Positions 1 through 64,000 of a stretch of 64,000 bases of DNA are shown in pieces. The stretch lies in assembly GCA_024280835.1 (NCBI GenBank), contig JAJRPJ010000010.1, forward strand, positions 248,001 through 312,000, given 5' to 3'. Every line of letters starts with the position of its first letter. Position 1 is the first letter of the stretch. The notes under the pieces were generated by a model, which saw only the letters and a program-made list of their open reading frames with translations, ran no database searches and was not told where the DNA came from. The DNA is from Candidatus Zixiibacteriota bacterium (lineage in GTDB: Bacteria; Zixibacteria; MSB-5A5; GN15; JACZUZ01). The position numbers and the translations under genes are program-made.

Positions 1-16
1 TGATGTGATTAGTCAC
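1..16 (-). CDS. Possible start of the next phage-module gene (cut by window edge)
   Basis: On the minus strand a strong Shine-Dalgarno sequence (GGAGG at 28-32) is followed after 11 bases by a GTG that opens a frame running off the left edge. Only five codons are visible, so nothing can be said of the product. The spacing is a little long, and the true start may lie outside the window. It fits a further gene in the same minus-strand operon as the phage structural genes. Confidence 0.3.
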
Positions 17-33
17 AGGGTTGTCTGCCTCCT

Positions 34-2538
34 TTATTTGTGAAAGTCGAAGTGGCTCTGAAAGAATTCGACAGTGTCTTTGTGTAGTAATGTTCGCATA
101 AGAGTCAGTAAATCATTTTCGTCAACCACAGAGTCAGCATTAACATCCATGCGATCGTTGTAGTTCCAAATTGTAAGCTCAATGTTTTCACTGCCATCGC
201 TTGCGAGCGCTGAGCCACCCCAAGCGCCGCGGCCTTGATAGGTGAATCCCCAATCGCGCATGATGTCGTTATCAACTTCTGCGGTTTGCTGAATGATGGT
301 TCGGCGGCGAACACTATTGTCTTGCGGGGCGCCTGACGCGGCATAGCTCCACCAAAGGGTCAGGCGCGGTGAGTCATCGGTGGTTGGCAATGAAGCTGGG
401 CCGCGATAGTTGAGCTCACAATTGCTGGTGTCGTAGATTGTGTCCTGACCAATAGCAAAGCCCAAGTTTGATTGTCCATCAACAATGTCCTGAAACCATG
501 ATGCGCGGACAGGAAATTGGGTCCAGTTATCGGGAGGAGTAGCTGTCAAATTAGTGCGGACAGTGTCAGCAAGTCCCCACGGGAAGATATCTTTGGCCGT
601 GTCTCGGGCGGCTTCTTGAGACCAAGCCGAGTCAGTTAAAAGAGAGCCGAAGCCAAAGTTCCAGAGATTGCGAGAAGTTGATGGATAGGATGGCGAAAAG
701 CGATTGACCCAATGGTTTGTTGTGTTGGCTGTGTCGGAAACTCCGCAAGTGGAGCCGTCGTAATTGGAAGTGCCTTGATTGAAGGCCACTTGTCTGCGCA
801 GACGAGTGACATACAAGCGGAAGTCAAAGGTTGAATCCGCGCCTTGAATATTGTAGGCATTGGTTGAGTTGAGGAACAGTGAAAATTCTACAGAGTCGAT
901 GACAATCACAGAGTCCGTCGGCGCAGCTCCGATATAGGACAGTAGTGAGTCATAGCGTAACAATCCACCAACATGTTGTCCGTTGTCGTAGCCTGGGCGA
1001 ATAGTGTTGCCTGTGGCGACAGTGGCCATGTCGCAGGCGCCGATTTCAAACCATGTCGATTGAAGAAAGTGGTCAGCTATGCGAATCTCATTGCGTACAG
1101 CCTGGTTGGTTGTGTCGTTGACAGCGAAATAGAACAAACGTTTGAAAACGACATCCCAACCATGTGACCAACTCCATAGATTTGGGTTTGTTATTCCTGA
1201 GAATACGCGACGATTTGGCGCTGTTGCAATTCCGTCATTTAGTATGCCAGCGGAATCGACAATTACGACTGTCGCAGTGTCAGGGCCTGAAGATGAAAGA
1301 GAAAGCAAGAGCGGTTGTAGGTCACCTTGCGACGCCCCAATGCTTTGCCCGAAGGATAAGTTAGAGCCGATTATCGGAAATGAAGTGTCACCAGCGAGAG
1401 GGGCTGTCACCCAAGAGCTGCCATTGATGAGAAGTAGTTTGCTGGCGCTAGCAGAATTCGATGAGCTACCAAGGCCGTAGTTGTCTTGCTGGTTGCGATT
1501 GAAAGTGATTATTGGCACAGTAATAGCGGACATGTCATAGCCGCCGAAACTACTAGCTGTCCAGATAACCACTGCAGGAGCTATTGAGTCCCATTGTGCC
1601 TGTGAGTAATTGCGTGCCTGCAAGTCATCTATCCACTCCGGGATGAACGCGCCGCCGTCAAACGTTTGTAGGGAGTCACGAACATAATTGAACATGAGAG
1701 TGTCGGCATCCAAAGATGTTGTGTCATTGTCAACGAAGACGACTTTCAGGTCTGTCACGGTGATTGAAAACCATTGAAATTGTGGACGTCGAGTTGGAGT
1801 TGCATTTTCACTAGAGGCAAAAGTGTGATTGACTCCGTTGACACTTAAGGCAGTATCTAGTTTTAGAACTAAGCCATAGGCGCTTCCGTTGTGAATGTCA
1901 TTGGCCAAGCCTGTAGGTAGTGGAACTGGGACACTGTCGCCGCTGGCAATCAGAACACTGTCCCAAAGCGTTAATGTCCCAGCGACATTTGTAGCCCATG
2001 TATAAGAGTTTGCATCGCGGCGCACCATTCTCACTGCCCCTGCGAGTTTCAGGGCGCCGCTGACACCCGATTGAGTCCAGTTGACATTGTTAGTGCGATT
2101 GTCCCATGAGAGAGCGTTGCCGTCATCTTCATTCCAAGACTGGTCAATTGAATAGAGGTCATAGATGACTGTATCTACTCCCGATGCAAAGAGGCTTGTC
2201 GGTGTTAGCCATAGTGTACAGGCAACAACGGAATCACCTACAGGAACGCCAGCGCCAGAGGAGGACGTGTCACCAATGAAAACGAGTGTGTCTTGGAAGA
2301 CGAGATGGTATGAGCCTGAGGCATCGCTGCCAAAGTTCATGGATGTGATTGTTCCGCGCTTTTGTGTTGGGTTTGATTCTTTGGGATCTCCATCTCGCAA
2401 CCAAATACCGGCGCTATCGGCATTGGTGACGAACTCGCGACAGCCAACGCAAATACCAGCTTCAATGATAGATGGCCAAAGAGTGAGGCAGAGAGTTGCC
2501 ATTAGAATCAAGGTGTATTTTGTTTTTGGACAGGTCAT
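34..2538 (-). CDS. Large secreted protein with two DNRLRE-like regions and a dockerin-like end
   Basis: This 834-residue protein starts with a clear Sec signal peptide (basic start, hydrophobic stretch to about residue 27). Residues about 60-260 and 480-720 both resemble DNRLRE-like beta-sandwich domains: an alternating-strand pattern, a W-rich stretch, and an ending where P-x-L/F-x-x-W/F strands follow a tail such as NLGFAIG. Between them is a region with a possible Rossmann-like core. The C-terminus carries one dockerin/EF-hand-like calcium loop (DVNADSVVDENDL). The start overlaps the upstream stop by ATGA, so it is translationally coupled to a phage-operon gene. A signal peptide and dockerin on a tail-side phage gene are odd; it may be a tail fibre that took host modules, or a host gene next to the phage module. 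Function unknown. Confidence 0.6.
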   Translation of the reverse strand: MTCPKTKYTLILMATLCLTLWPSIIEAGICVGCREFVTNADSAGIWLRDGDPKESNPTQKRGTITSMNFGSDASGSYHLVFQDTLVFIGDTSSSGAGVPVGDSVVACTLWLTPTSLFASGVDTVIYDLYSIDQSWNEDDGNALSWDNRTNNVNWTQSGVSGALKLAGAVRMVRRDANSYTWATNVAGTLTLWDSVLIASGDSVPVPLPTGLANDIHNGSAYGLVLKLDTALSVNGVNHTFASSENATPTRRPQFQWFSITVTDLKVVFVDNDTTSLDADTLMFNYVRDSLQTFDGGAFIPEWIDDLQARNYSQAQWDSIAPAVVIWTASSFGGYDMSAITVPIITFNRNQQDNYGLGSSSNSASASKLLLINGSSWVTAPLAGDTSFPIIGSNLSFGQSIGASQGDLQPLLLSLSSSGPDTATVVIVDSAGILNDGIATAPNRRVFSGITNPNLWSWSHGWDVVFKRLFYFAVNDTTNQAVRNEIRIADHFLQSTWFEIGACDMATVATGNTIRPGYDNGQHVGGLLRYDSLLSYIGAAPTDSVIVIDSVEFSLFLNSTNAYNIQGADSTFDFRLYVTRLRRQVAFNQGTSNYDGSTCGVSDTANTTNHWVNRFSPSYPSTSRNLWNFGFGSLLTDSAWSQEAARDTAKDIFPWGLADTVRTNLTATPPDNWTQFPVRASWFQDIVDGQSNLGFAIGQDTIYDTSNCELNYRGPASLPTTDDSPRLTLWWSYAASGAPQDNSVRRRTIIQQTAEVDNDIMRDWGFTYQGRGAWGGSALASDGSENIELTIWNYNDRMDVNADSVVDENDLLTLMRTLLHKDTVEFFQSHFDFHK

Positions 2539-2894
2539 TGAGCCTTGCGGTTTCTGCCTTTCTGCGTAAATGGTAGTTTCTTGCTGGTTGGCGCCTTCTG
2601 CTTTGACGGTAGCGAGTTTATGGTCGTAGGTTCTTGTTGGCGGTCTTGCACTTGTTTCTCGTGGCGCAATTCGTCAATCATATTCCAAAAGTCACCTTCG
2701 CGATCGTCAGGTGGGGCGATCTTACGTTTGAATTCAAGCGCTTTCAATAATTCCATAATTTTGAATCGACCTCCTTCATTAAATATGTCTTTGTAGACTA
2801 GGTCTACTAGGGATGATATCTTCTCATTGTCGCTGTCAGGTACGACCGTTGGTTTGGCGTTCTTTTCAAGCGCAAAACTGTTTGGTTGCGACAC
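2535..2894 (-). CDS. Small hypothetical phage-operon protein
   Basis: A 119-residue protein with a GTG start three bases after the previous stop codon, and a stop overlapping the next ATG. This tight coupling on both sides is the main reason to believe it is a gene. The first half is predicted helical and acidic; the C-terminal 35 residues are rich in K, Q, P and S and end in a basic tail, suggesting a disordered end. No family is recognised. Its place between structural genes makes a minor virion or assembly role possible, which is inference only. Confidence 0.6.
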   Translation of the reverse strand: MSQPNSFALEKNAKPTVVPDSDNEKISSLVDLVYKDIFNEGGRFKIMELLKALEFKRKIAPPDDREGDFWNMIDELRHEKQVQDRQQEPTTINSLPSKQKAPTSKKLPFTQKGRNRKAQ

Positions 2895-2897
2895 AGA

Positions 2898-3266
2898 CTA
2901 GTCCAATTCAACTATCAGCAAATCAGTGGCGACAGAAGTTGTTCCTGAGCTATCACGTGAAATTGAAAAACCGCTATTGAACTCTCTACCGACTACGAAA
3001 ATTCTTTCGTCGCCTTTCGAGAGCGGGATGACTTTTGGACTCTTGAGGTTTGTGGGCAAGTTATTGCCACGATGGTCTATCAGAGCGTCGAATGAAACAG
3101 TTTGGCGCGTGCCGCCGATTGAAGTTTCGGTATAGGACAATTGCTTTTGGCTAGCGACTGTATTTACAGTGATAAATGATATTTCGGCTCCAGATGATGA
3201 GCCCCAAACGATAAATCCTGGAATGAACCATATTCGATGGCCGCGCAAGTAGGCTAATGTGTTCAT
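2898..3266 (-). CDS. Small hypothetical phage-operon protein
   Basis: A 122-residue protein, starting at the ATG at 3266 just downstream of an AAGGAG ribosome site; a TTG one codon earlier is also possible but too close to that site. The N-terminus has a moderately hydrophobic stretch (RIWFIPGFIVWG) and the rest is a mix of short beta strands with an acidic end (LIVELD). The size and position after the connector-like gene fit a head-closure or tail-completion protein, but no motif proves this. Confidence 0.5.
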   Translation of the reverse strand: MNTLAYLRGHRIWFIPGFIVWGSSSGAEISFITVNTVASQKQLSYTETSIGGTRQTVSFDALIDHRGNNLPTNLKSPKVIPLSKGDERIFVVGREFNSGFSISRDSSGTTSVATDLLIVELD

Positions 3267-3320
3267 CAAACTCCTTTCATGATTATTGATTTCATTAGAA
3301 GCACTAAATTGGGAAAGCCT

Positions 3321-4130
3321 CTAAACGCTTTTTGGACCCGTGAGGTTTTTGCGTGGTGGGCGAAAACGATCTAATGCGGTTGCGCTGTCTTGACGAAAGT
3401 TCTCCGCTAAGGCGAGCCACATGCTGGCATTCTTACTATCACTGGCGGTTGCCAGAGATAAAGCGCTGGCGGCACGGCAGACTATTGCCGCTCCTAAATA
3501 TGTAGCGGCGGTTTGCAAGTTTAGGTCTGCGCCAAAGTCCTCGTCAGGATCGACAGCGGCTGAGATGAATTGGTTGGCTTCGCTGACAGCTTCTGCGAAG
3601 ATGGCATCGTCCAGTGTTTGCGTGACTGGCATAAATGTTACTTGCAGAGTTTGGGAGTCGACTATGGTTCCAGCCGCAAGACGGCGTAGATTGCCTAGGG
3701 TGTAATCAATGTCGTAATCGACTCCTTCGCTGTAGAGAGTCAAGGGGAAGTACCAAAGATGAACAGACGCTGAGCTAGATATCGCGCCGCTAGATATGGC
3801 TTGAATAGCGCCTGTTTGATAATCCACTGTGTAATCTACGTTTTCAATGTATTGAGTTCCTAGTGACGAATCACTTGCTAGAATAATGCTTCCTTGGTCA
3901 ATGGGAAATTGTGCGCTTTGAGATTGTGAGGCCCCAAAAGTTAGTGGTTCAGAAAGCGGCGTGTCTCTAGTTAGCGAAGCAACAACTACACTGCCATTTT
4001 GGAGTGGGCCGCCGCTAAGCGTCGACCAAGCGCTTCCTGATGGCTGAATTATTAGTGCGACAGTACTTAGCGGTTCAGTCACTGGCGCGATGACATGCTT
4101 TTTGATTAGACTAATTGTTGTATAGGACAT
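3321..4130 (-). CDS. Probable phage connector or baseplate-type structural protein
   Basis: A 269-residue protein. The middle holds two copies of a short motif, VDYTVDYQTGAI and VDYDIDYTLGNL (residues about 95-150), a pattern I know from phage tail and baseplate proteins that build beta structures. The C-terminal 100 residues are helical and alanine-rich (DDAIFAEAVSEANQFISAA, then a helix around CRAASALSLATAS), which resembles gp6-like head-tail connector helices. It lies five bases after the propeller gene, in the same operon. The assignment as a virion protein is likely; which virion protein is uncertain. Confidence 0.5.
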   Translation of the reverse strand: MSYTTISLIKKHVIAPVTEPLSTVALIIQPSGSAWSTLSGGPLQNGSVVVASLTRDTPLSEPLTFGASQSQSAQFPIDQGSIILASDSSLGTQYIENVDYTVDYQTGAIQAISSGAISSSASVHLWYFPLTLYSEGVDYDIDYTLGNLRRLAAGTIVDSQTLQVTFMPVTQTLDDAIFAEAVSEANQFISAAVDPDEDFGADLNLQTAATYLGAAIVCRAASALSLATASDSKNASMWLALAENFRQDSATALDRFRPPRKNLTGPKSV

Positions 4131-4135
4131 TGATC

Positions 4136-5542
4136 TTAGGCCTCAGTAATAAATTCGCTCAGATTGGCAATAGCTGTTAATTGAGTGGCTACCGGTTTGG
4201 TGGAATAACTGGCGCTGACGATTGCGCGGACATAGAACCGCGATGAGCCATTGATGACAGTTTGTTGCCAGTCAGTGGGGGCCGCGGAGCCGTCCGCCCA
4301 AAGAGTTAGCTCTTGTGAGCTGCTGGTTAGGTGATAGGCGCCGTCAGTTGGTGTGAATGTTACCCAGCCTGAGCCATCGAAGTATTGCCAAGTGACAGAG
4401 CCGCCGACACCTGCAGTTGAAAGGATGAGCTTAAGATAGTTGAATGGGGCGCTATGGCCAAAATAGACGGCATCACCAATTGTATCGAGAAGAGCGCTTG
4501 ACGTAGGATGGAAAATATCCGCCGCTGCGCTAGTTGAAGACTCAGAAGTTAGGTCGACATAAGTTCCAGCGCTTTGCGAGAATAACGCCACACTATCTAA
4601 TTGAGTCCAGCTGGGTATTAAGTCTGCTCCAGCTAAAAAGGCTCCGTTTTCTTTTGGCGCATAGAGCAAACGCGTTTGATTGGACCCAAAGTTTTGCAAA
4701 TAATAGACTGTAGCGGCATTGTCGATGAAGCCGACCCGTGGGTACTGTCCACCAGTGGCGTCAATGTTTTCAACCGTCGACCATTGTGAGCCATCGAATT
4801 CGCGATAGTGGAGAGCCCCGTCGTCGTAGGTGACACCTATACGGTTGTCTGCGGCGACACGGGCATGGAAATGTTGGTCGAACCCAGTTCCTGAGGCTAA
4901 AGGAACTTCGGACGAGAAGGCTCCAACAAAAAAGAATTTGTTGCGGACTACGAAATTTGACCCACTGTAAGTGTAGAAAACATAAAGTTGATTGTCGGCA
5001 ATTATGATTTGACTATAGGCTGAGGTGACAGGTCCGACGAGTTCTTCACCCGCGCCAACTATCCAAGTGACGCCCCAATCGTCAGACTTTATGGCGTTGA
5101 TATAATGATTGCTGCCGACAACACGAGTGTAAGTTATCCATAGCCGATTAGGTTGCTCTAGGGTGATAGATGGGAAGTAGCAATCATCGACACTATAGAC
5201 CGTATTGGCGCTTCCAACAGTCCATGATCCGCTTGAGAATGTTAGTTGCCGATGGAGCATGTCGAATGTTGTTGCTGCGGTGTAGGCCAAGAAGATGTCA
5301 CCGTTAGTGTTCATGAAACAATCAAAAGGCGAGTCAGCTGAATCACTGGCGATAGTTTGCGGAGTCGACCAATTGTCATAGGGGGGGTCTGCGTAGCGCA
5401 AGCTGATGGAGCTGGGTGTATCTTGATAGAGCAAAACCAAACGATTGGCATAAGTTCCTTCAGTGATACGCAAGAGCTTTCGCGCGGACCCATCGCCTAG
5501 TGGGCTGCCAGCGGTTGAAGTTGTAATCAATTCGTTTTGCAA
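4136..5542 (-). CDS. Sialidase-like beta-propeller protein, putative receptor-binding structural protein
   Basis: A 468-residue protein with a TTG start preceded by AAAGGA. Residues about 20-300 show repeated beta-propeller blades of the sialidase/neuraminidase-like type, with an Asp-box-like segment (SDDWGVTW) and blade endings such as RLWITYTR and NGDIFLAYTA. The last 130 residues form a separate beta domain (WQYFDGSGWVTFTPT, then FYVRAIVSAS) often seen at the end of phage fibre or baseplate proteins. No full catalytic sialidase residue set was recognised, so binding rather than cleavage is the safer guess. It follows the capsid gene after a structured spacer. Confidence 0.55.
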   Translation of the reverse strand: MQNELITTSTAGSPLGDGSARKLLRITEGTYANRLVLLYQDTPSSISLRYADPPYDNWSTPQTIASDSADSPFDCFMNTNGDIFLAYTAATTFDMLHRQLTFSSGSWTVGSANTVYSVDDCYFPSITLEQPNRLWITYTRVVGSNHYINAIKSDDWGVTWIVGAGEELVGPVTSAYSQIIIADNQLYVFYTYSGSNFVVRNKFFFVGAFSSEVPLASGTGFDQHFHARVAADNRIGVTYDDGALHYREFDGSQWSTVENIDATGGQYPRVGFIDNAATVYYLQNFGSNQTRLLYAPKENGAFLAGADLIPSWTQLDSVALFSQSAGTYVDLTSESSTSAAADIFHPTSSALLDTIGDAVYFGHSAPFNYLKLILSTAGVGGSVTWQYFDGSGWVTFTPTDGAYHLTSSSQELTLWADGSAAPTDWQQTVINGSSRFYVRAIVSASYSTKPVATQLTAIANLSEFITEA

Positions 5543-5599
5543 TTGTTGTTGGTTCCTTTGTGGCGCTACTGGTTTTGAAGAATAGTTTCTAATAAAAAA

Positions 5600-5696
5600 C
5601 TGGGGAGAGGGTTAGAGTGTAGGAGCAAGATGTCGTGCGTCTCTCGTTTGGCCTCGATAGGCTAGTGGCCTAGCGTCACGAGCTCCCTCTCCCCAG
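5600..5696 (-). ncRNA. Putative structured RNA closed by a perfect 12-bp stem
   Basis: The segment between the capsid gene and the propeller gene begins and ends with exact 12-base inverted repeats (CTGGGGAGAGGG at 5600-5611; CCCTCTCCCCAG at 5685-5696). Inside, on the minus strand, CUCGU pairs with ACGAG, and nested in that UAGGC pairs with GCCUA around a five-base loop. There is no T-run directly after the closing stem, so it does not look like a simple terminator. It could be a processing or stability element, an attenuator, or a small phage RNA. Strand is inferred from the flanking genes. Confidence 0.5.
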
Positions 5697-5744
5697 AATG
5701 ATAATTACATCTCCCAAAAGGAGATCAGCTCAAAAGAGTGAAGT

Positions 5745-5770
5745 AAAAAGATTCATATAGAAGATGAATC
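5745..5770 (-). terminator. Terminator-like hairpin at the end of the capsid gene
   Basis: On the minus strand GATTCAT and ATGAATC form a seven-bp stem with a seven-base loop, followed by TTTTT. The stem begins at the last base of the capsid stop codon. The stem is AT-rich, so termination may be partial, which would suit lowering expression after a highly expressed capsid gene. Confidence 0.5.
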
Positions 5771-6870
5771 TAGAAAGCAGTGTCTAAGGCTACTGCCGCC
5801 TCTGGGATGACTTTAGCGAAGGCTACCGATTCTGAGATGACGGCCTCTTCAAAGCGCTGTTCAATAATCTTATCAAACTCGACCATCAATGGTTGAGTGA
5901 TTACCTGCTCAATTGCGAAGCGTGTGTCGACACCGATAATGATATCTGACGGTGTGGAGTCCGAGCGGATTAGTGTTGCACCTAGCGGTGAAAAGACTTC
6001 GCCACGATTTTGAAATTTGAAACCTGCCATGGGATCTTTGAACTCAGATAGTGTGAGTATCGTCTTCATATTGTTGATGTCACAAATTAGGGCGTTCATC
6101 TCGAATGAGTCGAATTGTCCCCAGAGAGTAATGAGGTCGTTATAAGTCAAAACACCTGTAGCAGCGGAATTGATAGTGGAGACAGGATTGCTGTTACCGT
6201 CGCCATTGATGATGGTCTCGACCAGTAAACCGATTTTGTCGGTTTGCAAACGGAATCCCACATACCAAAGCAGAACACGGAACTGCGCGGTCGTACGATA
6301 GCGTAATGCCTTGTAACTGGCCTTCAACGCCAAACCATAGTCTGGCACATTGACCGCATGCTGTTGTTCAGTAACCAGCAGCTGGGGCATATCGACGCCA
6401 TCACCAATCGGGCGCAGTGAAAACTTGTCTTTTGCTGAAGTGTCAATAAAGAAGGGTGTATAGCGATTGCTGGCGATTGTGGTTGTGCCTGCTAGCAGTG
6501 AATCCAACTCTGGGCGCATCGACATGCCACGGCGAATTTCGCGGAGCATGAACTCAGGCAGCAAAGTCGGTGAGGCCTGCAAGAACGCTTCGACCGTTGA
6601 CGGACGTTTTCCGCCAATGCGAATTCCTGCCAGCGCCAACTGGCGTTCGAAGGCATCCAGCGCCGAACCAGTCGGGGAGGGGTCGTATTCGGATGTCTCA
6701 AGTAATTCACTCAAGGTGAGTCCGCGCGCTTCGGCTTCAAGATATGTCTCGCGTGTGACGCTGAGCTCTTTGGCCCCAGTGAAATCAACTGCGCCTACAT
6801 GCAGGCGATCGGTTGGTTCGCCCTCCAACGCAGAGAAAGCGCCGGAGCTAATAAATTCATCAAAGTTCAT
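5770..6870 (-). CDS. HK97-fold major capsid protein (phage)
   Basis: A 366-residue protein in the head-gene cluster. The N-terminal 120 residues are charged and helical, like the scaffolding delta domain of HK97-type capsid proteins. The rest has the usual features: an ILLxxxG-like helix region (KIGLLVETIINGDGNS), a long central helix, GVLTYNDLITLWGQF, and a late beta region with GVDTRFAIEQVI. A ribosome site (GAGGAAC) precedes the ATG. It follows the decoration-protein gene and is followed by a hairpin terminator, typical of capsid genes. The N-terminal part would be cut by the protease encoded upstream; this is inference from family behaviour. Confidence 0.8.
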   Translation of the reverse strand: MNFDEFISSGAFSALEGEPTDRLHVGAVDFTGAKELSVTRETYLEAEARGLTLSELLETSEYDPSPTGSALDAFERQLALAGIRIGGKRPSTVEAFLQASPTLLPEFMLREIRRGMSMRPELDSLLAGTTTIASNRYTPFFIDTSAKDKFSLRPIGDGVDMPQLLVTEQQHAVNVPDYGLALKASYKALRYRTTAQFRVLLWYVGFRLQTDKIGLLVETIINGDGNSNPVSTINSAATGVLTYNDLITLWGQFDSFEMNALICDINNMKTILTLSEFKDPMAGFKFQNRGEVFSPLGATLIRSDSTPSDIIIGVDTRFAIEQVITQPLMVEFDKIIEQRFEEAVISESVAFAKVIPEAAVALDTAF

Positions 6871-6927
6871 ATAGTCTGTTCCTCGTTTGTGATATTGTGT
6901 TGTTTAATAGTGAGCGCTTACTGTGCT

Positions 6928-7350
6928 CTAGTTAAAGAGAACCAAGCAGTCAGTAGTTCCGTTGACTTCCAAAACTGTTCCGCGACCAATGGCGCCGCCT
7001 GCGGGATCATCAGCCACCAAGGCAGGCGCTTGCTTGACAGCGCCATCAACTGCGCCGACGATGCGATTGCCGACTACAGGAAATGCTGTAGCGGTAGTTA
7101 ATCGGCAAATGCCGCCGATTTGCACGGAAGCCACACGTTCGCCGTTGTCTGCGTCTGTGAGAGTCAGCGCAATTAATTTCCCGAGTGTCAGGTCGCCGTC
7201 AGCGCAGGGTGAAACTGTGGTGTTCGCAGAGATAGTGACGGCTTTGCCGATGTCTGCGTCTTTGAGGTCGTCAACGCTGGCCGTTTGCGAAATCGAAAAC
7301 GATGCAATCACTGGCGCAATAGTGTCTAGTCTTTGTGGTCGTATTGCCAT
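6928..7350 (-). CDS. Putative head decoration (capsid-stabilising) protein
   Basis: A 140-residue, beta-rich, small-residue-rich protein directly upstream of the capsid gene in the operon. It has the look of DUF2190/gpD-like decoration proteins: a run of short strands with G and A (GKAVTISANT, IGRGTVLEVNG) and little charge. Position between possible scaffold and capsid supports the call. There is no diagnostic motif, so this is a context-led assignment. Confidence 0.55.
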   Translation of the reverse strand: MAIRPQRLDTIAPVIASFSISQTASVDDLKDADIGKAVTISANTTVSPCADGDLTLGKLIALTLTDADNGERVASVQIGGICRLTTATAFPVVGNRIVGAVDGAVKQAPALVADDPAGGAIGRGTVLEVNGTTDCLVLFN

Positions 7351-7538
7351 GTATGTGCTCTTTCATTTTTTGTTTGAGAAATCTGTAATGAGTTCTGAAT
7401 GATAATGTGTATCTGCGGCCTGTCCGGGGTGTTTCCCCCACGGTGGAACGGGGAGTCGCCAAGCTGTACGTAGCTGGGTCATGTCAGACTTCCCACGAGG
7501 TCGTTTTGCGAAATTGTCTCGAAAAATCCTGTGAACTT
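7351..7538 (-). other. 188-base GC-rich spacer in the head operon, possibly structured
   Basis: No gene fits here. On the minus strand the segment around 7400-7515 is clearly more GC-rich than its surroundings and holds several short pairings (CCCC with GGGG around 7430-7455, AGCT with AGCT around 7465-7480). It may form a leader for the decoration/capsid genes. I see no terminator or known riboswitch pattern. Confidence 0.3.
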
Positions 7539-8000
7539 TTATTGGCTCTTGAATTCGCTCCAGTCTGTGCGTGATGCAGACTCCGAGCCGATGTGCCGTG
7601 AGGCCCCAGGGAACGTGTCGCGGAAACGCACACAGGCGCGGCGATAGAAGCGCAAAAGTTCTTCGGCCGATGAGTTTGCTATTTCTTCGGATAACGCTAA
7701 TTCTGATTCTGGAGAGCGCTTATCGAGAGCAACATTGATGGCTCGCATCATAGTTAGTGTCCGCCCTGTCAAGTCGACACGTAGAAGGTCGAACTCACGT
7801 TTCAAGGTCTCAACTGGGGCCAGTGTAGCGCCATAGGTTGCTTGAGCCTCCGAAAGTGAATCTTGCAGAGAGTTCAAGTCCAGTTCATCGCTTGTGCCGT
7901 TCAAAACAGAACTTATGGCGTCATCTGCGTTTTGTAGCGCTTGGGAAAAGTGTTTCAAATCGTCTTGTGTGCTCATAGATGTCTTAGTTTTGGATATCAT
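7539..8000 (-). CDS. Possible phage scaffold-type protein
   Basis: A 153-residue, almost fully helical, charged protein (35% D, E, K or R by eye in the middle) with heptad-like repeats around residues 15-60. It sits between protease and decoration genes, where scaffold proteins usually lie, but it is shorter than most, and the capsid protein already appears to carry its own N-terminal scaffold-like part. Start at 8000; an ATG at 7976 is an alternative. Scaffold or chaperone role is inference. Confidence 0.45.
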   Translation of the reverse strand: MISKTKTSMSTQDDLKHFSQALQNADDAISSVLNGTSDELDLNSLQDSLSEAQATYGATLAPVETLKREFDLLRVDLTGRTLTMMRAINVALDKRSPESELALSEEIANSSAEELLRFYRRACVRFRDTFPGASRHIGSESASRTDWSEFKSQ

Positions 8001-8009
8001 AGTCCTGTC

Positions 8010-8312
8010 TCAACGTCCTTCTTTTTGTTCAAGCAATGATTCGATTCTCACAAGGCGAGTGATGACTTCCTCTCGGAAGCGACGAAAGTCAGTGGTGGTT
8101 GTGTAATAATCTCTTTGGGATGTCTCTAGTTGTCCAACTCGCGTGTCAATCTCCTGCACTCGATGTCTGGGCGCCTTATCGGCAATGGCAGATTTGAGGT
8201 CTTGAATCGTCAGAAAGTACACGGCCAGTCCTGCAATAACCGCCATCAATATCTTGAAGAGATGGTCACGCAAGCGGATGTCATTCCGCTGTTTTAGCAG
8301 GGAGTCATTCAT
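8010..8312 (-). CDS. Small membrane protein with cytoplasmic or periplasmic coiled coil
   Basis: A 100-residue protein with one membrane segment (residues about 20-38, FKILMAVIAGLAVYFLTI) followed by a predicted coiled coil (residues 50-98, RVGQLETSQ...RLVRIESLLEQ). The start overlaps the protease stop by eight bases. This layout resembles phage holin- or spanin-like accessory proteins, and also XkdA/hemolysin-XhlA-like proteins. No lysin is next to it, so the lysis idea is weak. Confidence 0.55.
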   Translation of the reverse strand: MNDSLLKQRNDIRLRDHLFKILMAVIAGLAVYFLTIQDLKSAIADKAPRHRVQEIDTRVGQLETSQRDYYTTTTDFRRFREEVITRLVRIESLLEQKEGR

Positions 8313-10131
8313 GGACTGTGCCTTGACTGGAATTATCTGTAAGGAGCAATCCTGTGTAATCCCGCGTTTTTGTTCTTAGGGAAATCAGTCTTGCTCTTCG
8401 GGCGTCTACCGTTGAATCAACGGTCACAGTCAGCCCAGCGCTTAGCTCATCAATTTGTCCAATAGGAGAATCTGAGGGTTGAAGAACAATAACTCCATCT
8501 CGCAAGCGTGACTCTGATATGATAAATGTGGCGTTGGAATTACTCCTGAGCAAAGTTTCTTCACTGTGATAAGCGCCAAAACGATTGGTTACTCGCGGAT
8601 TAATGAGTTTGAAGGTCTTGCCCTCTTGCGCAAGACGATCGAAGGCCAATCCAACTATATCATCCCGCTGGATATGTTTGGGTAATTCCAGCGAGACTGT
8701 CACTGATTCTTTGGTTGTGACTCCGTTGGCGCTGTTTTCGGTGGCGAGAATAACTGCGACTGTTTTGGCGCTGGTGACTTGTGCATGAATCACTGGTTGT
8801 TTGTGGTTTCGTAGAAGACGGAACTGTCCATCTGCAGGAATGCTAAGTATTTCTGTGTCAGTAGACGCTACACTTGTTGAGCGCATGTTTAGGTGTTGGA
8901 CTGAGCACAGTCCTTTTTGTGAATGGCAAATAGTGCGAAGAGTTTCTTGGAAATCAGTGGCGTTTTCGGCATTCAGCCACTGATCGTCGAATCGCAACAG
9001 CGCCAGAGCTCGGATTCTGAGTGAACGCACGCGCCCACTGTCATCGGCAAGGAACTTTAGTAACTCACGCGAGGAGCGCTTACTTTTGCCACGCATTCCA
9101 ACAATCCTAGCGTATAACAGGAAGTCACGGTCACCGTCACTATCTATATTACTCTCAGGGGCGCCAAGGATGTCACACTCGCCAAAATTGCAGAGCGCAG
9201 TGACTAAAGTGGAGAGTCGTTTTGGAGCGGGGGCGCCATTGTCGAGTAGGACAATTGTCTGACCACTTCGGCGTCCAACTAACAATGGAAGCCCGTCAAG
9301 TAATGGATAGGTTAGCGCCATTGGCCCAGAAGAACGTGATAGTTCTATCTGGCTGCTGTTGGTTGTCTTGCGATCAGGCGCTTGGACTAAACGATCAATG
9401 CTAAGTTCAGCGAGCCAGTTGGCTTCAGAAATGGAGGAAGCTGATGTAATATTAGTTTGAGTTGTTGATTCTAGGTCAGCTCCGACTTTGGCGCCAGGAT
9501 TAGCTCCCCGATAGACAAGTGAGATTTCGAGCGCTCGCTGAACATTGCGATAGTAATAGCATGGTGTCTCGTAAGTAACTTTTGATTCAGACGTTGCTAG
9601 TGAATTGTGGCCACAGGCTCGAATATCAGCTTTGCAAATCGAACATTCTGCTTGCTCGAAAGTAAATCCCAAAGAGCAGTCCTTACAGACACCTCCATCA
9701 ATATTGGCTCGTAACGTTTCGGCGCCAGCGGTTTCTTTCAGCCAGTACAAATAGGCCTTAACCCAGTTAACGCCATTTTGGGTGACCATCTCGGCCTTGA
9801 AGATTCGCGCAATTGGCAGATGGTCTTTTCGGTGGCCCACTAAGACTGGCGCATCAATGACTAATTTTGAAACTCTCTGCAATTCCTCCAATGGAAACTT
9901 ACCACCATGCTGATTACGCTCATCGGAAACCAAGAGCATTGCGCGAACATATACGTCACTAGCGCTCAAGGGTTTTGGTGGGCAGATTGCTTGATTCAGC
10001 TCATCGATGAATGTCGTGGCCTCGGTCAATTCATTTACCGGAGCTGTAACTGATAGTCTATGGACAACGGATTGTACATTAGATTCTGTCAGAGCATTGT
10101 GTGACGGTGTATTTGTGGAGCTTTGTGTCAA
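8305..10131 (-). CDS. Prohead protease with zinc-finger insert and long ligase-like C-terminal region
   Basis: 608 residues. Residues about 58-220 match the U35/HK97 prohead-protease type that cuts capsid protein during head maturation: APVLVGHRKDHLPIARI carries the likely catalytic His100, and DGGVCKDCSLGF carries the likely Ser153, ending with LEISLVYRGANPGAKV. A zinc site is formed by C149, C152, C163, C166, C173 and H175. The remaining 380 residues are not needed for a protease. Residues about 275-360 and 500-580 resemble, by eye, the adenylation and OB parts of ATP-dependent DNA ligases (LLDGLPLLVGRRSG in the place of a KxDG motif), with the catalytic lysine missing. That second domain call is a guess. 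Confidence 0.75.
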   Translation of the reverse strand: MTQSSTNTPSHNALTESNVQSVVHRLSVTAPVNELTEATTFIDELNQAICPPKPLSASDVYVRAMLLVSDERNQHGGKFPLEELQRVSKLVIDAPVLVGHRKDHLPIARIFKAEMVTQNGVNWVKAYLYWLKETAGAETLRANIDGGVCKDCSLGFTFEQAECSICKADIRACGHNSLATSESKVTYETPCYYYRNVQRALEISLVYRGANPGAKVGADLESTTQTNITSASSISEANWLAELSIDRLVQAPDRKTTNSSQIELSRSSGPMALTYPLLDGLPLLVGRRSGQTIVLLDNGAPAPKRLSTLVTALCNFGECDILGAPESNIDSDGDRDFLLYARIVGMRGKSKRSSRELLKFLADDSGRVRSLRIRALALLRFDDQWLNAENATDFQETLRTICHSQKGLCSVQHLNMRSTSVASTDTEILSIPADGQFRLLRNHKQPVIHAQVTSAKTVAVILATENSANGVTTKESVTVSLELPKHIQRDDIVGLAFDRLAQEGKTFKLINPRVTNRFGAYHSEETLLRSNSNATFIISESRLRDGVIVLQPSDSPIGQIDELSAGLTVTVDSTVDARRARLISLRTKTRDYTGLLLTDNSSQGTVHE

Positions 10132-10359
10132 GCGAGTTCTCCTGTGAGTTTTGTGTGACTGTCCCTATCAAATAGCTCGCTCCAAAAAGACCAGCGGAAT
10201 TGTGGTGTTTCGTTCAAACAGTTCTGGAGGGCGCAAATTATGCAATCAAGCGCATAGTTTTGCGATTTGAGCATTGATAGCAAAACTCTGCGGACAATCG
10301 AGAGCTGTGTAAAGCTCGTCAGGGCAGTAAGTTGTAGTCTGGTATGTCACACGGCCGCT

Positions 10360-10376
10360 TTGGCACGAGCTTTGCC
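10360..10376 (+). promoter_or_regulatory. Sigma54-type promoter for the small plus-strand gene
   Basis: TTGGCACGAGCTTTGCC matches the -24/-12 consensus (YTGGCACGRNNNTTGCW) at all fixed positions but the last, with correct spacing. The start of transcription would be near 10387, followed by two AAGGAG-like sites and an ATG at 10407. No sigma54 activator gene was recognised in the window. Confidence 0.55.
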
Positions 10377-10406
10377 CTAAGAAGGAGTACAGGAAGGAGT
10401 TTTATT

Positions 10407-10667
10407 ATGAATAGACGATACAGACAAATACAAATCCGCACCATGAACGAGCCGGTCTCGCAACCCTTTAAGTGGTTGTTTGCATTCGCAGTTTTTGCGA
10501 TGGCTATGAGTTTTACGTTTTCTGATGTTGGTGGTGATGGTGTTGGCAATCCGTATAAAGGCGGTTATGTCGACAATGCGGCCTTGGACAACATTTTTGT
10601 TTTGCCGGAGGCAACTAGCCTAGATGGCAAAGCGACAAAAGTTCCAACACTACTCAAACGGCGCTAA
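10407..10667 (+). CDS. Small membrane protein encoded against the phage operon
   Basis: An 86-residue protein starting at the ATG at 10407, chosen because GGAAGGAG lies seven bases upstream; an earlier in-frame ATG at 10344 lacks a site. After a basic N-terminus there is one hydrophobic segment (residues about 20-38, FKWLFAFAVFAMAMSFTF), then a G-rich exported or cytosolic tail ending KRR. It is the only plus-strand gene inside the head cluster, is divergent from the protease gene, and its last 14 bases overlap the end of the terminase gene. It may be a moron, a gene carried by the phage and expressed on its own. Function unknown. Confidence 0.55.
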   Translation: MNRRYRQIQIRTMNEPVSQPFKWLFAFAVFAMAMSFTFSDVGGDGVGNPYKGGYVDNAALDNIFVLPEATSLDGKATKVPTLLKRR

Positions 10668-12018
10668 CTCTCGGCTCTGTGATAGGCGCCAAGGTCTGCC
10701 TACGCAAAGGCCAAAGCGCCAATGCCAGAGCCATGACACCATCGCAGCGACCATTGTCATCCCAAGTCGCTGATCGTAGCTCATCTTCCAGTGACCAAAC
10801 TTTTCCATGCTGTTCTCTTATCTCCCAGCGACTGTAACGAATCTTTTTCAATGAATGAAATAGCTCAAGGTTCGTCAGTAGCGCCGCTTTGCTCTTTTCT
10901 GTAAAGATAAATGGCATTGGCGCTAGGTCTTGTAATTCCTCGGTGACGACATCTCCCAAACCAGTGGCATCCAATACTAAGACTCCAGGAAACTCCTGCT
11001 GTCGGTTGCGTATCCGCTGGAAGACATAGCTCCAGTCCATACGTTTGAAGCGCTCAACGGCGATAACTGTTGCTGTCCCATCTGTGTCCACAGCGACAGT
11101 CACACCGACTGTAGCTGTGCGTTTGCGCGCCAAATCCCAACCACTCAAGAAACGATAGTTCTTATAACGAAAGTTCTTATTTGGCTCTTCAAGAAATTGT
11201 AGATTGCTTTGCTCTAGGGCGCTGTCGACCATTTCAGAGGAGACAATCTCTCGGCCAGAATCAACAAAGCGGCCCATGATGTTTTGCGCGACGCGATCGG
11301 AGCTAAAAAACTCAAGACGGCGATTCAGATAGTCCGCTGAGATATTTACATTCTCACGGCTATCGCCAAATTGAACATGGCCTCCAGATTCAGAGTCCTG
11401 CATTTCACGAGCTTTGTGGTACAACCAGTTTTTGCCGTTGGGGGTGGACACAAAATCCAGTTCACCTTCACGGTCAGCTAAACGCATCAGGATGACTTCA
11501 TTGACAACATAGTCGGCATGTGTTTCGAAGGCGACTTCGTCGAAAATGAAATAATCATAGTCATTACCCAGCAAATACTCGCCACGGTTTTGAGTCGAGC
11601 GGGCGGTGATTTCACTACCATTGCCAAAGAGAATCCGCGGAAACGGTGTCCGCGAGATTTCCTTAATCAGCGGTTCAATTTCATCAGAATCACGAGCGAG
11701 TTTCAGGGCTGTACCCCAAATAATCCCCGCTTGATCTTGCGTGATTGAGGCGGTGACAATGCGATAATGTCCTGGCTTGTCGTATCGCAAGTCGCGTGTC
11801 TGAAAAACCGCATGATGAAGCGCCTTTAATGCAGAGACAAATGATTTGCCCCAGCGATTTCCAGTGACCAACAGGTTCTGTTTGTGTGTAGCGTTACTCA
11901 GCCAGACCCTCTGCCCAGCATGGGGGGTTACATGCAGAAATCTTTCGGCAAAATAAATTGGATCGTCTAAGGCTTTGCTCCACTCATTACGTGTTGGGTG
12001 GTTTGGCGCATCTTCAAT
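10654..12018 (-). CDS. Phage terminase large subunit (no standard start codon)
   Basis: The DNA-packaging motor ATPase and nuclease. Walker A is GNRWGKS, Walker B is YFIFDEVAFE, and the nuclease domain shows GWDLARKRTATVG and VLDATGLGD with conserved aspartates. In-frame sequence upstream of Walker A reads NEWSKALDDPIYFAERFL then PHAGQRVWLSN, which is the usual terminase N-terminus, so the gene must begin before the TTG at 11871. Yet between the in-frame stop inside the portal gene and that TTG there is no ATG, GTG or TTG. Candidate starts are ATT at 12018 or ATA at 12036, the latter overlapping the portal TAG. The coordinate given uses the ATT. Confidence 0.8.
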   Translation of the reverse strand: MEDAPNHPTRNEWSKALDDPIYFAERFLHVTPHAGQRVWLSNATHKQNLLVTGNRWGKSFVSALKALHHAVFQTRDLRYDKPGHYRIVTASITQDQAGIIWGTALKLARDSDEIEPLIKEISRTPFPRILFGNGSEITARSTQNRGEYLLGNDYDYFIFDEVAFETHADYVVNEVILMRLADREGELDFVSTPNGKNWLYHKAREMQDSESGGHVQFGDSRENVNISADYLNRRLEFFSSDRVAQNIMGRFVDSGREIVSSEMVDSALEQSNLQFLEEPNKNFRYKNYRFLSGWDLARKRTATVGVTVAVDTDGTATVIAVERFKRMDWSYVFQRIRNRQQEFPGVLVLDATGLGDVVTEELQDLAPMPFIFTEKSKAALLTNLELFHSLKKIRYSRWEIREQHGKVWSLEDELRSATWDDNGRCDGVMALALALWPLRRQTLAPITEPRVSAV

Positions 12019-12032
12019 AACAACGTTCTTCT

Positions 12033-13364
12033 CTATGACAACGCTCTTCGAGCGACAACGCTGGCTTCGTCTTTTTCAATCAACCCTGCATCAAACAACT
12101 TAACTAGGCCGTCAATCTCCGCGGAGCGAATCTGGGAGCGCTCTGTGGCTTGATGACTAATGCGGTTGTCGAAAGCAAACGTGCAGGAGAAATCAAACCC
12201 AGCCAGAGCCAATTCGAGATTGCCCAACCACTCCATCAAGCGAGCGGCTTCTTGCTGTATTGTTTCTACCTGACGGCGCACCAGATCGTATTTGAACGAA
12301 CTCCAAGTCTCAGTGGCGCCGAAAGAATACCCAAGTAAGAACGGAGCCAAGTTCGCTCCTGCGCAGATTTCTTCAATCATCGCCCGATGTTTGATAAACC
12401 ATGATTCAGCATTGGAAGAACTACGGCCTTGTGAAGGTCCGATATATTCAATCTTAATATCATCCCAAGTCACCGGATTATCATCTACACCAGTTTGACG
12501 AATCATCCGCGCGGTACTATCAAAATACTCATTGGCGCGATCGGTGTAATCTGTATCTGTTTCACCTGGCTGACGCTCTGGCGGGCGAACAGTAACATGC
12601 AGCCGATGAAAGCCACTATTATGGCTGGCGCGGCGCATATCATCGACTAACTGACGCTCAACATAGGTCACAAATGGAATCGAACTTAGAATCGAGCGGC
12701 CGAGTCCAGTCATTGGATCAGTGTTCAAGGCAAAGTAATGAAAGTCAGGCCTGCTTAAATCTACCATGCCGCCTTCAGAATCCATAACCAAACCGACCTG
12801 ACCATCACGTTTGCTAATAGCATGAATTGACGACACATCGATAGGCGCAAACCGCGCAATCTGTGACCTATCAGCGGATAATTCGACAAATCCCGCAAAA
12901 GCTCCGTCGGTGAAAAGTCCATCGAACATCATCGGTAGGAATGCGCAAAGTCCACCCGTGCGGCGAAAACTAAACGGCAAGAGTCGCTGTGACATATTGT
13001 CGAGAGCTCGCTGGGCGGATTTGGCGACCCGAGGATCAATATCGTCTGGTAATCTGTACGCTGCTGGAGCCGCCGATAACCGACTCCATGTCCAAATACA
13101 ACTGCTAACCACAGGAATTGATTCTTTCAAAAAACGATACAGTCGAATTGGTAGCTCTCGCGCCGAGATTTCGCCAGCTCGCCATGTAAGTGAAGAGCCC
13201 GAGTTGGCTCCACCTAAAGCCGAACGTCTGAAAGATCCAAGTGACCCGAGAGCCGTTCGCTCATGTTTGAGGTTGGACGCCTCAAGTCGTGGCTCAATAA
13301 TTCCTGCGTTTGTTTTCTGTGTCTCTTCAATGATAGGAGAAGGTCTCTCACGCTTTTTGCTCAT
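12033..13364 (-). CDS. Phage portal protein
   Basis: A 443-residue protein, the first gene of the head operon. Portals form the dodecameric ring through which DNA is packaged. Matching features are the helical N-terminal region (PIRLYRFLKESIPVVSSCIWTW), DPMTGLGRSILSSIPFVTYVE, the central basic segment, and IEEICAGANLAPFLLGYSFG followed by the long helix WSSFKYDLVRRQVETIQQEA, all typical of SPP1/HK97-type portals. A GGAG site lies eight bases before the ATG. The portal lies upstream of terminase, the reverse of the usual order, and no small terminase gene is seen. Confidence 0.8.
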   Translation of the reverse strand: MSKKRERPSPIIEETQKTNAGIIEPRLEASNLKHERTALGSLGSFRRSALGGANSGSSLTWRAGEISARELPIRLYRFLKESIPVVSSCIWTWSRLSAAPAAYRLPDDIDPRVAKSAQRALDNMSQRLLPFSFRRTGGLCAFLPMMFDGLFTDGAFAGFVELSADRSQIARFAPIDVSSIHAISKRDGQVGLVMDSEGGMVDLSRPDFHYFALNTDPMTGLGRSILSSIPFVTYVERQLVDDMRRASHNSGFHRLHVTVRPPERQPGETDTDYTDRANEYFDSTARMIRQTGVDDNPVTWDDIKIEYIGPSQGRSSSNAESWFIKHRAMIEEICAGANLAPFLLGYSFGATETWSSFKYDLVRRQVETIQQEAARLMEWLGNLELALAGFDFSCTFAFDNRISHQATERSQIRSAEIDGLVKLFDAGLIEKDEASVVARRALS

Positions 13365-13650
13365 ATAGTTGATTCTCCAAAATGTGGTTTTGTGTGGAGT
13401 AGTTTTCGCTTTGTCATTGTGGTCTCAGTCATAATGGTCTCAATTTCAGACGACTCTTCAATGAGATTGCCAGTGCGATTCTACATCGAATCAATAGTGA
13501 ATTTGTCAGGCCATGAGAATGGTCTATTGGTATCGACCGTGTCTTTCAATATTGACAGACCGCGATTGGTCTGATACTGTGGCTGGGGAGTATCATGAGT
13601 CCTGTTGAAGCGGAATAAATCTAGCTAATAAAACAACATCGAAGATTACA

Positions 13651-15171
13651 GTGTCAAAAACAATGATTACACAAATATTGAGCCTTGCTTTTGAGAAAAC
13701 AACCCGTCGGACGCCTATGCTTATGACGCTGGCGCTAATGCTCTCATTGACAATTGTCTCCTGTGAGGACACGCGGCCACTACAACTGCGGTATGATGCT
13801 GAAAAAGCGCTTTATCAGGCCAATCAGGAAAATGAAAAACTTCGCATTAGACCCGAATCGGTTGAGGACTCTCAAATCGAGAACCTGCGCAATATGTACC
13901 AAGCAGTGATGGAGCAGGCTCTCAACTCCGCTGATAGTATCGATTCAAAAGTAGATGTTGCAGAGTGGCGGCAATTGCATCTGATAGCCTATGAGGCCTC
14001 ACAACGCGCCGAAGGTATTGCTTTCTCCAGAAGAGATTTTGAGATGGCTCGTGGGATACTTGAATCTCTGCTTTCCAGAGCAACACTACCAGCTCAGAAT
14101 CTTTTGACCGCCAGACTGAAACTCGGACGCGTGCTCCAGCGCTCCAAACATTGGGACAGCGCCAAAGTTATCTACGATGATCTTGTGACTGCTTTCTATC
14201 CGCCGCTGGATTCCAAGGGCGAAGTCATTCGTGCGGTCTTGGACCTACCATATAACGCATATCTCGTCGAAACTGAAGTAACCGAGGGTAGCGAACGGGA
14301 TTCAATAGTCTATGCGACCGAGACATACTACCAGAAATTGCTCAGAGATTATCCCGACGGAAACCTCGCGGTTGCGATTCACGCGCTCTTGAGTGTGGTC
14401 TATCAGCGTGAAGAGCGCTTTGTTGATGCTCTAGAAGAGTTGTCTTTGGTGATTGACTCAACCGGCCAGCAGGCCTTACAGGCGCGAATACGTTCTTGGG
14501 ACATCAATACTTTTTCGCTCAAACTTCCGCGAAAAGCTCTCGATGACATAGCCAGAGTAACTTTAACTGGAGACGACACTCTTTTTGTTCCGCTACTGTT
14601 TTTCAAACGCGCGGAGGCCTATTTGGAACTCAAGCAATATGACTCCTGTCGAAGCGCTATTTACAAAATCAAGAACGAGTATGAGCAGTATTTCGCGCGC
14701 AATGCCATAGCTCAGGACTTGATTGCCAAGTCTTTTCAGCGGGCTGGTAAATGGAGTCGCGCCGAAAACGAATATCGCTGGATGATAGAAACTTTCCCTG
14801 AATCGCAAGTCTCGTTTCGCGCCTACACCGAAATCCTTCAGCATTACTTGAAGTCTGGTGATAACAAACGTTATAGCGAATGGCAAAAACGCGCGCTCGA
14901 TTTTTATGACCTAGCGGCGCGGCGGGGACGAGGGAGCGCCATGGAAGCCACTGCCTATAGTTTCATAGCTGAGGTCTATCGATTGGAAGAAAACTGGATC
15001 GAGGCCGCCAAGAGTCTCGAAAAAATAGCCCGAAAATTCCCGACAACTGAAATTGGACGACGTAGCGCATTGCGAGGCGCCTTGCTCTATCGCGATAAAA
15101 TCTCTGATACGACGGCAGCCAATGCGCTTTTTGAGGTCTTCAAATCCTCTTGGCCAGTTTCGGGTAATTAG
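13651..15171 (+). CDS. TPR-repeat lipoprotein
   Basis: A 506-residue envelope protein. The signal region (PMLMTLALMLSLTIVSC) ends in a lipobox-like VSC, so it is likely anchored as a lipoprotein. The rest is helix-turn-helix throughout, with tetratricopeptide repeats visible around residues 130-180 (ARGILESLLSRATLP), 240-275, 310-400 (AENEYRWMIETFPES) and 420-500. Such proteins hold or order partners in the periplasm, similar to BamD/YbgF-type adaptors. The start is a GTG; an ATG 12 bases later is an alternative. It is divergent from the phage operon. Confidence 0.7.
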   Translation: MSKTMITQILSLAFEKTTRRTPMLMTLALMLSLTIVSCEDTRPLQLRYDAEKALYQANQENEKLRIRPESVEDSQIENLRNMYQAVMEQALNSADSIDSKVDVAEWRQLHLIAYEASQRAEGIAFSRRDFEMARGILESLLSRATLPAQNLLTARLKLGRVLQRSKHWDSAKVIYDDLVTAFYPPLDSKGEVIRAVLDLPYNAYLVETEVTEGSERDSIVYATETYYQKLLRDYPDGNLAVAIHALLSVVYQREERFVDALEELSLVIDSTGQQALQARIRSWDINTFSLKLPRKALDDIARVTLTGDDTLFVPLLFFKRAEAYLELKQYDSCRSAIYKIKNEYEQYFARNAIAQDLIAKSFQRAGKWSRAENEYRWMIETFPESQVSFRAYTEILQHYLKSGDNKRYSEWQKRALDFYDLAARRGRGSAMEATAYSFIAEVYRLEENWIEAAKSLEKIARKFPTTEIGRRSALRGALLYRDKISDTTAANALFEVFKSSWPVSGN

Positions 15172-15356
15172 GGACAACCAGGCGCTTTCCATAAATATCC
15201 ACTATATTGAATTGCGAGTGCGGAGCGGAAATATCCAAAGTATTTGAGAACCGCATTATGCCGATAATTGTATCAGAGATTGCAAGTTACGATGATGATC
15301 GAATCTTAATTCAAAATAATTGTTGAAAATTAGCTATAATAGGAGCTTCAGGAAAC

Positions 15357-16022
15357 ATGCTTAACTCTAAATCAAACAACACCTTACTGAATGTCGGTCT
15401 CGCCAGCGTATTATGCCTTGGCGTGCTTTTGACCAGCGCCATTTCAGTAAGCTCCCAAGATTCAACCAAGTCACGTTCAGGTTCTACAGCTACCGACAAG
15501 CCAGAGGTAGTAACTCTCGATGCGCTTGGAGAGCGAGACACTTTGGTTGTCAATGTCGAGTCCATCGGTGAAAGCTCATGGAAAGTTGATGTTTCTTGTT
15601 TCAATGATGAGGATCTCTTTGGGCTTTCAATTCCCCTGAAATTCACTTCTGGATTGCGGAAAGTCTATATCGATTCAACGATTTTCACAGGTGGACGAGT
15701 TGACCATTTTCAAGTCAAATTCGCGCGCGCCGATAGCGCCATCCAGCGTTTGACTATTGGTCTAATTGCCGCTCTCAGCCCCAATGCCAAAATACTAGAG
15801 CCAGGCGATGGTTCTATCGCCACCGTCTATTTACACGCCGAGGGTCAAGGCAAGGGGCTGCTCGTTGATACTACCACCACCGCCCCGCAGAATTCATTGT
15901 TGTTTATTTACAGTGATATGAAGGATGGCAATTTGCAGCTCAAAATCTATCCCGAAGTACTGATAAACGGCGAACTAGCTGTCAAGCCGAAAGACAAATC
16001 GAGCAAGAAATCGAAGAAGTAG
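15357..16022 (+). CDS. Secreted cohesin-like protein
   Basis: A 221-residue exported protein with a signal peptide (residues about 10-34, ending SAISVSS) and one cohesin-like beta-sandwich (about 60-205): FGLSIPLKF, TGGRVDHFQVKFARAD, LTIGLIAALSP, then the late LEPGDGSIATVYLHAEG, a common cohesin motif. The C-terminus is a lysine-rich tail (KPKDKSSKKSKK). Cohesin modules bind dockerins, and a dockerin is present on the M43 protease about 4 kb away; a direct partnership is only a guess. A strong terminator follows. Confidence 0.65.
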   Translation: MLNSKSNNTLLNVGLASVLCLGVLLTSAISVSSQDSTKSRSGSTATDKPEVVTLDALGERDTLVVNVESIGESSWKVDVSCFNDEDLFGLSIPLKFTSGLRKVYIDSTIFTGGRVDHFQVKFARADSAIQRLTIGLIAALSPNAKILEPGDGSIATVYLHAEGQGKGLLVDTTTTAPQNSLLFIYSDMKDGNLQLKIYPEVLINGELAVKPKDKSSKKSKK

Positions 16023-16053
16023 ATTCGATTGTTTCGAAAATAAATGAGTACTC

Positions 16054-16086
16054 AAAAAAGGCGGAGCCTCTGGCTCCGCCTTTTCT
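16054..16086 (+). terminator. Strong intrinsic terminator
   Basis: A perfect nine-bp GC-rich stem (GGCGGAGCC / GGCTCCGCC, three-base loop) flanked by an A-run before and TTTTCTT after. The A-run allows it to work for both strands, so it may serve both the cohesin-like gene and the convergent gene ending at 16140. Confidence 0.9.
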
Positions 16087-16139
16087 TATTTCTGCTTGTG
16101 CCTAATCCCTAGGTTCTAAGACAATAACCCAATCACAAA

Positions 16140-16976
16140 TCAATCTAGAAACCTAACAGCTCCAAATGCTCCATGGAAAACTGTCGATTTCTCAGAATAG
16201 TGACCATCTTTGTATTCCACGATAATTTCGTGAACCCATCCGTCCATGTCCATTGTGAAAAGCTTGTAAAGCAATGATTTCTGGTCTGAACGCACTATTT
16301 CAGGTGGAGAGATGATAGCCTTTAATTCTTTTGGAATACGATCTGCAGACTCCTGTAACCCTTCGTAAAGAGGGTCGTCGGTAGCTGGATCAACTCTTCC
16401 AGATTCAAGTGAGTTATACAGAGATGCAAGATAACTAGACCTAAAAAGGTCAGTCCAGCTATTAAGTATCATAGGAAAATCCTGCAACCCTGGTTGCCAT
16501 ATTTGAAAAATAAAGTGAAGGGTACTGATCACTTCACTGTCGCTATTCATGCTGTAGGATTCATAGCTAATAAAAGAGTTAAGTTGCTCTAAAGCTATTT
16601 CCAATGAGAATGAAGAATCCTCTTCGTTGGCAAAGAACGGAAATTCAATTCCCCAACATGAATCGTCATTGCAGGCAAGAATATCAGACAGGCCAAGCGT
16701 CTGACCTACTGGAGAGGTGTAGCGAAAGAATCTGGTTCGACGAAAAGGGTCATCAATTCGGCCCAAGTAAATGATAGAGTCTAGGCCAGTTCCTTGGCCT
16801 ATCGAATTATCTGGCCAATTGCTGTCATGAATACATATTGCACCGCACTTTAATTGAACTATCTTATTTTCAACAGAAGCATCCACTTCTTGAGCGATGG
16901 CGCTGGTACTCGGAATTCCCATGCAAATGGCCAGTACCAGTAATAACTTGTGTAGCCAGTTTCTATTGTCGAACAT
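16140..16976 (-). CDS. Secreted hypothetical protein
   Basis: A 278-residue protein with a Sec signal peptide (residues about 1-29, ending STSAIAQ). The mature part has a few cysteines (KCGAICIH, CNDDSCWG) and is rich in aromatic and acidic residues. No domain is recognised. It is transcribed alone on the minus strand between a shared terminator and the nuclease gene. AT-rich codon use compared with its neighbours (many ATA, TTT, AAT) hints it may have come from elsewhere. Confidence 0.6.
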   Translation of the reverse strand: MFDNRNWLHKLLLVLAICMGIPSTSAIAQEVDASVENKIVQLKCGAICIHDSNWPDNSIGQGTGLDSIIYLGRIDDPFRRTRFFRYTSPVGQTLGLSDILACNDDSCWGIEFPFFANEEDSSFSLEIALEQLNSFISYESYSMNSDSEVISTLHFIFQIWQPGLQDFPMILNSWTDLFRSSYLASLYNSLESGRVDPATDDPLYEGLQESADRIPKELKAIISPPEIVRSDQKSLLYKLFTMDMDGWVHEIIVEYKDGHYSEKSTVFHGAFGAVRFLD

Positions 16977-17045
16977 GTAACACCTCTAATACTAGACGTA
17001 AGTCGAAGCTCACGTAGCTACAAAATTTCTATTAGAAAGAGTTAG

Positions 17046-18290
17046 CTACTTCTCATCATCGCCAGGTTTCTTGTACTTTGTGCGCAGAATTACACTGCGC
17101 TTGCTGATGATATACTGTGCAAGCTTTTCGCGAAGCGATTCGGGCAATTGCTCTTTATTGTAGGCCTTGTACAAATCATTGAGATTCAGATTGGCGTACA
17201 TTTCAAATAAATCGAAATCAGTTTCTTTGACTGCGGCTGTAATTGCCAATGTTGCATCGAGGTCTTCAGTCTTGGTGGGGAACTTCGGCGCTTCTTTGTC
17301 GGTGATACTGAGCGAGCCACGTTTACCAGTAAAGGCATTGACTTCCAATTTTCGCGCGAGCTCTGTAATCTCATCTTTGAGTGACTCTTTGGCGACTTTG
17401 GCGGTTTTTTCCTGGGCGGCCAGATCGAGATACCTCTCAGTCAAATCCTGTGCGCGCAATGCTTCTTCATCGGCGGTCAGTTCATCTTGGACCATCAACT
17501 CATGGCGCTTAGCGGGGCAGATTTCCACAAACTTACACCATTGGCAAATATTACTGACTTTGGTCGGGAAATCATTGTCACGAACCGCGCGTTTTATCTC
17601 CAGAATTCGCTGAACAGTTTGCTCGCGCAATTCATCAAGAACATCTGGTTCCAAACGCGCGCTGAACTCTTCGCCTTGACGCAAATATATCATCCGAATT
17701 TGGACATTTTCAAAACCGAGCCAGTTTTGCTGGGCGGCTAATTGATAGAGACCTGTTTGATAGAGCGCCATTTGCGGGTTACGCTTAAGGTCGTCCTTAC
17801 GTGGAATACCGCGTTGGTATTTGTAGTCGATAATGTCAATTGAGCCATCTTTTTGACGGGCGATACGGTCAATGATGCCAGTCATTTTGAAACCGCGGCC
17901 TTCGTCAATTGTGAAATCTACTCTTTGCTCAACAGCTATAGTCTTGCCGTCTTCGAAGGGCTGGTAAGTGTCATAATAGACGCCTAGAGCTGTGCGTCCA
18001 TGTTTGACAAAGTCATCGGCATGCATGATATCGCCAGTCACTTTTAACTGCTCAATAGGAGCGGTATCCCACTCGGCGTCATATAGCCCTAGGAACTCGT
18101 CTTTGGTGAGAACTTTATCGAGCATGCGCGCGCTATAGAGTTTCTCAAGCACACGGTGCATGAGACTACCGATAAATAGCTCAATGGTGACTTCTTTCTC
18201 GACAGGTACTTTGTCAATATAATTGAACTTATACTGTCGAGGACATCTTTCAAATTGATTCAGCTTGGAATAAGAATATCTATCTGCCAT
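17046..18290 (-). CDS. RecB-like PD-(D/E)XK nuclease with probable iron-sulfur cluster
   Basis: A 414-residue protein of the AddB/Cas4-like nuclease type. The opening YSYSKLNQFERCPRQYKFNY is the family N-terminal motif and supplies a first cysteine. The active site is visible as GIIDR (motif with Asp) and IDIIDYK (Asp then Lys). Three further cysteines (CQWCKFVEIC) near residue 247 can complete a 4Fe-4S cluster. The C-terminal 150 residues are helical. No helicase or cas gene is nearby, so it is probably a stand-alone DNA-repair or processing nuclease, but its role is not settled by context. Confidence 0.8.
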   Translation of the reverse strand: MADRYSYSKLNQFERCPRQYKFNYIDKVPVEKEVTIELFIGSLMHRVLEKLYSARMLDKVLTKDEFLGLYDAEWDTAPIEQLKVTGDIMHADDFVKHGRTALGVYYDTYQPFEDGKTIAVEQRVDFTIDEGRGFKMTGIIDRIARQKDGSIDIIDYKYQRGIPRKDDLKRNPQMALYQTGLYQLAAQQNWLGFENVQIRMIYLRQGEEFSARLEPDVLDELREQTVQRILEIKRAVRDNDFPTKVSNICQWCKFVEICPAKRHELMVQDELTADEEALRAQDLTERYLDLAAQEKTAKVAKESLKDEITELARKLEVNAFTGKRGSLSITDKEAPKFPTKTEDLDATLAITAAVKETDFDLFEMYANLNLNDLYKAYNKEQLPESLREKLAQYIISKRSVILRTKYKKPGDDEK

Positions 18291-18403
18291 GCCCCGAATA
18301 TGCGGCGCTCACGCCTAAGCCGCAAGCCAAGCGCCTCAGAATGTGATATGGATATGAAAAAATAAAGTGCAATACACTAATTGATAACGTTGCGAGAGGA
18401 AAC

Positions 18404-19672
18404 CTACCGAACTCTGACTCTACCTTTTTCAGTGTCATCAAAAGGATGGTCTTCGCAGTGATATGGGAAAAGTCCGATGGTTTCAAACGTAACTTTGTCA
18501 GCGTCATCTATTTTGAGGAATCTGGTTCCGAAAATTGGCTGGAAGTTAGTATTGACGAGGATAGAGTCGTCAGCGACTATTGTATGCACAATCCCTTGGT
18601 CACGGTTTATCCAAGTCACGCTCCATGACTGTTGGACTGTCACTAATTGTTTATCTAGGGCTGAGTTGATGAACTGAATCGTATCCGATGGGAAGATCGG
18701 CACATGCAACATGGTGATTTGAGATGTGTCTGAAATATTACCAAACAAATCAGTCGCTGAAACGCGAACAGCAAACATGCCTGTGTCAGCATATTGATGA
18801 GTGGCTGTGAACTGACGATCACCAGCGGCCAGCGCAGTTTTGGAAAAAACGCCATCTCCCCATTGGAAGGACATCGAAAACAAATCACCCTCAGGATCGG
18901 CTGTTGCGCTACGAAAAATAACTTCTTCGCTAACTATGGCTGTTTGCGGCCCCAAGGGAGTTGAGGGCTTCAGAGGGGAGCGATTGATTGAGCGGATTGT
19001 TCTACCGAGTGACGGTAAAGAAATTCGACCCGAATCGTCGATGGCTCTGACACGGATTACGAATGTTCCTGTGTCATAGTAAATATGATTGGCGCTGAAC
19101 AGAGCCGCGCTTGTGTCCCAGCCAGTCAATGTCGAGTCACCGTCACCCCAACTAAAAATCATAAACAATGAGTCACCATCGGGGAGAATTGCGGCACTAG
19201 TATAAGTGTAATTCTGATTTAGAAATGTAGTGTCCGAACCGTCAGGTAAGGTGGGCGGCAAGGGTCCTGGTTCAATTACATTTATCCGCAATCCAGACGA
19301 AGAATCCGAAAGTAAACCTGCATCATCAGTGGCAACGATAAATATCTGAAAGCTACCAAGCTTGGTGTAGATATGAGTAGCCTCAGCGCTCGTGGCCCCC
19401 TGAGCAAGAGTGACTGCAGTTGACTCCTGGCCGTCCCAGAAAAATGTGAGGGTAGCCAAGTTATTATCAGGATCACTGGCGTTTGCGCTATAGGTAGTTG
19501 GCTGGTTTATCAAAGCCAACAAAGGACCTGTAGGAATCGGTGGAGTTCTTGGCGCGAGATTATCTGGGCCAGATGAAGATGAACATGACCCAACTAATAG
19601 AATCACCAGCAATCCGCAGACAGCAGACCATATAGAATGTCGTCTCGAAGAATTTGCTGTTGGCTTTATCAT
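18404..19672 (-). CDS. PKD-repeat lipoprotein with C-terminal cupredoxin domain
   Basis: A 422-residue protein. The start at 19672 was chosen over an upstream in-frame ATG because it gives a proper lipoprotein signal ending LLVGSC. Three PKD domains follow (FFWDGQES, FSWGDGDST and FQWGDGVFS mark them), each about 90 residues. The last 100 residues form a blue-copper fold: VTWINRDQGIVHTI gives the first His, GLFPYHCEDHP gives Cys and the second His. Such a domain could carry electrons at the cell surface, which fits a genome stretch rich in cytochromes. It sits downstream of the M43 protease gene on the same strand. Confidence 0.75.
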   Translation of the reverse strand: MIKPTANSSRRHSIWSAVCGLLVILLVGSCSSSSGPDNLAPRTPPIPTGPLLALINQPTTYSANASDPDNNLATLTFFWDGQESTAVTLAQGATSAEATHIYTKLGSFQIFIVATDDAGLLSDSSSGLRINVIEPGPLPPTLPDGSDTTFLNQNYTYTSAAILPDGDSLFMIFSWGDGDSTLTGWDTSAALFSANHIYYDTGTFVIRVRAIDDSGRISLPSLGRTIRSINRSPLKPSTPLGPQTAIVSEEVIFRSATADPEGDLFSMSFQWGDGVFSKTALAAGDRQFTATHQYADTGMFAVRVSATDLFGNISDTSQITMLHVPIFPSDTIQFINSALDKQLVTVQQSWSVTWINRDQGIVHTIVADDSILVNTNFQPIFGTRFLKIDDADKVTFETIGLFPYHCEDHPFDDTEKGRVRVR

Positions 19673-19764
19673 GATTGGTCTAATCGGTATTGTTGGCGAA
19701 GTGCAACTAATCGCTAGCATCAAATATACTATTAGTACTACAATCGAATGTCAATGAGGGATAT

Positions 19765-19791
19765 GTTCATACCAGCGTCGCTGGTATGAAC
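19765..19791. repeat. Perfect 13-bp palindrome between two secreted-protein genes
   Basis: GTTCATACCAGCG and CGCTGGTATGAAC are exact inverted repeats with one base between. It lies between the stop of the M43 protease gene and the start of the PKD-cupredoxin gene. There is no T-run on either side. It may be a transcription-end hairpin, an operator or a protein-binding palindrome. Confidence 0.55.
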
Positions 19792-19867
19792 GCTTGAAGG
19801 TAGTGATTTGTTTCGAGAAAGCGCCGTCTCTTAGAAAACGCTATCAAAATCAAGATCAAAACCGAAG

Positions 19868-21835
19868 TCAGGGGCAAACTGGCGGTGGGCCACCTGCAAA
19901 AATCAAGGCTATCAGATGAGTTATATCTCCAACATTCACTTGCCCGTCACCGTCTGCGTCGCCCGCTGCATTGGGAACAGGCCCTGGACCGCCGTTAAAT
20001 ACCCGTGTGATAAGAAATGTAACATCGCTAACATTCACAGAACCCGAGCCATCAGCGTCACCACAAACATACTGCTCTCCGCTAACAGAGCCAGGAAGAG
20101 CAGCAGGCGAATAGACTCCAAAGTCTGTTGAATATGAGAGTTGATATATACCGTAGGCCTGTGTCGTTAGCGTTAAGCTGGCCCCAGTTGGGTCGCCTGT
20201 GTATGTGAAGTACAGGGATGCAATAACGCCTGAGTCAGGGGCTAGATATGGCTGACTGTTATCGGATGAAGACACCAAGTTTAGTGTGACACGATTATTG
20301 AATGGGTCAACACTGATCGCCTCGGCAATCTCGAAATAATCTGTCCGCAGGCCAGCGGTTGAAACTGAAACAAACTCCAAATCAAATGGTCCCGACCAAC
20401 TGAATGGAATCTCAAACTTCGATGTTGGCAAAGAGTTGAGAGCCCAAATATCAATACGCACTGTGTCATCGCCAAGGCCAATCGGCTCGGTATTAATTCC
20501 CAAAGTGTCCGCAACCACCACAACCGAATCCAGCATTCTAGAAACATAAGTTGAATCAGCAGTTGAGGCTGTGAGTGTAGCATGGTACACGCCAGTTTGT
20601 GAATAGATATGGGCGGGGGATTGCTCTGTCGAGAAATTCCCGTCTCCGAAGTCCCAGCTCCAATCAACAATTGCGACATCGGAAGTACCTATGAAATTAG
20701 CTACATGCGGTGTGTTGCCTACTGTTTCGTCAACATAGGTTTGGGCGTGCAAACAAATATCACCATAACCATCACTGTCAGCGTCGATTTGATCGGGATT
20801 GGAAATCTGGGGGCAATTATCAGCGACATCGAGAATACCATCATTGTCATAGTCGGAACTATCAAAAAGAAACATCTCAGTTCGCAAATTCACCAAAGCC
20901 CAGATTTGTTTGTCGATTTGCTCTTGAGTATAAAAATCCATGCAGGCTTTGTTCGAATAAGACATCAAGTTGTCAACTTGAGGATTGTAAGCGTCGCTTC
21001 CACAACCGAATGGTGGTGAGACTCCGCCGCCATAAACGCAAGTTCCCAGCACTTTTCCTGAAAGAGTTGGGTCGGCTGGGGTTGAGCACAGCAAGTCTCC
21101 TGTGGTCAGGCAGTTTAGCCCATCTGGGCATTCTACGCCAAAGGCGGTTTCATGTGTATGGTACAAAAACAAATAGTGCCCAACTTCATGAGCGATTGTC
21201 GAGCTGTTACCAGAAACTCCAGAACAGGCGTTGTCCATAATAATGCCCTGTACTCCTTGGCCAGGGAATGAGGAAATACCACAAAGACCAGTGTTAGTTG
21301 TGAACCAAACATTCAGTGTGTTTTCGACAGGGCCTTGCTGGCGTAGGATGGTGTACATTGAAGAGCTATTTGTATTGTTATAGAAATTATTACTATGAAT
21401 CTCATGTACGTAATATTTGTCTCCATCAAGTAAACGGAAGAAACGAATACCGACTTGCTCGTAGTGTCGGTTGAGATCAATCATTGTTTGGTTCAAGCGC
21501 TCCTCAGAGAGACCGCCGCTACCATCGCTTCTGCGAACTACATGAAAAGTAATTGGTACATTGTAGATTATGGGAGCCTGAGATCCGCGCTGATTCGATG
21601 TAACACTAAGATCATTGGGGAGAGTCTTCTGCAGTTTCATCACTTCAGGCGTAACAACTGTTCCGCAATCATCAGCAAACGCTGGAACCGTCAGAAAAGC
21701 TAACGCTACCATAATTAGAGCAATTGCAAACGAAGTTGCCAGTGAACTCTTGTATCGCTTCTGTTGGATTTGCCGTTCTAAGGGAATTGTAGTCTCTGTA
21801 TTAGTCCGCACGAGTCGTCTTGCTGGAGATGTCAT
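19868..21835 (-). CDS. Secreted M43 (pappalysin-like) metalloprotease with PKD, cohesin-like and dockerin modules
   Basis: A 655-residue exported protease. After a long basic start and signal segment (about residues 33-54), the catalytic domain carries the zinc motif HEVGHYLFLYH (His216, Glu217, His220, His226) and a Met-turn NLMSYSNKACMDFYT. Then come a short calcium-binding segment (DNDGILDVADNCP), a PKD domain (SWDFGDGNFS), a cohesin-like beta-sandwich and a complete two-repeat type I dockerin (GDADGSGSVNVSDV and GDADGDGQVNVGDI). The dockerin could dock onto cohesin-bearing proteins such as the one near 15.4 kb. The whole set is typical of Zixibacteria-type secreted proteins. Confidence 0.85.
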   Translation of the reverse strand: MTSPARRLVRTNTETTIPLERQIQQKRYKSSLATSFAIALIMVALAFLTVPAFADDCGTVVTPEVMKLQKTLPNDLSVTSNQRGSQAPIIYNVPITFHVVRRSDGSGGLSEERLNQTMIDLNRHYEQVGIRFFRLLDGDKYYVHEIHSNNFYNNTNSSSMYTILRQQGPVENTLNVWFTTNTGLCGISSFPGQGVQGIIMDNACSGVSGNSSTIAHEVGHYLFLYHTHETAFGVECPDGLNCLTTGDLLCSTPADPTLSGKVLGTCVYGGGVSPPFGCGSDAYNPQVDNLMSYSNKACMDFYTQEQIDKQIWALVNLRTEMFLFDSSDYDNDGILDVADNCPQISNPDQIDADSDGYGDICLHAQTYVDETVGNTPHVANFIGTSDVAIVDWSWDFGDGNFSTEQSPAHIYSQTGVYHATLTASTADSTYVSRMLDSVVVVADTLGINTEPIGLGDDTVRIDIWALNSLPTSKFEIPFSWSGPFDLEFVSVSTAGLRTDYFEIAEAISVDPFNNRVTLNLVSSSDNSQPYLAPDSGVIASLYFTYTGDPTGASLTLTTQAYGIYQLSYSTDFGVYSPAALPGSVSGEQYVCGDADGSGSVNVSDVTFLITRVFNGGPGPVPNAAGDADGDGQVNVGDITHLIALIFAGGPPPVCP

Positions 21836-22135
21836 ATTGTTTTTCTTAGTCCTATTACGTAAGTTCTTGATGCGTAAACTACTATTATTACCGCCACTAC
21901 CAATATATGCTCTTTGCGGCTAGTTCCAAGTTCTATTCATAGTCGAGGAGATTCTTTTGCAAAAAGACGGAACAATCAGTCGGATTCTTCCGAATTCTTC
22001 CCAGAAATGAGAACTATATCGCGAATGTTCCATTTTGTGAGAAAAAATACAGTCTTGACAATATGGACGAAAAAGGTTACGTTGCTAATGCGTTGTGGCC
22101 TAGCACGTTAATTATTCCGTGACATTCTTGTGACT

Positions 22136-22152
22136 TTGGCGCCGCACTTGCA
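22136..22152 (+). promoter_or_regulatory. Sigma54-like promoter upstream of the cytochrome cluster
   Basis: TTGGCGCCGCACTTGCA has GG and GC at -24/-12 spacing with TTGCA intact; the -24 box reads GGCGC rather than GGCAC. Transcription would begin near 22164, 65 bases before the first cytochrome gene. The rest of the 393-base gap from 21836 holds no gene; a TTGACA at 22055 has no good -10 partner. Confidence 0.4.
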
Positions 22153-22228
22153 TAATGTTTGTATGTGGAACAAAAAGAAGTGTCCACTGAAAACTACTTC
22201 ATGATGTTTTAGAAAGGATGAGTACAAG

Positions 22229-22930
22229 ATGAGAAAACTAACCCTAATCGCAGCCGTGGCAATCGCAGCAGGCACAATGTTGCTAACGGGTCCAACAGCT
22301 AGCGCAAATGGTTCAGGCGCTGGCATCTCTGGTTCACCACACGATTTTTCAACTGGTGTTGAAAATGCTTGGAATACCCGCGAAGAGCTTTGCCGCACAT
22401 GTCATGTTCCTCATGATCACCAACGCGACATTTATCAGCTTGGATTGTTGTGGAATCATTCCACATCAAGCGCCACTTATACAACCTACACGCTTGATGA
22501 TGGTACAGTAGTTGGACAGCCAGACGGCACATCTAAGCTTTGCTTGGCATGCCACGATGGTACAGTTGGTATTGATGATTGGGATGGCAAGAACACAGGC
22601 GCTGGAACAGTATTCATTAGTGATTACGACGCTGGTTTCCAAGTTCCTGGCAACATCACCAATGCAAATGATCTGAGTCGCACGCATCCATTGAGCGTTG
22701 TCTATGACTACGTTCCTGGCGTAACCGACGACATGAATGATCCGGCAACCACACCAATGGGAACCTCAGGTATGATTAATGAGATTCTTGACCTTGGTAA
22801 AGTTCAGTGCTCAAGCTGTCACGATGTTCATGACAATGAGTCAGTAGCAAATACACACCTCCTACGTGTGTCCCAAGAAGCTTCACAGGGACAGGCCTCT
22901 GGACTCTGCTTATCTTGCCATAACAAGTAA
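22229..22930 (+). CDS. Four-haem c-type cytochrome (doubled-CXXCH type)
   Basis: A 233-residue exported cytochrome with a clean signal peptide (ending TASAN). Haem sites are CRTCH, CLACH, CSSCH and CLSCH; the family trait of a CXXCH followed by a second His-rich segment is visible (CHVPHDHQRD, CHDVHDN). A ribosome site (AAGGATGAG) precedes the ATG. It shares close overall layout with the next gene, so the two arose by duplication. It probably moves electrons in the periplasm as part of the cluster that follows. Confidence 0.9.
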   Translation: MRKLTLIAAVAIAAGTMLLTGPTASANGSGAGISGSPHDFSTGVENAWNTREELCRTCHVPHDHQRDIYQLGLLWNHSTSSATYTTYTLDDGTVVGQPDGTSKLCLACHDGTVGIDDWDGKNTGAGTVFISDYDAGFQVPGNITNANDLSRTHPLSVVYDYVPGVTDDMNDPATTPMGTSGMINEILDLGKVQCSSCHDVHDNESVANTHLLRVSQEASQGQASGLCLSCHNK

Positions 22931-23003
22931 GCTTAACACAGAGATAGTATCTGACGCTAACAGAGGGGGCAGGGACGACACCCACTAGAAAGCGTCGAAA
23001 AAG

Positions 23004-23038
23004 AATCGGTCAGGCAATTACTGCCTGACCGATTTTCT
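23004..23038 (+). terminator. Intrinsic terminator after first cytochrome gene
   Basis: AATCGGTCAGGCA and TGCCTGACCGATT form a perfect 13-bp stem with a five-base loop, followed by TTCTTG. It separates the first cytochrome gene from the rest, so the first gene can be expressed on its own and more strongly. Confidence 0.85.
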
Positions 23039-23327
23039 TGTTGTGCTCGGAATCTATGGGCAAACCTGTCGCAAGATGAACCATTGTCCGTGGTTCTTAC
23101 TTGTCTCCACTAAAGATTGTGGCGCAAGATTGAACAAAATCCCCTGTACCAATCCCGCTAGAAAATGTTCGATAATATTTGAATTACGTGTACCGATTCT
23201 AACAATAAGCCAGAGACATTGTTTGATTGGTCTCTGGAGATACTCACCTACTGCTTATCGGCTTCAGTCGGGGCACAAGCAGTTGGGGCTACATGTAACT
23301 GTTACGAAATGTTCAGCGAGGCGAAAC

Positions 23328-24047
23328 ATGTCGAATTCTAATCACAACAGCGCTTCAAGAGCGCAATACCTATCGATTTTTCTTGGTTGTCTGATACTAT
23401 TGGTATTCACCACAGGGGCAATTTTTGCCGAAGGCGGGGGCATAGTCAACTCACCGCATGATTTTTCTAACCTTGGCCAGTCAGCAAACAGTCGGAATAC
23501 TACTGGTGAGCTTTGCGTCGCATGTCATGTGCCTCATGATTTTGGCCAAGATATTTACCAAAGCGGACTGCTTTGGAATCACGCTCCCTCCGAGGCCACA
23601 TACACAACATATGTCTCATCGGCTGGTCTTAGCGCCCAGCAGCCATCAGGCACATCAAAATTGTGCCTTGGATGTCATGACGGAACGATTGCTATAGACG
23701 ACTACGACGGCGCCTCTGGCGGCGGGTCTGCTTTTATCGGTGATTACAATTCAGCTTTTCAAGTCCCAGGTCGACTTACACAACATAACAATTCCGGCAG
23801 GACTCATCCCGTGGGGATTGAATATATTTATGATCCATTCGATGCCGATGGCCTACATAGTCCGTCATCGCCCTTGGGTTTTTCGGGTTCGATTAATGAT
23901 GTTCTCGACAATGGGAAAGTCGTTTGCTCAAGTTGCCATGATGTGCACAACAATGGGGCACAAAGAGGTTCACAACTATTACGAGCGCCAATGAAAGCAT
24001 CACAAGGCTCCGCCTCTGGGCTTTGCTTATCTTGCCACAAGAAATGA
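23328..24047 (+). CDS. Four-haem c-type cytochrome, paralog of the preceding gene
   Basis: A 239-residue protein. The start at 23328 is chosen because it gives a proper signal peptide (hydrophobic residues about 15-34, ending IFAEG) with a GAGG site upstream; the open frame before it is not coding in style. Haem sites are CVACH, CLGCH, CSSCH and CLSCH, and segments such as NSPHDFS, YTTY, GTSKLCLGCHDGT and GSASGLCLSCHKK match the previous cytochrome nearly position by position. It is a periplasmic electron carrier by inference. The 280 bases before it hold no gene I can support. Confidence 0.88.
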   Translation: MSNSNHNSASRAQYLSIFLGCLILLVFTTGAIFAEGGGIVNSPHDFSNLGQSANSRNTTGELCVACHVPHDFGQDIYQSGLLWNHAPSEATYTTYVSSAGLSAQQPSGTSKLCLGCHDGTIAIDDYDGASGGGSAFIGDYNSAFQVPGRLTQHNNSGRTHPVGIEYIYDPFDADGLHSPSSPLGFSGSINDVLDNGKVVCSSCHDVHNNGAQRGSQLLRAPMKASQGSASGLCLSCHKK

Positions 24048-24244
24048 TTCCATGCATTCTTTCGCATATGACGATTGCAAGCCTGATGGTGTCAATTAAA
24101 GTTGCAATTCTCTCTTTTGAGAAAAACGGAAATAGTGGACTAATAGCTTCTCTATTCATCGGAATATGCTATATTTGAATCGCCCAATAAGGGGCAGTGA
24201 AATTGTAGCATGTAGTTATAATTTATCAGGGATAGGTAAAGAAA

Positions 24245-25486
24245 ATGAAACACAACCAGAAGCTCGGCCATTTTGACAGAACTAGGCTGCTTGTGGCTCA
24301 AGCGCCAAGCGTTCCAGGCAATAGAATCAAATGTCTTGGGACGAAGTTAGTATTTAGTGCAATAATGCTATTGGTATTTACAGGGTGCGGCGGAAAAGCC
24401 TCACTGAGTAGTGTCACACGTTTCTACCCGCCACCACCACAAATGCCACGAGTTCAATTTTTGGTCCGCTACCAAAACAGTCAGGACCTTGGAATCAAAA
24501 GCGGCGGCTTTCGTGAATTTGTCACTGGCGAAAAAGAGCAAAATGATCAACTCATCAAACCCCATGCAGCAGTCTACCATCAAGGGAAACTCTACATCGC
24601 CGATTCACGGCGCTTTGAAGTTGTTGTCATGGATATTGTCAATAAGACAATGGAGCCACTAGGTAAAGAAGAAGGCATAGTCTTCGCCAAACCGATGTTT
24701 GTTGCAATCGCCGATGATGGTTTCAAATACATCGCTGACAATGGCCGTAAGCGCATTTTTGTCTTCAATGAAAAAGATGAATACCAAAGTGTCATCGGTG
24801 AAGACGGACAATTCTCGCCGACATGTGTCGCTGTGCATGGCGACAAGTTGTATGTTGCAGATATCACTGGCAAAGAAATTGAAATTCTGAATCGTAAGAC
24901 AGGTGAGTTAATTCGAACATTTTCTGGTCCAGAAGACGAAGCAGGCTTCGGCCCATTCCGCATGCCCGTGAACATCACAGTTTCTCCCAAAGGACATCTC
25001 TTTGTCTCGGACATGCTAGCTAATACTGTCTATGAGTTCGACGAAGATTTAAAGCTTGTTCGCAACTACGGACGCCCAGGTGACACATATGGGACATTTA
25101 CCCGCGCTAGAGGATTAGCAGTTGACTCAGCAGGGTTGCTCAGTGTCGCCGATGCAGCCTTTGAAAACGTGCAAATGTTTGAGCCAGAAGAGGGGAACCT
25201 TGTCTTGTTCTTTGGCGGCTCAGGCGGTGAGCCAGGGGACATGTATTTACCCTCTGGAGTGACAATTTCGTATTCTGATTTGGATGTGTTCAAGTCTTTT
25301 GTTGATCCACGTTTTGAATTGGAATATGTCATAGTTGTTGCTAATCAATACAGCCAAGACGGTGTCTCTATCTACGGGTTTGGCAAAGGTGACGAAAAGC
25401 ATTTTGAAGACTTTTCTTCGACTCCGATTGACGCGGACTCAACATCCTTCAAGACAGCGTCTGATTCTGAAGTTGGAAATGAATAA
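24245..25486 (+). CDS. NHL-repeat propeller lipoprotein
   Basis: A 413-residue protein with a long N-terminal region and a lipobox at VFTGC (residue about 48). The mature part has at least five NHL-type blades, recognisable by YIADSRRFEVVVMD, YIADNGRKRIFVF, YVADITGKEIEIL, FVSDMLANTVYEF and SVADAAFENVQMF. Such propellers act as binding platforms; NHL proteins are often encoded with multihaem cytochromes in metal-reducing bacteria. It lies 26 bases before the five-haem gene and is likely co-transcribed. Confidence 0.8.
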   Translation: MKHNQKLGHFDRTRLLVAQAPSVPGNRIKCLGTKLVFSAIMLLVFTGCGGKASLSSVTRFYPPPPQMPRVQFLVRYQNSQDLGIKSGGFREFVTGEKEQNDQLIKPHAAVYHQGKLYIADSRRFEVVVMDIVNKTMEPLGKEEGIVFAKPMFVAIADDGFKYIADNGRKRIFVFNEKDEYQSVIGEDGQFSPTCVAVHGDKLYVADITGKEIEILNRKTGELIRTFSGPEDEAGFGPFRMPVNITVSPKGHLFVSDMLANTVYEFDEDLKLVRNYGRPGDTYGTFTRARGLAVDSAGLLSVADAAFENVQMFEPEEGNLVLFFGGSGGEPGDMYLPSGVTISYSDLDVFKSFVDPRFELEYVIVVANQYSQDGVSIYGFGKGDEKHFEDFSSTPIDADSTSFKTASDSEVGNE

Positions 25487-25512
25487 AGATAGTTGTAGGA
25501 GCGACTGATACT

Positions 25513-26205
25513 ATGAAGCCCATTTCTGATAACCGCAATAATCAAGCGCTATTCCCTGCGAAGAGATTGGCGTTGATTATTGTCTTGAGTATGACACTCA
25601 GCGCATCCTTTAGCGCCTGTGGCGCTGGCGGCCGCAATGTCCTCACCTTTCTCTTTGATGGAGCGCCTGAAGAGGACACAACAGCAGATGGGGTTGGATC
25701 TGATACAATTACTGATCTTCGCGCGTTTCGCGCAGAGAAGCGTCAGGCTAGAATGGACTCTGTCACCGCGGCAAATCAAATGCAAATGCACCAGCCGTAC
25801 GCCGATAAAAAATGTTCGGCATGTCATACAATGCCTGATAGAGGTGAGTCAAGGCGTAATTTGTCGTTTAATTTCGGCTCTAATGGTGAGACAAGTTTCA
25901 TGAAAATGCCTGTTGAGACTTTGTGCATTACTTGCCATGAGGACAAATCAGCTATGTATGCCGAAGAGCAGGGAATGAGTATCCATTCACCTGTTGAAGA
26001 AGGCGAATGTCTGACATGTCATCAACCGCATCGCTCACGATTTGCCCATCTCCTCAATACAGAAACTGCGCGTGAGTTATGTCTGGGCTGTCACGATGAA
26101 TCTATCCCAGAAGGCGAAGATGATCATCCTGAGCTAGAAGAAGACGATGACTGTACCGAATGTCATAATCCACATATGTCCGAGGATGAATTCTTGATGA
26201 ATTAG
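25513..26205 (+). CDS. Five-haem c-type cytochrome lipoprotein
   Basis: A 230-residue protein with a signal sequence ending in a lipobox-like FSAC, so probably lipid-anchored at the outer membrane. Five haem sites are present: CSACH, CITCH, CLTCH, CLGCH and CTECH, spread over the last 130 residues, with the doubled-motif pattern (CHQPHRSRFAHLL, CHNPHMSEDE). The tail is very acidic. A protein of this kind directly before a barrel gene is what one expects for the periplasmic-side cytochrome of a porin-cytochrome complex. Confidence 0.88.
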   Translation: MKPISDNRNNQALFPAKRLALIIVLSMTLSASFSACGAGGRNVLTFLFDGAPEEDTTADGVGSDTITDLRAFRAEKRQARMDSVTAANQMQMHQPYADKKCSACHTMPDRGESRRNLSFNFGSNGETSFMKMPVETLCITCHEDKSAMYAEEQGMSIHSPVEEGECLTCHQPHRSRFAHLLNTETARELCLGCHDESIPEGEDDHPELEEDDDCTECHNPHMSEDEFLMN

Positions 26206-26265
26206 TGTGATTGGGCGCCGAATTTGTCACACCGCATGTGACAGAGTCGGAGTTGTGGGTGAGCG

Positions 26266-28287
26266 ATGAGGAAACCAAATAACACCATAAGCGGGGGAAA
26301 AGTGGAATTCAAGCGGGGAGTGTGTTTGGCTCTTGGGCTGGCCTCGGGAGTTCTCCTATCTGCTATATTAGCAGAGGCGGTTCCGGCGCAGGGAATCAAA
26401 TTATTTCAAGCAGAACGCAAATCAGGCTATCTGGAGATCAACAGTTTTTCCGATAAACTATCAAGAGATTGGTCGTCGCTACGTGGTCCTTTGCGTGACA
26501 ATGAACTAGGTGTCGGAACATCGCTCTATTTGAACTATGTCGGCTCCATATATCATCGGCGTTTGGTTGAATGGAACGCCGATGGACGTGTCACGTTAAA
26601 AAAGAGACGTTTTACAAACTCTACAATCAACATCACAGAAAAGTTTTCAGAATACCTACAGGACTACACTCTAGGGGCAACGATCTTCAAGGATCGGAAT
26701 ATCTCAGCGAGATTTTTTGCCACACGGAATACTTCAACAGCTGACGCCGACTTTTCTGCCTCATCAAATGTCAACACGCGCGGCTACGGTGGCTCTTTAT
26801 CATTCATCAAAGGCCGACTAGTTCAGATTTTGTCCGCTAGGAAAAATAAGTACGCCTCTGATGGAATTGTGAATGTGGAAGAGAAACGCTCCGTTGTAAT
26901 ATATGATGCAAGTTTCCGTAAGAATAAACTCACCAGTACAGCAAATTATGAATACAACGACATAGAGTTTGTCACAAGTGGCGCCTCCTTTAATGGGCAC
27001 AGTGTTAGGGTACAGAATTATTTCAATTTAGATGAACGTGGCAAACACACTTTTAGCTTAGGTGGCAATTACTTCGAGCGCAATGCGGCTTCAAGTAACA
27101 AGAACGGACAAATTGGAATCGGTACTCACCAACAAATCACAAGTTCTCTCGAAAGTTCTGGCTCATTCTCGTTTCGGCGCAATGAAGTCGAGCGTTCAAC
27201 TTCTGAAACCAACTCAATCTCTGGAAACGCTTCGCATCGTCTCTATCAAAGTCTAATCAGCACATTCACTTTTGACGGCTATAGGACAATATTCAATCAA
27301 GGTAGCGAGAGAGAATATAACCCTAGAGCAAATTTTTCATATCGCAAAACAACTTTCTTTGGCGCTTTGCGCATGCGGTATCTGCTGGGCTATCGCAAAC
27401 ATGATGAACGATTCAATCAGGGCGCATATTTTGCCCCACGGCAACGTCAAGATGAATTCGAATTCCTACCAGGCGCTCCACTGATCCTGAGCGCTGTAGC
27501 GCTAGATACTCTTTCGATTGTTGTGACATCTCCTGACTCAAGCGCCTTATTTAGTTTCTTGAATGGAGTTCATTATGAAATAGTAGAGACTGGGTCTCGT
27601 ATTGAGATAATAATCCTCTTGACTGGGGGGGTCCAATTTGGTGATTCGCTTCTCGTGACATACACTGAGCAGTTCAGTCCTGACAAAACTAATGCTTCAT
27701 TTGTTTTTGAAGAAGTGGAGAATCGATACGGAGTAACCTTAGAATTTACTCATGGTTTCCAACTAAGCGCAGATAGAGTTTCGCAAAGACAAATTCTTCT
27801 GAGTGGCCTAGCCCCCAATCAGCTAGATGATACTCGAGCAGACCAAGTGGTCGCTAGTTGGCGCTTCAAAGACGCTCGTCTCAAAGCAGAATATCAGAGG
27901 CGTCGGACAGTTCGAAATCCATTTAAAACCCGCTCTCTCTCTGGGCAACTATCCAGAGGAATAGCAAGACGCATGACAATCTCGACTTCGACAACCTACT
28001 CTGTGACTGATTTCACTGACCAGACAGGACGATCCAAGCTAATCACTGTTAATAGTTCGCTTTGGCGACGGTTTAGCCCATACTTGAACTCTCGTATGCG
28101 TCTTAGTTTCCTCAAACGAATCGGACGCAGAGATGATGGAGAGTCATGGGTTCTATCGTCAATAACACGGTACAATGTACGTTTGTTACTCGGTGAATTA
28201 CGTATTGACTATTATGATCGTCAAGTCGACCTTGTTGGTGACGAAAACCGTTTCAGTATCAAGCTTAGTATTAAGCGCCAATTATAA
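26266..28287 (+). CDS. Outer-membrane beta-barrel protein in cytochrome cluster
   Basis: A 673-residue protein with a signal peptide (residues about 18-42, ending PAQG). From residue 80 on it shows many alternating polar/hydrophobic strands of about 10 residues with aromatic girdle residues (SGSFSFRRNEVERS, GALRMRYLLGYRKH, LRIDYYDRQVDLVG), and ends FSIKLSIKRQL, close to a membrane-inserting terminal strand. A globular part around residues 405-480 (PLILSAVALDTLSIVV) may sit in or on the barrel. It would be the pore through which a cytochrome passes electrons. Function is from context and fold style, not from a named family. Confidence 0.65.
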   Translation: MRKPNNTISGGKVEFKRGVCLALGLASGVLLSAILAEAVPAQGIKLFQAERKSGYLEINSFSDKLSRDWSSLRGPLRDNELGVGTSLYLNYVGSIYHRRLVEWNADGRVTLKKRRFTNSTINITEKFSEYLQDYTLGATIFKDRNISARFFATRNTSTADADFSASSNVNTRGYGGSLSFIKGRLVQILSARKNKYASDGIVNVEEKRSVVIYDASFRKNKLTSTANYEYNDIEFVTSGASFNGHSVRVQNYFNLDERGKHTFSLGGNYFERNAASSNKNGQIGIGTHQQITSSLESSGSFSFRRNEVERSTSETNSISGNASHRLYQSLISTFTFDGYRTIFNQGSEREYNPRANFSYRKTTFFGALRMRYLLGYRKHDERFNQGAYFAPRQRQDEFEFLPGAPLILSAVALDTLSIVVTSPDSSALFSFLNGVHYEIVETGSRIEIIILLTGGVQFGDSLLVTYTEQFSPDKTNASFVFEEVENRYGVTLEFTHGFQLSADRVSQRQILLSGLAPNQLDDTRADQVVASWRFKDARLKAEYQRRRTVRNPFKTRSLSGQLSRGIARRMTISTSTTYSVTDFTDQTGRSKLITVNSSLWRRFSPYLNSRMRLSFLKRIGRRDDGESWVLSSITRYNVRLLLGELRIDYYDRQVDLVGDENRFSIKLSIKRQL

Positions 28288-28319
28288 GAATAATCAAATT
28301 GCAAATTGAAGATAAAGCC

Positions 28320-29402
28320 ATGACCTTTCAGCAAGAACACAAAAGCGCCTCTACGATTAGTTCCAGTAACGCCAACAACGCGCTGCTGGCTTTGGTGACG
28401 ATTGCGCTCTTTGTTAGTGTGCTAGTTAATGTGCTAATACCAAACATAAGTTGCGCCACTGAACAAGGGCAGAGAATAGTTCCTGACTATCGCTATCCAG
28501 CGGACACAAGCGGCCCAGGACTTCGCTTAGTGTCATTATTGCACGACACTCGTTCCAAAGTCTTCGCCCAAGGAGTCCCGAAGTCTAAAGACAAAGGCAA
28601 GCGAACGTATTTTGCTCGCCCACGTTTTGTGGCTCTCGGAAATAATGGCGAAGTCTACACTCTCGATGGCGCTCGTGGTGTTATCTACCAGATGACATAT
28701 GCAGCTGGAGCGCTAGAGAGTTCAGCCAGGTTCCCCAAGAATAAGCGTAGGTTTCTATCTCCAATTGCTATTGCAGTAGCTCCAGATGGTTCTATCTGGC
28801 TGACAGATTCGCGGAGCAAGGCGGTCTTTGTGTTGGATGCCAGTGGAGAATTAGTCGATTCATTGACTGGCGCTTTTGTTCGACCTGTTGGAATCGCCTA
28901 TAATGAGTACACCAAACGAATGCTGGTGACAGATCTAGCCAGCAATACTATTACTGAAATCTCTCTGAGTCGCGAAGTTGTCGCCACACACGGGGCGCCT
29001 GATAGTGTTGTCATCGAGGGGCCATCATTTGTTGCTGTTGGTCCTTCGGGGGACATCTATATTGTCGAGGCGCTAGGAGGTGGTGTCGCAATCTTTTCAC
29101 CAAACTGGAAACCACTTAGAAAGCTAGGCGGTTTTGGCGACGGCCCAGGTTTCTTTTCGAAACCCAAGGGCATTGCTGTTGATGGAGAGGGTCGGGTGTA
29201 TGTTGCTGATGCGCTCTTCGACAATGTGCAGATTTTCGATAAAGAGGGCCGCTTACTACTAACTTTGGGGGCTAGTGGTTCGGCGCCAGGGCAGTTTGTG
29301 CAGCCAATGGGAATCGCGATTGGCACTAGCGGGGACATCTATATTGCCGATTCATATAATGGACGAGTTCAAGTGTTTCGATGGGAGAATATAAGCAAGT
29401 GA
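28320..29402 (+). CDS. NHL-repeat propeller protein, exported
   Basis: A 360-residue protein; the ATG at 28320 is preferred over a TTG seven codons upstream. A membrane segment (residues about 25-45, ALLALVTIALFVSVLVNVLI) serves as signal or anchor. At least five NHL blades follow, ending with very regular ones (GIAVDGEGRVYVADALFDNV and GIAIGTSGDIYIADSYNGRV). It differs from the first NHL protein of the cluster in signal type. Its last codons overlap the start of the large cytochrome gene, so the two are translationally coupled and likely work together. Confidence 0.8.
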   Translation: MTFQQEHKSASTISSSNANNALLALVTIALFVSVLVNVLIPNISCATEQGQRIVPDYRYPADTSGPGLRLVSLLHDTRSKVFAQGVPKSKDKGKRTYFARPRFVALGNNGEVYTLDGARGVIYQMTYAAGALESSARFPKNKRRFLSPIAIAVAPDGSIWLTDSRSKAVFVLDASGELVDSLTGAFVRPVGIAYNEYTKRMLVTDLASNTITEISLSREVVATHGAPDSVVIEGPSFVAVGPSGDIYIVEALGGGVAIFSPNWKPLRKLGGFGDGPGFFSKPKGIAVDGEGRVYVADALFDNVQIFDKEGRLLLTLGASGSAPGQFVQPMGIAIGTSGDIYIADSYNGRVQVFRWENISK

Positions 29403-31153
29403 TACACAAATTTTCAAAACAAAACCGCTGCGAGCAGAACTCCGATAGCCGTCAAAGCGCAAGCCATAGCCGCTCACAATTACTGGTAGCCCTGGGCGTG
29501 CCAATCATTCTCTTGGTTGCGGCCCAGTTGGTGTGGGCACAATCGATTTCGCAAACCAAACACAATCTCTCAAGCTCTGGACTAGGTACTGTCAAAGCCA
29601 CCACTGAAAGTCGAATCTGTGTCTTTTGTCATGCGCCACACAAATCGACTGGCAACTCGCCATTGTGGAACAGGGAAGACAGTCGCGCGACCTACACAAC
29701 TTACACCTCCCCAACTCTGATCTCAACACCAGGCCAACCAACTGGCTCAAGCAGACTGTGTCTCTCATGCCATGATGGAACAATCGCATTGGGAGCTATC
29801 GCCTCCGAATCGGCAGTGATTGAATTTCAAGGCGGAATAGTGTTCTTACCAGCTGATCATTCTTTACTTGGTGATAATCTCGCCGATGACCATCCGATTT
29901 CTTTCATCTACGACAATGCGCTGGCCAACGCTAACACCGAACTTAAATTCCCCGCCGAATTGCCAGCAGCTTTGCCTCTCGATCATCGGGGAAGAATGCA
30001 GTGCGCAACTTGCCACGACGCCCATCAGGACGATTTCGGGAAATTCCTCCGCAAAGATCCAAAGTTTTCCCAGCTCTGTATCAGTTGTCATTCCAAATCA
30101 GGTTGGGTTGGCTCGGTTCATGAATCATCGAATCAAACTTGGAACGGCGTCGGAATTGACCCATGGCAACATGCCGATGGGTTGACTGTTGCTGAGAACG
30201 CCTGCCAAAATTGCCACCAACCACATGAAGCGGGGCAGCCGATTCATTTGCTTGGCTCAGTGCAGGAAGAAAACAATTGTTTGACTTGTCACAATGGCAA
30301 TGTCGGCTCAGATATTAGCTCTGCAATAAATCTGTTTTCAAACCATCCCGTGACATTGACAACAGGAGTACATCAATTCAGTGAAGACCCGCTGACCATG
30401 ACACGTCATGTAGAATGCGTTGACTGTCACAATCCACATGCAACTTCCAACGTTGATTTACCGCCGCCGTCTTTGCCGGGAGCGCTGAAGGATGTCTCTG
30501 GTATTGATATCAATGGTAATCCTATAGATCCTGCCAATAGTTCCTATGAAGTCTGTCTCAAATGCCATGGTGATAGTCATGGAGCAACGTCTGTTGTCAC
30601 ACGGCAAATCCAATCTTTGAATACTCGTCTTGACATAAGTCCCACTGCGATTTCATTTCACCCTGTCACAACCATCGGGATGAACCCAAATGTTCCATCC
30701 CTGATTTCTCCTATGACAGAAAACTCTCTTGTATCCTGTTCGGATTGCCACTCATCACCCCCTGGAAATCCAGCGGGAACGCATGGGTCACAATTTGGCC
30801 CCTTACTAAAATCGAATTATTCCACACTTGACAATACTCAGGAATCATCCTTCGCCTATGCGCTATGTTACTCCTGCCACAGCAGAAATTCGATCCTCAA
30901 TGATGATAGCTTCGGCGAACATAAGAAGCATATAGTAGGCGAAGACGCTCCCTGCTCGGTGTGTCATGATCCACATGGAGTTCCTAGTAGCCAGGGGAAT
31001 TCGACAAATAACAGTCATTTAATAAACTTCGATATCGCGATTGTCACACCTGACCCTAATACTGGTCTTCTCAAGTTCGAAGACTTGGGCTCCAATAAAG
31101 GAAGATGCTATTTACTTTGCCACGGTAAAAAACATAGTCCCAAAAAGTATTGA
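29381..31153 (+). CDS. Large multihaem c-type cytochrome (11 CXXCH plus one CX3CH)
   Basis: A 590-residue exported cytochrome; signal segment residues about 34-54 (LLVALGVPIILLVAAQLVWAQ). Haem sites in order are CVFCH, CLSCH, CATCH, CISCH, CQNCH, CLTCH, CVDCH, CLKCH, CSDCH, CYSCH, CSVCH, and at the C-terminus CYLLCH, a CX3CH variant. Several come in doubled form (CHAPHKS, CHQPHEA, CHNPHAT, CHDPHGV). Its size and place after the barrel gene make it the candidate outer-face cytochrome of the conduit. The start overlaps the NHL gene by 22 bases; a GTG at 29399 is an alternative start. Confidence 0.9.
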   Translation: MGEYKQVIHKFSKQNRCEQNSDSRQSASHSRSQLLVALGVPIILLVAAQLVWAQSISQTKHNLSSSGLGTVKATTESRICVFCHAPHKSTGNSPLWNREDSRATYTTYTSPTLISTPGQPTGSSRLCLSCHDGTIALGAIASESAVIEFQGGIVFLPADHSLLGDNLADDHPISFIYDNALANANTELKFPAELPAALPLDHRGRMQCATCHDAHQDDFGKFLRKDPKFSQLCISCHSKSGWVGSVHESSNQTWNGVGIDPWQHADGLTVAENACQNCHQPHEAGQPIHLLGSVQEENNCLTCHNGNVGSDISSAINLFSNHPVTLTTGVHQFSEDPLTMTRHVECVDCHNPHATSNVDLPPPSLPGALKDVSGIDINGNPIDPANSSYEVCLKCHGDSHGATSVVTRQIQSLNTRLDISPTAISFHPVTTIGMNPNVPSLISPMTENSLVSCSDCHSSPPGNPAGTHGSQFGPLLKSNYSTLDNTQESSFAYALCYSCHSRNSILNDDSFGEHKKHIVGEDAPCSVCHDPHGVPSSQGNSTNNSHLINFDIAIVTPDPNTGLLKFEDLGSNKGRCYLLCHGKKHSPKKY

Positions 31154-31326
31154 CAGAGAGACAATATGGTCTTAGGCATGATTGTTGTGCGACCATAGTC
31201 TGTACGCTTGCCATTTCATGGCCCACATTTGCGCGCAACTAATTCCTTTCTTTACCGATAAATAGTCTTATATTACTATTTGTGTAAAAAGGATGTTGAT
31301 GCGCCAAAAATGTGGGATATTCATAA

Positions 31327-33861
31327 GTGCAAGATAGCAAAAGCTCTGCAAGACAAAACGCGAAAGCGCGATTTCCGTATTTCTCAGGTATCTTTCTAAT
31401 TTCATTAGCGACACTTTCGCTTGAAATTCTTCTAACTCGAGTCTTCGCGGTGACCTATGGCTACAGTTATGCTTTCTTAGTCATCTCACTGGGCTTGCTG
31501 GGAATCGGCTTTTCGACTACAGTCGTTTTCCTTTTGCAAAATAAGATATCTGATGAAAATGTGCCTAGAGTTCTTTCCCTCTCGTCGATTGCATTTGGAA
31601 TCTCGGTATTCTTGCTTCTCTATTTGACTGTAAACTTACAATTCTCATTCTCCAAAGAATACCTGTCCTCGTCAGTCACCGCTGGTTTGACTGGGATTGG
31701 ATTGCTAGCTCTAATCGTCATGCCATTTTTCTTCTCAGGAGCTTGTGTAACACTCGCTCTTTCTCGCCGCTCTAGCATGATTTCAAACCTCTACTCATGG
31801 GATTTGGCGGGGGCTGGAATCGGCTGCGCGCTCAGTCTAGTTTTGCTGACAATGCTATCCGCAGAGTCAGCCACAATATTTGTCGGCGCTATTGGAGCAT
31901 CGGCTGGTGTCGGTTTCGCCTTAGCTGAAAAAAGTCGGTCGGTCCGTCTAGGAGCTATTGGTCTAACAGTTCTGCTGTCCGTACTTGCGATAGTTAATGA
32001 GGGTTCTGACCTCGCCAAGATTAGCTACGTCAATGCACAGGAAATTACTGATTCAGAGTTTTCAATTGCAGAAGTCGGCGCCCTAGATTACAGCTCCGAG
32101 CCAGCTAGAATCCTGAGCGATTGGAATCCAGTTATATACACAGAAATTCTCGGTCCATATGCTAGTGACATACCATATCTCTACGGACTTTCAAAAACGG
32201 TTCAGAATGTCAAACCTAAGTATCTGCGAGTGCGCATTGACGGCTGGCAGTATCAATGTCCAATTGTCAAATATGACAATCAACTGGACAGCATTCAGTA
32301 TTTTCAAAAGTGCGTGGATTATTTGGCGTTTCATCTAAAAGATAGCGCCACAGCTTTTGTGATTGGCTCGGGCGGTGGGTTGGATGTCTTGGCGTTAACA
32401 ACTTTCAATTGCCAGAAAATTATTGGCGCCGATTTTAATCCATCACTTCGTGACTTGTTGCTCAATGAACTAAAAGAGTATTCTGGTGGCCTTTATACAC
32501 AGCCGAAAATCGAAATCCGCACCGACGAAGGTCGCAGCTTGCTCGCGCGGACCGAAGAGCCGATTGATGTGCTGATTTTCCCACAAGTTGGAGACTGGTT
32601 TTCTCAGGCCGCCTCAGGAGCCATTCTCAACGAAGGCATTCTGCACACTGTTGAGGCCTACAATCAGTATTTCGACAAGCTCGCTCCTGGCGGTATCCTG
32701 AGTATCACCAACTTCAATTTGAATCAAGAGTTGATTATTGAGTTCCGCCAGATTTTCACTATGCTTGAAGCTCTTAAACTCAGAGGCGTAACTGACGTTA
32801 GAGACCACTTATTGATTGTGCGCAATATACGAGTCCTTGATAGTGATGGCGGGAAGGGAACTGTCAATATGCTTTACTTCCGTGATGCAATTACACCAGA
32901 ACAATTAGCAAAAGTTGATTCAATTTCCCAAAGTTTGGATTTCGAAATCATGGTCGCCCCAGACCGTGAAGCAAAGTATCCCTATGACATAATTCTCTCT
33001 CCAAACGGACAGGAAACACTGCAAAAACGTTGGGGAGTATTGTTTGAGCCAGTCTACGAAAACCGTCCATACATCCTGACGTTTTTAAGTTTTGAGCAGA
33101 TACTTGATCGTATGCTGGGTAAGACAACTCAAAATATTGAGACAAGCGATCGATTTACTCGTGGCGCTAGTTCGGTAACTCAGACAAGCTATGAAAGTTT
33201 GACAATCGTCTATATGATATTGATAGTCGTTTCAGGTTTGGCCTTTGGCGCCATCTTGCTACCACTCCTTTGGAAAAAACGACATCGCGAGTCATTGCCG
33301 CCGCCTTGGGCGCTCTTTTACTTTGCCGCTTTGGGTGTTGGTTTCATGCTCATCGAAGTGCCTCTGCTTTCAATGTACCGTGTGTTCTTGGGCTATCCAG
33401 TCTATGCCCTCAGCGTGGCTTTATTCTCGCTCCTACTGTTCGCAGGAATAGGAAGCGCAATTTCGGCTCGCATTGCTGACGACCAAATCGTCAAGGCCCT
33501 CCCGCGCGTTATTGGCGGCATTACGCTGATGATTATTGTCTATACTTTTGCCATCACACCTATATTTCATATAGCATTTGGTTGGCCGACATGGCTGCGA
33601 ATTATTTTTGCATCATTGACATTGGCGCCGCTAGCGATTCCACTCGGGATGGCGCTACCTTTAGGGCTTCGTCAAGTCAGTCTAACAAATAGTGACGCAA
33701 TTCCATGGGCGTGGGGAGTGAACAGTTTTACCTCAGTAGCCGCAACTGTCATCGCCTTCATGGTGGTCTTGCATTTTGGCTTCACTATTGCTCTACTGGT
33801 GGGAGCTGGATTCTATGCTATCGCTGGGGGCTTCGCACTCCGCCTAAGCTCCTCGCGATAA
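31327..33861 (+). CDS. Membrane protein with spermidine-synthase-like domain
   Basis: An 844-residue protein with a GTG start. About eight membrane helices at the N-terminus (residues 15-230) and about six at the C-terminus (630-840) enclose a central SAM/decarboxy-SAM binding fold: AFVIGSGGGLDVLAL is the glycine loop, IIGADFNPS the acidic second strand, and VLIFPQVGDWFSQ with FDKLAPGGILSITNF follow as in spermidine synthases. Such large membrane forms are often found near multihaem cytochromes, but their reaction is not known to me. It is 170 bases after the large cytochrome gene on the same strand. Confidence 0.7.
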   Translation: MQDSKSSARQNAKARFPYFSGIFLISLATLSLEILLTRVFAVTYGYSYAFLVISLGLLGIGFSTTVVFLLQNKISDENVPRVLSLSSIAFGISVFLLLYLTVNLQFSFSKEYLSSSVTAGLTGIGLLALIVMPFFFSGACVTLALSRRSSMISNLYSWDLAGAGIGCALSLVLLTMLSAESATIFVGAIGASAGVGFALAEKSRSVRLGAIGLTVLLSVLAIVNEGSDLAKISYVNAQEITDSEFSIAEVGALDYSSEPARILSDWNPVIYTEILGPYASDIPYLYGLSKTVQNVKPKYLRVRIDGWQYQCPIVKYDNQLDSIQYFQKCVDYLAFHLKDSATAFVIGSGGGLDVLALTTFNCQKIIGADFNPSLRDLLLNELKEYSGGLYTQPKIEIRTDEGRSLLARTEEPIDVLIFPQVGDWFSQAASGAILNEGILHTVEAYNQYFDKLAPGGILSITNFNLNQELIIEFRQIFTMLEALKLRGVTDVRDHLLIVRNIRVLDSDGGKGTVNMLYFRDAITPEQLAKVDSISQSLDFEIMVAPDREAKYPYDIILSPNGQETLQKRWGVLFEPVYENRPYILTFLSFEQILDRMLGKTTQNIETSDRFTRGASSVTQTSYESLTIVYMILIVVSGLAFGAILLPLLWKKRHRESLPPPWALFYFAALGVGFMLIEVPLLSMYRVFLGYPVYALSVALFSLLLFAGIGSAISARIADDQIVKALPRVIGGITLMIIVYTFAITPIFHIAFGWPTWLRIIFASLTLAPLAIPLGMALPLGLRQVSLTNSDAIPWAWGVNSFTSVAATVIAFMVVLHFGFTIALLVGAGFYAIAGGFALRLSSSR

Positions 33862-33884
33862 TTCGGATTCAAGCGTTCTAAGGC

Positions 33885-34565
33885 CTAGCGTTCGCCGAAA
33901 GAAAGGCGCCTTAACTCAACAAGTTCATCAACAATCATCCAATTACGCTCAATCGCGAACTCTCGAAGTTTGTCATCAGGATGTGCAGCGATAGGTGTCC
34001 CACATCTCTCAAGCAAGAAGCGATCATCCCAGTGATTAGCAATTGCAATCACCTCATCCCAATTGCGCCTATTTTTTGTTAGCCATTCTTCAACAAGTGC
34101 GACTTTGGTCAAGCCATGCGGATGAGCGCTTTCGGTGGCCCCAGTGTAGTGGCCATTGACGACTTCGGGGTTGGCCGCAATAATTTCGCCTATGCTCGCT
34201 TGTCTTGCTAATTGATCAGCCAACGGCTTGATAGTGCCGCTCAGGAGAACCTGCTTCAGACTGAGACTTGCAAAATGTCGAATTGCATCAACTGCATCTG
34301 GGAATAACCTTGCTCTTAATTCTGCGTCCCAACAATTCTCCGCCCACATCTCAACTTCTGTGCCCGAGACCCCTCTGAGATAACACAGTTTCACTTGATA
34401 CCACTGAGGAAGGGGCCAACGTAAAGCCAGCGAAAGAAACCTAAATGGAATGGCGCTGGAACGAATAAGTTTTTGATCGCGCAAATAACGAATGAACTCA
34501 CGCTCTAAACTACCTGAGACCAAAGTGCCATCGATGTCCCAGAAGACAATTGGCTTTGAACTCAT
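33885..34565 (-). CDS. HAD-IB family phosphatase, possibly phosphatidylglycerophosphatase
   Basis: A 226-residue HAD hydrolase. Motif I is FWDIDGTLVSGS, motif II is VLLSGTIKPLADQLA, and the late acidic motif is VIAIANHWDDRFLLERCG. This is the HAD-IB group (phosphoserine-phosphatase-like), which also contains PgpC, the phosphatase that makes phosphatidylglycerol. The gene overlaps the upstream CDP-alcohol phosphatidyltransferase gene by four bases (ATGA), so a two-step phosphatidylglycerol route is a sensible inference; a serine or other phosphatase remains possible. Confidence 0.7.
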   Translation of the reverse strand: MSSKPIVFWDIDGTLVSGSLEREFIRYLRDQKLIRSSAIPFRFLSLALRWPLPQWYQVKLCYLRGVSGTEVEMWAENCWDAELRARLFPDAVDAIRHFASLSLKQVLLSGTIKPLADQLARQASIGEIIAANPEVVNGHYTGATESAHPHGLTKVALVEEWLTKNRRNWDEVIAIANHWDDRFLLERCGTPIAAHPDDKLREFAIERNWMIVDELVELRRLSFGER

Positions 34566-35278
34566 GTTGTCGACTTGCCAGACTCGTCGCCTGAAGGAGT
34601 ATCGCTATTGTCGGTGTCGAAACGATTTATCAGGTTAACACCTTCGATAATGACTGGAATCCCTCGAGCAATTGATATCACTGCAGAAGCCACTGCGGTC
34701 CAATAGCCAATCTGTAGTCCAAGAGCCAAATAGTCAGGGGAAATTGTTTCCTGCACAAAAGGTATTTCATCTGCTACAGCAAGTAACAGCAACCAGCCAA
34801 ATGTAAAAGCCTTCAAAACTGCAAATGGAGTGCGCATCAATGGTGAACCCGTCAAAAACTTTCCGAGTTTCGAAGTCATCATTGACTTTTCGCCAAAGCC
34901 CGAATAACCAAATCGTAAAGTATAATTGCGAATACTATCGGTCATAATGCCGCGCGCTACAAAGACCACAGGAATCCAGACAGGAACCAAATCTATATCT
35001 GCAAGAATAATCCACATAACATTTTCGATTATGCGGTCGGCGGCAATATCCAAGACGCTACCAAGAGCAGTCGACTGATTCAGACGCCGCGCAAGATGGC
35101 CATCAAGCCAATCACCAACAATTACCAAAACCGCAAAAAAAGCGGCCAGCAAACGAGCGGAGATGCTATCGCCGTAGACCAGCATAACTAGAACGAACAG
35201 AAGGCCAATTCGGCCAACAGTGACAATATTCGGTAGTGTAAATGGTGAACTCATGATTCCAATGTAGGGGATGTCCAT
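34562..35278 (-). CDS. CDP-alcohol phosphatidyltransferase (PgsA-like)
   Basis: A 238-residue inner-membrane enzyme. The family signature DG-x2-AR-x8-G-x3-D-x3-D is complete: DGHLARRLNQSTALG then SVLDIAADR. About five membrane helices surround it. The N-terminal NIVTVGRIGLLF is typical of phosphatidylglycerophosphate synthases. It probably transfers a phosphatidyl group from CDP-diacylglycerol to glycerol-3-phosphate or a similar alcohol. A second ATG at 35254 (MSSPFTLPN) is an equally plausible start. It is first in a two-gene operon with the HAD phosphatase. Confidence 0.8.
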   Translation of the reverse strand: MDIPYIGIMSSPFTLPNIVTVGRIGLLFVLVMLVYGDSISARLLAAFFAVLVIVGDWLDGHLARRLNQSTALGSVLDIAADRIIENVMWIILADIDLVPVWIPVVFVARGIMTDSIRNYTLRFGYSGFGEKSMMTSKLGKFLTGSPLMRTPFAVLKAFTFGWLLLLAVADEIPFVQETISPDYLALGLQIGYWTAVASAVISIARGIPVIIEGVNLINRFDTDNSDTPSGDESGKSTT

Positions 35279-35638
35279 GCCAGGCGCAAGGGCTTCTCTT
35301 TGATGACAAGATACATTGATGATTGTATGGAGGATTTGTGAAAATGTTTCAATACCGACACGATTCAGTTTCTAGCGGTTAAATCGTATTTGGTTCAATC
35401 AGGAACAGTGTGTGAATTAGTTGTCGGCTTCAAGTCCATGATAGGAAGCGCCGATACAGTACGATATAAAGCAATTGGCAAGTCGGTACGGATTTAAGGA
35501 ATATCTTAGCTAGGTATTTCCTTGTTGCAAATCAGAGTCTTGGAGAATCATCAGTTTCATCCAGTGACGGCAACTGATTGTGAGTTACTCTGTTTAAGGA
35601 TTAGGGGTAGGGCATTGCTCGGACAATTTAAAGACATA
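35279..35638. other. Intergenic gap between divergent lipid and kinase genes
   Basis: No supported gene. A GGAGG at about 35330 is followed by an ATG that opens only a 12-codon frame, too short to call. A TTG at 35522 is in frame with the kinase gene and could extend it by 39 residues. Confidence 0.4.
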
Positions 35639-38600
35639 ATGCGAAGGCGAACATACTATCACGTCGTGATGGCGCTGATGTTTTGTGGTATTGTTGTCAC
35701 GTACTTGAGTATTCGATTTTCGAATATTCAACTGCTACAAGATACTTCTTCAATTATAGAAGTTTCTAGTATTCTATTCTTGTTGTCTTTGGCTTGTATT
35801 GCACTGACCGTCAAATGTTCGACGGACTTGAAACGCGTGGCAGCCACAGCCGACAATACCAAAAGCAATTTCAAGGATATTCAAAAATACCATGAGGCCC
35901 TCTTTAGTTTGACCAAGAACTCTAGTGTCGTTGATGGATTACTCTCAGACTCCTCACGAGTAGTCACAGAAACACTAACCCAAGCCCTTGCAGTCGAACG
36001 CGCCAGTATTTGGCTCCTCAATGAAAGTGGGACTGCAATTTCATGTCTTGACTTGCATTGCCAGTCAACAGGCGAACATTCAATCCCAAAAGCTATATCA
36101 ATTGATGAATACCCTGAATATTTCAAGTCTCTGGATAACTCTAGGTCAATCGGAGTCTCTGATGCGCTAACAGATAAGCGAACCAAAGAAATTTGCAAGA
36201 ACTATCTAATCCCTAGGGACATTCGCTCTACAATTGACTCTCCGATTCGAGTTTCGGGAAAGGTCGTTGGCTACATATTTGTTAGTTGTGTGGGTGAAAG
36301 ACGAGAATGGAGTTCTCATGATTCAGGCTTTATTGCCGCCATTGCAGATCAATTCGCTCAGGTTGTCGTCAGCGCCGAAAAGCGAAAAATGTATGAGTCT
36401 CTGCATGAAGTCATGTCGACTACTTCCTCGCTCAGCGGCAAAGAGTTTTTCGACATGCTTGTTTGCAAGTTGTGTTCGGTTCTGAATGTGGAATTTGCAA
36501 TGGTTACAAAATGGGTCGATGGGTCAAATGAGAGCATGAAAAGCATGTCGCTCGGTGTCGGGGGCACACTAAGTAGTGATATGGAATACAAACTAGAAGG
36601 TACACCGTGTAATGATGTTGTCCAAAAAGGTTTCATGCACGTCCGAGGTGATGCCATATCACTTTATCCAGAAGATGAAATATTGGTGGAATGTTGCATT
36701 GAATCATATATGGGAACCTTACTATTTGATTCTAATGAGAATGCTATTGGTATCCTCAACGTGTTCCATACTGCCCCAATTCCACAAGAAGATATTGCAA
36801 GAACTCTATTAGAGATTTTTGCTTCTCGCGCTGCTATAGAACTAGTGCGAATGGAAACGCTTGAAGAGCTAAACGCCAACAAGGCGCTTCTAAATGCTAC
36901 ACTCGATTCGACAGCTGATGGCATCATGGTTGCCAACAAGGACGGCGAGGTGATGTTAGCCAATAAGCGTTTCGCCGAACTTTGGGGTATCCCAAGTGAG
37001 TTAGTAGAAGAAGCTGATGACGACAAAATGTTAGAGCATGCGGTCGGGCAGTTGCTAGAGCCAGATCGCTTCCTAAAGAAGGTTCAGGATCTGTACAATT
37101 CAGATAGAGATAGCTTTGATGTAGTGTTCTTCAAGGATGGACGTATGTTTGAACGCTACTCTCGACCTTTGATGTTGGATGGCGCACCAGCGGGTAGAGT
37201 TTGGAGTTTCCGCGATATTACAGTGAAAGAGCGAGCCGTTGCCTCATTGCAGGAAAGTGAAGACCGTTACCACAGTATATTTGATTCCTCCAATGACGGA
37301 TTGATTATTTTTGACTCTCAAGGCGAGATAAAGGAGGCAAATCGCGCTGCCAGTAGGATGCACGGCTGGTCTGAGGTAGAATTCTTGAAACTTCAACCAC
37401 ACGAATTCATTCACAAGAATTCTTTGCCAGTCTTCCAAGAATTCTTGGAGCGTTTGGCAACCGATGCGTCGTACCAGTGCGTTGCTAGAGATATTTGTAA
37501 AGATGGCTCGATAATCGATATTGAAGTCTCTGGGGTGCAACTTTCTATTAGTGGTGAGATTCACTACCTAGGGGTTGTTAGAGAAGTCACTGAGCGCAAA
37601 AGGCGTGAACGTCAGAATCGTGATATGCAAGAAAAGCTCGAACGCGCCGAACGTATGCAATCAATCGGGGCGCTCGCAGGTGGTGTCGCTCATGACTTGA
37701 ACAATATTCTTGGCCCGCTTGTGGCCTATCCAGAACTAATTCTCATGAAATTGCCTGCAGACAGCCCACTGCGGGGACGCATTGAACTAATTGGCAAGTC
37801 CGCCAAGCACGCCGCAGAGGTTATTCAGGATCTGTTGACTCTAGCTCGTCGCGGTCGGGTCGAAATGCAGCCAGGCAATATGAATTCTATTGTCAAAGAT
37901 GTCATGCTTTCGACAAATTTCGTTGATCTTGAACGAAGAAATACAAACGTCAAGGTGACAGTAAATCTTGAAACTGACCTGGGAATTGTCAATGTCTCAA
38001 AATCTCACTTAGCAAAAGCAATACTGAATCTCTGCGCGAATGCCTTCAAGGCCATGCCGAGCAGTGGAGAGCTGACAATTGAGACAACACAAGTGTATCT
38101 TGAGCGCCTCTTGACTGGAGATAGTGGCCTCGAACCTGGAGATTATGTTGGCCTAAGAATTCGCGACACAGGTGAAGGCATGACCAAAGAACACCTCAGT
38201 AAGCTCTTTGAACCTTACTACAATAGGAATCATGTAGCTAGTTCTACCAGCGGGCTAGGGCTATCGATTGTCTATGGAGTCATCAAGGATCATAGTGGTT
38301 ATTATGATGTGATGTCCGAAGTTGACCGCGGTACAGAGTTCATTATCTATTTGCCGATAGTTACGGGAGAAGTCCAGCCTGAGTACTTGAAGCCAAGCAA
38401 TTATCGTGGTTCCGAGACAATTTTGGTTGTCGATGATGATGGTAGCCAACGGGACTTGGCCTGTGCGCTCTTAGAGAGTCTTGGATATGACGTCGTTTCA
38501 GCTAGCAATGGAGAGCACGGTGTCGAGATATTGAAAGCCCGTCCAAGCGATATTGTGGTTTTGGACATGATTATGGAAGATGGCTTTGATGGGTTGGATA

Positions 38601-38800
38601 CATATCGAGAAATGCTCAAGAGCCAGCCCCACCAAAAAGCAGTCATTGTAACTGGATTCGCAGCAACTGACAGAGTCGATGAAATGCATAGACTTGGAGC
38701 TGGAACTTATGTCCGGAAACCCTACTCTCGAGACTCTATTGGCAAGGCAGTCCGAGAGACTCTAGACAGAGCCGTGCATGTCGAAACCATAAAAGCCTAA
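35639..38800 (+). CDS. Hybrid sensor histidine kinase (two membrane helices, GAF, GAF, PAS, PAS, kinase, receiver)
   Basis: About 1053 residues from the ATG at 35639, where the first membrane helix begins soon after (YYHVVMALMFCGIVVTYL). Two helices are followed by two GAF-like domains (about 100-420), two PAS domains (about 415-535 and 540-670), then the kinase: H-box GALAGGVAHDLNNI near base 37690, N-box NLCANAFKAM, G1 DTGEGM and G2 GLGLSIVYG. The C-terminal receiver has ILVVDDDGS, the phosphorylated Asp in VVLDMIMEDG and Lys in VRKPYS. The signal it senses is unknown. It is followed by a terminator, so it is a single-gene unit. Confidence 0.88.
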   Translation: MRRRTYYHVVMALMFCGIVVTYLSIRFSNIQLLQDTSSIIEVSSILFLLSLACIALTVKCSTDLKRVAATADNTKSNFKDIQKYHEALFSLTKNSSVVDGLLSDSSRVVTETLTQALAVERASIWLLNESGTAISCLDLHCQSTGEHSIPKAISIDEYPEYFKSLDNSRSIGVSDALTDKRTKEICKNYLIPRDIRSTIDSPIRVSGKVVGYIFVSCVGERREWSSHDSGFIAAIADQFAQVVVSAEKRKMYESLHEVMSTTSSLSGKEFFDMLVCKLCSVLNVEFAMVTKWVDGSNESMKSMSLGVGGTLSSDMEYKLEGTPCNDVVQKGFMHVRGDAISLYPEDEILVECCIESYMGTLLFDSNENAIGILNVFHTAPIPQEDIARTLLEIFASRAAIELVRMETLEELNANKALLNATLDSTADGIMVANKDGEVMLANKRFAELWGIPSELVEEADDDKMLEHAVGQLLEPDRFLKKVQDLYNSDRDSFDVVFFKDGRMFERYSRPLMLDGAPAGRVWSFRDITVKERAVASLQESEDRYHSIFDSSNDGLIIFDSQGEIKEANRAASRMHGWSEVEFLKLQPHEFIHKNSLPVFQEFLERLATDASYQCVARDICKDGSIIDIEVSGVQLSISGEIHYLGVVREVTERKRRERQNRDMQEKLERAERMQSIGALAGGVAHDLNNILGPLVAYPELILMKLPADSPLRGRIELIGKSAKHAAEVIQDLLTLARRGRVEMQPGNMNSIVKDVMLSTNFVDLERRNTNVKVTVNLETDLGIVNVSKSHLAKAILNLCANAFKAMPSSGELTIETTQVYLERLLTGDSGLEPGDYVGLRIRDTGEGMTKEHLSKLFEPYYNRNHVASSTSGLGLSIVYGVIKDHSGYYDVMSEVDRGTEFIIYLPIVTGEVQPEYLKPSNYRGSETILVVDDDGSQRDLACALLESLGYDVVSASNGEHGVEILKARPSDIVVLDMIMEDGFDGLDTYREMLKSQPHQKAVIVTGFAATDRVDEMHRLGAGTYVRKPYSRDSIGKAVRETLDRAVHVETIKA

Positions 38801-38879
38801 CCTTTAAGTATCCTCCGCAGCGCAAACATCCATCTTGAGCTTAATCAAGCTTACAATAAAAAGAAATCTGTTAGACAAT

Positions 38880-38919
38880 AAAGAGGTATCTGTTTCAATA
38901 ATAAACAGAGCCTCTTTTT
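38880..38919 (+). terminator. Intrinsic terminator after the hybrid kinase
   Basis: AAAGAGG/CCTCTTT and TCTGTTT/AAACAGA form a stem of 14 pairs with a small internal bulge and a seven-base loop, followed by a T-run. Confidence 0.85.
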
Positions 38920-39094
38920 ACGTTGTTTCAAATTTGACTTGGTATGTGCAATCGTCTCAATATGCCAAAAACATTACCGATAACTAGTATACGCTGTTTG
39001 CTCTTGGCATGGCGTCGTGAATTCAGTTTCATAAAAGTTCAACCGTCTAAACTTTGAAGTTGGGCATGCTTTGTTAGTCAAAGTCGTTTCTAGA

Positions 39095-42000
39095 ATGATA
39101 AACAATACCTCCAACAATTCGTCTGCGCATGTCAGCGCTAAGCAAGTTCTCAAGAAGTTCTTGCCTGCCTCTACAGTTGTCCTCTCTATATACTTTGCCA
39201 TAACGCTGGTATTGTTCCTAGTCCATCGCGATGGTCAACTAACTCTCTTACGAAGTAACCAACAGCATGAACTAGGCAAAGTCGGCGAGAAACTTCAAGC
39301 TGAAATGCAAAGCATAATCGGCGATTTGCTGACTTTAGGCAGTCAGCATGAACTCCCTGCGTTTATCAATAATGCTTCAACAGAAAACTATCTAAGCATA
39401 GCCAGTGAGTTTGGAGCATTCATGCGAATCAATCCCCAATACGATATGGCACGTATCCTTGATACTTTTGGGATGGAGATACTACGTTATGAATCAGATG
39501 CTGGAATTGTTAGAGCCATTGATAGGTCAAAACTACAGGACAAGAGCTCTAGATACTATGTTCGTGATGGCCTAAAACTCCAGGCGGACGAAATTCTTGT
39601 TTCACATTTGGATCTGAATGTCGAAAATGGGGAAATAGAAATTCCTGTCCGTGCAACGCTGCGGTTCGTCAAGCCAATTACCAATGCCGCTGGAACTAGA
39701 ACAGGACTGTTAGCATTGAACTACAAAGCTTCCATATTACTCGAGTTACTATCTAGGCGAACGTCCTTATCTCCGGCCACTCCGTTGGTTGTTGATGGAG
39801 ATGGAAACTGGATTCTCGCTGAGAATCCAGAAGTCGAGTGGAGCCATCTAATTCCAAGTCGACAACGTAGTAGTTTCGCGAAGTCTTTTCCGTTAGAGTG
39901 GCGAAGAATTACTCACGGTGAGAGTCAAGTGTTGACCAGTTCTGGTCTATTCACAGTTTATCGAATGAATGTTGCAGATTCAAACTATCAATATCACGAA
40001 TTTGGCCACCTAGTTCATGTAAGGAATGAACGTTACGATGAGAAGCCAGAAAAGAATGGGCTGAGTCTTGATGACCATAACTCAGGCCCCGATGGTGAAA
40101 GACATAAGCTTACTTTGTACTTTCTATCCAAAGCTTCTAGTGAAGAAGTTGCGAGCATAACCGAGTATGTGGCGCCAATCGCAGCAATCGTAGTTACTGG
40201 ATTGGCCCTTATCCTATTAGTCGTTGTGTGGATACTAGTTCGCTTTCAAGTATCCAAACAACACACAGAGGCGTTGCTTCACATTAGTGAAATAAAGCAT
40301 CGTGCTATCTTCAATACGTCACTAGATCCCATGATTCACATGGATGAACACGGATATATCCTCTCAGCCAGCGCCACCATCGAAAATGTATTTGGCTGGA
40401 AACCAGAGGAGCTCATAGGACGAAGCATCACAATTCTCATGCCAGAAACCCCACCCTCTAATTTTGGGAAGGATAGCGAAAGTAACTTCCTAGAAGAATA
40501 TCTTCGTGGCCCAAAGCGCGTTTTGGAGGGTGAAAGAATGCGGAAAGACGGGACAATCTTTCCCTGCGAAATTACACTAACGGCATTGAATATTAGTGGA
40601 GAAGAACAGAGACAATTCATAGGAGTTATTCGCGACACAACTGAGCGCAAAGCCAGTGAAGTGAGACTCCGACAGAGCGTGGAGCTGTACCGTTGTTTGT
40701 TTACCGATGCCCCTTATGCGTGCCTTAGTGTCAATGATAGCGGACTCATCATCCGTACCAATAAGAAAGTCGCGAACCTCTTCGGTTATAGCGAGGAACA
40801 CATGTTTGGCCGAAGACTTTCAGACTTTGTTGGTGATGACAAGGAAACACAGCGCCTGTTAAAATCACTAACCCAAAAGAGAGATCAGGGCGGCGGAGTT
40901 GCTACAGCTCGCGAAATTGAAATTGACATAACACGAGCCAATGGTCAAGCCGCACTAATAAGTATGACCACGAGCGTCGTATCTGACCATAATGGCCGCT
41001 TGTTTACTCGACTATACTCGTGTATAGATGTCACGGCCAAGCGTGAAGCTGAAGTCGCCTTACGGCTGAAGGACTTGGCTCTCCTAGCAGAGAGAAAAAG
41101 TGAACAAGAATACTTGTATAGTATCATAGACAATGCTCCAAACTTGATTTATGCCCGTGACAGCGCTGGACGTTTTACACTAATAAATTCTGCCTTTGAG
41201 AAATTCCTCGGCATGAGTCGCGATGGGTTACTTGGGCATTCTCCTGTTGAAGACGTATTTGTGGGTCAAGGGATATTTGACATCACTAAGAATGACATGG
41301 AGCTGTTTGACAAACAGGCTCAATATGTCTCTCGCGAGGAGAAGTACACAAATGTCGATGGAGACAAGCGTTGGCTGCTAACTTCAAAGAAACTATTGCA
41401 AAGAAAGACTGCCATCGGTGCAGAAGTTCTCAGTGTTTCGATGGATGTCACTGAATTGAGTGACGCCAAGACAATTGCTGTTGCTGCAGATAAAATGGCA
41501 GCGATAGGCACACTAGCCAGCGGAGTTGCTCATGAATTCAAAAACTATCTTGCTGCCATAATTGGAAATGCAGAATACCTTGGGGAAATCCTAGAGGACA
41601 CGCAAGCTAGTCCTGAAGCGCATGATGTTGTCAGAGATATTATTGAAGCAGGCGATAGAGCCAATGAAGTCGCAATGGCATTGCTAAGTTATAGTCGAAA
41701 AAAACAGAGCAATGTTGAAGCCGAAGACCTTGTCGAATTGACAGAGTCAACACTGCCGCTGATAACAAAACGAGCATTACAAAGCAACATCCAAATTGCA
41801 ACAAAATTTGAAAAAGTTCCTCGAACACTTGTCTCAGCTGGAAAAATTCAACAACTAATTCTGAATCTCCTTTCCAATGCAGTGGATGCGATTTCAAGTA
41901 ACGGTGGTGTTATCGTGCTGACTATCAGTCGTCAGGATGAATCTGTGGTTCTGCGAATCAGTGATAGCGGCTCTGGCATCCCCGAACACCAAATCGAAGA

Positions 42001-42571
42001 AATCTTCAACCCATTTTTCTCTACCAAAGGAGTCTGGGGTACAGACAACAACAGCGGCACTGGACTTGGTCTTGCTATCTGCCGCAACATTGCCGAGGAG
42101 CATGATGGAAAACTGTCAGTCGAAAGTACGTTGGGCAAAGGGACGACTTTTGTCCTGAAGCTTCCACTTGCAATCGATAACTCTTTAGGGATTGTCAGCC
42201 ATTGTTGTGACGTTGAATATGACCTAATTGTTCTACTAACTCATGATAGTCAGTTGGTCCAACGTTTAAGCCAGCAAAGTGAGGAACTTGGTGTGGATTG
42301 TGTCCTATCAGTCTCACTTGACAAGCTCACAATTGGCCGAAACGGGCGCTCGACACTTCTGATCTGCGATAGCGCCTTCCCAAGCGCTTCCGAGTTATAC
42401 GAAGTTTGCCTCGCCTATCAGGCCATAGGCGCCAAGACATTGTTGATGCGCAAAGGCTCTATTGGGTCATTCCTCGATGAAGAAAGTTTCGATTTTGTTT
42501 GTAATGCCAACTTCTCTTTGGTCAAAGCCCTCAATTCTATTAAGCTATCCACCAAAAAAGCTTTAGAATAG
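39095..42571 (+). CDS. Sensor histidine kinase with extracytoplasmic sensor, three PAS domains and degenerate receiver
   Basis: About 1158 residues from the ATG at 39095; a TTG at 39071 is also possible. A first membrane helix (VVLSIYFAITLVLFLVH), a 300-residue periplasmic sensor of Cache/LuxQ type, then a second helix (IAAIVVTGLALILLVVVWILV). Three PAS domains follow (about 395-515, 520-645 and 670-790), with the kinase after: GTLASGVAHEFKNYLAA, NLLSNAVDAI, DSGSGI, GTGLGLAICRN. The last 130 residues look like a receiver fold (LLICDSAF, TLLMRKGS) but without the full acidic pocket, so a pseudo-receiver. It follows the other large kinase on the same strand; no partner regulator is nearby. Confidence 0.85.
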   Translation: MINNTSNNSSAHVSAKQVLKKFLPASTVVLSIYFAITLVLFLVHRDGQLTLLRSNQQHELGKVGEKLQAEMQSIIGDLLTLGSQHELPAFINNASTENYLSIASEFGAFMRINPQYDMARILDTFGMEILRYESDAGIVRAIDRSKLQDKSSRYYVRDGLKLQADEILVSHLDLNVENGEIEIPVRATLRFVKPITNAAGTRTGLLALNYKASILLELLSRRTSLSPATPLVVDGDGNWILAENPEVEWSHLIPSRQRSSFAKSFPLEWRRITHGESQVLTSSGLFTVYRMNVADSNYQYHEFGHLVHVRNERYDEKPEKNGLSLDDHNSGPDGERHKLTLYFLSKASSEEVASITEYVAPIAAIVVTGLALILLVVVWILVRFQVSKQHTEALLHISEIKHRAIFNTSLDPMIHMDEHGYILSASATIENVFGWKPEELIGRSITILMPETPPSNFGKDSESNFLEEYLRGPKRVLEGERMRKDGTIFPCEITLTALNISGEEQRQFIGVIRDTTERKASEVRLRQSVELYRCLFTDAPYACLSVNDSGLIIRTNKKVANLFGYSEEHMFGRRLSDFVGDDKETQRLLKSLTQKRDQGGGVATAREIEIDITRANGQAALISMTTSVVSDHNGRLFTRLYSCIDVTAKREAEVALRLKDLALLAERKSEQEYLYSIIDNAPNLIYARDSAGRFTLINSAFEKFLGMSRDGLLGHSPVEDVFVGQGIFDITKNDMELFDKQAQYVSREEKYTNVDGDKRWLLTSKKLLQRKTAIGAEVLSVSMDVTELSDAKTIAVAADKMAAIGTLASGVAHEFKNYLAAIIGNAEYLGEILEDTQASPEAHDVVRDIIEAGDRANEVAMALLSYSRKKQSNVEAEDLVELTESTLPLITKRALQSNIQIATKFEKVPRTLVSAGKIQQLILNLLSNAVDAISSNGGVIVLTISRQDESVVLRISDSGSGIPEHQIEEIFNPFFSTKGVWGTDNNSGTGLGLAICRNIAEEHDGKLSVESTLGKGTTFVLKLPLAIDNSLGIVSHCCDVEYDLIVLLTHDSQLVQRLSQQSEELGVDCVLSVSLDKLTIGRNGRSTLLICDSAFPSASELYEVCLAYQAIGAKTLLMRKGSIGSFLDEESFDFVCNANFSLVKALNSIKLSTKKALE

Positions 42572-42834
42572 CTCTGCTCTCCAATTGGGCCTACTGCCTC
42601 AGGTCTCGCTAGATTACCTATCAAACTATTGTTCTACAGTGACGCTCAGACTGATTTATCCTAGTTTGCCTTACAATTCCTATACACTATATTCCTACCC
42701 GCATGCGCTATGAGTTGGCGAGTTAAAAAGTCGCTTTCTGTACCTACTCGCAGTTAACAAAAACTCATGCCACTTGCCATATACCATGTCGAAACTAGTG
42801 AGCTGGAGCTTCACAAACTCAAAAGGAAAATCAG

Positions 42835-45800
42835 ATGTTACGAATCAAACTAGCCACACTTAACTTAGCAGTCTTGCTGGGGAGCGTTTGTATGTCAATA
42901 GTGGCGTTTTCAACTTCAAGTGCAAATGCAAACGAGTTCAACACTCTTGAGCCACAACAAAAAATGTCTTCGTTCGAAGTCGAAGCAATCTACGAGAATG
43001 AAACTGGCATGGCTATCGGCGCTCGTTTTCGCCATATCCCGAGTCGCTTTGTTTTGGATATCCTGCGCATCCAGTCATTGCCGCAGGGATTCATGTGGGT
43101 AAATTCACCACCACCATCCGACCAGGGAGAACCACATACTCTTGAGCATTTGCTACTTGGTAAAGGGAACAAAGGCCGCTATGTCGCTTCTCTTGAGGAT
43201 ATGTCACTCGGTCGTTCTTCGGCTTATACCGAACAACGCCGCACCTGTTATCACTTCAATACAGCAGCGGGCGGCAAGACATATTTCGAACTATTTGAAG
43301 CAAAATTGGACGCGATGGTAAACCCGAATTTCTCTGACGAAGAAATACGTCGCGAAGTTTGTAATATGGGTGTAACTGTCAATTCAGATGATTCTTCATT
43401 ATGGCTTGAGGAAAAAGGTACTGTCTACAATGAGATGGTAAGCTCATTTGAACGCCCTTGGGGTAATCTCTATCGCCAATTGATTCAAAACATCTATGGG
43501 GAGTCACATCCATTGGCAATGTCCGCTGGTGGACTTCCAGCAGCTATTAGAGAGATGACCCCGCAAAATCTTCGTGACTTTCATGGCTCGACTCATCATC
43601 TCAACAATATGGGCGCTCTGGTATCGATTGGCTCAGAAGTAGCTCTCTCTGAATGTCTCACAAAGCTCTCTGCAATTCTCAATTCAGCTGAGCCGACAGC
43701 AGAGGCAGGCCAAGATCCCACAAAAATCACAGATAGACTACCGCAGCCACAACCTGCGCCGTATGGCAAAATTGATATTACTCATTTCCCAAACAAAAAC
43801 ACAAACGAACCGGGGTTGATGGCTTTTGCTTGGCCAGCGGAGCGTTTGGACCTTGGTCTCGAAGAATCATATTTGCTTGATCTCATGTTAACCCTAGTCG
43901 CTACTGGGCCTACTTCAAACCTGTACCGTAAATTCATCGATTCACAAACTCGTTTGATGGACATTGGCGCATCGTCCGTCTTCCAATGGCGCGAAAAAGA
44001 ACTCGGCAATCCAATCTTTCTTGGCTTCAGTAATGTAGACCCTGCAAATTGTACACCCGAGACAATCGAGAAAGTTCGCAATGTCATACTTGATGACTTG
44101 CGTGAAATCATGTCGCTACCTGACGGCTCAGACGAACTAGCGGCCTTCAACAAACGCGCCCAGAATCAAGTTATTCAGGACAGACGCAACACAAGAACTT
44201 TCTTGAACTCTCCACCACGCTGGGGATACCGCGGAACTGGTTCGACATGGATTGATCACCTTCAAGACCTCGATGCTGGAGGTGAATTCCGTCGCAATCT
44301 AGCAGTGACTGATGTCTTTACCAAAACCGAGAAGTTACTTTCAGGCAATGAAAACTTCTGGGAATACTTCATCGACAAGTGGAAGTTAGTCACAAGCGCT
44401 CCTTATGGCGCAGCAACCACTGCTGATCCAGATATGATTGATGCCAGCGAAACCGCTCGCGAAAAAAGAATCACTGACTATATTGTTGGTCTCAAGAAAC
44501 AATACAATGTGACGACTGACAAAGAGGCCATTGAGCGGTACAAAGTTGACTACGATGCGAACACCGCTACTATCGCCAAAGAGGCTGAGAAAATTTCTAT
44601 GCCGTCGTTCGTAGAAAATCCACCGCTTGGCAATGATGATGTCCTTGATTTCTCTACGACGACAATAGCAAGTTCTGTTCCATTCGTGGCTTCTACTTTT
44701 GAAAATATGACCAGCGCAACGGTGGGCTATGTTTTCTCTCTGGATGTGACACCCGAGAAGTATATGATGTATGTGCCTGTGCTACCGACACTCTTGCGGC
44801 AGGTTGGTGTTATCAAAGATGGTAAGCCAATCAAGTATGATGACTTCACTGAAATATTGCGTGAAGAAGTTCAGGGGCTAAGTGTGTATTTTGACACTGA
44901 TTCACGTACAGAGCGAGTTGAGCTTGCTTTGCGTTGCGCTGGCAGTGACCTTGGTGAAACACAAAAAGCCCAGCGATGGTTGCAGACGATGTTGTTCCAT
45001 CCCAATTTACGACCTGAGAATCTGCCGCGTATTCGTGATGCTGTCGATCAGGCGCTTAGTTCAGCGCGGAACCGTATGCGCGGCTCCGAAGAGTCATGGG
45101 TCAACACTCCTGTCTATTCTTATTGGAAGCAGGACAACCCGTTGCTCTTGAATGCCGACTGTTTTCTAACACAGGCGCATGCGCTACATCGTTTGCGCTG
45201 GCGCCTGAAGAGCGCGGACGGCTCCATAGATAAATTCCGAGATTTCGTCAACGATATCGCCGAGTTCTCCAGTGCACATAATCGGGAAGAGTTGAACGCG
45301 CGATTGGACACTCTAATAGATGGCGCCAGCGGAGATGACGACTACAGCGCGCTGATTCATGATGCCGCCGAAGATTTGCGTTCATCGCTTTCTGACATCC
45401 CTGATCAATCACTGGCGCGTGATATGCGTTATTTGGCCGCGGAGATGACAGCAGACTTGTCTGTGCCACCACAATTGGCTCTTAGTGAGTTTGAAGAATT
45501 GTTGAAGTTGATTCGTCATAGTGACAATCTACGTTGCTTTATGATTTCCAATTCCAATGACCGAAAAGAAACGTTGCCATTGATAACTGAGATAATTGGT
45601 CAACTTGATAGCTCTCCATCAAAGCGTTTTGATTATGCCAGCGCTACGAAGCCGTTGGTCATGGAGCGTCTCAATGAGCGTTTGGGAGATGCGTTTACGA
45701 CTCCACCGATTTTCGTCGGACTCGTCAATGAAAACACTCGCGCGGGTGTGCAGATTCATACTGCTGACTGCGCTGATTTCACCGAGACTGATTCGGAGGC

Positions 45801-46413
45801 CATCCTGTCTTTCCTTTCGGCTCGTCTCTATGGCGGCGGGGGAGCGCATAGCATGTTTATGAAAACCTGGGGAGCTGGCTTGGCCTACTCCAATGGACTG
45901 CGCAGTTCGCAGGAGCGTGGACGTTTGATTTATTATGCCGAGCGCTGTCCTGATTTGGCGCAGACGATGCAGTTTGTTGTCGACCAACTGAGAGCTGCGC
46001 CATTCGACACTGCCCTCGGCGGCTACGCGATGGCGCAGGCCTTCGGCGGGATGCGTTCTGGAGCTCGCTATGAGCAGCGTGGCGAAGATATGGCCGCTGA
46101 CATTGCCGATGGTGTGACACCTGAGGTGGTCTCGCGTTTCCGCAGTCAGGTTCTTGAGCTGGGCAAGCGTGATGATTTCTATCAGAAGATTCAAGATAGG
46201 ATGGAGAGCATATACGGTGAGATTCTCCCTGGCTATGGCCCATCGGCTGTAGAATCGGCAAAAGCTGGTAATGCTATTTATTATGTCATCGGGCCAGACA
46301 AACAACTGGACTCATGGGAAGAGTATCTCAAGAGTACCGAGGGGGCTGATGCCTCTCTAACTAGAATCTACCCCCGTGACTATTGGCAAACCGCCAACGT
46401 CTCAGCGCAATAA
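42835..46413 (+). CDS. Secreted M16 (PreP-like) zinc metallopeptidase
   Basis: A 1192-residue exported peptidase, preceded by AAAGGA. Signal peptide residues about 1-33. The inverted zinc motif HTLEH (His101, Glu104, His105) is present, with a downstream glutamate region (SDEEIRREVCNMGV). The length suits the four-domain M16C type such as PreP or falcilysin, which degrade peptides inside a closed chamber; the C-terminal half (from about 620) is the inactive mirror half. It is a single gene and convergent with the cytochrome-porin gene. Some secreted M16 proteins act in peptide scavenging; its substrate here is unknown. Confidence 0.85.
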   Translation: MLRIKLATLNLAVLLGSVCMSIVAFSTSSANANEFNTLEPQQKMSSFEVEAIYENETGMAIGARFRHIPSRFVLDILRIQSLPQGFMWVNSPPPSDQGEPHTLEHLLLGKGNKGRYVASLEDMSLGRSSAYTEQRRTCYHFNTAAGGKTYFELFEAKLDAMVNPNFSDEEIRREVCNMGVTVNSDDSSLWLEEKGTVYNEMVSSFERPWGNLYRQLIQNIYGESHPLAMSAGGLPAAIREMTPQNLRDFHGSTHHLNNMGALVSIGSEVALSECLTKLSAILNSAEPTAEAGQDPTKITDRLPQPQPAPYGKIDITHFPNKNTNEPGLMAFAWPAERLDLGLEESYLLDLMLTLVATGPTSNLYRKFIDSQTRLMDIGASSVFQWREKELGNPIFLGFSNVDPANCTPETIEKVRNVILDDLREIMSLPDGSDELAAFNKRAQNQVIQDRRNTRTFLNSPPRWGYRGTGSTWIDHLQDLDAGGEFRRNLAVTDVFTKTEKLLSGNENFWEYFIDKWKLVTSAPYGAATTADPDMIDASETAREKRITDYIVGLKKQYNVTTDKEAIERYKVDYDANTATIAKEAEKISMPSFVENPPLGNDDVLDFSTTTIASSVPFVASTFENMTSATVGYVFSLDVTPEKYMMYVPVLPTLLRQVGVIKDGKPIKYDDFTEILREEVQGLSVYFDTDSRTERVELALRCAGSDLGETQKAQRWLQTMLFHPNLRPENLPRIRDAVDQALSSARNRMRGSEESWVNTPVYSYWKQDNPLLLNADCFLTQAHALHRLRWRLKSADGSIDKFRDFVNDIAEFSSAHNREELNARLDTLIDGASGDDDYSALIHDAAEDLRSSLSDIPDQSLARDMRYLAAEMTADLSVPPQLALSEFEELLKLIRHSDNLRCFMISNSNDRKETLPLITEIIGQLDSSPSKRFDYASATKPLVMERLNERLGDAFTTPPIFVGLVNENTRAGVQIHTADCADFTETDSEAILSFLSARLYGGGGAHSMFMKTWGAGLAYSNGLRSSQERGRLIYYAERCPDLAQTMQFVVDQLRAAPFDTALGGYAMAQAFGGMRSGARYEQRGEDMAADIADGVTPEVVSRFRSQVLELGKRDDFYQKIQDRMESIYGEILPGYGPSAVESAKAGNAIYYVIGPDKQLDSWEEYLKSTEGADASLTRIYPRDYWQTANVSAQ

Positions 46414-46420
46414 GCAACTA

Positions 46421-46454
46421 GTAGGCCAAGTCCAAGTAACGGGACTTGACCTAC
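46421..46454. terminator. Hairpin between convergent genes
   Basis: GTAGGCCAAGTCC and GGACTTGACCTAC pair over 12 of 13 positions with an eight-base loop. It sits just between the stops of the M16 and cytochrome-porin genes. There is no T-run on either strand, so it may act as a stability hairpin or a rho-assisted end. Confidence 0.5.
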
Positions 46455-46479
46455 CGTACTGATGCCCAAGAAGGGATGC

Positions 46480-47739
46480 TTAGAACTTTACTGCAGTTTG
46501 GAAGCCGATTTGATTGTTGTCAAAATCAGCCATTCTGCCAGTCTCGTCGAAGATTGTGTACTCCACCTTTATAGCAACTTTTGGAGTTGGGTAGTAGGTG
46601 AAGCCAAAGTCTATTTCGATTAGGTCTTTGTTGGTTGGAGTTCTACCTAGACCGTTGGCCAAGTCGAGATAGTCCAAGGCTCCGACGCGCACAGTTGGTC
46701 TATACTTATCTTCGAAGAGGCGTGAAACTTGAACGAAATAACCAGACATGTCACCGTCCGCCAAGGTAGAGCCCAGAGTATCGAGCGCTGGGTTTTCGGA
46801 GGCTCCATCTGTGTATTCAGCATAGAGATCCACTAGATCCGTTTTGACCATCAGATGTCCGCCAAGTAAAGTGACTTTATAGTCCCCATTGTCATCCCAA
46901 GCGCCTTGATAGCCAGAGAAACCAACTTCTACAATGTCATAGAGAAGGAAATTGAACCGGGCGCCATAGCCGAGGTCTTCGTTGTTGTCTCGGTATTGAC
47001 GGCTTTTGCGCAACGTGGAGCCACTGCCTAGACCGTTGATAGCATAGAGGTCGAAGGCCACTGAGCTTTGCTTGCTGAGGTTGAAGTAGCCATGCAAATC
47101 AACACCAACGTCTCTCCAGGCGCTGACACCTAACTCGCGAGAAACTTGTGGTCTGGTGATAAGCGCATTTGTTAGTGGATCATGGAACTCATCGAAACGG
47201 TTAAAGGGTGTCAGCATCGCCCCAACTTTGACTGCTACATTTTGGTTTAGCCAAAAATCGATGTAGGCCTGCTCAACAAATGTATTCTCACCTTTTCCAC
47301 CATGCTCAAGTTCAAATTCACCTACGTAGGCAATCTTCTCGTTAATCCATCCGCTAGCCCAAAGCGCTAGGTAGCGAATATCAAAGTTGACCGTCTTTTG
47401 GTCAGTCTTCAAATACTCAGTATACAGATAGCCACCGAGTTCTGGTCCTGAGCCGCCGTCTGTGTTGGCGGTTGCTGCGGCTCTATTGGTTTCTGTCGCG
47501 TTAACCAAATAATTTGTGAGAGCTGCCATGTCCTCTGTTGAGAGGGTGGCTTGATGTTTCATTGAGCGGATAACTCCTGGCCACTGCTCGGCTGAATAAG
47601 TTGAGGGAGCGACGAGTGCATGGCATCTACCGCATTTTTATTTGTAAAGCTCCTCGCCAGTTTGAGCTGTGAGCAAACCAGCGGTTGAGAGTGCAAGCAT
47701 GAGAGCCACTGGGGCGATTAATCTGAGATTTGAGCACAT
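46480..47739 (-). pseudogene. Cytochrome c-porin fusion gene broken by one in-frame TAA
   Basis: Read through one stop codon, this is a 419-residue protein. It begins MCSNLRLIAPVALML, a signal peptide, then GEELYK, a TAA at 47638-47640, then KCGRCHALV with a c-type haem site and a likely axial Met in VIRSMKHQ. The cytochrome ends near residue 95 and is followed by a 300-residue beta-barrel of the phosphate-selective-porin type, ending in the usual Phe (IGFQTAVKF). The stop replaces what is probably a glutamate codon (GAA to TAA). From the first internal ATG (47562) the barrel would lack a signal peptide, so the gene is probably inactive unless the stop is an error or is read through. Confidence 0.7.
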
Positions 47740-48312
47740 GGCTTCTTCCTCACTATTGGTTAATTTTGATAAAACCCGACTTTCGATTTGTCTCTCTTTG
47801 GTAACGTCAGACTCATCTGTCGTCGCCGAATGTGGACAATCGAGGGATAGATAAGGCTAATTGCAATCAGATTGCAATAGGCATTTGCCTTTTTTATGGA
47901 TTATTTACACACCAATCAGTACGGTATTCATAAGCGCTTGTTAACTAGAACGTTAGCTACATTTCCCTCTGTTATTGATACCCAGTAACCCAACGTAAAT
48001 GGGTTCGTTTTGCACATTGACCTAGGGAAATCAGGCATTGCGGAGTGTTTTTGTAGTGAAAGGCGAGCTGTTGATGTTTGTTTGGGTGGTTCATCGCTTA
48101 TTGAGCCGAATTGGAGTTAAGGTGTGGCAATATAGGGAAATTGGGCGTTGTAGTTGAGAAGTTTCAGAGTGCGACAGTTTCTTTAGGCTCTGGTAAAGAG
48201 AATCAAAATGGTAGTCGATAACGGAAATATAGGCAGGCTGATTTCAGCAAATGAATAGGACGGGTGCGGTTATGGCCACTGGGTTTTAGTGGTTTTCCAT
48301 AACTAGATTACT
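47740..48312. other. 573-base intergenic stretch with repeat and hairpin
   Basis: No supported gene. It holds one copy of an 18-base word (47997-48014) found again at 51469, with weaker similarity for about 80 bases after it. At 48269-48303, GTTATGG/CCATAAC with an inner CCACT/AGTGG forms a hairpin that ends nine bases before the first CheR-like gene and may control it. Confidence 0.45.
47997..48014. repeat. Dispersed repeat B, copy 1
   Basis: AAATGGGTTCGTTTTGCA is identical to bases 51469-51486. Looser matches continue downstream in both (for example TGTTTGTTTGG). On the other strand it reads TGCAAAACGAACCCATTT. Confidence 0.6.
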
Positions 48313-49191
48313 ATGGTAGAGAAAATTAAGACCCTCATGAAAAAGGCGCCGTTTGTGCGGGCGTTCCTAAAAACTCGCTTTTGTCGAGCAATGATGTTTT
48401 GGCCAGGTGTTTGGCGGTACCGTTTGGCGCTTTTGTCGAGTGATCGCGGACCGCACGAAGCTTTCACGCGTTTTTGCCGAAATCCCAGTCAATTGCCAGC
48501 GTTGACTGGGCCGACTTTGGATTTCCTAGATCCAGCAAGTTTGGGACGGCCTCTTCGTATTGTGGTTTTGGCATGCTCAACAGGCGCCGAACCATATTCT
48601 TTTGCCTCAGCGATTGTCCATGAACGTTCGGATATTGAGTTTGAAATGGTTGCTGGTGACATCAACCAGGAGTTGGTTGAGAAATGTCAGCAAGGGGTTT
48701 ATACGCGGGAAGAGGTCTATAACCATGAGACACTGTGTGATGATTTTGTCTCGCGGACTTTTGTCTCGGATGACGGTCAGGCCTATCATGTGCGTTCAAA
48801 TATCATGAAGCATGTGGAATTTATGCCGCTTGATGCGCTCGATACGAATCTCGTGGAAAAAACTGGCAAAGCAGATATTCTTATGTTACAGAATGTTTTA
48901 CTAAATGTTGAACCAGACTTGGCGCATAAGATGTTTGTCAATATGCTCTCACTGCTCAATGAAAAAGCGGTAGTTTTTCTGGATGGTGTGGATTTGCATC
49001 AGAGGGCGGAACTGACAGAGCGTCATGGCTTGGAGCCGCTCAATTATCAGGTGCAGAAAATTCACGATGAAGTTTGGCAGATTCGCAAAGACGGCTGGCC
49101 GCAATTATATTGGGGCGTCGAACCTTATTGGCCCCATCGCAAAGATGCGCTGCGGCATTATGCTACTATTTATTTGCATGAGACTAAATAG
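48313..49191 (+). CDS. CheR-like SAM-dependent methyltransferase, copy 1
   Basis: A 292-residue protein. The SAM site LRIVVLACSTGAEPYSFAS is the CheR pattern (CSTGxEPYS), followed by FEMVAGDINQELVEKCQQGVY, the matching second strand and GVY motif, and LQNVLLNVEP in the place of the CRNVxxYF motif. The basic N-terminal part (MVEKIKTLMKKAPFVRAFL) is not the usual CheR helical domain. CheR methylates glutamates on chemoreceptors, but no receptor or che gene is in the window, so the target is open. No Shine-Dalgarno site is seen; a hairpin ends nine bases before the ATG. Confidence 0.75.
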   Translation: MVEKIKTLMKKAPFVRAFLKTRFCRAMMFWPGVWRYRLALLSSDRGPHEAFTRFCRNPSQLPALTGPTLDFLDPASLGRPLRIVVLACSTGAEPYSFASAIVHERSDIEFEMVAGDINQELVEKCQQGVYTREEVYNHETLCDDFVSRTFVSDDGQAYHVRSNIMKHVEFMPLDALDTNLVEKTGKADILMLQNVLLNVEPDLAHKMFVNMLSLLNEKAVVFLDGVDLHQRAELTERHGLEPLNYQVQKIHDEVWQIRKDGWPQLYWGVEPYWPHRKDALRHYATIYLHETK

Positions 49192-49260
49192 TAGGAACAT
49201 ATACATCAGAGTTATTCAGCTAGCTAAGAGAAGTCGGTTCGATAACTGGGCAATCCGATT

Positions 49261-50142
49261 ATGGTAGAGCAGATTAAGACGCTATTGAAAAAGGCGCCAT
49301 TGGTGCGAGCGTTTTTGAACTCTCGTCTTGGTCGAGCAATGATGTATTGGCCGCGTGTTTTGAGGGGTCGTGTGGCGTTGCGCACTAGTGATCGTAGTCC
49401 GCATGAGTCCTTCACTCGTTTTTTTCGAAATCCGACCCAATTGGCAGCGTTGACTGGGCCGACTTTGGATTTTCTGGATCCTGCGAGTTTGGGGCGCCCA
49501 CTTCGTATTGTGGTTTTGGCCTGCTCAAATGGCGCTGAGCCGTATACTTTTGCCTCGACGATTGTCAATGAGCGCTCGGATATTGAGTTCGAGATGATCG
49601 CTGGTGATATCAAGGAGGAGTTGGTCGAAAAATGTCAGCAGGGAATCTATACTCGGGAAGAGGTCTATAACCATGAGACACTTTGTGATGATTTTGTCTC
49701 ACGGACGTTTGATTCGGAGGATGGTCAATCCTATCAGGTGCGTTCAAATATCATGAAGCATGTGGAGTTTTTGCCACTTGATGCGCTCGATGCCAATCTC
49801 GTTGAAAAAACAGGCAAAGCAGATATTCTTTTGTTACAGAATGTTTTGTTTAATGTTGAGCCTGAAATGGCGCAGAAGATGTTTGTCAATATGCTCTCAC
49901 TGCTCAATGAAAAGGCGGTGGTTTTTCTCGATGGCGTGGATTTACATCAGCGTGCAAAGCTGACAAAGCGTCATGGTTTGCAACCGCTTAATTATCAGGT
50001 GGAGAAGATTCACGAAGAGGTCAGGCAGATTCGAAAAGAAGGCTGGCCACAGTTGTATTGGGGAATTGAACCCTATTGGCCCCACCGCAAAGACGCCCTT
50101 CGGCGTTATGCTACGATTTATCTGCATGAGACACGCACCTAG
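49261..50142 (+). CDS. CheR-like SAM-dependent methyltransferase, copy 2
   Basis: A 293-residue tandem paralog of the preceding gene, 69 bases after it. By eye about 80-85% of residues are the same; changes cluster in the first 65 residues, while the core from ALTGPTLDFLDPASLGRPL on is nearly constant. The SAM loop changes from ACSTGAEPYS to ACSNGAEPYT, the latter a less common form of the CheR motif. Both copies look intact, so they are kept by selection or the duplication is recent. Confidence 0.75.
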   Translation: MVEQIKTLLKKAPLVRAFLNSRLGRAMMYWPRVLRGRVALRTSDRSPHESFTRFFRNPTQLAALTGPTLDFLDPASLGRPLRIVVLACSNGAEPYTFASTIVNERSDIEFEMIAGDIKEELVEKCQQGIYTREEVYNHETLCDDFVSRTFDSEDGQSYQVRSNIMKHVEFLPLDALDANLVEKTGKADILLLQNVLFNVEPEMAQKMFVNMLSLLNEKAVVFLDGVDLHQRAKLTKRHGLQPLNYQVEKIHEEVRQIRKEGWPQLYWGIEPYWPHRKDALRRYATIYLHETRT

Positions 50143-50253
50143 CTGCTAGATACAAATTAACGAAATGTGGCCTGCCCTACGAGACTATTAGATTTCATGA
50201 AACAAACAAACAGTTAAACGATTGAAACCGCGACCAAGGTCACGGCCACGCAG

Positions 50254-50345
50254 CCGACTTCTTGTAGTTGAAGTGTGTGAAAGAATCTGAGCTTTTGTCT
50301 GTCATCAAAGAAATCAGGAGCACAGGGCCCCTGACCTACTCGGCT
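50254..50345. repeat. Dispersed repeat A, copy 1 (hairpin element)
   Basis: CCGACTTCTTGT, then AAGTGTGT, a T-rich stretch, and TCAGGAGC...GCCCCTGA (a stem with one mismatch), ending in CTACTCGGCT. The same order appears at 51629-51719. The rest of the 376-base gap (50143-50518) holds no supported gene. Confidence 0.6.
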
Positions 50346-50518
50346 AAGTAATTGTGAATTGTGGCTTCATATTTGTATTCAATATTGCGCGATCACTAGA
50401 AACTCGCCACAGAGCGGACGGGCCACCAGCCGAAAGGAAATTCAGACGCAATGAACTATACACGGTGTTGGCAGTAGTTTTTATTTTATTCAATTCAATT
50501 GCAATAATCATTTTAAAT

Positions 50519-50950
50519 CTAATCAGTAACTCTGCGCCATCCGACTGCTAATCCATTTTCCACTTCCATTCCAACACCTTTAGCAGCGACCTTACCTTTA
50601 ATCAGCCACGAAACATCATAAAAATCTCCTGTCTTTTCTATTACAAGGTCATATTCATCTGAAAAATCTCCATTCTCTAAAAAATAACGAACGTGATAAT
50701 TTCCAACAAATCCACTTTCCTTTGGTCCTCCAGTTGCAATTCCAGGACCACTATAGGCGTTGCCATAATTCCATCTTGCGAATAATGTTCCAGGTGTATT
50801 ACTTTTTGTATATAATACAAAACCAATATTCAACGGTTCTTTCTCATTGGAATCTGTTTCATTTTGGGAATAAGAAGAAATTGGAAGAATAGCAAAAACT
50901 AGTATCAATAATAATTTCATTGGAACATTTAGTTGTCGATTTTTTCTCAT
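50519..50950 (-). CDS. Small secreted hypothetical protein
   Basis: A 143-residue protein with a signal peptide (residues about 10-28, ending SYSQ) and an acidic, beta-rich mature part (YHVRYFLENGDFSDEYDLVI, then YDVSWLIKGKVAAKGVGMEV). It is much more AT-rich than its surroundings, and it lies among repeats and transposase remnants, so it is probably acquired. No family is recognised. The layout is reminiscent of small periplasmic lipocalin-like beta-barrels, which is only an impression. Confidence 0.55.
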   Translation of the reverse strand: MRKNRQLNVPMKLLLILVFAILPISSYSQNETDSNEKEPLNIGFVLYTKSNTPGTLFARWNYGNAYSGPGIATGGPKESGFVGNYHVRYFLENGDFSDEYDLVIEKTGDFYDVSWLIKGKVAAKGVGMEVENGLAVGWRRVTD

Positions 50951-51102
50951 TGTATTTTTGCCTAAAGATTATCGTTTGGTTTTAATTACTGCCAACGACC
51001 CAGCTAAGAAATCGTAGGGGAGCTTGAAACTCTGCCCTTTCAATTTAGTACTTAGCCAAGCCAACTATTTTTGTAGATATTTTTCTTTTGTGGATACTAC
51101 TT

Positions 51103-51270
51103 TGATCTTCCCCCGATAAAGCGGACACATTAAGAAGATAGGGTTTGCCGTTTCTCGAAGTCAAGTGGGCTGATATTGCCCAGCGTCGAGTGGTGGCGTT
51201 TACGGTTGTAGAACACTTCGATGTACTCAAATATCTTAGCTTTGGCCTCCTGTCTGGGGAAATTGAGTCT
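51103..51270 (-). mobile_element. IS3-family remnant: transposase C-terminus and one end
   Basis: On the minus strand, translation gives YIEVFYNRKRHHSTLGN then ISPLDFEKRQ before a TAA at 51132-51130. This is the well-known end of IS3-family OrfB (YNxxRxHSxLGxxSPxxFE) with the last catalytic-domain segment only. It is followed by TGTCCGCTTTATCGGGGGAA, which looks like an IS end. Upstream an in-frame stop and a repeat fragment cut the gene, so it is dead. Confidence 0.75.
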
Positions 51271-51291
51271 AGCTTTTGTCTGTCATCAAAG
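51271..51291. repeat. Fragment of repeat A at the break of the IS3 remnant
   Basis: AGCTTTTGTCTGTCATCAAAG is identical to bases 50290-50310 inside repeat A copy 1. It lies exactly where the IS3 transposase frame stops making sense, so the break in the IS may be a recombination or insertion event involving this repeat. Confidence 0.6.
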
Positions 51292-51363
51292 CTAAAGAGT
51301 CACATATTTATTCGACCCGGCCTTATTTGTTCTAGACAAGAAAAGTAGATACCGTCTTGTCTG

Positions 51364-51455
51364 TCAAGCGTAATTAGGGTTGAAAGGTTGTTGTTTCTTG
51401 ATTGCAGCTTGCATAATCAGTAACAGTTTTCTCATGCAGGCCACCAACCCTCCAG
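51364..51455 (-). mobile_element. IS110-family transposase C-terminal remnant
   Basis: On the minus strand the frame ends GGLVACMRKLLLIMQAAIKK then QQPFNPNYA and a TGA. The segment VACMRKLL-x-I is the usual C-terminal end of IS110/IS116/IS902 transposases. Everything before it is missing; repeat B lies just upstream. It is a short dead fragment. Confidence 0.6.
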
Positions 51456-51468
51456 TAATTGTAGGGTG

Positions 51469-51486
51469 AAATGGGTTCGTTTTGCA
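51469..51486. repeat. Dispersed repeat B, copy 2
   Basis: AAATGGGTTCGTTTTGCA, identical to bases 47997-48014; the following 80 bases share shorter matches with the region after copy 1. It sits just upstream (minus strand) of the IS110 remnant. Confidence 0.6.
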
Positions 51487-51613
51487 TATAGACATCTTTT
51501 TTCTAGATATGTCGAGCGCTGGTTGTTTGTTTGGCCGTTCTTTCACAGATGGGGCTGAGTGGGATTTTAGGGTGAGTTTGTAGGGTAATTGAGTTGAGTA
51601 ATAGGAGTAGGTT

Positions 51614-51719
51614 GGGAGCCGTGCGCTCCCGACTTCTTGTTTTTGAAGTGTGTCTATGAATCTAGGCTTTATCTATTATCGAAGATGTCAGGAGCACATG
51701 GCTCCTGACATACTTGGCT
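51614..51719. repeat. Dispersed repeat A, copy 2 (two perfect hairpins)
   Basis: Copy 2 starts with GGGAGC-CGTGC-GCTCCC (51614-51630), continues CCGACTTCTTGT and AAGTGTGT as in copy 1, and has GTCAGGAGC-ACATG-GCTCCTGAC (51687-51709), a perfect nine-bp stem. Such paired hairpins resemble REP-type intergenic repeats. Confidence 0.65.
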
Positions 51720-51734
51720 TCCCGCACGATAATT

Positions 51735-52256
51735 TCACTCTGTAAAAGCCAGAAGTTCATGCGCTAGTTTGTCGGGAAAGTCCTCATCTCGCAAGATTTC
51801 CTTTCGGTCTTCTTCCCACTTTGGATAATGCTTTTTGAATGTGTCAATAAAATCTGCGGTTCCTCCAACGATGGCATGATCAGCGTCAGAAATGAGCATA
51901 CCAAATGTACCCTTTAGTGAGTAGATGGCCGTATGTAAATTGTGGGGGATTTTGCAATATTCCGCGTCAGTAGGAAGCTTGCAGAGCCAGTTAGCTCCCC
52001 TTTCAAAAAAGTCATCACCCCACTCTACTTCCGAGATTATGAAAGCACTCTCTCCAAGTTCCTTCAATGTACTTATAAAAGCGGGGTACTGGTCATCGTT
52101 TAGGTAAAATGCTACAAGTGGATACAAGAGCATTTTCTTCTCAACAGTGAGTTGGAAGGAGTCCTCACAAGGGTCTATTCCTGCGAAGATCTCTTTCCAG
52201 GCTTGACGTATTTCATCCGATGCTTCAATTTTTTCTATTCCATGCATTTCAACCAT
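51735..52256 (-). CDS. Hypothetical cytosolic protein
   Basis: A 173-residue acidic, mostly helical protein without signal or membrane segment. Notable stretches are EASDEIRQAWKEIFAGIDP and DADHAIVGGTADFIDTFKKH. No family is recognised. The general look (small, acidic, aromatic-rich, in an accessory patch next to a zinc-ribbon gene) is like that of some toxin-immunity proteins, but no toxin is visible nearby, so this stays a guess. The start follows a broken small gene whose restored stop would lie three bases before this ATG. Confidence 0.55.
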   Translation of the reverse strand: MVEMHGIEKIEASDEIRQAWKEIFAGIDPCEDSFQLTVEKKMLLYPLVAFYLNDDQYPAFISTLKELGESAFIISEVEWGDDFFERGANWLCKLPTDAEYCKIPHNLHTAIYSLKGTFGMLISDADHAIVGGTADFIDTFKKHYPKWEEDRKEILRDEDFPDKLAHELLAFTE

Positions 52257-52259
52257 CTC

Positions 52260-52432
52260 TTACTCTTCAGTAAATCTGAATTTGCTGATTTGTTCTCCGA
52301 AATTGATATCAATAGTCGGCTGTTCTGACTTAGCTGCGGGCGACCCAGCTCGCTTCTCTTCAATTGCGAGAGGTCATCACCGCAGCTTGGGCAAGCATAG
52401 TTTTTTTGAAATAATTTTGAGAATAGGTTCAT
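52260..52432 (-). pseudogene. Frameshifted small zinc-ribbon protein gene
   Basis: From the ATG at 52432 the frame gives a good start with a zinc ribbon (NYACPSCGDD) and then a poor-looking tail. If two bases are removed from the CTCTC at about 52370, the frame becomes CPSCGDDLAIEEKRAGSPAA and ends QISKFRFTEE with a TAA three bases before the next gene. This restored 57-residue product reads far more like a real protein. A TC insertion by slippage, or a sequencing error, explains it. Confidence 0.45.
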
Positions 52433-52459
52433 TTGACTCCTAGTGCAATTCCACTCGTT

Positions 52460-53068
52460 CTAGCTTTTGTTACTAATACTTTCCCAAAACAAAAATGTGC
52501 TACCAAGGACTAATAACAACATGTTCAAGACCAGCAAAACAGATTGATTGGCTCTCCATCTAGTAACTTGCTCAGATACGTCCTTCATGTTTTTCTTCAG
52601 CTCAACAACTACTTCAAACGCTTGTTCAGCATAGAGAGCATTTAATACACTAAGACTGTCTTTGTCAATATCTCTCATGAGTTCAAAAGGATCTATTGAG
52701 CTGTCGAGTTTGTTCGACATGTGGAAATTCATCGCAGTAATGTCTCGCAATGACTTCTCGACACTTTTCTGCGTAGTGAGTATATCTTCGCGTATAGTCA
52801 TGTCGTCTGCGTCCGAAAGATGCTGAGCGGACAGTCGTCTCAACATTATCATTTGATTGGCGATTGCGCCCAAAATCACAATCTTGTTGAACTCTGAAGA
52901 TGTTGTCTGCTTATTGAGTATGAAGTAATACTCGTCGCCTCGCAATTCTGTCAGTCGAGATTCAAGTTCGCCAAGATGTAGGTTTATTATTAGAAGTGTG
53001 GCATTTACAAAAACTGATGCCACAAGAAGTATTCTACCAAATACAAGGATGCGCTTCTGTACCTTCAT
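52460..53068 (-). CDS. Membrane protein with two helices and a four-helix-bundle-like sensor
   Basis: A 202-residue protein. Membrane helices at residues about 11-31 (LLVASVFVNATLLIINL) and 178-196 (LLVLNMLLLVLGSTFLF) flank a 140-residue helical exported part. This layout matches the 4HB-MCP type of ligand or redox sensor, but without any output domain. It may act as a stand-alone partner of a receptor or kinase; nothing nearby confirms that. It is the last minus-strand gene before the metabolic genes. Confidence 0.55.
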   Translation of the reverse strand: MKVQKRILVFGRILLVASVFVNATLLIINLHLGELESRLTELRGDEYYFILNKQTTSSEFNKIVILGAIANQMIMLRRLSAQHLSDADDMTIREDILTTQKSVEKSLRDITAMNFHMSNKLDSSIDPFELMRDIDKDSLSVLNALYAEQAFEVVVELKKNMKDVSEQVTRWRANQSVLLVLNMLLLVLGSTFLFWESISNKS

Positions 53069-53245
53069 GGAGACTCGATTCTTTTTCTATGAATTGTTTC
53101 CGTTCACCCATAATCATATGCTGAGGAATATATCTGGTACTCTATATCTAAGCAAATCCCCATCCATTGACACCAGCTCCGTCAAGCGGTTTACTGGCTG
53201 TGTTGGTGGCCTGCTTTTGTGGGTGGCTGGCTGTGGATTTTGAGA

Positions 53246-53262
53246 AACCCACCCAGAGGGTG
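53246..53262. repeat. Perfect seven-bp GC hairpin before isocitrate dehydrogenase
   Basis: CCCACCC-AGA-GGGTGGG. It lies 54 bases before the icd start in a gap of about 250 bases. No T-run follows; it could be a short dispersed element or a leader hairpin. Confidence 0.45.
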
Positions 53263-53315
53263 GGCCACCTGATGGGTGTATAAATGGATGATGATGTTTT
53301 TGTTAGGGGTTTTAG

Positions 53316-54785
53316 ATGAAAGCGCATATTACGGAATCTGGTAAGAAATTGGTTACGGTTATCCCAGGGGATGGGATTGGGCCGGAATGTATGGACTCGG
53401 CATTGAAGATTTTGGAGGCCGCTGGGGCTCCGCTGGAGTTTGAAAGATGTCTGGCGGGCGCGGAGGTTTTTAAGGCGGGTAATGCGACAGGTGTCGCTGA
53501 TGCGACAATCGAGTCGATCAAGAAAACTCGGGTGGTTCTCAAGGCGCCGCTGGAGACTCCAGTGGGTTATGGCGAGAAGAGCGCCAATGTGACTTTGCGT
53601 AAGTTGTTCGAGACTTATGGCAATATTCGTCCGGCTCGTGAATTGCCAGGGATAGAGACGCCGTATCGTGGACGTGGCTTGGATATTTTGGTGGTTCGTG
53701 AGAATGTCGAAGATTTGTATGCGGGCATTGAGTATATGCCGACTCCAGGGGTTGCGCAGGGTATCAAGTTAATCACACGCAAAGGTAGCGAGAAGATTAT
53801 TCGCTTGGCGTTTGAGTTGGCGCGCTCCGAGGGTCGCAAGACAATCCACTGCGCGACTAAAGCCAATATCATGAAACTCACCGAGGGGATGTTCAAGCGC
53901 ACATTTGAGGATGTCGCCAAAGAGTATACCGATATTGAGGCCAAGCATATTATCGTTGATAATTGCGCGCATATGTTGGCGAAGAGTCCGGAAATGTTTG
54001 ATGTGATTGTCACGACCAATATGAACGGTGACATCCTTAGTGACTTAACCTCGGGCTTGGTTGGCGGTTTGGGTTTTGCGCCATCGGCGAATCTTGGCTC
54101 GGAGATTGCGATTTTCGAAGCGGTGCATGGTTCAGCGCCAGATATTGCAGGACAAGGGAAAGCCAATCCGACCGCGTTGATACTTTCGACGGTTTTGATG
54201 TTGCGTCATTTGGACGAATTTGAAATCGCTGACAAAATTGAAAACGCAGTTGTGCATACACTCGAAAAAGGCATTGTCCTGACAGGTGACATTGCGCCGA
54301 AAGGTTTGAAGCCGTCAAGTACGTCCGAATTTACAGACGCGATTATTGAGAACTTAGGTGAGACCGCCGAGGAGATGATTCGTCGTGAGCGGAAGCCATT
54401 GAAATTGCCGAATGTTAGTACTGATCCTGTTATGGTTTCTGCGGAGTCGAAGCGCACAGTTGGTGTGGATATTCATCTTGATTCGGATGCGAGTCCAGCG
54501 ACGCTGGGCGCCGAAATGGAAGCTGTCGCCGAAGGTTCTTCACTTAAGCTGAAAAACATTTCGAATCGCGGAGCGCAGGTTTTTCCTTTGAAAGAAGGAT
54601 TTACTGATTGTGTTGATCAGTGGCGTTGTCGGTTTATGCCCCGTGCGGCTGGGGCGGTGGTTAGTGACGAAGAGATACTGTCATTGTTGGCGAAAATTGC
54701 TGTGGGTCATCGATGGTTGAATATCGAAAAGTTAAATGAGTTTGATGGTAGCTTAGGTTATACCAAAGCTCAGGGCGAAGAGTAA
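53316..54785 (+). CDS. icd: Isocitrate dehydrogenase, probably NAD-dependent, with C-terminal extension
   Basis: A 489-residue TCA-cycle enzyme that turns isocitrate into 2-oxoglutarate. The substrate motif SANVTLRKLFETYGNIRPAR and the metal-binding segment MNGDILSDLTSGLVGGLG are complete. Cofactor site HGSAPDIAGQGKANPTA has Asp-Ile where NADP-type enzymes have Lys-Tyr, so NAD is the likely cofactor. It is about 150 residues longer than the core family; the added C-terminal domain (from about residue 380, FTDCVDQWRCRFMPRA) matches the extended form known from Thermus and Rickettsia. It is 28 bases before purE and likely co-transcribed. Confidence 0.9.
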   Translation: MKAHITESGKKLVTVIPGDGIGPECMDSALKILEAAGAPLEFERCLAGAEVFKAGNATGVADATIESIKKTRVVLKAPLETPVGYGEKSANVTLRKLFETYGNIRPARELPGIETPYRGRGLDILVVRENVEDLYAGIEYMPTPGVAQGIKLITRKGSEKIIRLAFELARSEGRKTIHCATKANIMKLTEGMFKRTFEDVAKEYTDIEAKHIIVDNCAHMLAKSPEMFDVIVTTNMNGDILSDLTSGLVGGLGFAPSANLGSEIAIFEAVHGSAPDIAGQGKANPTALILSTVLMLRHLDEFEIADKIENAVVHTLEKGIVLTGDIAPKGLKPSSTSEFTDAIIENLGETAEEMIRRERKPLKLPNVSTDPVMVSAESKRTVGVDIHLDSDASPATLGAEMEAVAEGSSLKLKNISNRGAQVFPLKEGFTDCVDQWRCRFMPRAAGAVVSDEEILSLLAKIAVGHRWLNIEKLNEFDGSLGYTKAQGEE

Positions 54786-54813
54786 GCAGGGACAAAAAGG
54801 GAATAGAGATATT

Positions 54814-55311
54814 ATGAGTGATAGTAAGCCATTAGTTGCGGTGATTATGGGTTCGAAGTCTGACTGGGACGAGATGCGTCATGCAGTTGAGACACTTGAG
54901 AACATGAACATAGCATGTGATGTGCGAGCGCTTTCGGCGCATCGGACACATGATGCGGTGGTTGAGTTTATTCAAGCCAGCGAGAAGAATGGCGTTGAAG
55001 TGTTTATCGCTGGGGCTGGTGGCGCGGCGCATTTGGCGGGAGTGGTTGCGGCTTTGACTACCGCGCCTGTTCTGGGTGTGCCGATGAAATCTGCGGCGCT
55101 TAATGGTATGGACTCGTTGCTTTCGACAGTGCAAATGCCTGCGGGGATTCCTGTGGCGACATTGGCGATTGGTAAGCCGGGGTGTATCAATGCGGCTTTG
55201 TTTGCGGCGGCGATTTTGGGTACTAGTCGTCCAGAGATTCGTGCGAAGATTGCGGCATTCCGTAAAGCCAAGTCTGATGCGATTCTAGCGCAGCCAGATC
55301 CACGTAAGTAG
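54814..55311 (+). CDS. purE: N5-carboxyaminoimidazole ribonucleotide mutase
   Basis: A 165-residue enzyme of purine synthesis, class I PurE type, which moves the carboxyl group of N5-CAIR to make CAIR. The typical segments are [41 protein letters not shown] and GVPMKS, with [17 protein letters not shown] near the end. PurK, its usual partner, is not in the window. Sharing an operon with isocitrate dehydrogenase is not usual. Confidence 0.95.
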
Positions 55312-55381
55312 GTCAGTTGTTGCCGCGGTGAAACACTGTTTGTTTGTTTGGGAGCCAATAGTTGATTGGAGGAAGTAGGAG

Positions 55382-55588
55382 ATGGAGAGTTATGCGACTT
55401 TGTTTTGGGGGATTTTGTTTGGGGCGATCGGTGGGGGCTATCTCGTTTATGGTAGAAAGAATCGCCAGGGCGTAGCTCTATTGTCGGGAATCCTGCTTTG
55501 TATTGTGCCGTATTTTGTATCTGGTGTTGTCACTTTGGTCATAGTTGGTGTGGCGCTGATGGCTTTGCCGTTTGTTGTGCGATATTGA
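55382..55588 (+). CDS. Small two-helix membrane protein
   Basis: A 68-residue protein with a strong ribosome site (GGAGGAAGTAGGAG). It has a glycine-rich first helix ([17 protein letters not shown]), a short basic turn (RKNRQG) and one or two further hydrophobic stretches to the end. No function is known to me; short proteins of this type are common next to metabolic genes. It lies 70 bases after purE on the same strand. Confidence 0.6.
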
Positions 55589-55612
55589 GATAGAAAATTA
55601 TCTTATCCAAAG

Positions 55613-57301
55613 CTATTCGGCGGCATAGACGACTTTCCCAGCGATGATAGTATAGAGGGCTTTGGTTTTTAGGATTTGTTCGGGAGATATTTTGAAGATA
55701 TCTTTGTCAAGAACTGTGATATCCGCGAGTTTGCCAATTACCAGTGCCCCACGTTCATCTTCTGCAAACTCGGCATAAGCTGCATCGATTGTGAAACCGC
55801 GCACTGCCTCGGTTATAGATAATTTTTCTTCTGCGTGCCAGCCGTCTTTTGGCCAGCCGTTGTGGTCTTGGCGAGTAACTGCGGCATGAATTCCCCAGAG
55901 TGGATTGATACTCTCCACTGGTGCATCCGATCCCAAAGGAATCCGCACACCACTATTAAGCAATTTACGCCAAGCGTAGGCTCCTGCGATTCTCTTTGGT
56001 CCAACTCTCTCCTCGACCCAGTACATATCTGAAGTTGCGTGTGTCGGTTGCATCGCGGGAATCACTCCGAGTTTTGCGAAACGTGGGATATCTGATTCTG
56101 AAATCACTTGGCTGTGTTCTATGCGTAGGCGAGCGTCGGAGGCTCCAGTCTTGGTAAGTGTTTCCTCATAAGAGTCGAGTGTTTCGCGGACGCCTCTATC
56201 ACCAATGGCATGTGTGCAAACCTGAAAGCCAGCGTCAACAGCGCGTTCTGTTAGAGCTAAAACAGAGTCAGGTGCGGTGAGGGCTAGTCCTGATAATTCT
56301 GGCCTGTCGGAATATGGCTCAAGTAGCCAAGCGCCTCGTGAACCCAGAGCGCCATCGGCGTAGATTTTAATTGAGCGGATGTTAACGAACCCATTGGCTT
56401 CGGTCGTTGGGCCCTTGGGGAGATACGAATCAAGCAGGGCAGTTTCAGTGGAACTGAGCATGGCATTGATGCGCAAAGTCAGTGAGTCGTTTTGGGCGAG
56501 GTCACGGTAGATGGCTAGTCCAACCGAATCCACTCCTGCGTCGTGGACACCGACAAGTCCCAGTCGATTACATTCCCTGATGCCAGTGGCGACCCAGTTC
56601 CGGCGCTCGGCATAGGAGGGATTTTCGAGAAACTTTGATATCAAGTCGATCGCATTGTCGACAAATATGCCAGTTGGGGCGCCGTTGGTGTCTCGGACAA
56701 TTCTTCCACCAGGAGGGTCTTGGGTTTGGCTGTCGATACCGCAGATTTCCAGAGCGCGGCGGTTCACCCAACAGGCATGGCCATCGATACGGCGCAAATA
56801 GACGGGATGTGAATTTGTTTCGGTAAGGTCGGCGAAAGTGGGAAAAGTTTTCTCTGTCCAATCGTTTTGATCCCAGCCACGGCCTTGTAGCCAAGCGCCT
56901 TTTGGAGTCGTGGCCAGAGCTTCAATGACTAGGTCACGAATCTCTGCGGACGAACTGGTTCCCACCAAGTCAAGTTGGCTAAAGAGTTTCCCGACTCCCT
57001 CGACATGGGCGTGCGCGTCAATTAGACCTGGAATGACTATTCCGCCATTGATGTTGATTCGCTGTGCTTTTTCTCCTGTCCAAGTTAGGGCGCCAGCTTC
57101 TGTGCCAAAGAATACTACTTTTCCGCCCCGAATTAGCATGGCTTCAGCGGTGGGCCGCTCGGGGTCCATTGTGTAAATGGTTCCGCCGCTAATGATTAAA
57201 TCTTCGGTTGGGCTATTGGTTGCGCAATGGATTCCGCTCAATGCCAGCGCTAAGGCCATGAGAATAAGATGGCTCGGACGAGAGTTGGGGAGTTTTTTCA
57301 T
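55613..57301 (-). CDS. Exported YtcJ-like amidohydrolase
   Basis: A 562-residue metal-dependent hydrolase. The start at 57301 gives a signal segment (residues about 9-27, ILMALALALSGIHC), which may be a lipoprotein signal though the lipobox is weak. The amidohydrolase metal site is GLIDAHAHVEG at the start of the barrel, with later IEHSQVISESD and PLGSDAPVESINPLWGI. The family splits amide or ester bonds of mostly unknown substrates. It is convergent with the small membrane protein gene, with 24 bases between. Confidence 0.85.
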   Translation of the reverse strand: MKKLPNSRPSHLILMALALALSGIHCATNSPTEDLIISGGTIYTMDPERPTAEAMLIRGGKVVFFGTEAGALTWTGEKAQRININGGIVIPGLIDAHAHVEGVGKLFSQLDLVGTSSSAEIRDLVIEALATTPKGAWLQGRGWDQNDWTEKTFPTFADLTETNSHPVYLRRIDGHACWVNRRALEICGIDSQTQDPPGGRIVRDTNGAPTGIFVDNAIDLISKFLENPSYAERRNWVATGIRECNRLGLVGVHDAGVDSVGLAIYRDLAQNDSLTLRINAMLSSTETALLDSYLPKGPTTEANGFVNIRSIKIYADGALGSRGAWLLEPYSDRPELSGLALTAPDSVLALTERAVDAGFQVCTHAIGDRGVRETLDSYEETLTKTGASDARLRIEHSQVISESDIPRFAKLGVIPAMQPTHATSDMYWVEERVGPKRIAGAYAWRKLLNSGVRIPLGSDAPVESINPLWGIHAAVTRQDHNGWPKDGWHAEEKLSITEAVRGFTIDAAYAEFAEDERGALVIGKLADITVLDKDIFKISPEQILKTKALYTIIAGKVVYAAE

Positions 57302-57520
57302 ATTGCATAATAAGAGTTCAATCGCTAAAGTTCGCAAGTCTTGCCCAGAAATTAGTCGACTCTGAGTGTCGTGTAGTTATCATGTCGCAATACGGCTGTT
57401 GGTTTGTATGCGAGGCTATTCGATAGTACGAATTAGAGTTGTTCTAAGAGTGAACAGCGCCTTGATTTCAGCCGATACAAATAGATGGATAGTATCCACC
57501 CCGCTGATTGACCTAGAGCC

Positions 57521-57547
57521 GTTCCTGTTGCAAATTGGAACAGGAAC
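57521..57547. promoter_or_regulatory. Nine-bp inverted repeat upstream of the pentose-phosphate operon
   Basis: GTTCCTGTT-CAAATTG-like loop-AACAGGAAC is a perfect palindrome with a nine-base centre, 162 bases before tal. It could be an operator or a leader hairpin. The rest of the 407-base gap (57302-57708) shows no gene I can support. Confidence 0.4.
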
Positions 57548-57708
57548 CTCGGCCAGTTATGGTGGTTTAAGGAAACGGAAAAGAGCTTTCCGAGTGACTT
57601 TGAAAGCTTGTATATTAGCGTGGCTTTTCTGGTGGAGATTAGACCGCTGGTTACGGAGTATCCCTATTTAAGAGCATTTTTAGGAAACAATAATCGAAAG
57701 GATAGACG

Positions 57709-58830
57709 ATGAGTTCTGATAAATTAAACACGCACAAAATGTGGGACCATGGCCAGTCACCCTGGCTGGACGATATATCCAAATGTATGCTTGAATCAGG
57801 CGATTTGGAGAGAATGGTCTATAAAGAGGGGATTCGTGGTGTTACCACGAATCCGTCGATTTTCGAAAAAGCGATTTCTTCTGGTGACTGTGGGTATCCT
57901 GAGGATATTCGGCGCTTTCTTGCCGAAGGGAAAAATGTAGTTGAGGTTTATGAGGCGCTTACTAGCGCCGATGTTATCGGCGCGGCGGATATTATGCGCA
58001 CATTACACGATGAATCTGGTGGAGTTGATGGATTCGTCAGTTGGGAAGAGGCGCCAGAATGGGCTGAGGATGAAGAGAAGACTGTAACCGAAGGCAGACG
58101 TTTGGCGGGGATTGTTAACCGTCCGAATCTGTTTGTAAAAGTTCCATCTACACCTGCGGGAATCGCGGCGCTGCGCCGTTTGACTCGCGATGGCGTTTCA
58201 GTCAATATGACACTAATTTTTTCTCGTGACCAGTATCTTAACGTAGCTGAAGCATATATCGCGGGTCTTGAAGATAGGCTAGCTGATGGTAACTCTTTGA
58301 GTGACGTTAGCTCGGTGGCTTCGGTGTTCATTAGTCGCGTTGATACAGTGGTCGACAATCAACTGACTGCGTTAAAATCACCTGAAGCTGATGCGCTTAA
58401 GGGTAAAATTGGTGTAGCCAATACCAAAATGGTTTATCAGGACTACTTGCGTCTGTTCAAGAATGTGCGCTTTGAGAAGCTCGCCAAAGAAGGCGCCAAA
58501 GTTCAACGTCCACTTTGGGCTTCCACGGGCACAAAAAACCCCGAATATTCTGACACATTGTATGTCACTGAATTAGTGGCTCCAGAAACGGTCAATACGA
58601 TTCCAGCCAAGACAATTGTGGCGCTTCAAGATCATGGCGTGATACGAGCCAATGCTGCGCTCGAAAATGTTGACGAAGCTGAAGCGCAGTTGAAAAGACT
58701 TGAGAGTTTGGGTATTTCACTTGAAGAAATTAATGCTGACTTACTGACAGCGGGTCTCAAGTCATTTGGTAAGAGTTATGATGACTTGATTGCGACTATC
58801 CAAAAATCATTAGAGGTTATCCATGAGTGA
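57709..58830 (+). CDS. tal: Transaldolase
   Basis: A 373-residue enzyme of the non-oxidative pentose phosphate path that moves a three-carbon dihydroxyacetone unit. The motifs GVTTNPSIFEKAI and NLFVKVPSTPAGIAAL (with the Schiff-base lysine) are clear. The length is that of the longer transaldolases that in some bacteria are fused to glucose-6-phosphate isomerase. Here the isomerase is a separate gene starting eight bases before this stop. A GAAAGGA ribosome site precedes the ATG. Confidence 0.93.
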   Translation: MSSDKLNTHKMWDHGQSPWLDDISKCMLESGDLERMVYKEGIRGVTTNPSIFEKAISSGDCGYPEDIRRFLAEGKNVVEVYEALTSADVIGAADIMRTLHDESGGVDGFVSWEEAPEWAEDEEKTVTEGRRLAGIVNRPNLFVKVPSTPAGIAALRRLTRDGVSVNMTLIFSRDQYLNVAEAYIAGLEDRLADGNSLSDVSSVASVFISRVDTVVDNQLTALKSPEADALKGKIGVANTKMVYQDYLRLFKNVRFEKLAKEGAKVQRPLWASTGTKNPEYSDTLYVTELVAPETVNTIPAKTIVALQDHGVIRANAALENVDEAEAQLKRLESLGISLEEINADLLTAGLKSFGKSYDDLIATIQKSLEVIHE

Positions 58831-60580
58831 GGAAAACACATTGAGTGTCGCTTTCGAGATTGAGGCTGGACGGGTTAGTTCGTCATACCAGGAAGCGCTA
58901 CAGCGTGGTGATAAAGAGCGTTTTGTTGAGCGTCTCTTTGCGCGTGAGGCAGAAGTCTTTGGCAAAAGCGGTGATGCGTTAGCGTCGATTAACAATCGTC
59001 TAGGCTGGTTGCCGATTGTCGAGCAAATGTCCGAGAAATCGCAAGAGTTGCGTGATTTCGCAGATGGTGTCATCAGCGCGGGATTCAAACATTTGGTTGT
59101 GTTGGGCATGGGCGGCAGTTCACTGGCGCCTGAAACTTTTGCGAAGATTTTCCATACCCGTGGCGCTCTGGATACAATTGATATTATTGATTCGACATAT
59201 CCCGAAATGCTCCGAGGATTATTGTCACGTATTGATTTGGCTAAGACAATTTTCATTGTCGCTAGTAAGTCAGGCAAGACCGTCGAAACACTTTCTCAGG
59301 CGCGGTTTTTCTTGTCGCAATTGGAAACTGCCGAGATTGTGAAGCCCGGCGCTCAGTTTATTGCTATCACAGATCCAGGGTCATTTCTCGAAGAGTTTGC
59401 GGCGACGAATAGTTTCCGCAAAGTGTTTTTGAATCCTGCGGATATTGGTGGTCGTTATTCGGCGCTGTCATACTTTGGTTTGGTTCCCGCTGCATTTACG
59501 CGCGCAAATTTGGGTGTGATGATGACACTCGCAGTTGAGGGCTACCAGCGTCTGAGTCAGCAAAGCGCCTCAGAGAATAGCGCCTACCAACTAGGAGCTC
59601 TTTGGGGAGTATGCGCCGAAGTGGATATAGATAAACTGACCATTGTGACATCCAAATCACTGGCGCCATTGGCTCCTTGGATTGAGCAATTAGTCGCCGA
59701 GTCAACAGGCAAAGAAGGCAAAGGTGTTGTGCCTTTGGATGCTGAGCCAGTGGCGAGTTTTTCAGAGTATGGCGATGACAGGATGTTCTTGTTCTTAACA
59801 ATCACCGGTGAGGCCGATGAGGCTTTAGTTGCTTTGCGCGAAGACGCGCTTCGCGCTGGAGCGCCTGTGGCTTCGATTGAATGGCGGAATCCACTTGAAG
59901 TCGGATTCGAGTTCTTACGCCAAGAAGTTGCCACGGCTACTGCGGGATTTGTTTTGGGTATTAATCCTTTTGATGAGCCGAATGTTCAGGAATCCAAAGA
60001 CAATACTGCTAAGATTCTTGATGAATTGAAGAACACTGGCGAACTGCCGCAGCCGACTGTGCAAGCGCTTTGGGATGGATTGAGTGTCTATGAAATCGGT
60101 GATATCGCCGCTCTTGAACAGGATGAACTAAAGACTCCAGGCAAGGCCATCAAACGTTTCTTCACTGGGTTGCACGAGGATTCGTATGTTGCAATTTTGG
60201 GCTACTTTGAACGCACAGCTAAAACAGAGCGTGCTCTTGAGAATTTGCGGACTATTATTCGTAGCAAATTTGGTGTGGCCACTTTGCGAGGCTATGGGCC
60301 GCGTTATTTGCATTCAATTGGCCAGCTTTACAAAGGTGGCGCAGCAAAAGGACAGTTTATTGTCTTCACTCGGCCTGATAGTAAAGAGCTGGAAATTCCC
60401 GAAACAGAGTTTAGTTTTAATCAATTGATTCTGGCGCAGGCCTTGGGTGATACTGGATCTTATGTGAAGCGTAATTTGCCGACACTAATGTTCAAAGCCA
60501 CCGAGTCACCCGAAGTAGCCATCGATTTTCTGGCGGCACAGATTGATATGGCCTTTGCGGAGAGTGTTGCTCAGGTTTAG
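58823..60580 (+). CDS. pgi: Glucose-6-phosphate isomerase (SIS-domain, Tal-Pgi fusion-type)
   Basis: A 585-residue enzyme that interconverts glucose-6-phosphate and fructose-6-phosphate. Sugar-isomerase motifs are visible: VVLGMGGSSLAPETF, FIVASKSGKTVETLS, TDPGSFLEEFA and GINPFDEPNVQESK near residue 390. It is closest in style to the isomerase half of bifunctional Tal-Pgi proteins, which fits its eight-base overlap with tal. The two are translationally coupled. Confidence 0.9.
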   Translation: MSEENTLSVAFEIEAGRVSSSYQEALQRGDKERFVERLFAREAEVFGKSGDALASINNRLGWLPIVEQMSEKSQELRDFADGVISAGFKHLVVLGMGGSSLAPETFAKIFHTRGALDTIDIIDSTYPEMLRGLLSRIDLAKTIFIVASKSGKTVETLSQARFFLSQLETAEIVKPGAQFIAITDPGSFLEEFAATNSFRKVFLNPADIGGRYSALSYFGLVPAAFTRANLGVMMTLAVEGYQRLSQQSASENSAYQLGALWGVCAEVDIDKLTIVTSKSLAPLAPWIEQLVAESTGKEGKGVVPLDAEPVASFSEYGDDRMFLFLTITGEADEALVALREDALRAGAPVASIEWRNPLEVGFEFLRQEVATATAGFVLGINPFDEPNVQESKDNTAKILDELKNTGELPQPTVQALWDGLSVYEIGDIAALEQDELKTPGKAIKRFFTGLHEDSYVAILGYFERTAKTERALENLRTIIRSKFGVATLRGYGPRYLHSIGQLYKGGAAKGQFIVFTRPDSKELEIPETEFSFNQLILAQALGDTGSYVKRNLPTLMFKATESPEVAIDFLAAQIDMAFAESVAQV

Positions 60581-60680
60581 AGTTTGTTGTTTTAGAGTGT
60601 TATGGCCGAGATTGTAGAGCACAAAACGTAAGATGAGATTGCCAACACGACAGTAGTGACTGTCTATAAGGAGAGAAATA

Positions 60681-62735
60681 GTGAGCATGGATTCGAACTT
60701 TGATCCCAGTAGTTTTGGTTCCAATTGGGACGCCAAAGCTTTCTTCAAGAATGATCGTGGCTTTGTAGCAGATAAACTGTCTGAGGATGTGAAAGAAAAG
60801 CTGACAATGCTCGGGGCCTATGCGCGTGGGTCGATTATCAAAATGACCACCAACGCTGGTTCGGGACATCCTGGCGGCTCAATGTCGTCTTTGGAAATGT
60901 ATCTGCTCTTGTACTCGCTGGCTAAACTTCGTCCAGACGAACCACGATGGGAAGATCGCGATAGAATTATAATTTCGCATGGTCACACCTCACCAGGCGC
61001 CTATTCAGCTCTCGGTTACAATGGATTTTTCAATGTCAAAGATGCCGAGCGGGAGTTCCGTTTAGCTGGTTCACCATTTGAGGGACATGTCGAGCGGTCG
61101 GTGCCAGGGATTGAATGGGATTCAGGCAATCTTGGACAGGGGCTTTCTGCGGCTTGCGGAAAAGCTGTTGCCGCCAAGGCGCTAGGGAAATCGTTCCATA
61201 CATTCGTTATCATGGGTGATGGCGAACAGCAAAAAGGTCAAATTGCCGAAGCGAGACGATTCGCCGCTAAAACCAAACTCAACTCGGTGACGGCTTTGAT
61301 TGATTACAATAAATTGCAGATTAGTGGTGATATAAGTGATGTGATGCCTCAGCAAATCGCCGCTGGATGGCGCTCGGATGGTTGGAATGTTGTTGAAGTG
61401 GACGGTCATGATTTGGACGCTTTATATGCAGCTCTTAAAACAAGTTATGCCGCGCAAGGCACAGACGCCGCTCCGACGGTAATTATTGCCACCACCATTA
61501 TGGGGAAGGGTTATCCCGCAATTGAAAATGATCACAATTATCACGGCGCCGCGCTCAAACCAGAGCAAGCTCGCGAGGCATTCGTTGCGTTGGGTCTGAC
61601 CGCCGATGGTTATGACGATCTTGATAAGCTAGCGGAGACGCGCAAAGCTGGAACCTCGGTGACACTACCTGCGTTTCCGACGGTCGAGCCAAAGGTCAAA
61701 CAGGGCGAACCGCGCACATATCCAGTCGATGAGAAAGTCGATAACCGTAGCGCTTGGGGCAATGCCCTAGTAGATATTGGGAAAGTCAATAACATAGATA
61801 AAGCAGATGGATTGGCTTGTGTGGTTTATGATTGTGATTTGGCTGTTTCGGTTAAGACAGGTGGTTTTGCCAAAGAGTTTCCTGATAATTTCATTCAGTA
61901 TGGAATTGCCGAACATTCAACTTGCACTTCCGCTGGCGCGACAAGTTCCGAAGGCGTTTTGACGTTCTGGTCCGACTTTGGAGTCTTTGGTGTTAGTGAG
62001 ACATATAATCAAAGTCGTTTGAACGATATCAACCATGCCAACTTGAAAATCGCTTGCACGCATTGCGGGCTAGATGTTGGCGAGGATGGCAAAACACATC
62101 AGTGTATTGATTATTTTGCGCTCAGTCGTTCTGTTTTTGGCTGGCGTTTGTTTACTCCAGCCGATCCGAATCAGACAGACAGAATAGTGCGTCACATCAG
62201 CTCAACTTATGGCAATGCTTTAATTGTTATGGGACGCTCAAAAATGAATCCGATTTCAGCGCCTGACGGTTCGGCTCTCTTTGGCACTGATTATAAGTTC
62301 CAAGCTGGGCGCACAGATTTGATTCGTGATGGTCGAGGTGTGACGGTGTTCTGCGCTGGCAATGTGGCGGCGGAAGGTGTCGCGGCATATGAGGCTCTGC
62401 ACGCAGAGGGAATTGATGTGCGTTTGATTTCATCGGCGCATTGGGCGGATTTTCATGAAGCGGATCTTGAACGAATTGCCGAATTTGGTAAGATAGTGAC
62501 TGTCGAAGATCATAATGTCAATACTGGCATTGGTGTTTCGCTTTCATCTGAATTGTTTGCAATGGGTTTGAGCGCAGAGATAATTAAACTTGGGGTGCGT
62601 GAATATGGTCCATCTGGAAAAGCAACTGACGTGTACAAGCTAATGGGTATTGATTCAGGAGCGATTGTCTCCGCCGTTAAGACACTATTGACACAGGACT
62701 CCACTCCAAGCAAGAACGCTATGGCTTCTGCTTAG
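60681..62735 (+). CDS. tkt: Transketolase
   Basis: A 684-residue thiamine-diphosphate enzyme that moves two-carbon units in the pentose phosphate path. Visible parts are TTNAGSGHPGGSMSSLEMY, HGHTSPGAYSAL, the ThDP motif GDGEQQKGQIAEA ending IDYNKLQ, and the pyrimidine half IQYGIAEHSTCTSAGA. It starts at a GTG six bases after AAGGAGAG; an ATG two codons later is equally good. It lies 100 bases after pgi. Confidence 0.93.
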   Translation: MSMDSNFDPSSFGSNWDAKAFFKNDRGFVADKLSEDVKEKLTMLGAYARGSIIKMTTNAGSGHPGGSMSSLEMYLLLYSLAKLRPDEPRWEDRDRIIISHGHTSPGAYSALGYNGFFNVKDAEREFRLAGSPFEGHVERSVPGIEWDSGNLGQGLSAACGKAVAAKALGKSFHTFVIMGDGEQQKGQIAEARRFAAKTKLNSVTALIDYNKLQISGDISDVMPQQIAAGWRSDGWNVVEVDGHDLDALYAALKTSYAAQGTDAAPTVIIATTIMGKGYPAIENDHNYHGAALKPEQAREAFVALGLTADGYDDLDKLAETRKAGTSVTLPAFPTVEPKVKQGEPRTYPVDEKVDNRSAWGNALVDIGKVNNIDKADGLACVVYDCDLAVSVKTGGFAKEFPDNFIQYGIAEHSTCTSAGATSSEGVLTFWSDFGVFGVSETYNQSRLNDINHANLKIACTHCGLDVGEDGKTHQCIDYFALSRSVFGWRLFTPADPNQTDRIVRHISSTYGNALIVMGRSKMNPISAPDGSALFGTDYKFQAGRTDLIRDGRGVTVFCAGNVAAEGVAAYEALHAEGIDVRLISSAHWADFHEADLERIAEFGKIVTVEDHNVNTGIGVSLSSELFAMGLSAEIIKLGVREYGPSGKATDVYKLMGIDSGAIVSAVKTLLTQDSTPSKNAMASA

Positions 62736-62792
62736 AGTTCTTGGAGAGTTGTCTCTGTCGCATAAGAGCAAAAAGAAAGAAGGATTGAAAAT

Positions 62793-63713
62793 ATGCAATT
62801 AGCAATTATTGGACTTGGAAAAATGGGCGCCAATATGACAGAGCGCCTGCTCAATGGAGGGCACAGTGTCGTGGTCTTTGATACGTCTGCTGAGAACATA
62901 CAGGAGTCGGTCAACAAAGGCGCAATCGGTTCCGATTCTCTTGAAGATGCAATTGGTAAACTCGGAGAGCGCAAGATTGTTTGGATGATGGTTCCTTCAG
63001 GTGATATCACTGAAAAAGTCTTCAAATCGGCGCTTGGATTCTTGAACGACAATGATATTCTCATTGACGGTGGTAATTCGTTTTACAAAGACTCCGTTCG
63101 TCGTCATGAAGTCGCTTTAGCTACTGGCGTACATTTTATTGACGCTGGAACTTCAGGCGGTGTTTGGGGGCTTGAGGTTGGGTATTGTTTGATGGTTGGT
63201 GGCAACGCCGAACCAGTAGAACATGCCAGTGAGATTTTCAAAACTTTGGCTCCGCCGAATGGTTTCCAGCGAGTTGGCGAATCTGGTGCGGGTCATTATG
63301 TCAAGATGATTCATAATGGCATTGAGTATGGAATGATGCAGGCCTACGCTGTAGGATTTCAAATCCTGCACGCTTCAAAATATGATATAGATTTGCAGGC
63401 CGTCGCTGGTCTTTGGGGGCAGGGGTCTGTCGTGCGCTCATGGTTACTTGAGTTGTTGGAATTGGCGCTCAAGGACGATCCAGGTCTTGATAAGATTAAG
63501 GGCCATGTTAGTGACTCTGGTGAAGGGCGCTGGACTGTCAAAGAGGCGATTGATTTGGATGTGCCAGCATTGTCATTGACACATGCTTTGATGGCGCGTT
63601 TTCGTTCACGTCAGGAGAACACTTTCGCTGATAGAACATTGGCAGCGCTGCGGAATCAGTTTGGTGGACATGCGGTGAAGAAATCTGAATCACCTGAGCC
63701 AGTTGGCAAGTAG
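62793..63713 (+). CDS. gnd: 6-phosphogluconate dehydrogenase, short (decarboxylating) form
   Basis: A 306-residue enzyme that makes ribulose-5-phosphate. It has the NAD(P) loop IGLGKMGANMTERLL, then VVVFD, the substrate motif DAGTSGGVWGLEVGYCLMVGG and HYVKMIHNGIEYGMMQAYA with the catalytic lysine. The Asp after the second strand (VVVFDTS) suggests NAD rather than NADP as cofactor, which is family-based inference. A GAAAGAAGGA site precedes the ATG. Confidence 0.92.
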   Translation: MQLAIIGLGKMGANMTERLLNGGHSVVVFDTSAENIQESVNKGAIGSDSLEDAIGKLGERKIVWMMVPSGDITEKVFKSALGFLNDNDILIDGGNSFYKDSVRRHEVALATGVHFIDAGTSGGVWGLEVGYCLMVGGNAEPVEHASEIFKTLAPPNGFQRVGESGAGHYVKMIHNGIEYGMMQAYAVGFQILHASKYDIDLQAVAGLWGQGSVVRSWLLELLELALKDDPGLDKIKGHVSDSGEGRWTVKEAIDLDVPALSLTHALMARFRSRQENTFADRTLAALRNQFGGHAVKKSESPEPVGK

Positions 63714-63720
63714 AGTAGAA

Positions 63721-64000
63721 GTGACTGTGAAGAGTTCAACAGATTACAAGGATGCGCCGACCGAATTGGCTAATCCATTTCGCGTTGATGATGAAGTGAC
63801 GATTGGTGATGCGCCTTGCGCTTTAGTTATTTTCGGAGCTTCGGGTGATTTAACCCAGAGAAAACTTATCCCTGCGGTCTTTGCCTTGCGCCAGGGGGGC
63901 TATGTCGATTCGCATAATCCACTAATTGGTTTTGCGCGTAGCTCTCGTAGTGATGAACAGTTTCGCGCGGAAATGTCTGAAGCCCTGAAGAAGTTTTCAC
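63721..64000 (+). CDS. zwf: Glucose-6-phosphate dehydrogenase (5' part, cut by window edge)
   Basis: The first 93 codons of the gene, starting at GTG 63721 (a GTG at 63727 is an alternative), seven bases after gnd. CALVIFGASGDLTQRKLIPA is the nucleotide-binding GASGDL motif with the conserved RKL that follows, and LIGFARSSRSDEQFR is the usual next segment. It completes the oxidative branch encoded with gnd. The end lies outside the window. Confidence 0.9.
   Translation, partial: MTVKSSTDYKDAPTELANPFRVDDEVTIGDAPCALVIFGASGDLTQRKLIPAVFALRQGGYVDSHNPLIGFARSSRSDEQFRAEMSEALKKFS

Follow-up and report, generated by a model that had tools for sequence, protein, structure and literature searches.

A conserved gene cluster encoding OmcE-family cytochromes, a predicted outer-membrane barrel and NHL propellers: a candidate electron conduit coupled to an extracellular filament

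Introduction

The described systems closest to the gene cluster analysed here are the extracellular cytochrome filaments and the porin–cytochrome complexes. OmcE is the subunit of an extracellular cytochrome filament of Geobacter sulfurreducens (PDB 7TFS), in which, according to a review, one haem takes a histidine ligand from the adjacent subunit (PMC12954529). The OmcS cytochrome carries six haems and has no sequence similarity to OmcE (PMC12977616, PMC9473688). One paper proposes for the osc (OmcS companion) genes, citing Shen 2025, that OscH acts in folding, OscEFG in secretion and OscD in filament morphology (PMC13194489). The way such filaments are attached to the outer membrane and the point at which they take up electrons have been named as an open question (PMC12307469), and it is disputed whether they carry physiological current at all (PMC11077965, PMC12580347).

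A second relevant system is Uet (undecahaem electron transfer). In PMC10734462, which cites Eddie 2022 mSphere, the uetABCDEFGHIJ genes are assigned to Candidatus Tenderia electrophaga and Gallionella, and the products are presented as a porin–cytochrome complex comprising an extracellular tetrahaem cytochrome (UetA), a barrel (UetC), NHL proteins (UetH/I) and an undecahaem cytochrome (UetJ). Uet is also named in PMC13386937 and PMC12575090. The direction of electron flow discussed for the two systems differs, being uptake for Uet and release for OmcE.

Here we describe a cluster of cytochrome, barrel and propeller genes in a 64 kb stretch of DNA (hereafter the window) from a member of Candidatus Zixiibacteriota.

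Results

Eight open reading frames lie in a row on the plus strand at positions 22229–33861 of the window, as a sequence-only reading of the same DNA had listed them. Their CXXCH counts are, in order, 4, 4, 0, 5, 0, 0, 11 and 0, and one additional CX3CH motif (CYLLCH) brings the large cytochrome to 12 sites, in agreement with the 4, 4, 5 and 12 sites given by that reading. No other ORF within the 64 kb window contains two or more CXXCH motifs. The first two genes, termed E1 and E2, are followed by gaps of 397 and 197 bases. The genes for a first NHL-repeat protein (NHL1), a pentahaem cytochrome (C5), the barrel (BAR), a second NHL-repeat protein (NHL2) and the 12-site cytochrome (C12) are then separated by 26, 60, 11 and −22 bases, and so appear to be spaced as in one transcription unit. 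Two gene starts call for comment. The E2 frame is open from a GTG at 23043, but the ATG at 23328, giving a protein of 239 amino acids, is the more likely start because the 95 extra residues are missing in relatives. The TTG start of NHL2 is the assignment of the ORF tool and is uncertain.

Other genes flank the cluster. Upstream and divergent from it, at 19868–21835 on the minus strand, is a gene for a secreted metallopeptidase of the M43 type, which carries PKD, thrombospondin type 3 and dockerin-like repeats. Downstream, on the plus strand, two very large multi-PAS histidine kinases are encoded in tandem (35522–38800 and 39071–42571), and these are followed by a 1192-aa protein (42835–46413) with no Pfam match at 1e-5.

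E1 (22229–22930, plus strand) is a tetrahaem cytochrome c with a Sec signal peptide. In phmmer searches it matched OmcE (7tfs) over its full length with an E-value of 6.4e-15, and the structure 9yuq with an E-value of 1.2e-12. E2 (23328–24047, plus strand) is a second tetrahaem cytochrome of the same family and also matched OmcE over its full length (E 1.4e-12). These two entries were the only credible solved-structure matches of E1 and E2 in the sequence search, 9yuq being a 16-chain entry named merely as a putative multihaem cytochrome. The two proteins are 56% identical to each other and 29–30% identical to OmcE. Across an alignment of 14 sequences, OmcE and 9yuq among them, the four CXXCH motifs and the four distal histidines of OmcE are invariant, as are the eight cysteines, and no histidine outside these CXXCH motifs and the four others is invariant. 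OmcE, 9yuq, E1, E2 and the N-terminal portion of C12 have all eight histidines in common. E1 and E2 are thus homologues of the OmcE filament subunit. A quick tree of the tetrahaem domains separates two sides with an SH-aLRT support of 93: nearly all of the free-standing tetrahaem proteins, E1 included, side with OmcE and 9yuq, and on the opposite side are the C12 domains, split-off adaptor-like genes and one myxococcal tetrahaem protein.

The OmcE fold occurs a third time in the cluster, within C12 (29381–31153, plus strand). Residues ∼ 54–240 of this protein form an OmcE-fold tetrahaem domain, and the remainder is an octahaem region without a solved relative. The AlphaFold2 model of C12 has a pLDDT of 87, and its sole significant match among solved structures is OmcE 7tfs (E 8.8e-9, TM-score 0.69 by target length). 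At 34% identity over 202 alignment columns, this match is in keeping with an OmcE-like domain at the N-terminus. The N-terminal region of C12, its first 200 residues, is homologous to OmcE. C12 as a whole shares 42–52% identity with 46 relatives from many phyla. In most relatives of the same phylum it is split into an adjacent tetrahaem gene and a 7+1-haem gene. In one proteobacterial locus (L187, 7425–13982) two undecahaem C12-like genes lie close together with only one other large ORF between them.

BAR (26266–28287, plus strand) is a protein of 673 aa that the sequence-only reading had taken for an outer-membrane barrel, and structure prediction agrees with high confidence. The AlphaFold2 model, built from 52 sequences, has a mean pLDDT of 89.1 and a pTM of 0.74, and contains about 28 long strands between residues 47 and 672, a count taken from the DSSP line that may be in error by a strand or two. 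A beta domain is inserted at residues ∼ 384–478, and most of the near-invariant residues of the protein (E396, L408, D436, Y437 and Y466) sit within it. The top solved matches in Foldseek are large outer-membrane barrels, with MtrB (6r2q_B) second at an E-value of 7.9e-9. Since the TM-scores are low (0.2–0.4) and large barrels as a group are matched, this result does not point to a conduit in particular. The strand pattern, taken with the Foldseek matches, predicts BAR to be a large closed outer-membrane barrel.

BAR thus shares with the porin–cytochrome class the feature of a large predicted barrel encoded together with multihaem cytochromes, and the cluster resembles MtrCAB and MtoAB in pairing a large outer-membrane barrel with multihaem partners. 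Unlike those systems, the cluster has no decahaem MtrA, and BAR has no MtrB_PioB match. Its assignment to MtrB/PioB was rejected, PF11854 matching neither BAR nor any of its 51 aligned relatives, and no MtrB_PioB gene was found in BAR's own genome. BAR also has no family match in Pfam or NCBIfam.

A single-sequence search with BAR across the phylum returned only the same genus. The wider family surfaced through the neighbours of OmcE-like genes and a two-sequence profile of BAR and its same-genus relative. In hhalign comparisons of BAR with barrels from other families of the phylum, the two-sequence profile gave no match, whereas a deep profile gave an E-value of 2e-40. A phage tail-tube model of NCBIfam gives weak matches to 15 of the 52 barrels (best E 5e-8, below the cut-off), and in the four barrels inspected the match falls in the region of the inserted domain. 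A phage origin for the barrels was set aside, and these matches are read as a possible shared beta fold.

The order of these genes is conserved far beyond chance. It is identical in a relative of the same genus (L034), and an OmcE-like gene is present in 16 of 133 genomes of the phylum; in most of these the cluster is larger, and its core, with a homologous barrel, is the same. In other families of the phylum (L037–L047, L050) the larger cluster reads 17-haem, NHL, 9-haem, 10-haem, NHL and tetrahaem, then barrel, NHL, tetrahaem, 7+1-haem, NHL and 5-haem; in some of these loci giant proteins follow, with or without haem sites.

When named bacterial genomes were scanned with the tetrahaem alignment, at least 490 relatives emerged, and the best 80 loci among them were examined. 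C12 is present in 76 of these 80, a count that reflects selection because the loci were picked by likeness to the N-terminal domain of C12; this affects the C12 count and not its neighbours. A barrel homologue is found in 70 of the same 80 loci, barrel, NHL and C12 genes are consecutive in 54, and the whole order tetrahaem–NHL–(c5)–barrel–NHL–C12 is kept in 26. The module order recurs in at least eight phyla, with module loci in Planctomycetota, Pseudomonadota, Verrucomicrobiota, Bacteroidota and Nitrospirota, and also in Thermodesulfobacteriota, Myxococcota, Acidobacteriota, Chlorobiota and Ignavibacteriota. The gene order, whose presence in relatives the sequence-only reading had asked to be checked, is thus found well beyond the genus. 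In several Bacteroidota and Ignavibacteriota the NHL2–C12 pair stands ahead of the remaining genes.

Barrel, NHL2 and C12 mostly remain together while the C5 slot varies. C5 (25513–26205, plus strand) is a doubled-CXXCH cytochrome (Pfam Paired_CXXCH_1, E 1.9e-25) with five CXXCH motifs and a lipobox-like FSAC sequence, and is possibly a lipoprotein. Its position in relatives is occupied by 5- to 21-haem proteins or by nothing: 9- to 21-haem proteins replace it in many Bacteroidota and Verrucomicrobiota, and it is absent from many gammaproteobacterial loci, so the set can do without it. NHL1 (24245–25486, plus strand; Pfam NHL, E 1.8e-15) is a predicted lipoprotein with a lipobox-like FTGC sequence, a lipobox being present in 32 of 48 relatives, and among the best 80 loci its gene directly precedes the (c5–)barrel genes in 47. 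NHL2 (28299–29402, plus strand; Pfam NHL, E 2.2e-28) directly precedes the C12 gene in 71 of the same 80 loci.

The last of the eight genes (31327–33861, plus strand) encodes a membrane protein with a weak spermidine-synthase-like stretch, its only match being NCBIfam PRK00811 at an E-value of 0.036. The sequence-only reading had counted it as a member of the cluster. It trails the cluster in a single relative, that of the same genus, and for this reason it falls outside the conserved set. In that relative (L034, 4112–6673) the gene is present as two ORFs, from a frameshift or an assembly error.

Discussion

The reading favoured here, with modest confidence, is that the cluster specifies a conduit carrying electrons across the outer membrane and coupled to an extracellular cytochrome filament of the OmcE type. 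In this scheme BAR would span the outer membrane, and C5, probably held there by a lipid, would link the barrel to the electron carriers of the periplasm. C12 would sit in or on the barrel, where its octahaem part could conduct electrons through, and its OmcE-fold domain would offer the first filament-like unit, from which E1 and/or E2 would polymerise outward. NHL1 and NHL2 may help to export, assemble or hold the filament, a role like that proposed for the propeller encoded at the OmcS locus. The conduit would thereby feed an OmcE-type filament and may also anchor and assemble it. How C5, C12 and the NHL proteins would touch the barrel is guesswork, and the electrons could flow in either direction. 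Two points weigh against this reading: the identity of E1 and E2 to OmcE is low, at 29–30%, and physiological current through cytochrome filaments is itself contested (PMC11077965, PMC12580347).

The adaptor step assigned to C12 is suggested by its fused OmcE-fold domain, the distinct lineage to which C12 belongs and the near-constant place of C12 beside the barrel. More tentatively, undecahaem proteins of the C12 kind could as a class form the filament base, with the octahaem segment in or on the barrel and the fused OmcE-fold unit nucleating the tetrahaem filament and joining it electrically. Should this hold, which is possible though far from assured, conduit and nanowire would be one continuous chain of haems from the periplasm to the outside.

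A rather unlikely alternative is that the proteins form a plain Uet-like porin–cytochrome conduit without a filament, E1 and E2 being monomeric tetrahaem cytochromes of the surface or periplasm, alike in fold to OmcE but not polymerising, and C12 the terminal reductase or oxidase. The account of Uet in PMC10734462, as a porin–cytochrome complex with an extracellular tetrahaem protein, fits such a scheme, and so does the low identity of E1 and E2 to OmcE. However, every haem ligand of OmcE is kept, the fourth distal histidine included, and in the tree the tetrahaem proteins side with the solved OmcE-family structures and not with C12. Moreover, if a haem is ligated from the neighbouring subunit, as the review states for OmcE (PMC12954529), a lone monomer might lack one ligand. 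The sequence-only reading had proposed a plain conduit through the outer membrane. The conduit part of that proposal is supported by the barrel encoded with cytochromes and by the conserved order, but the homology to a filament subunit had been missed; with E1 and E2 related to OmcE, and an OmcE fold at the N-terminus of C12, the likely role shifts to that of a conduit serving a filament.

It is also conceivable, but improbable, that the cluster is a machine for filament export and assembly only, in which the barrel is the secretion channel for E1 and E2, assembly is the task of the NHL proteins and C12, and electrons reach the filament by another route, as has been suggested for OscD and OscEFG of the OmcS locus. 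By their descriptions, the osc cluster and the present one are alike in that a filament cytochrome is encoded with putative secretion and morphology proteins. The osc cluster of Shen and co-workers reportedly includes a propeller-like protein and channel-like proteins. The functions in folding, secretion and morphology of the OmcS filament proposed in PMC13194489 speak for an export role here too, as do the OmcE-orthologue loci, which likewise have NHL and barrel-like genes. Against it, the most conserved neighbour of the barrel is a cytochrome with 12 haems, for which a channel serving secretion alone would have no use, and the cluster in the window lacks a peptidyl-prolyl isomerase. Finally, genomes of this sort often encode NHL and doubled-CXXCH proteins, but that unrelated envelope cytochromes and propellers came to lie together by chance is barely credible given the same order in many phyla and a barrel homology that was reached starting with no more than the window barrel and its relative in the genus.

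Returning to the filament-coupled conduit, its components can be set beside those of the described systems. Compared by composition, not by sequence, Uet and the cluster share a tetrahaem protein, a barrel, two NHL proteins and a cytochrome with 11 CXXCH motifs. Uet has in addition a peptidyl-prolyl isomerase, three trihaem proteins and a TPR protein, none of which is among the ORFs at 22229–33861, whereas the cluster has a 5-haem protein and a second tetrahaem protein. The proteobacterial loci L115, L178 and L190 contain the same module with trihaem genes, and the exact Uet gene order was not found in the class- and order-level samples of proteobacterial genomes. The OmcE-orthologue loci of Geobacter relatives (L150–L160) consist mostly of 10-haem, 8-haem, NHL lipoprotein, OmcE and a barrel-like protein of about 750 aa; unlike the cluster, they have no C12-like gene. 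Their barrel-like protein shows a remote similarity to BAR (hhalign probability 90%, E 1.7e-6).

The claim of a new type of conduit is not upheld, since the Uet set had already been published (PMC10734462) and the OmcS and OmcE loci of Geobacter and its relatives likewise combine filament cytochromes with propellers and channel or barrel-like proteins (PMC13194489 for OmcS). To judge from its composition, the combination would be that of the published Uet set and not wholly new. A text search that did not include the defining papers found no publication linking UetA or UetJ to OmcE, which is weak evidence of novelty.

Overall, genes for a cytochrome of a filament family, a barrel and a cytochrome bearing a domain of that same family are found together in many phyla. 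Were C12 the adaptor, the published but little-studied Uet conduit and the nanowire field would be describing parts of one machine, and the question of how filaments are anchored would become testable with named genes.
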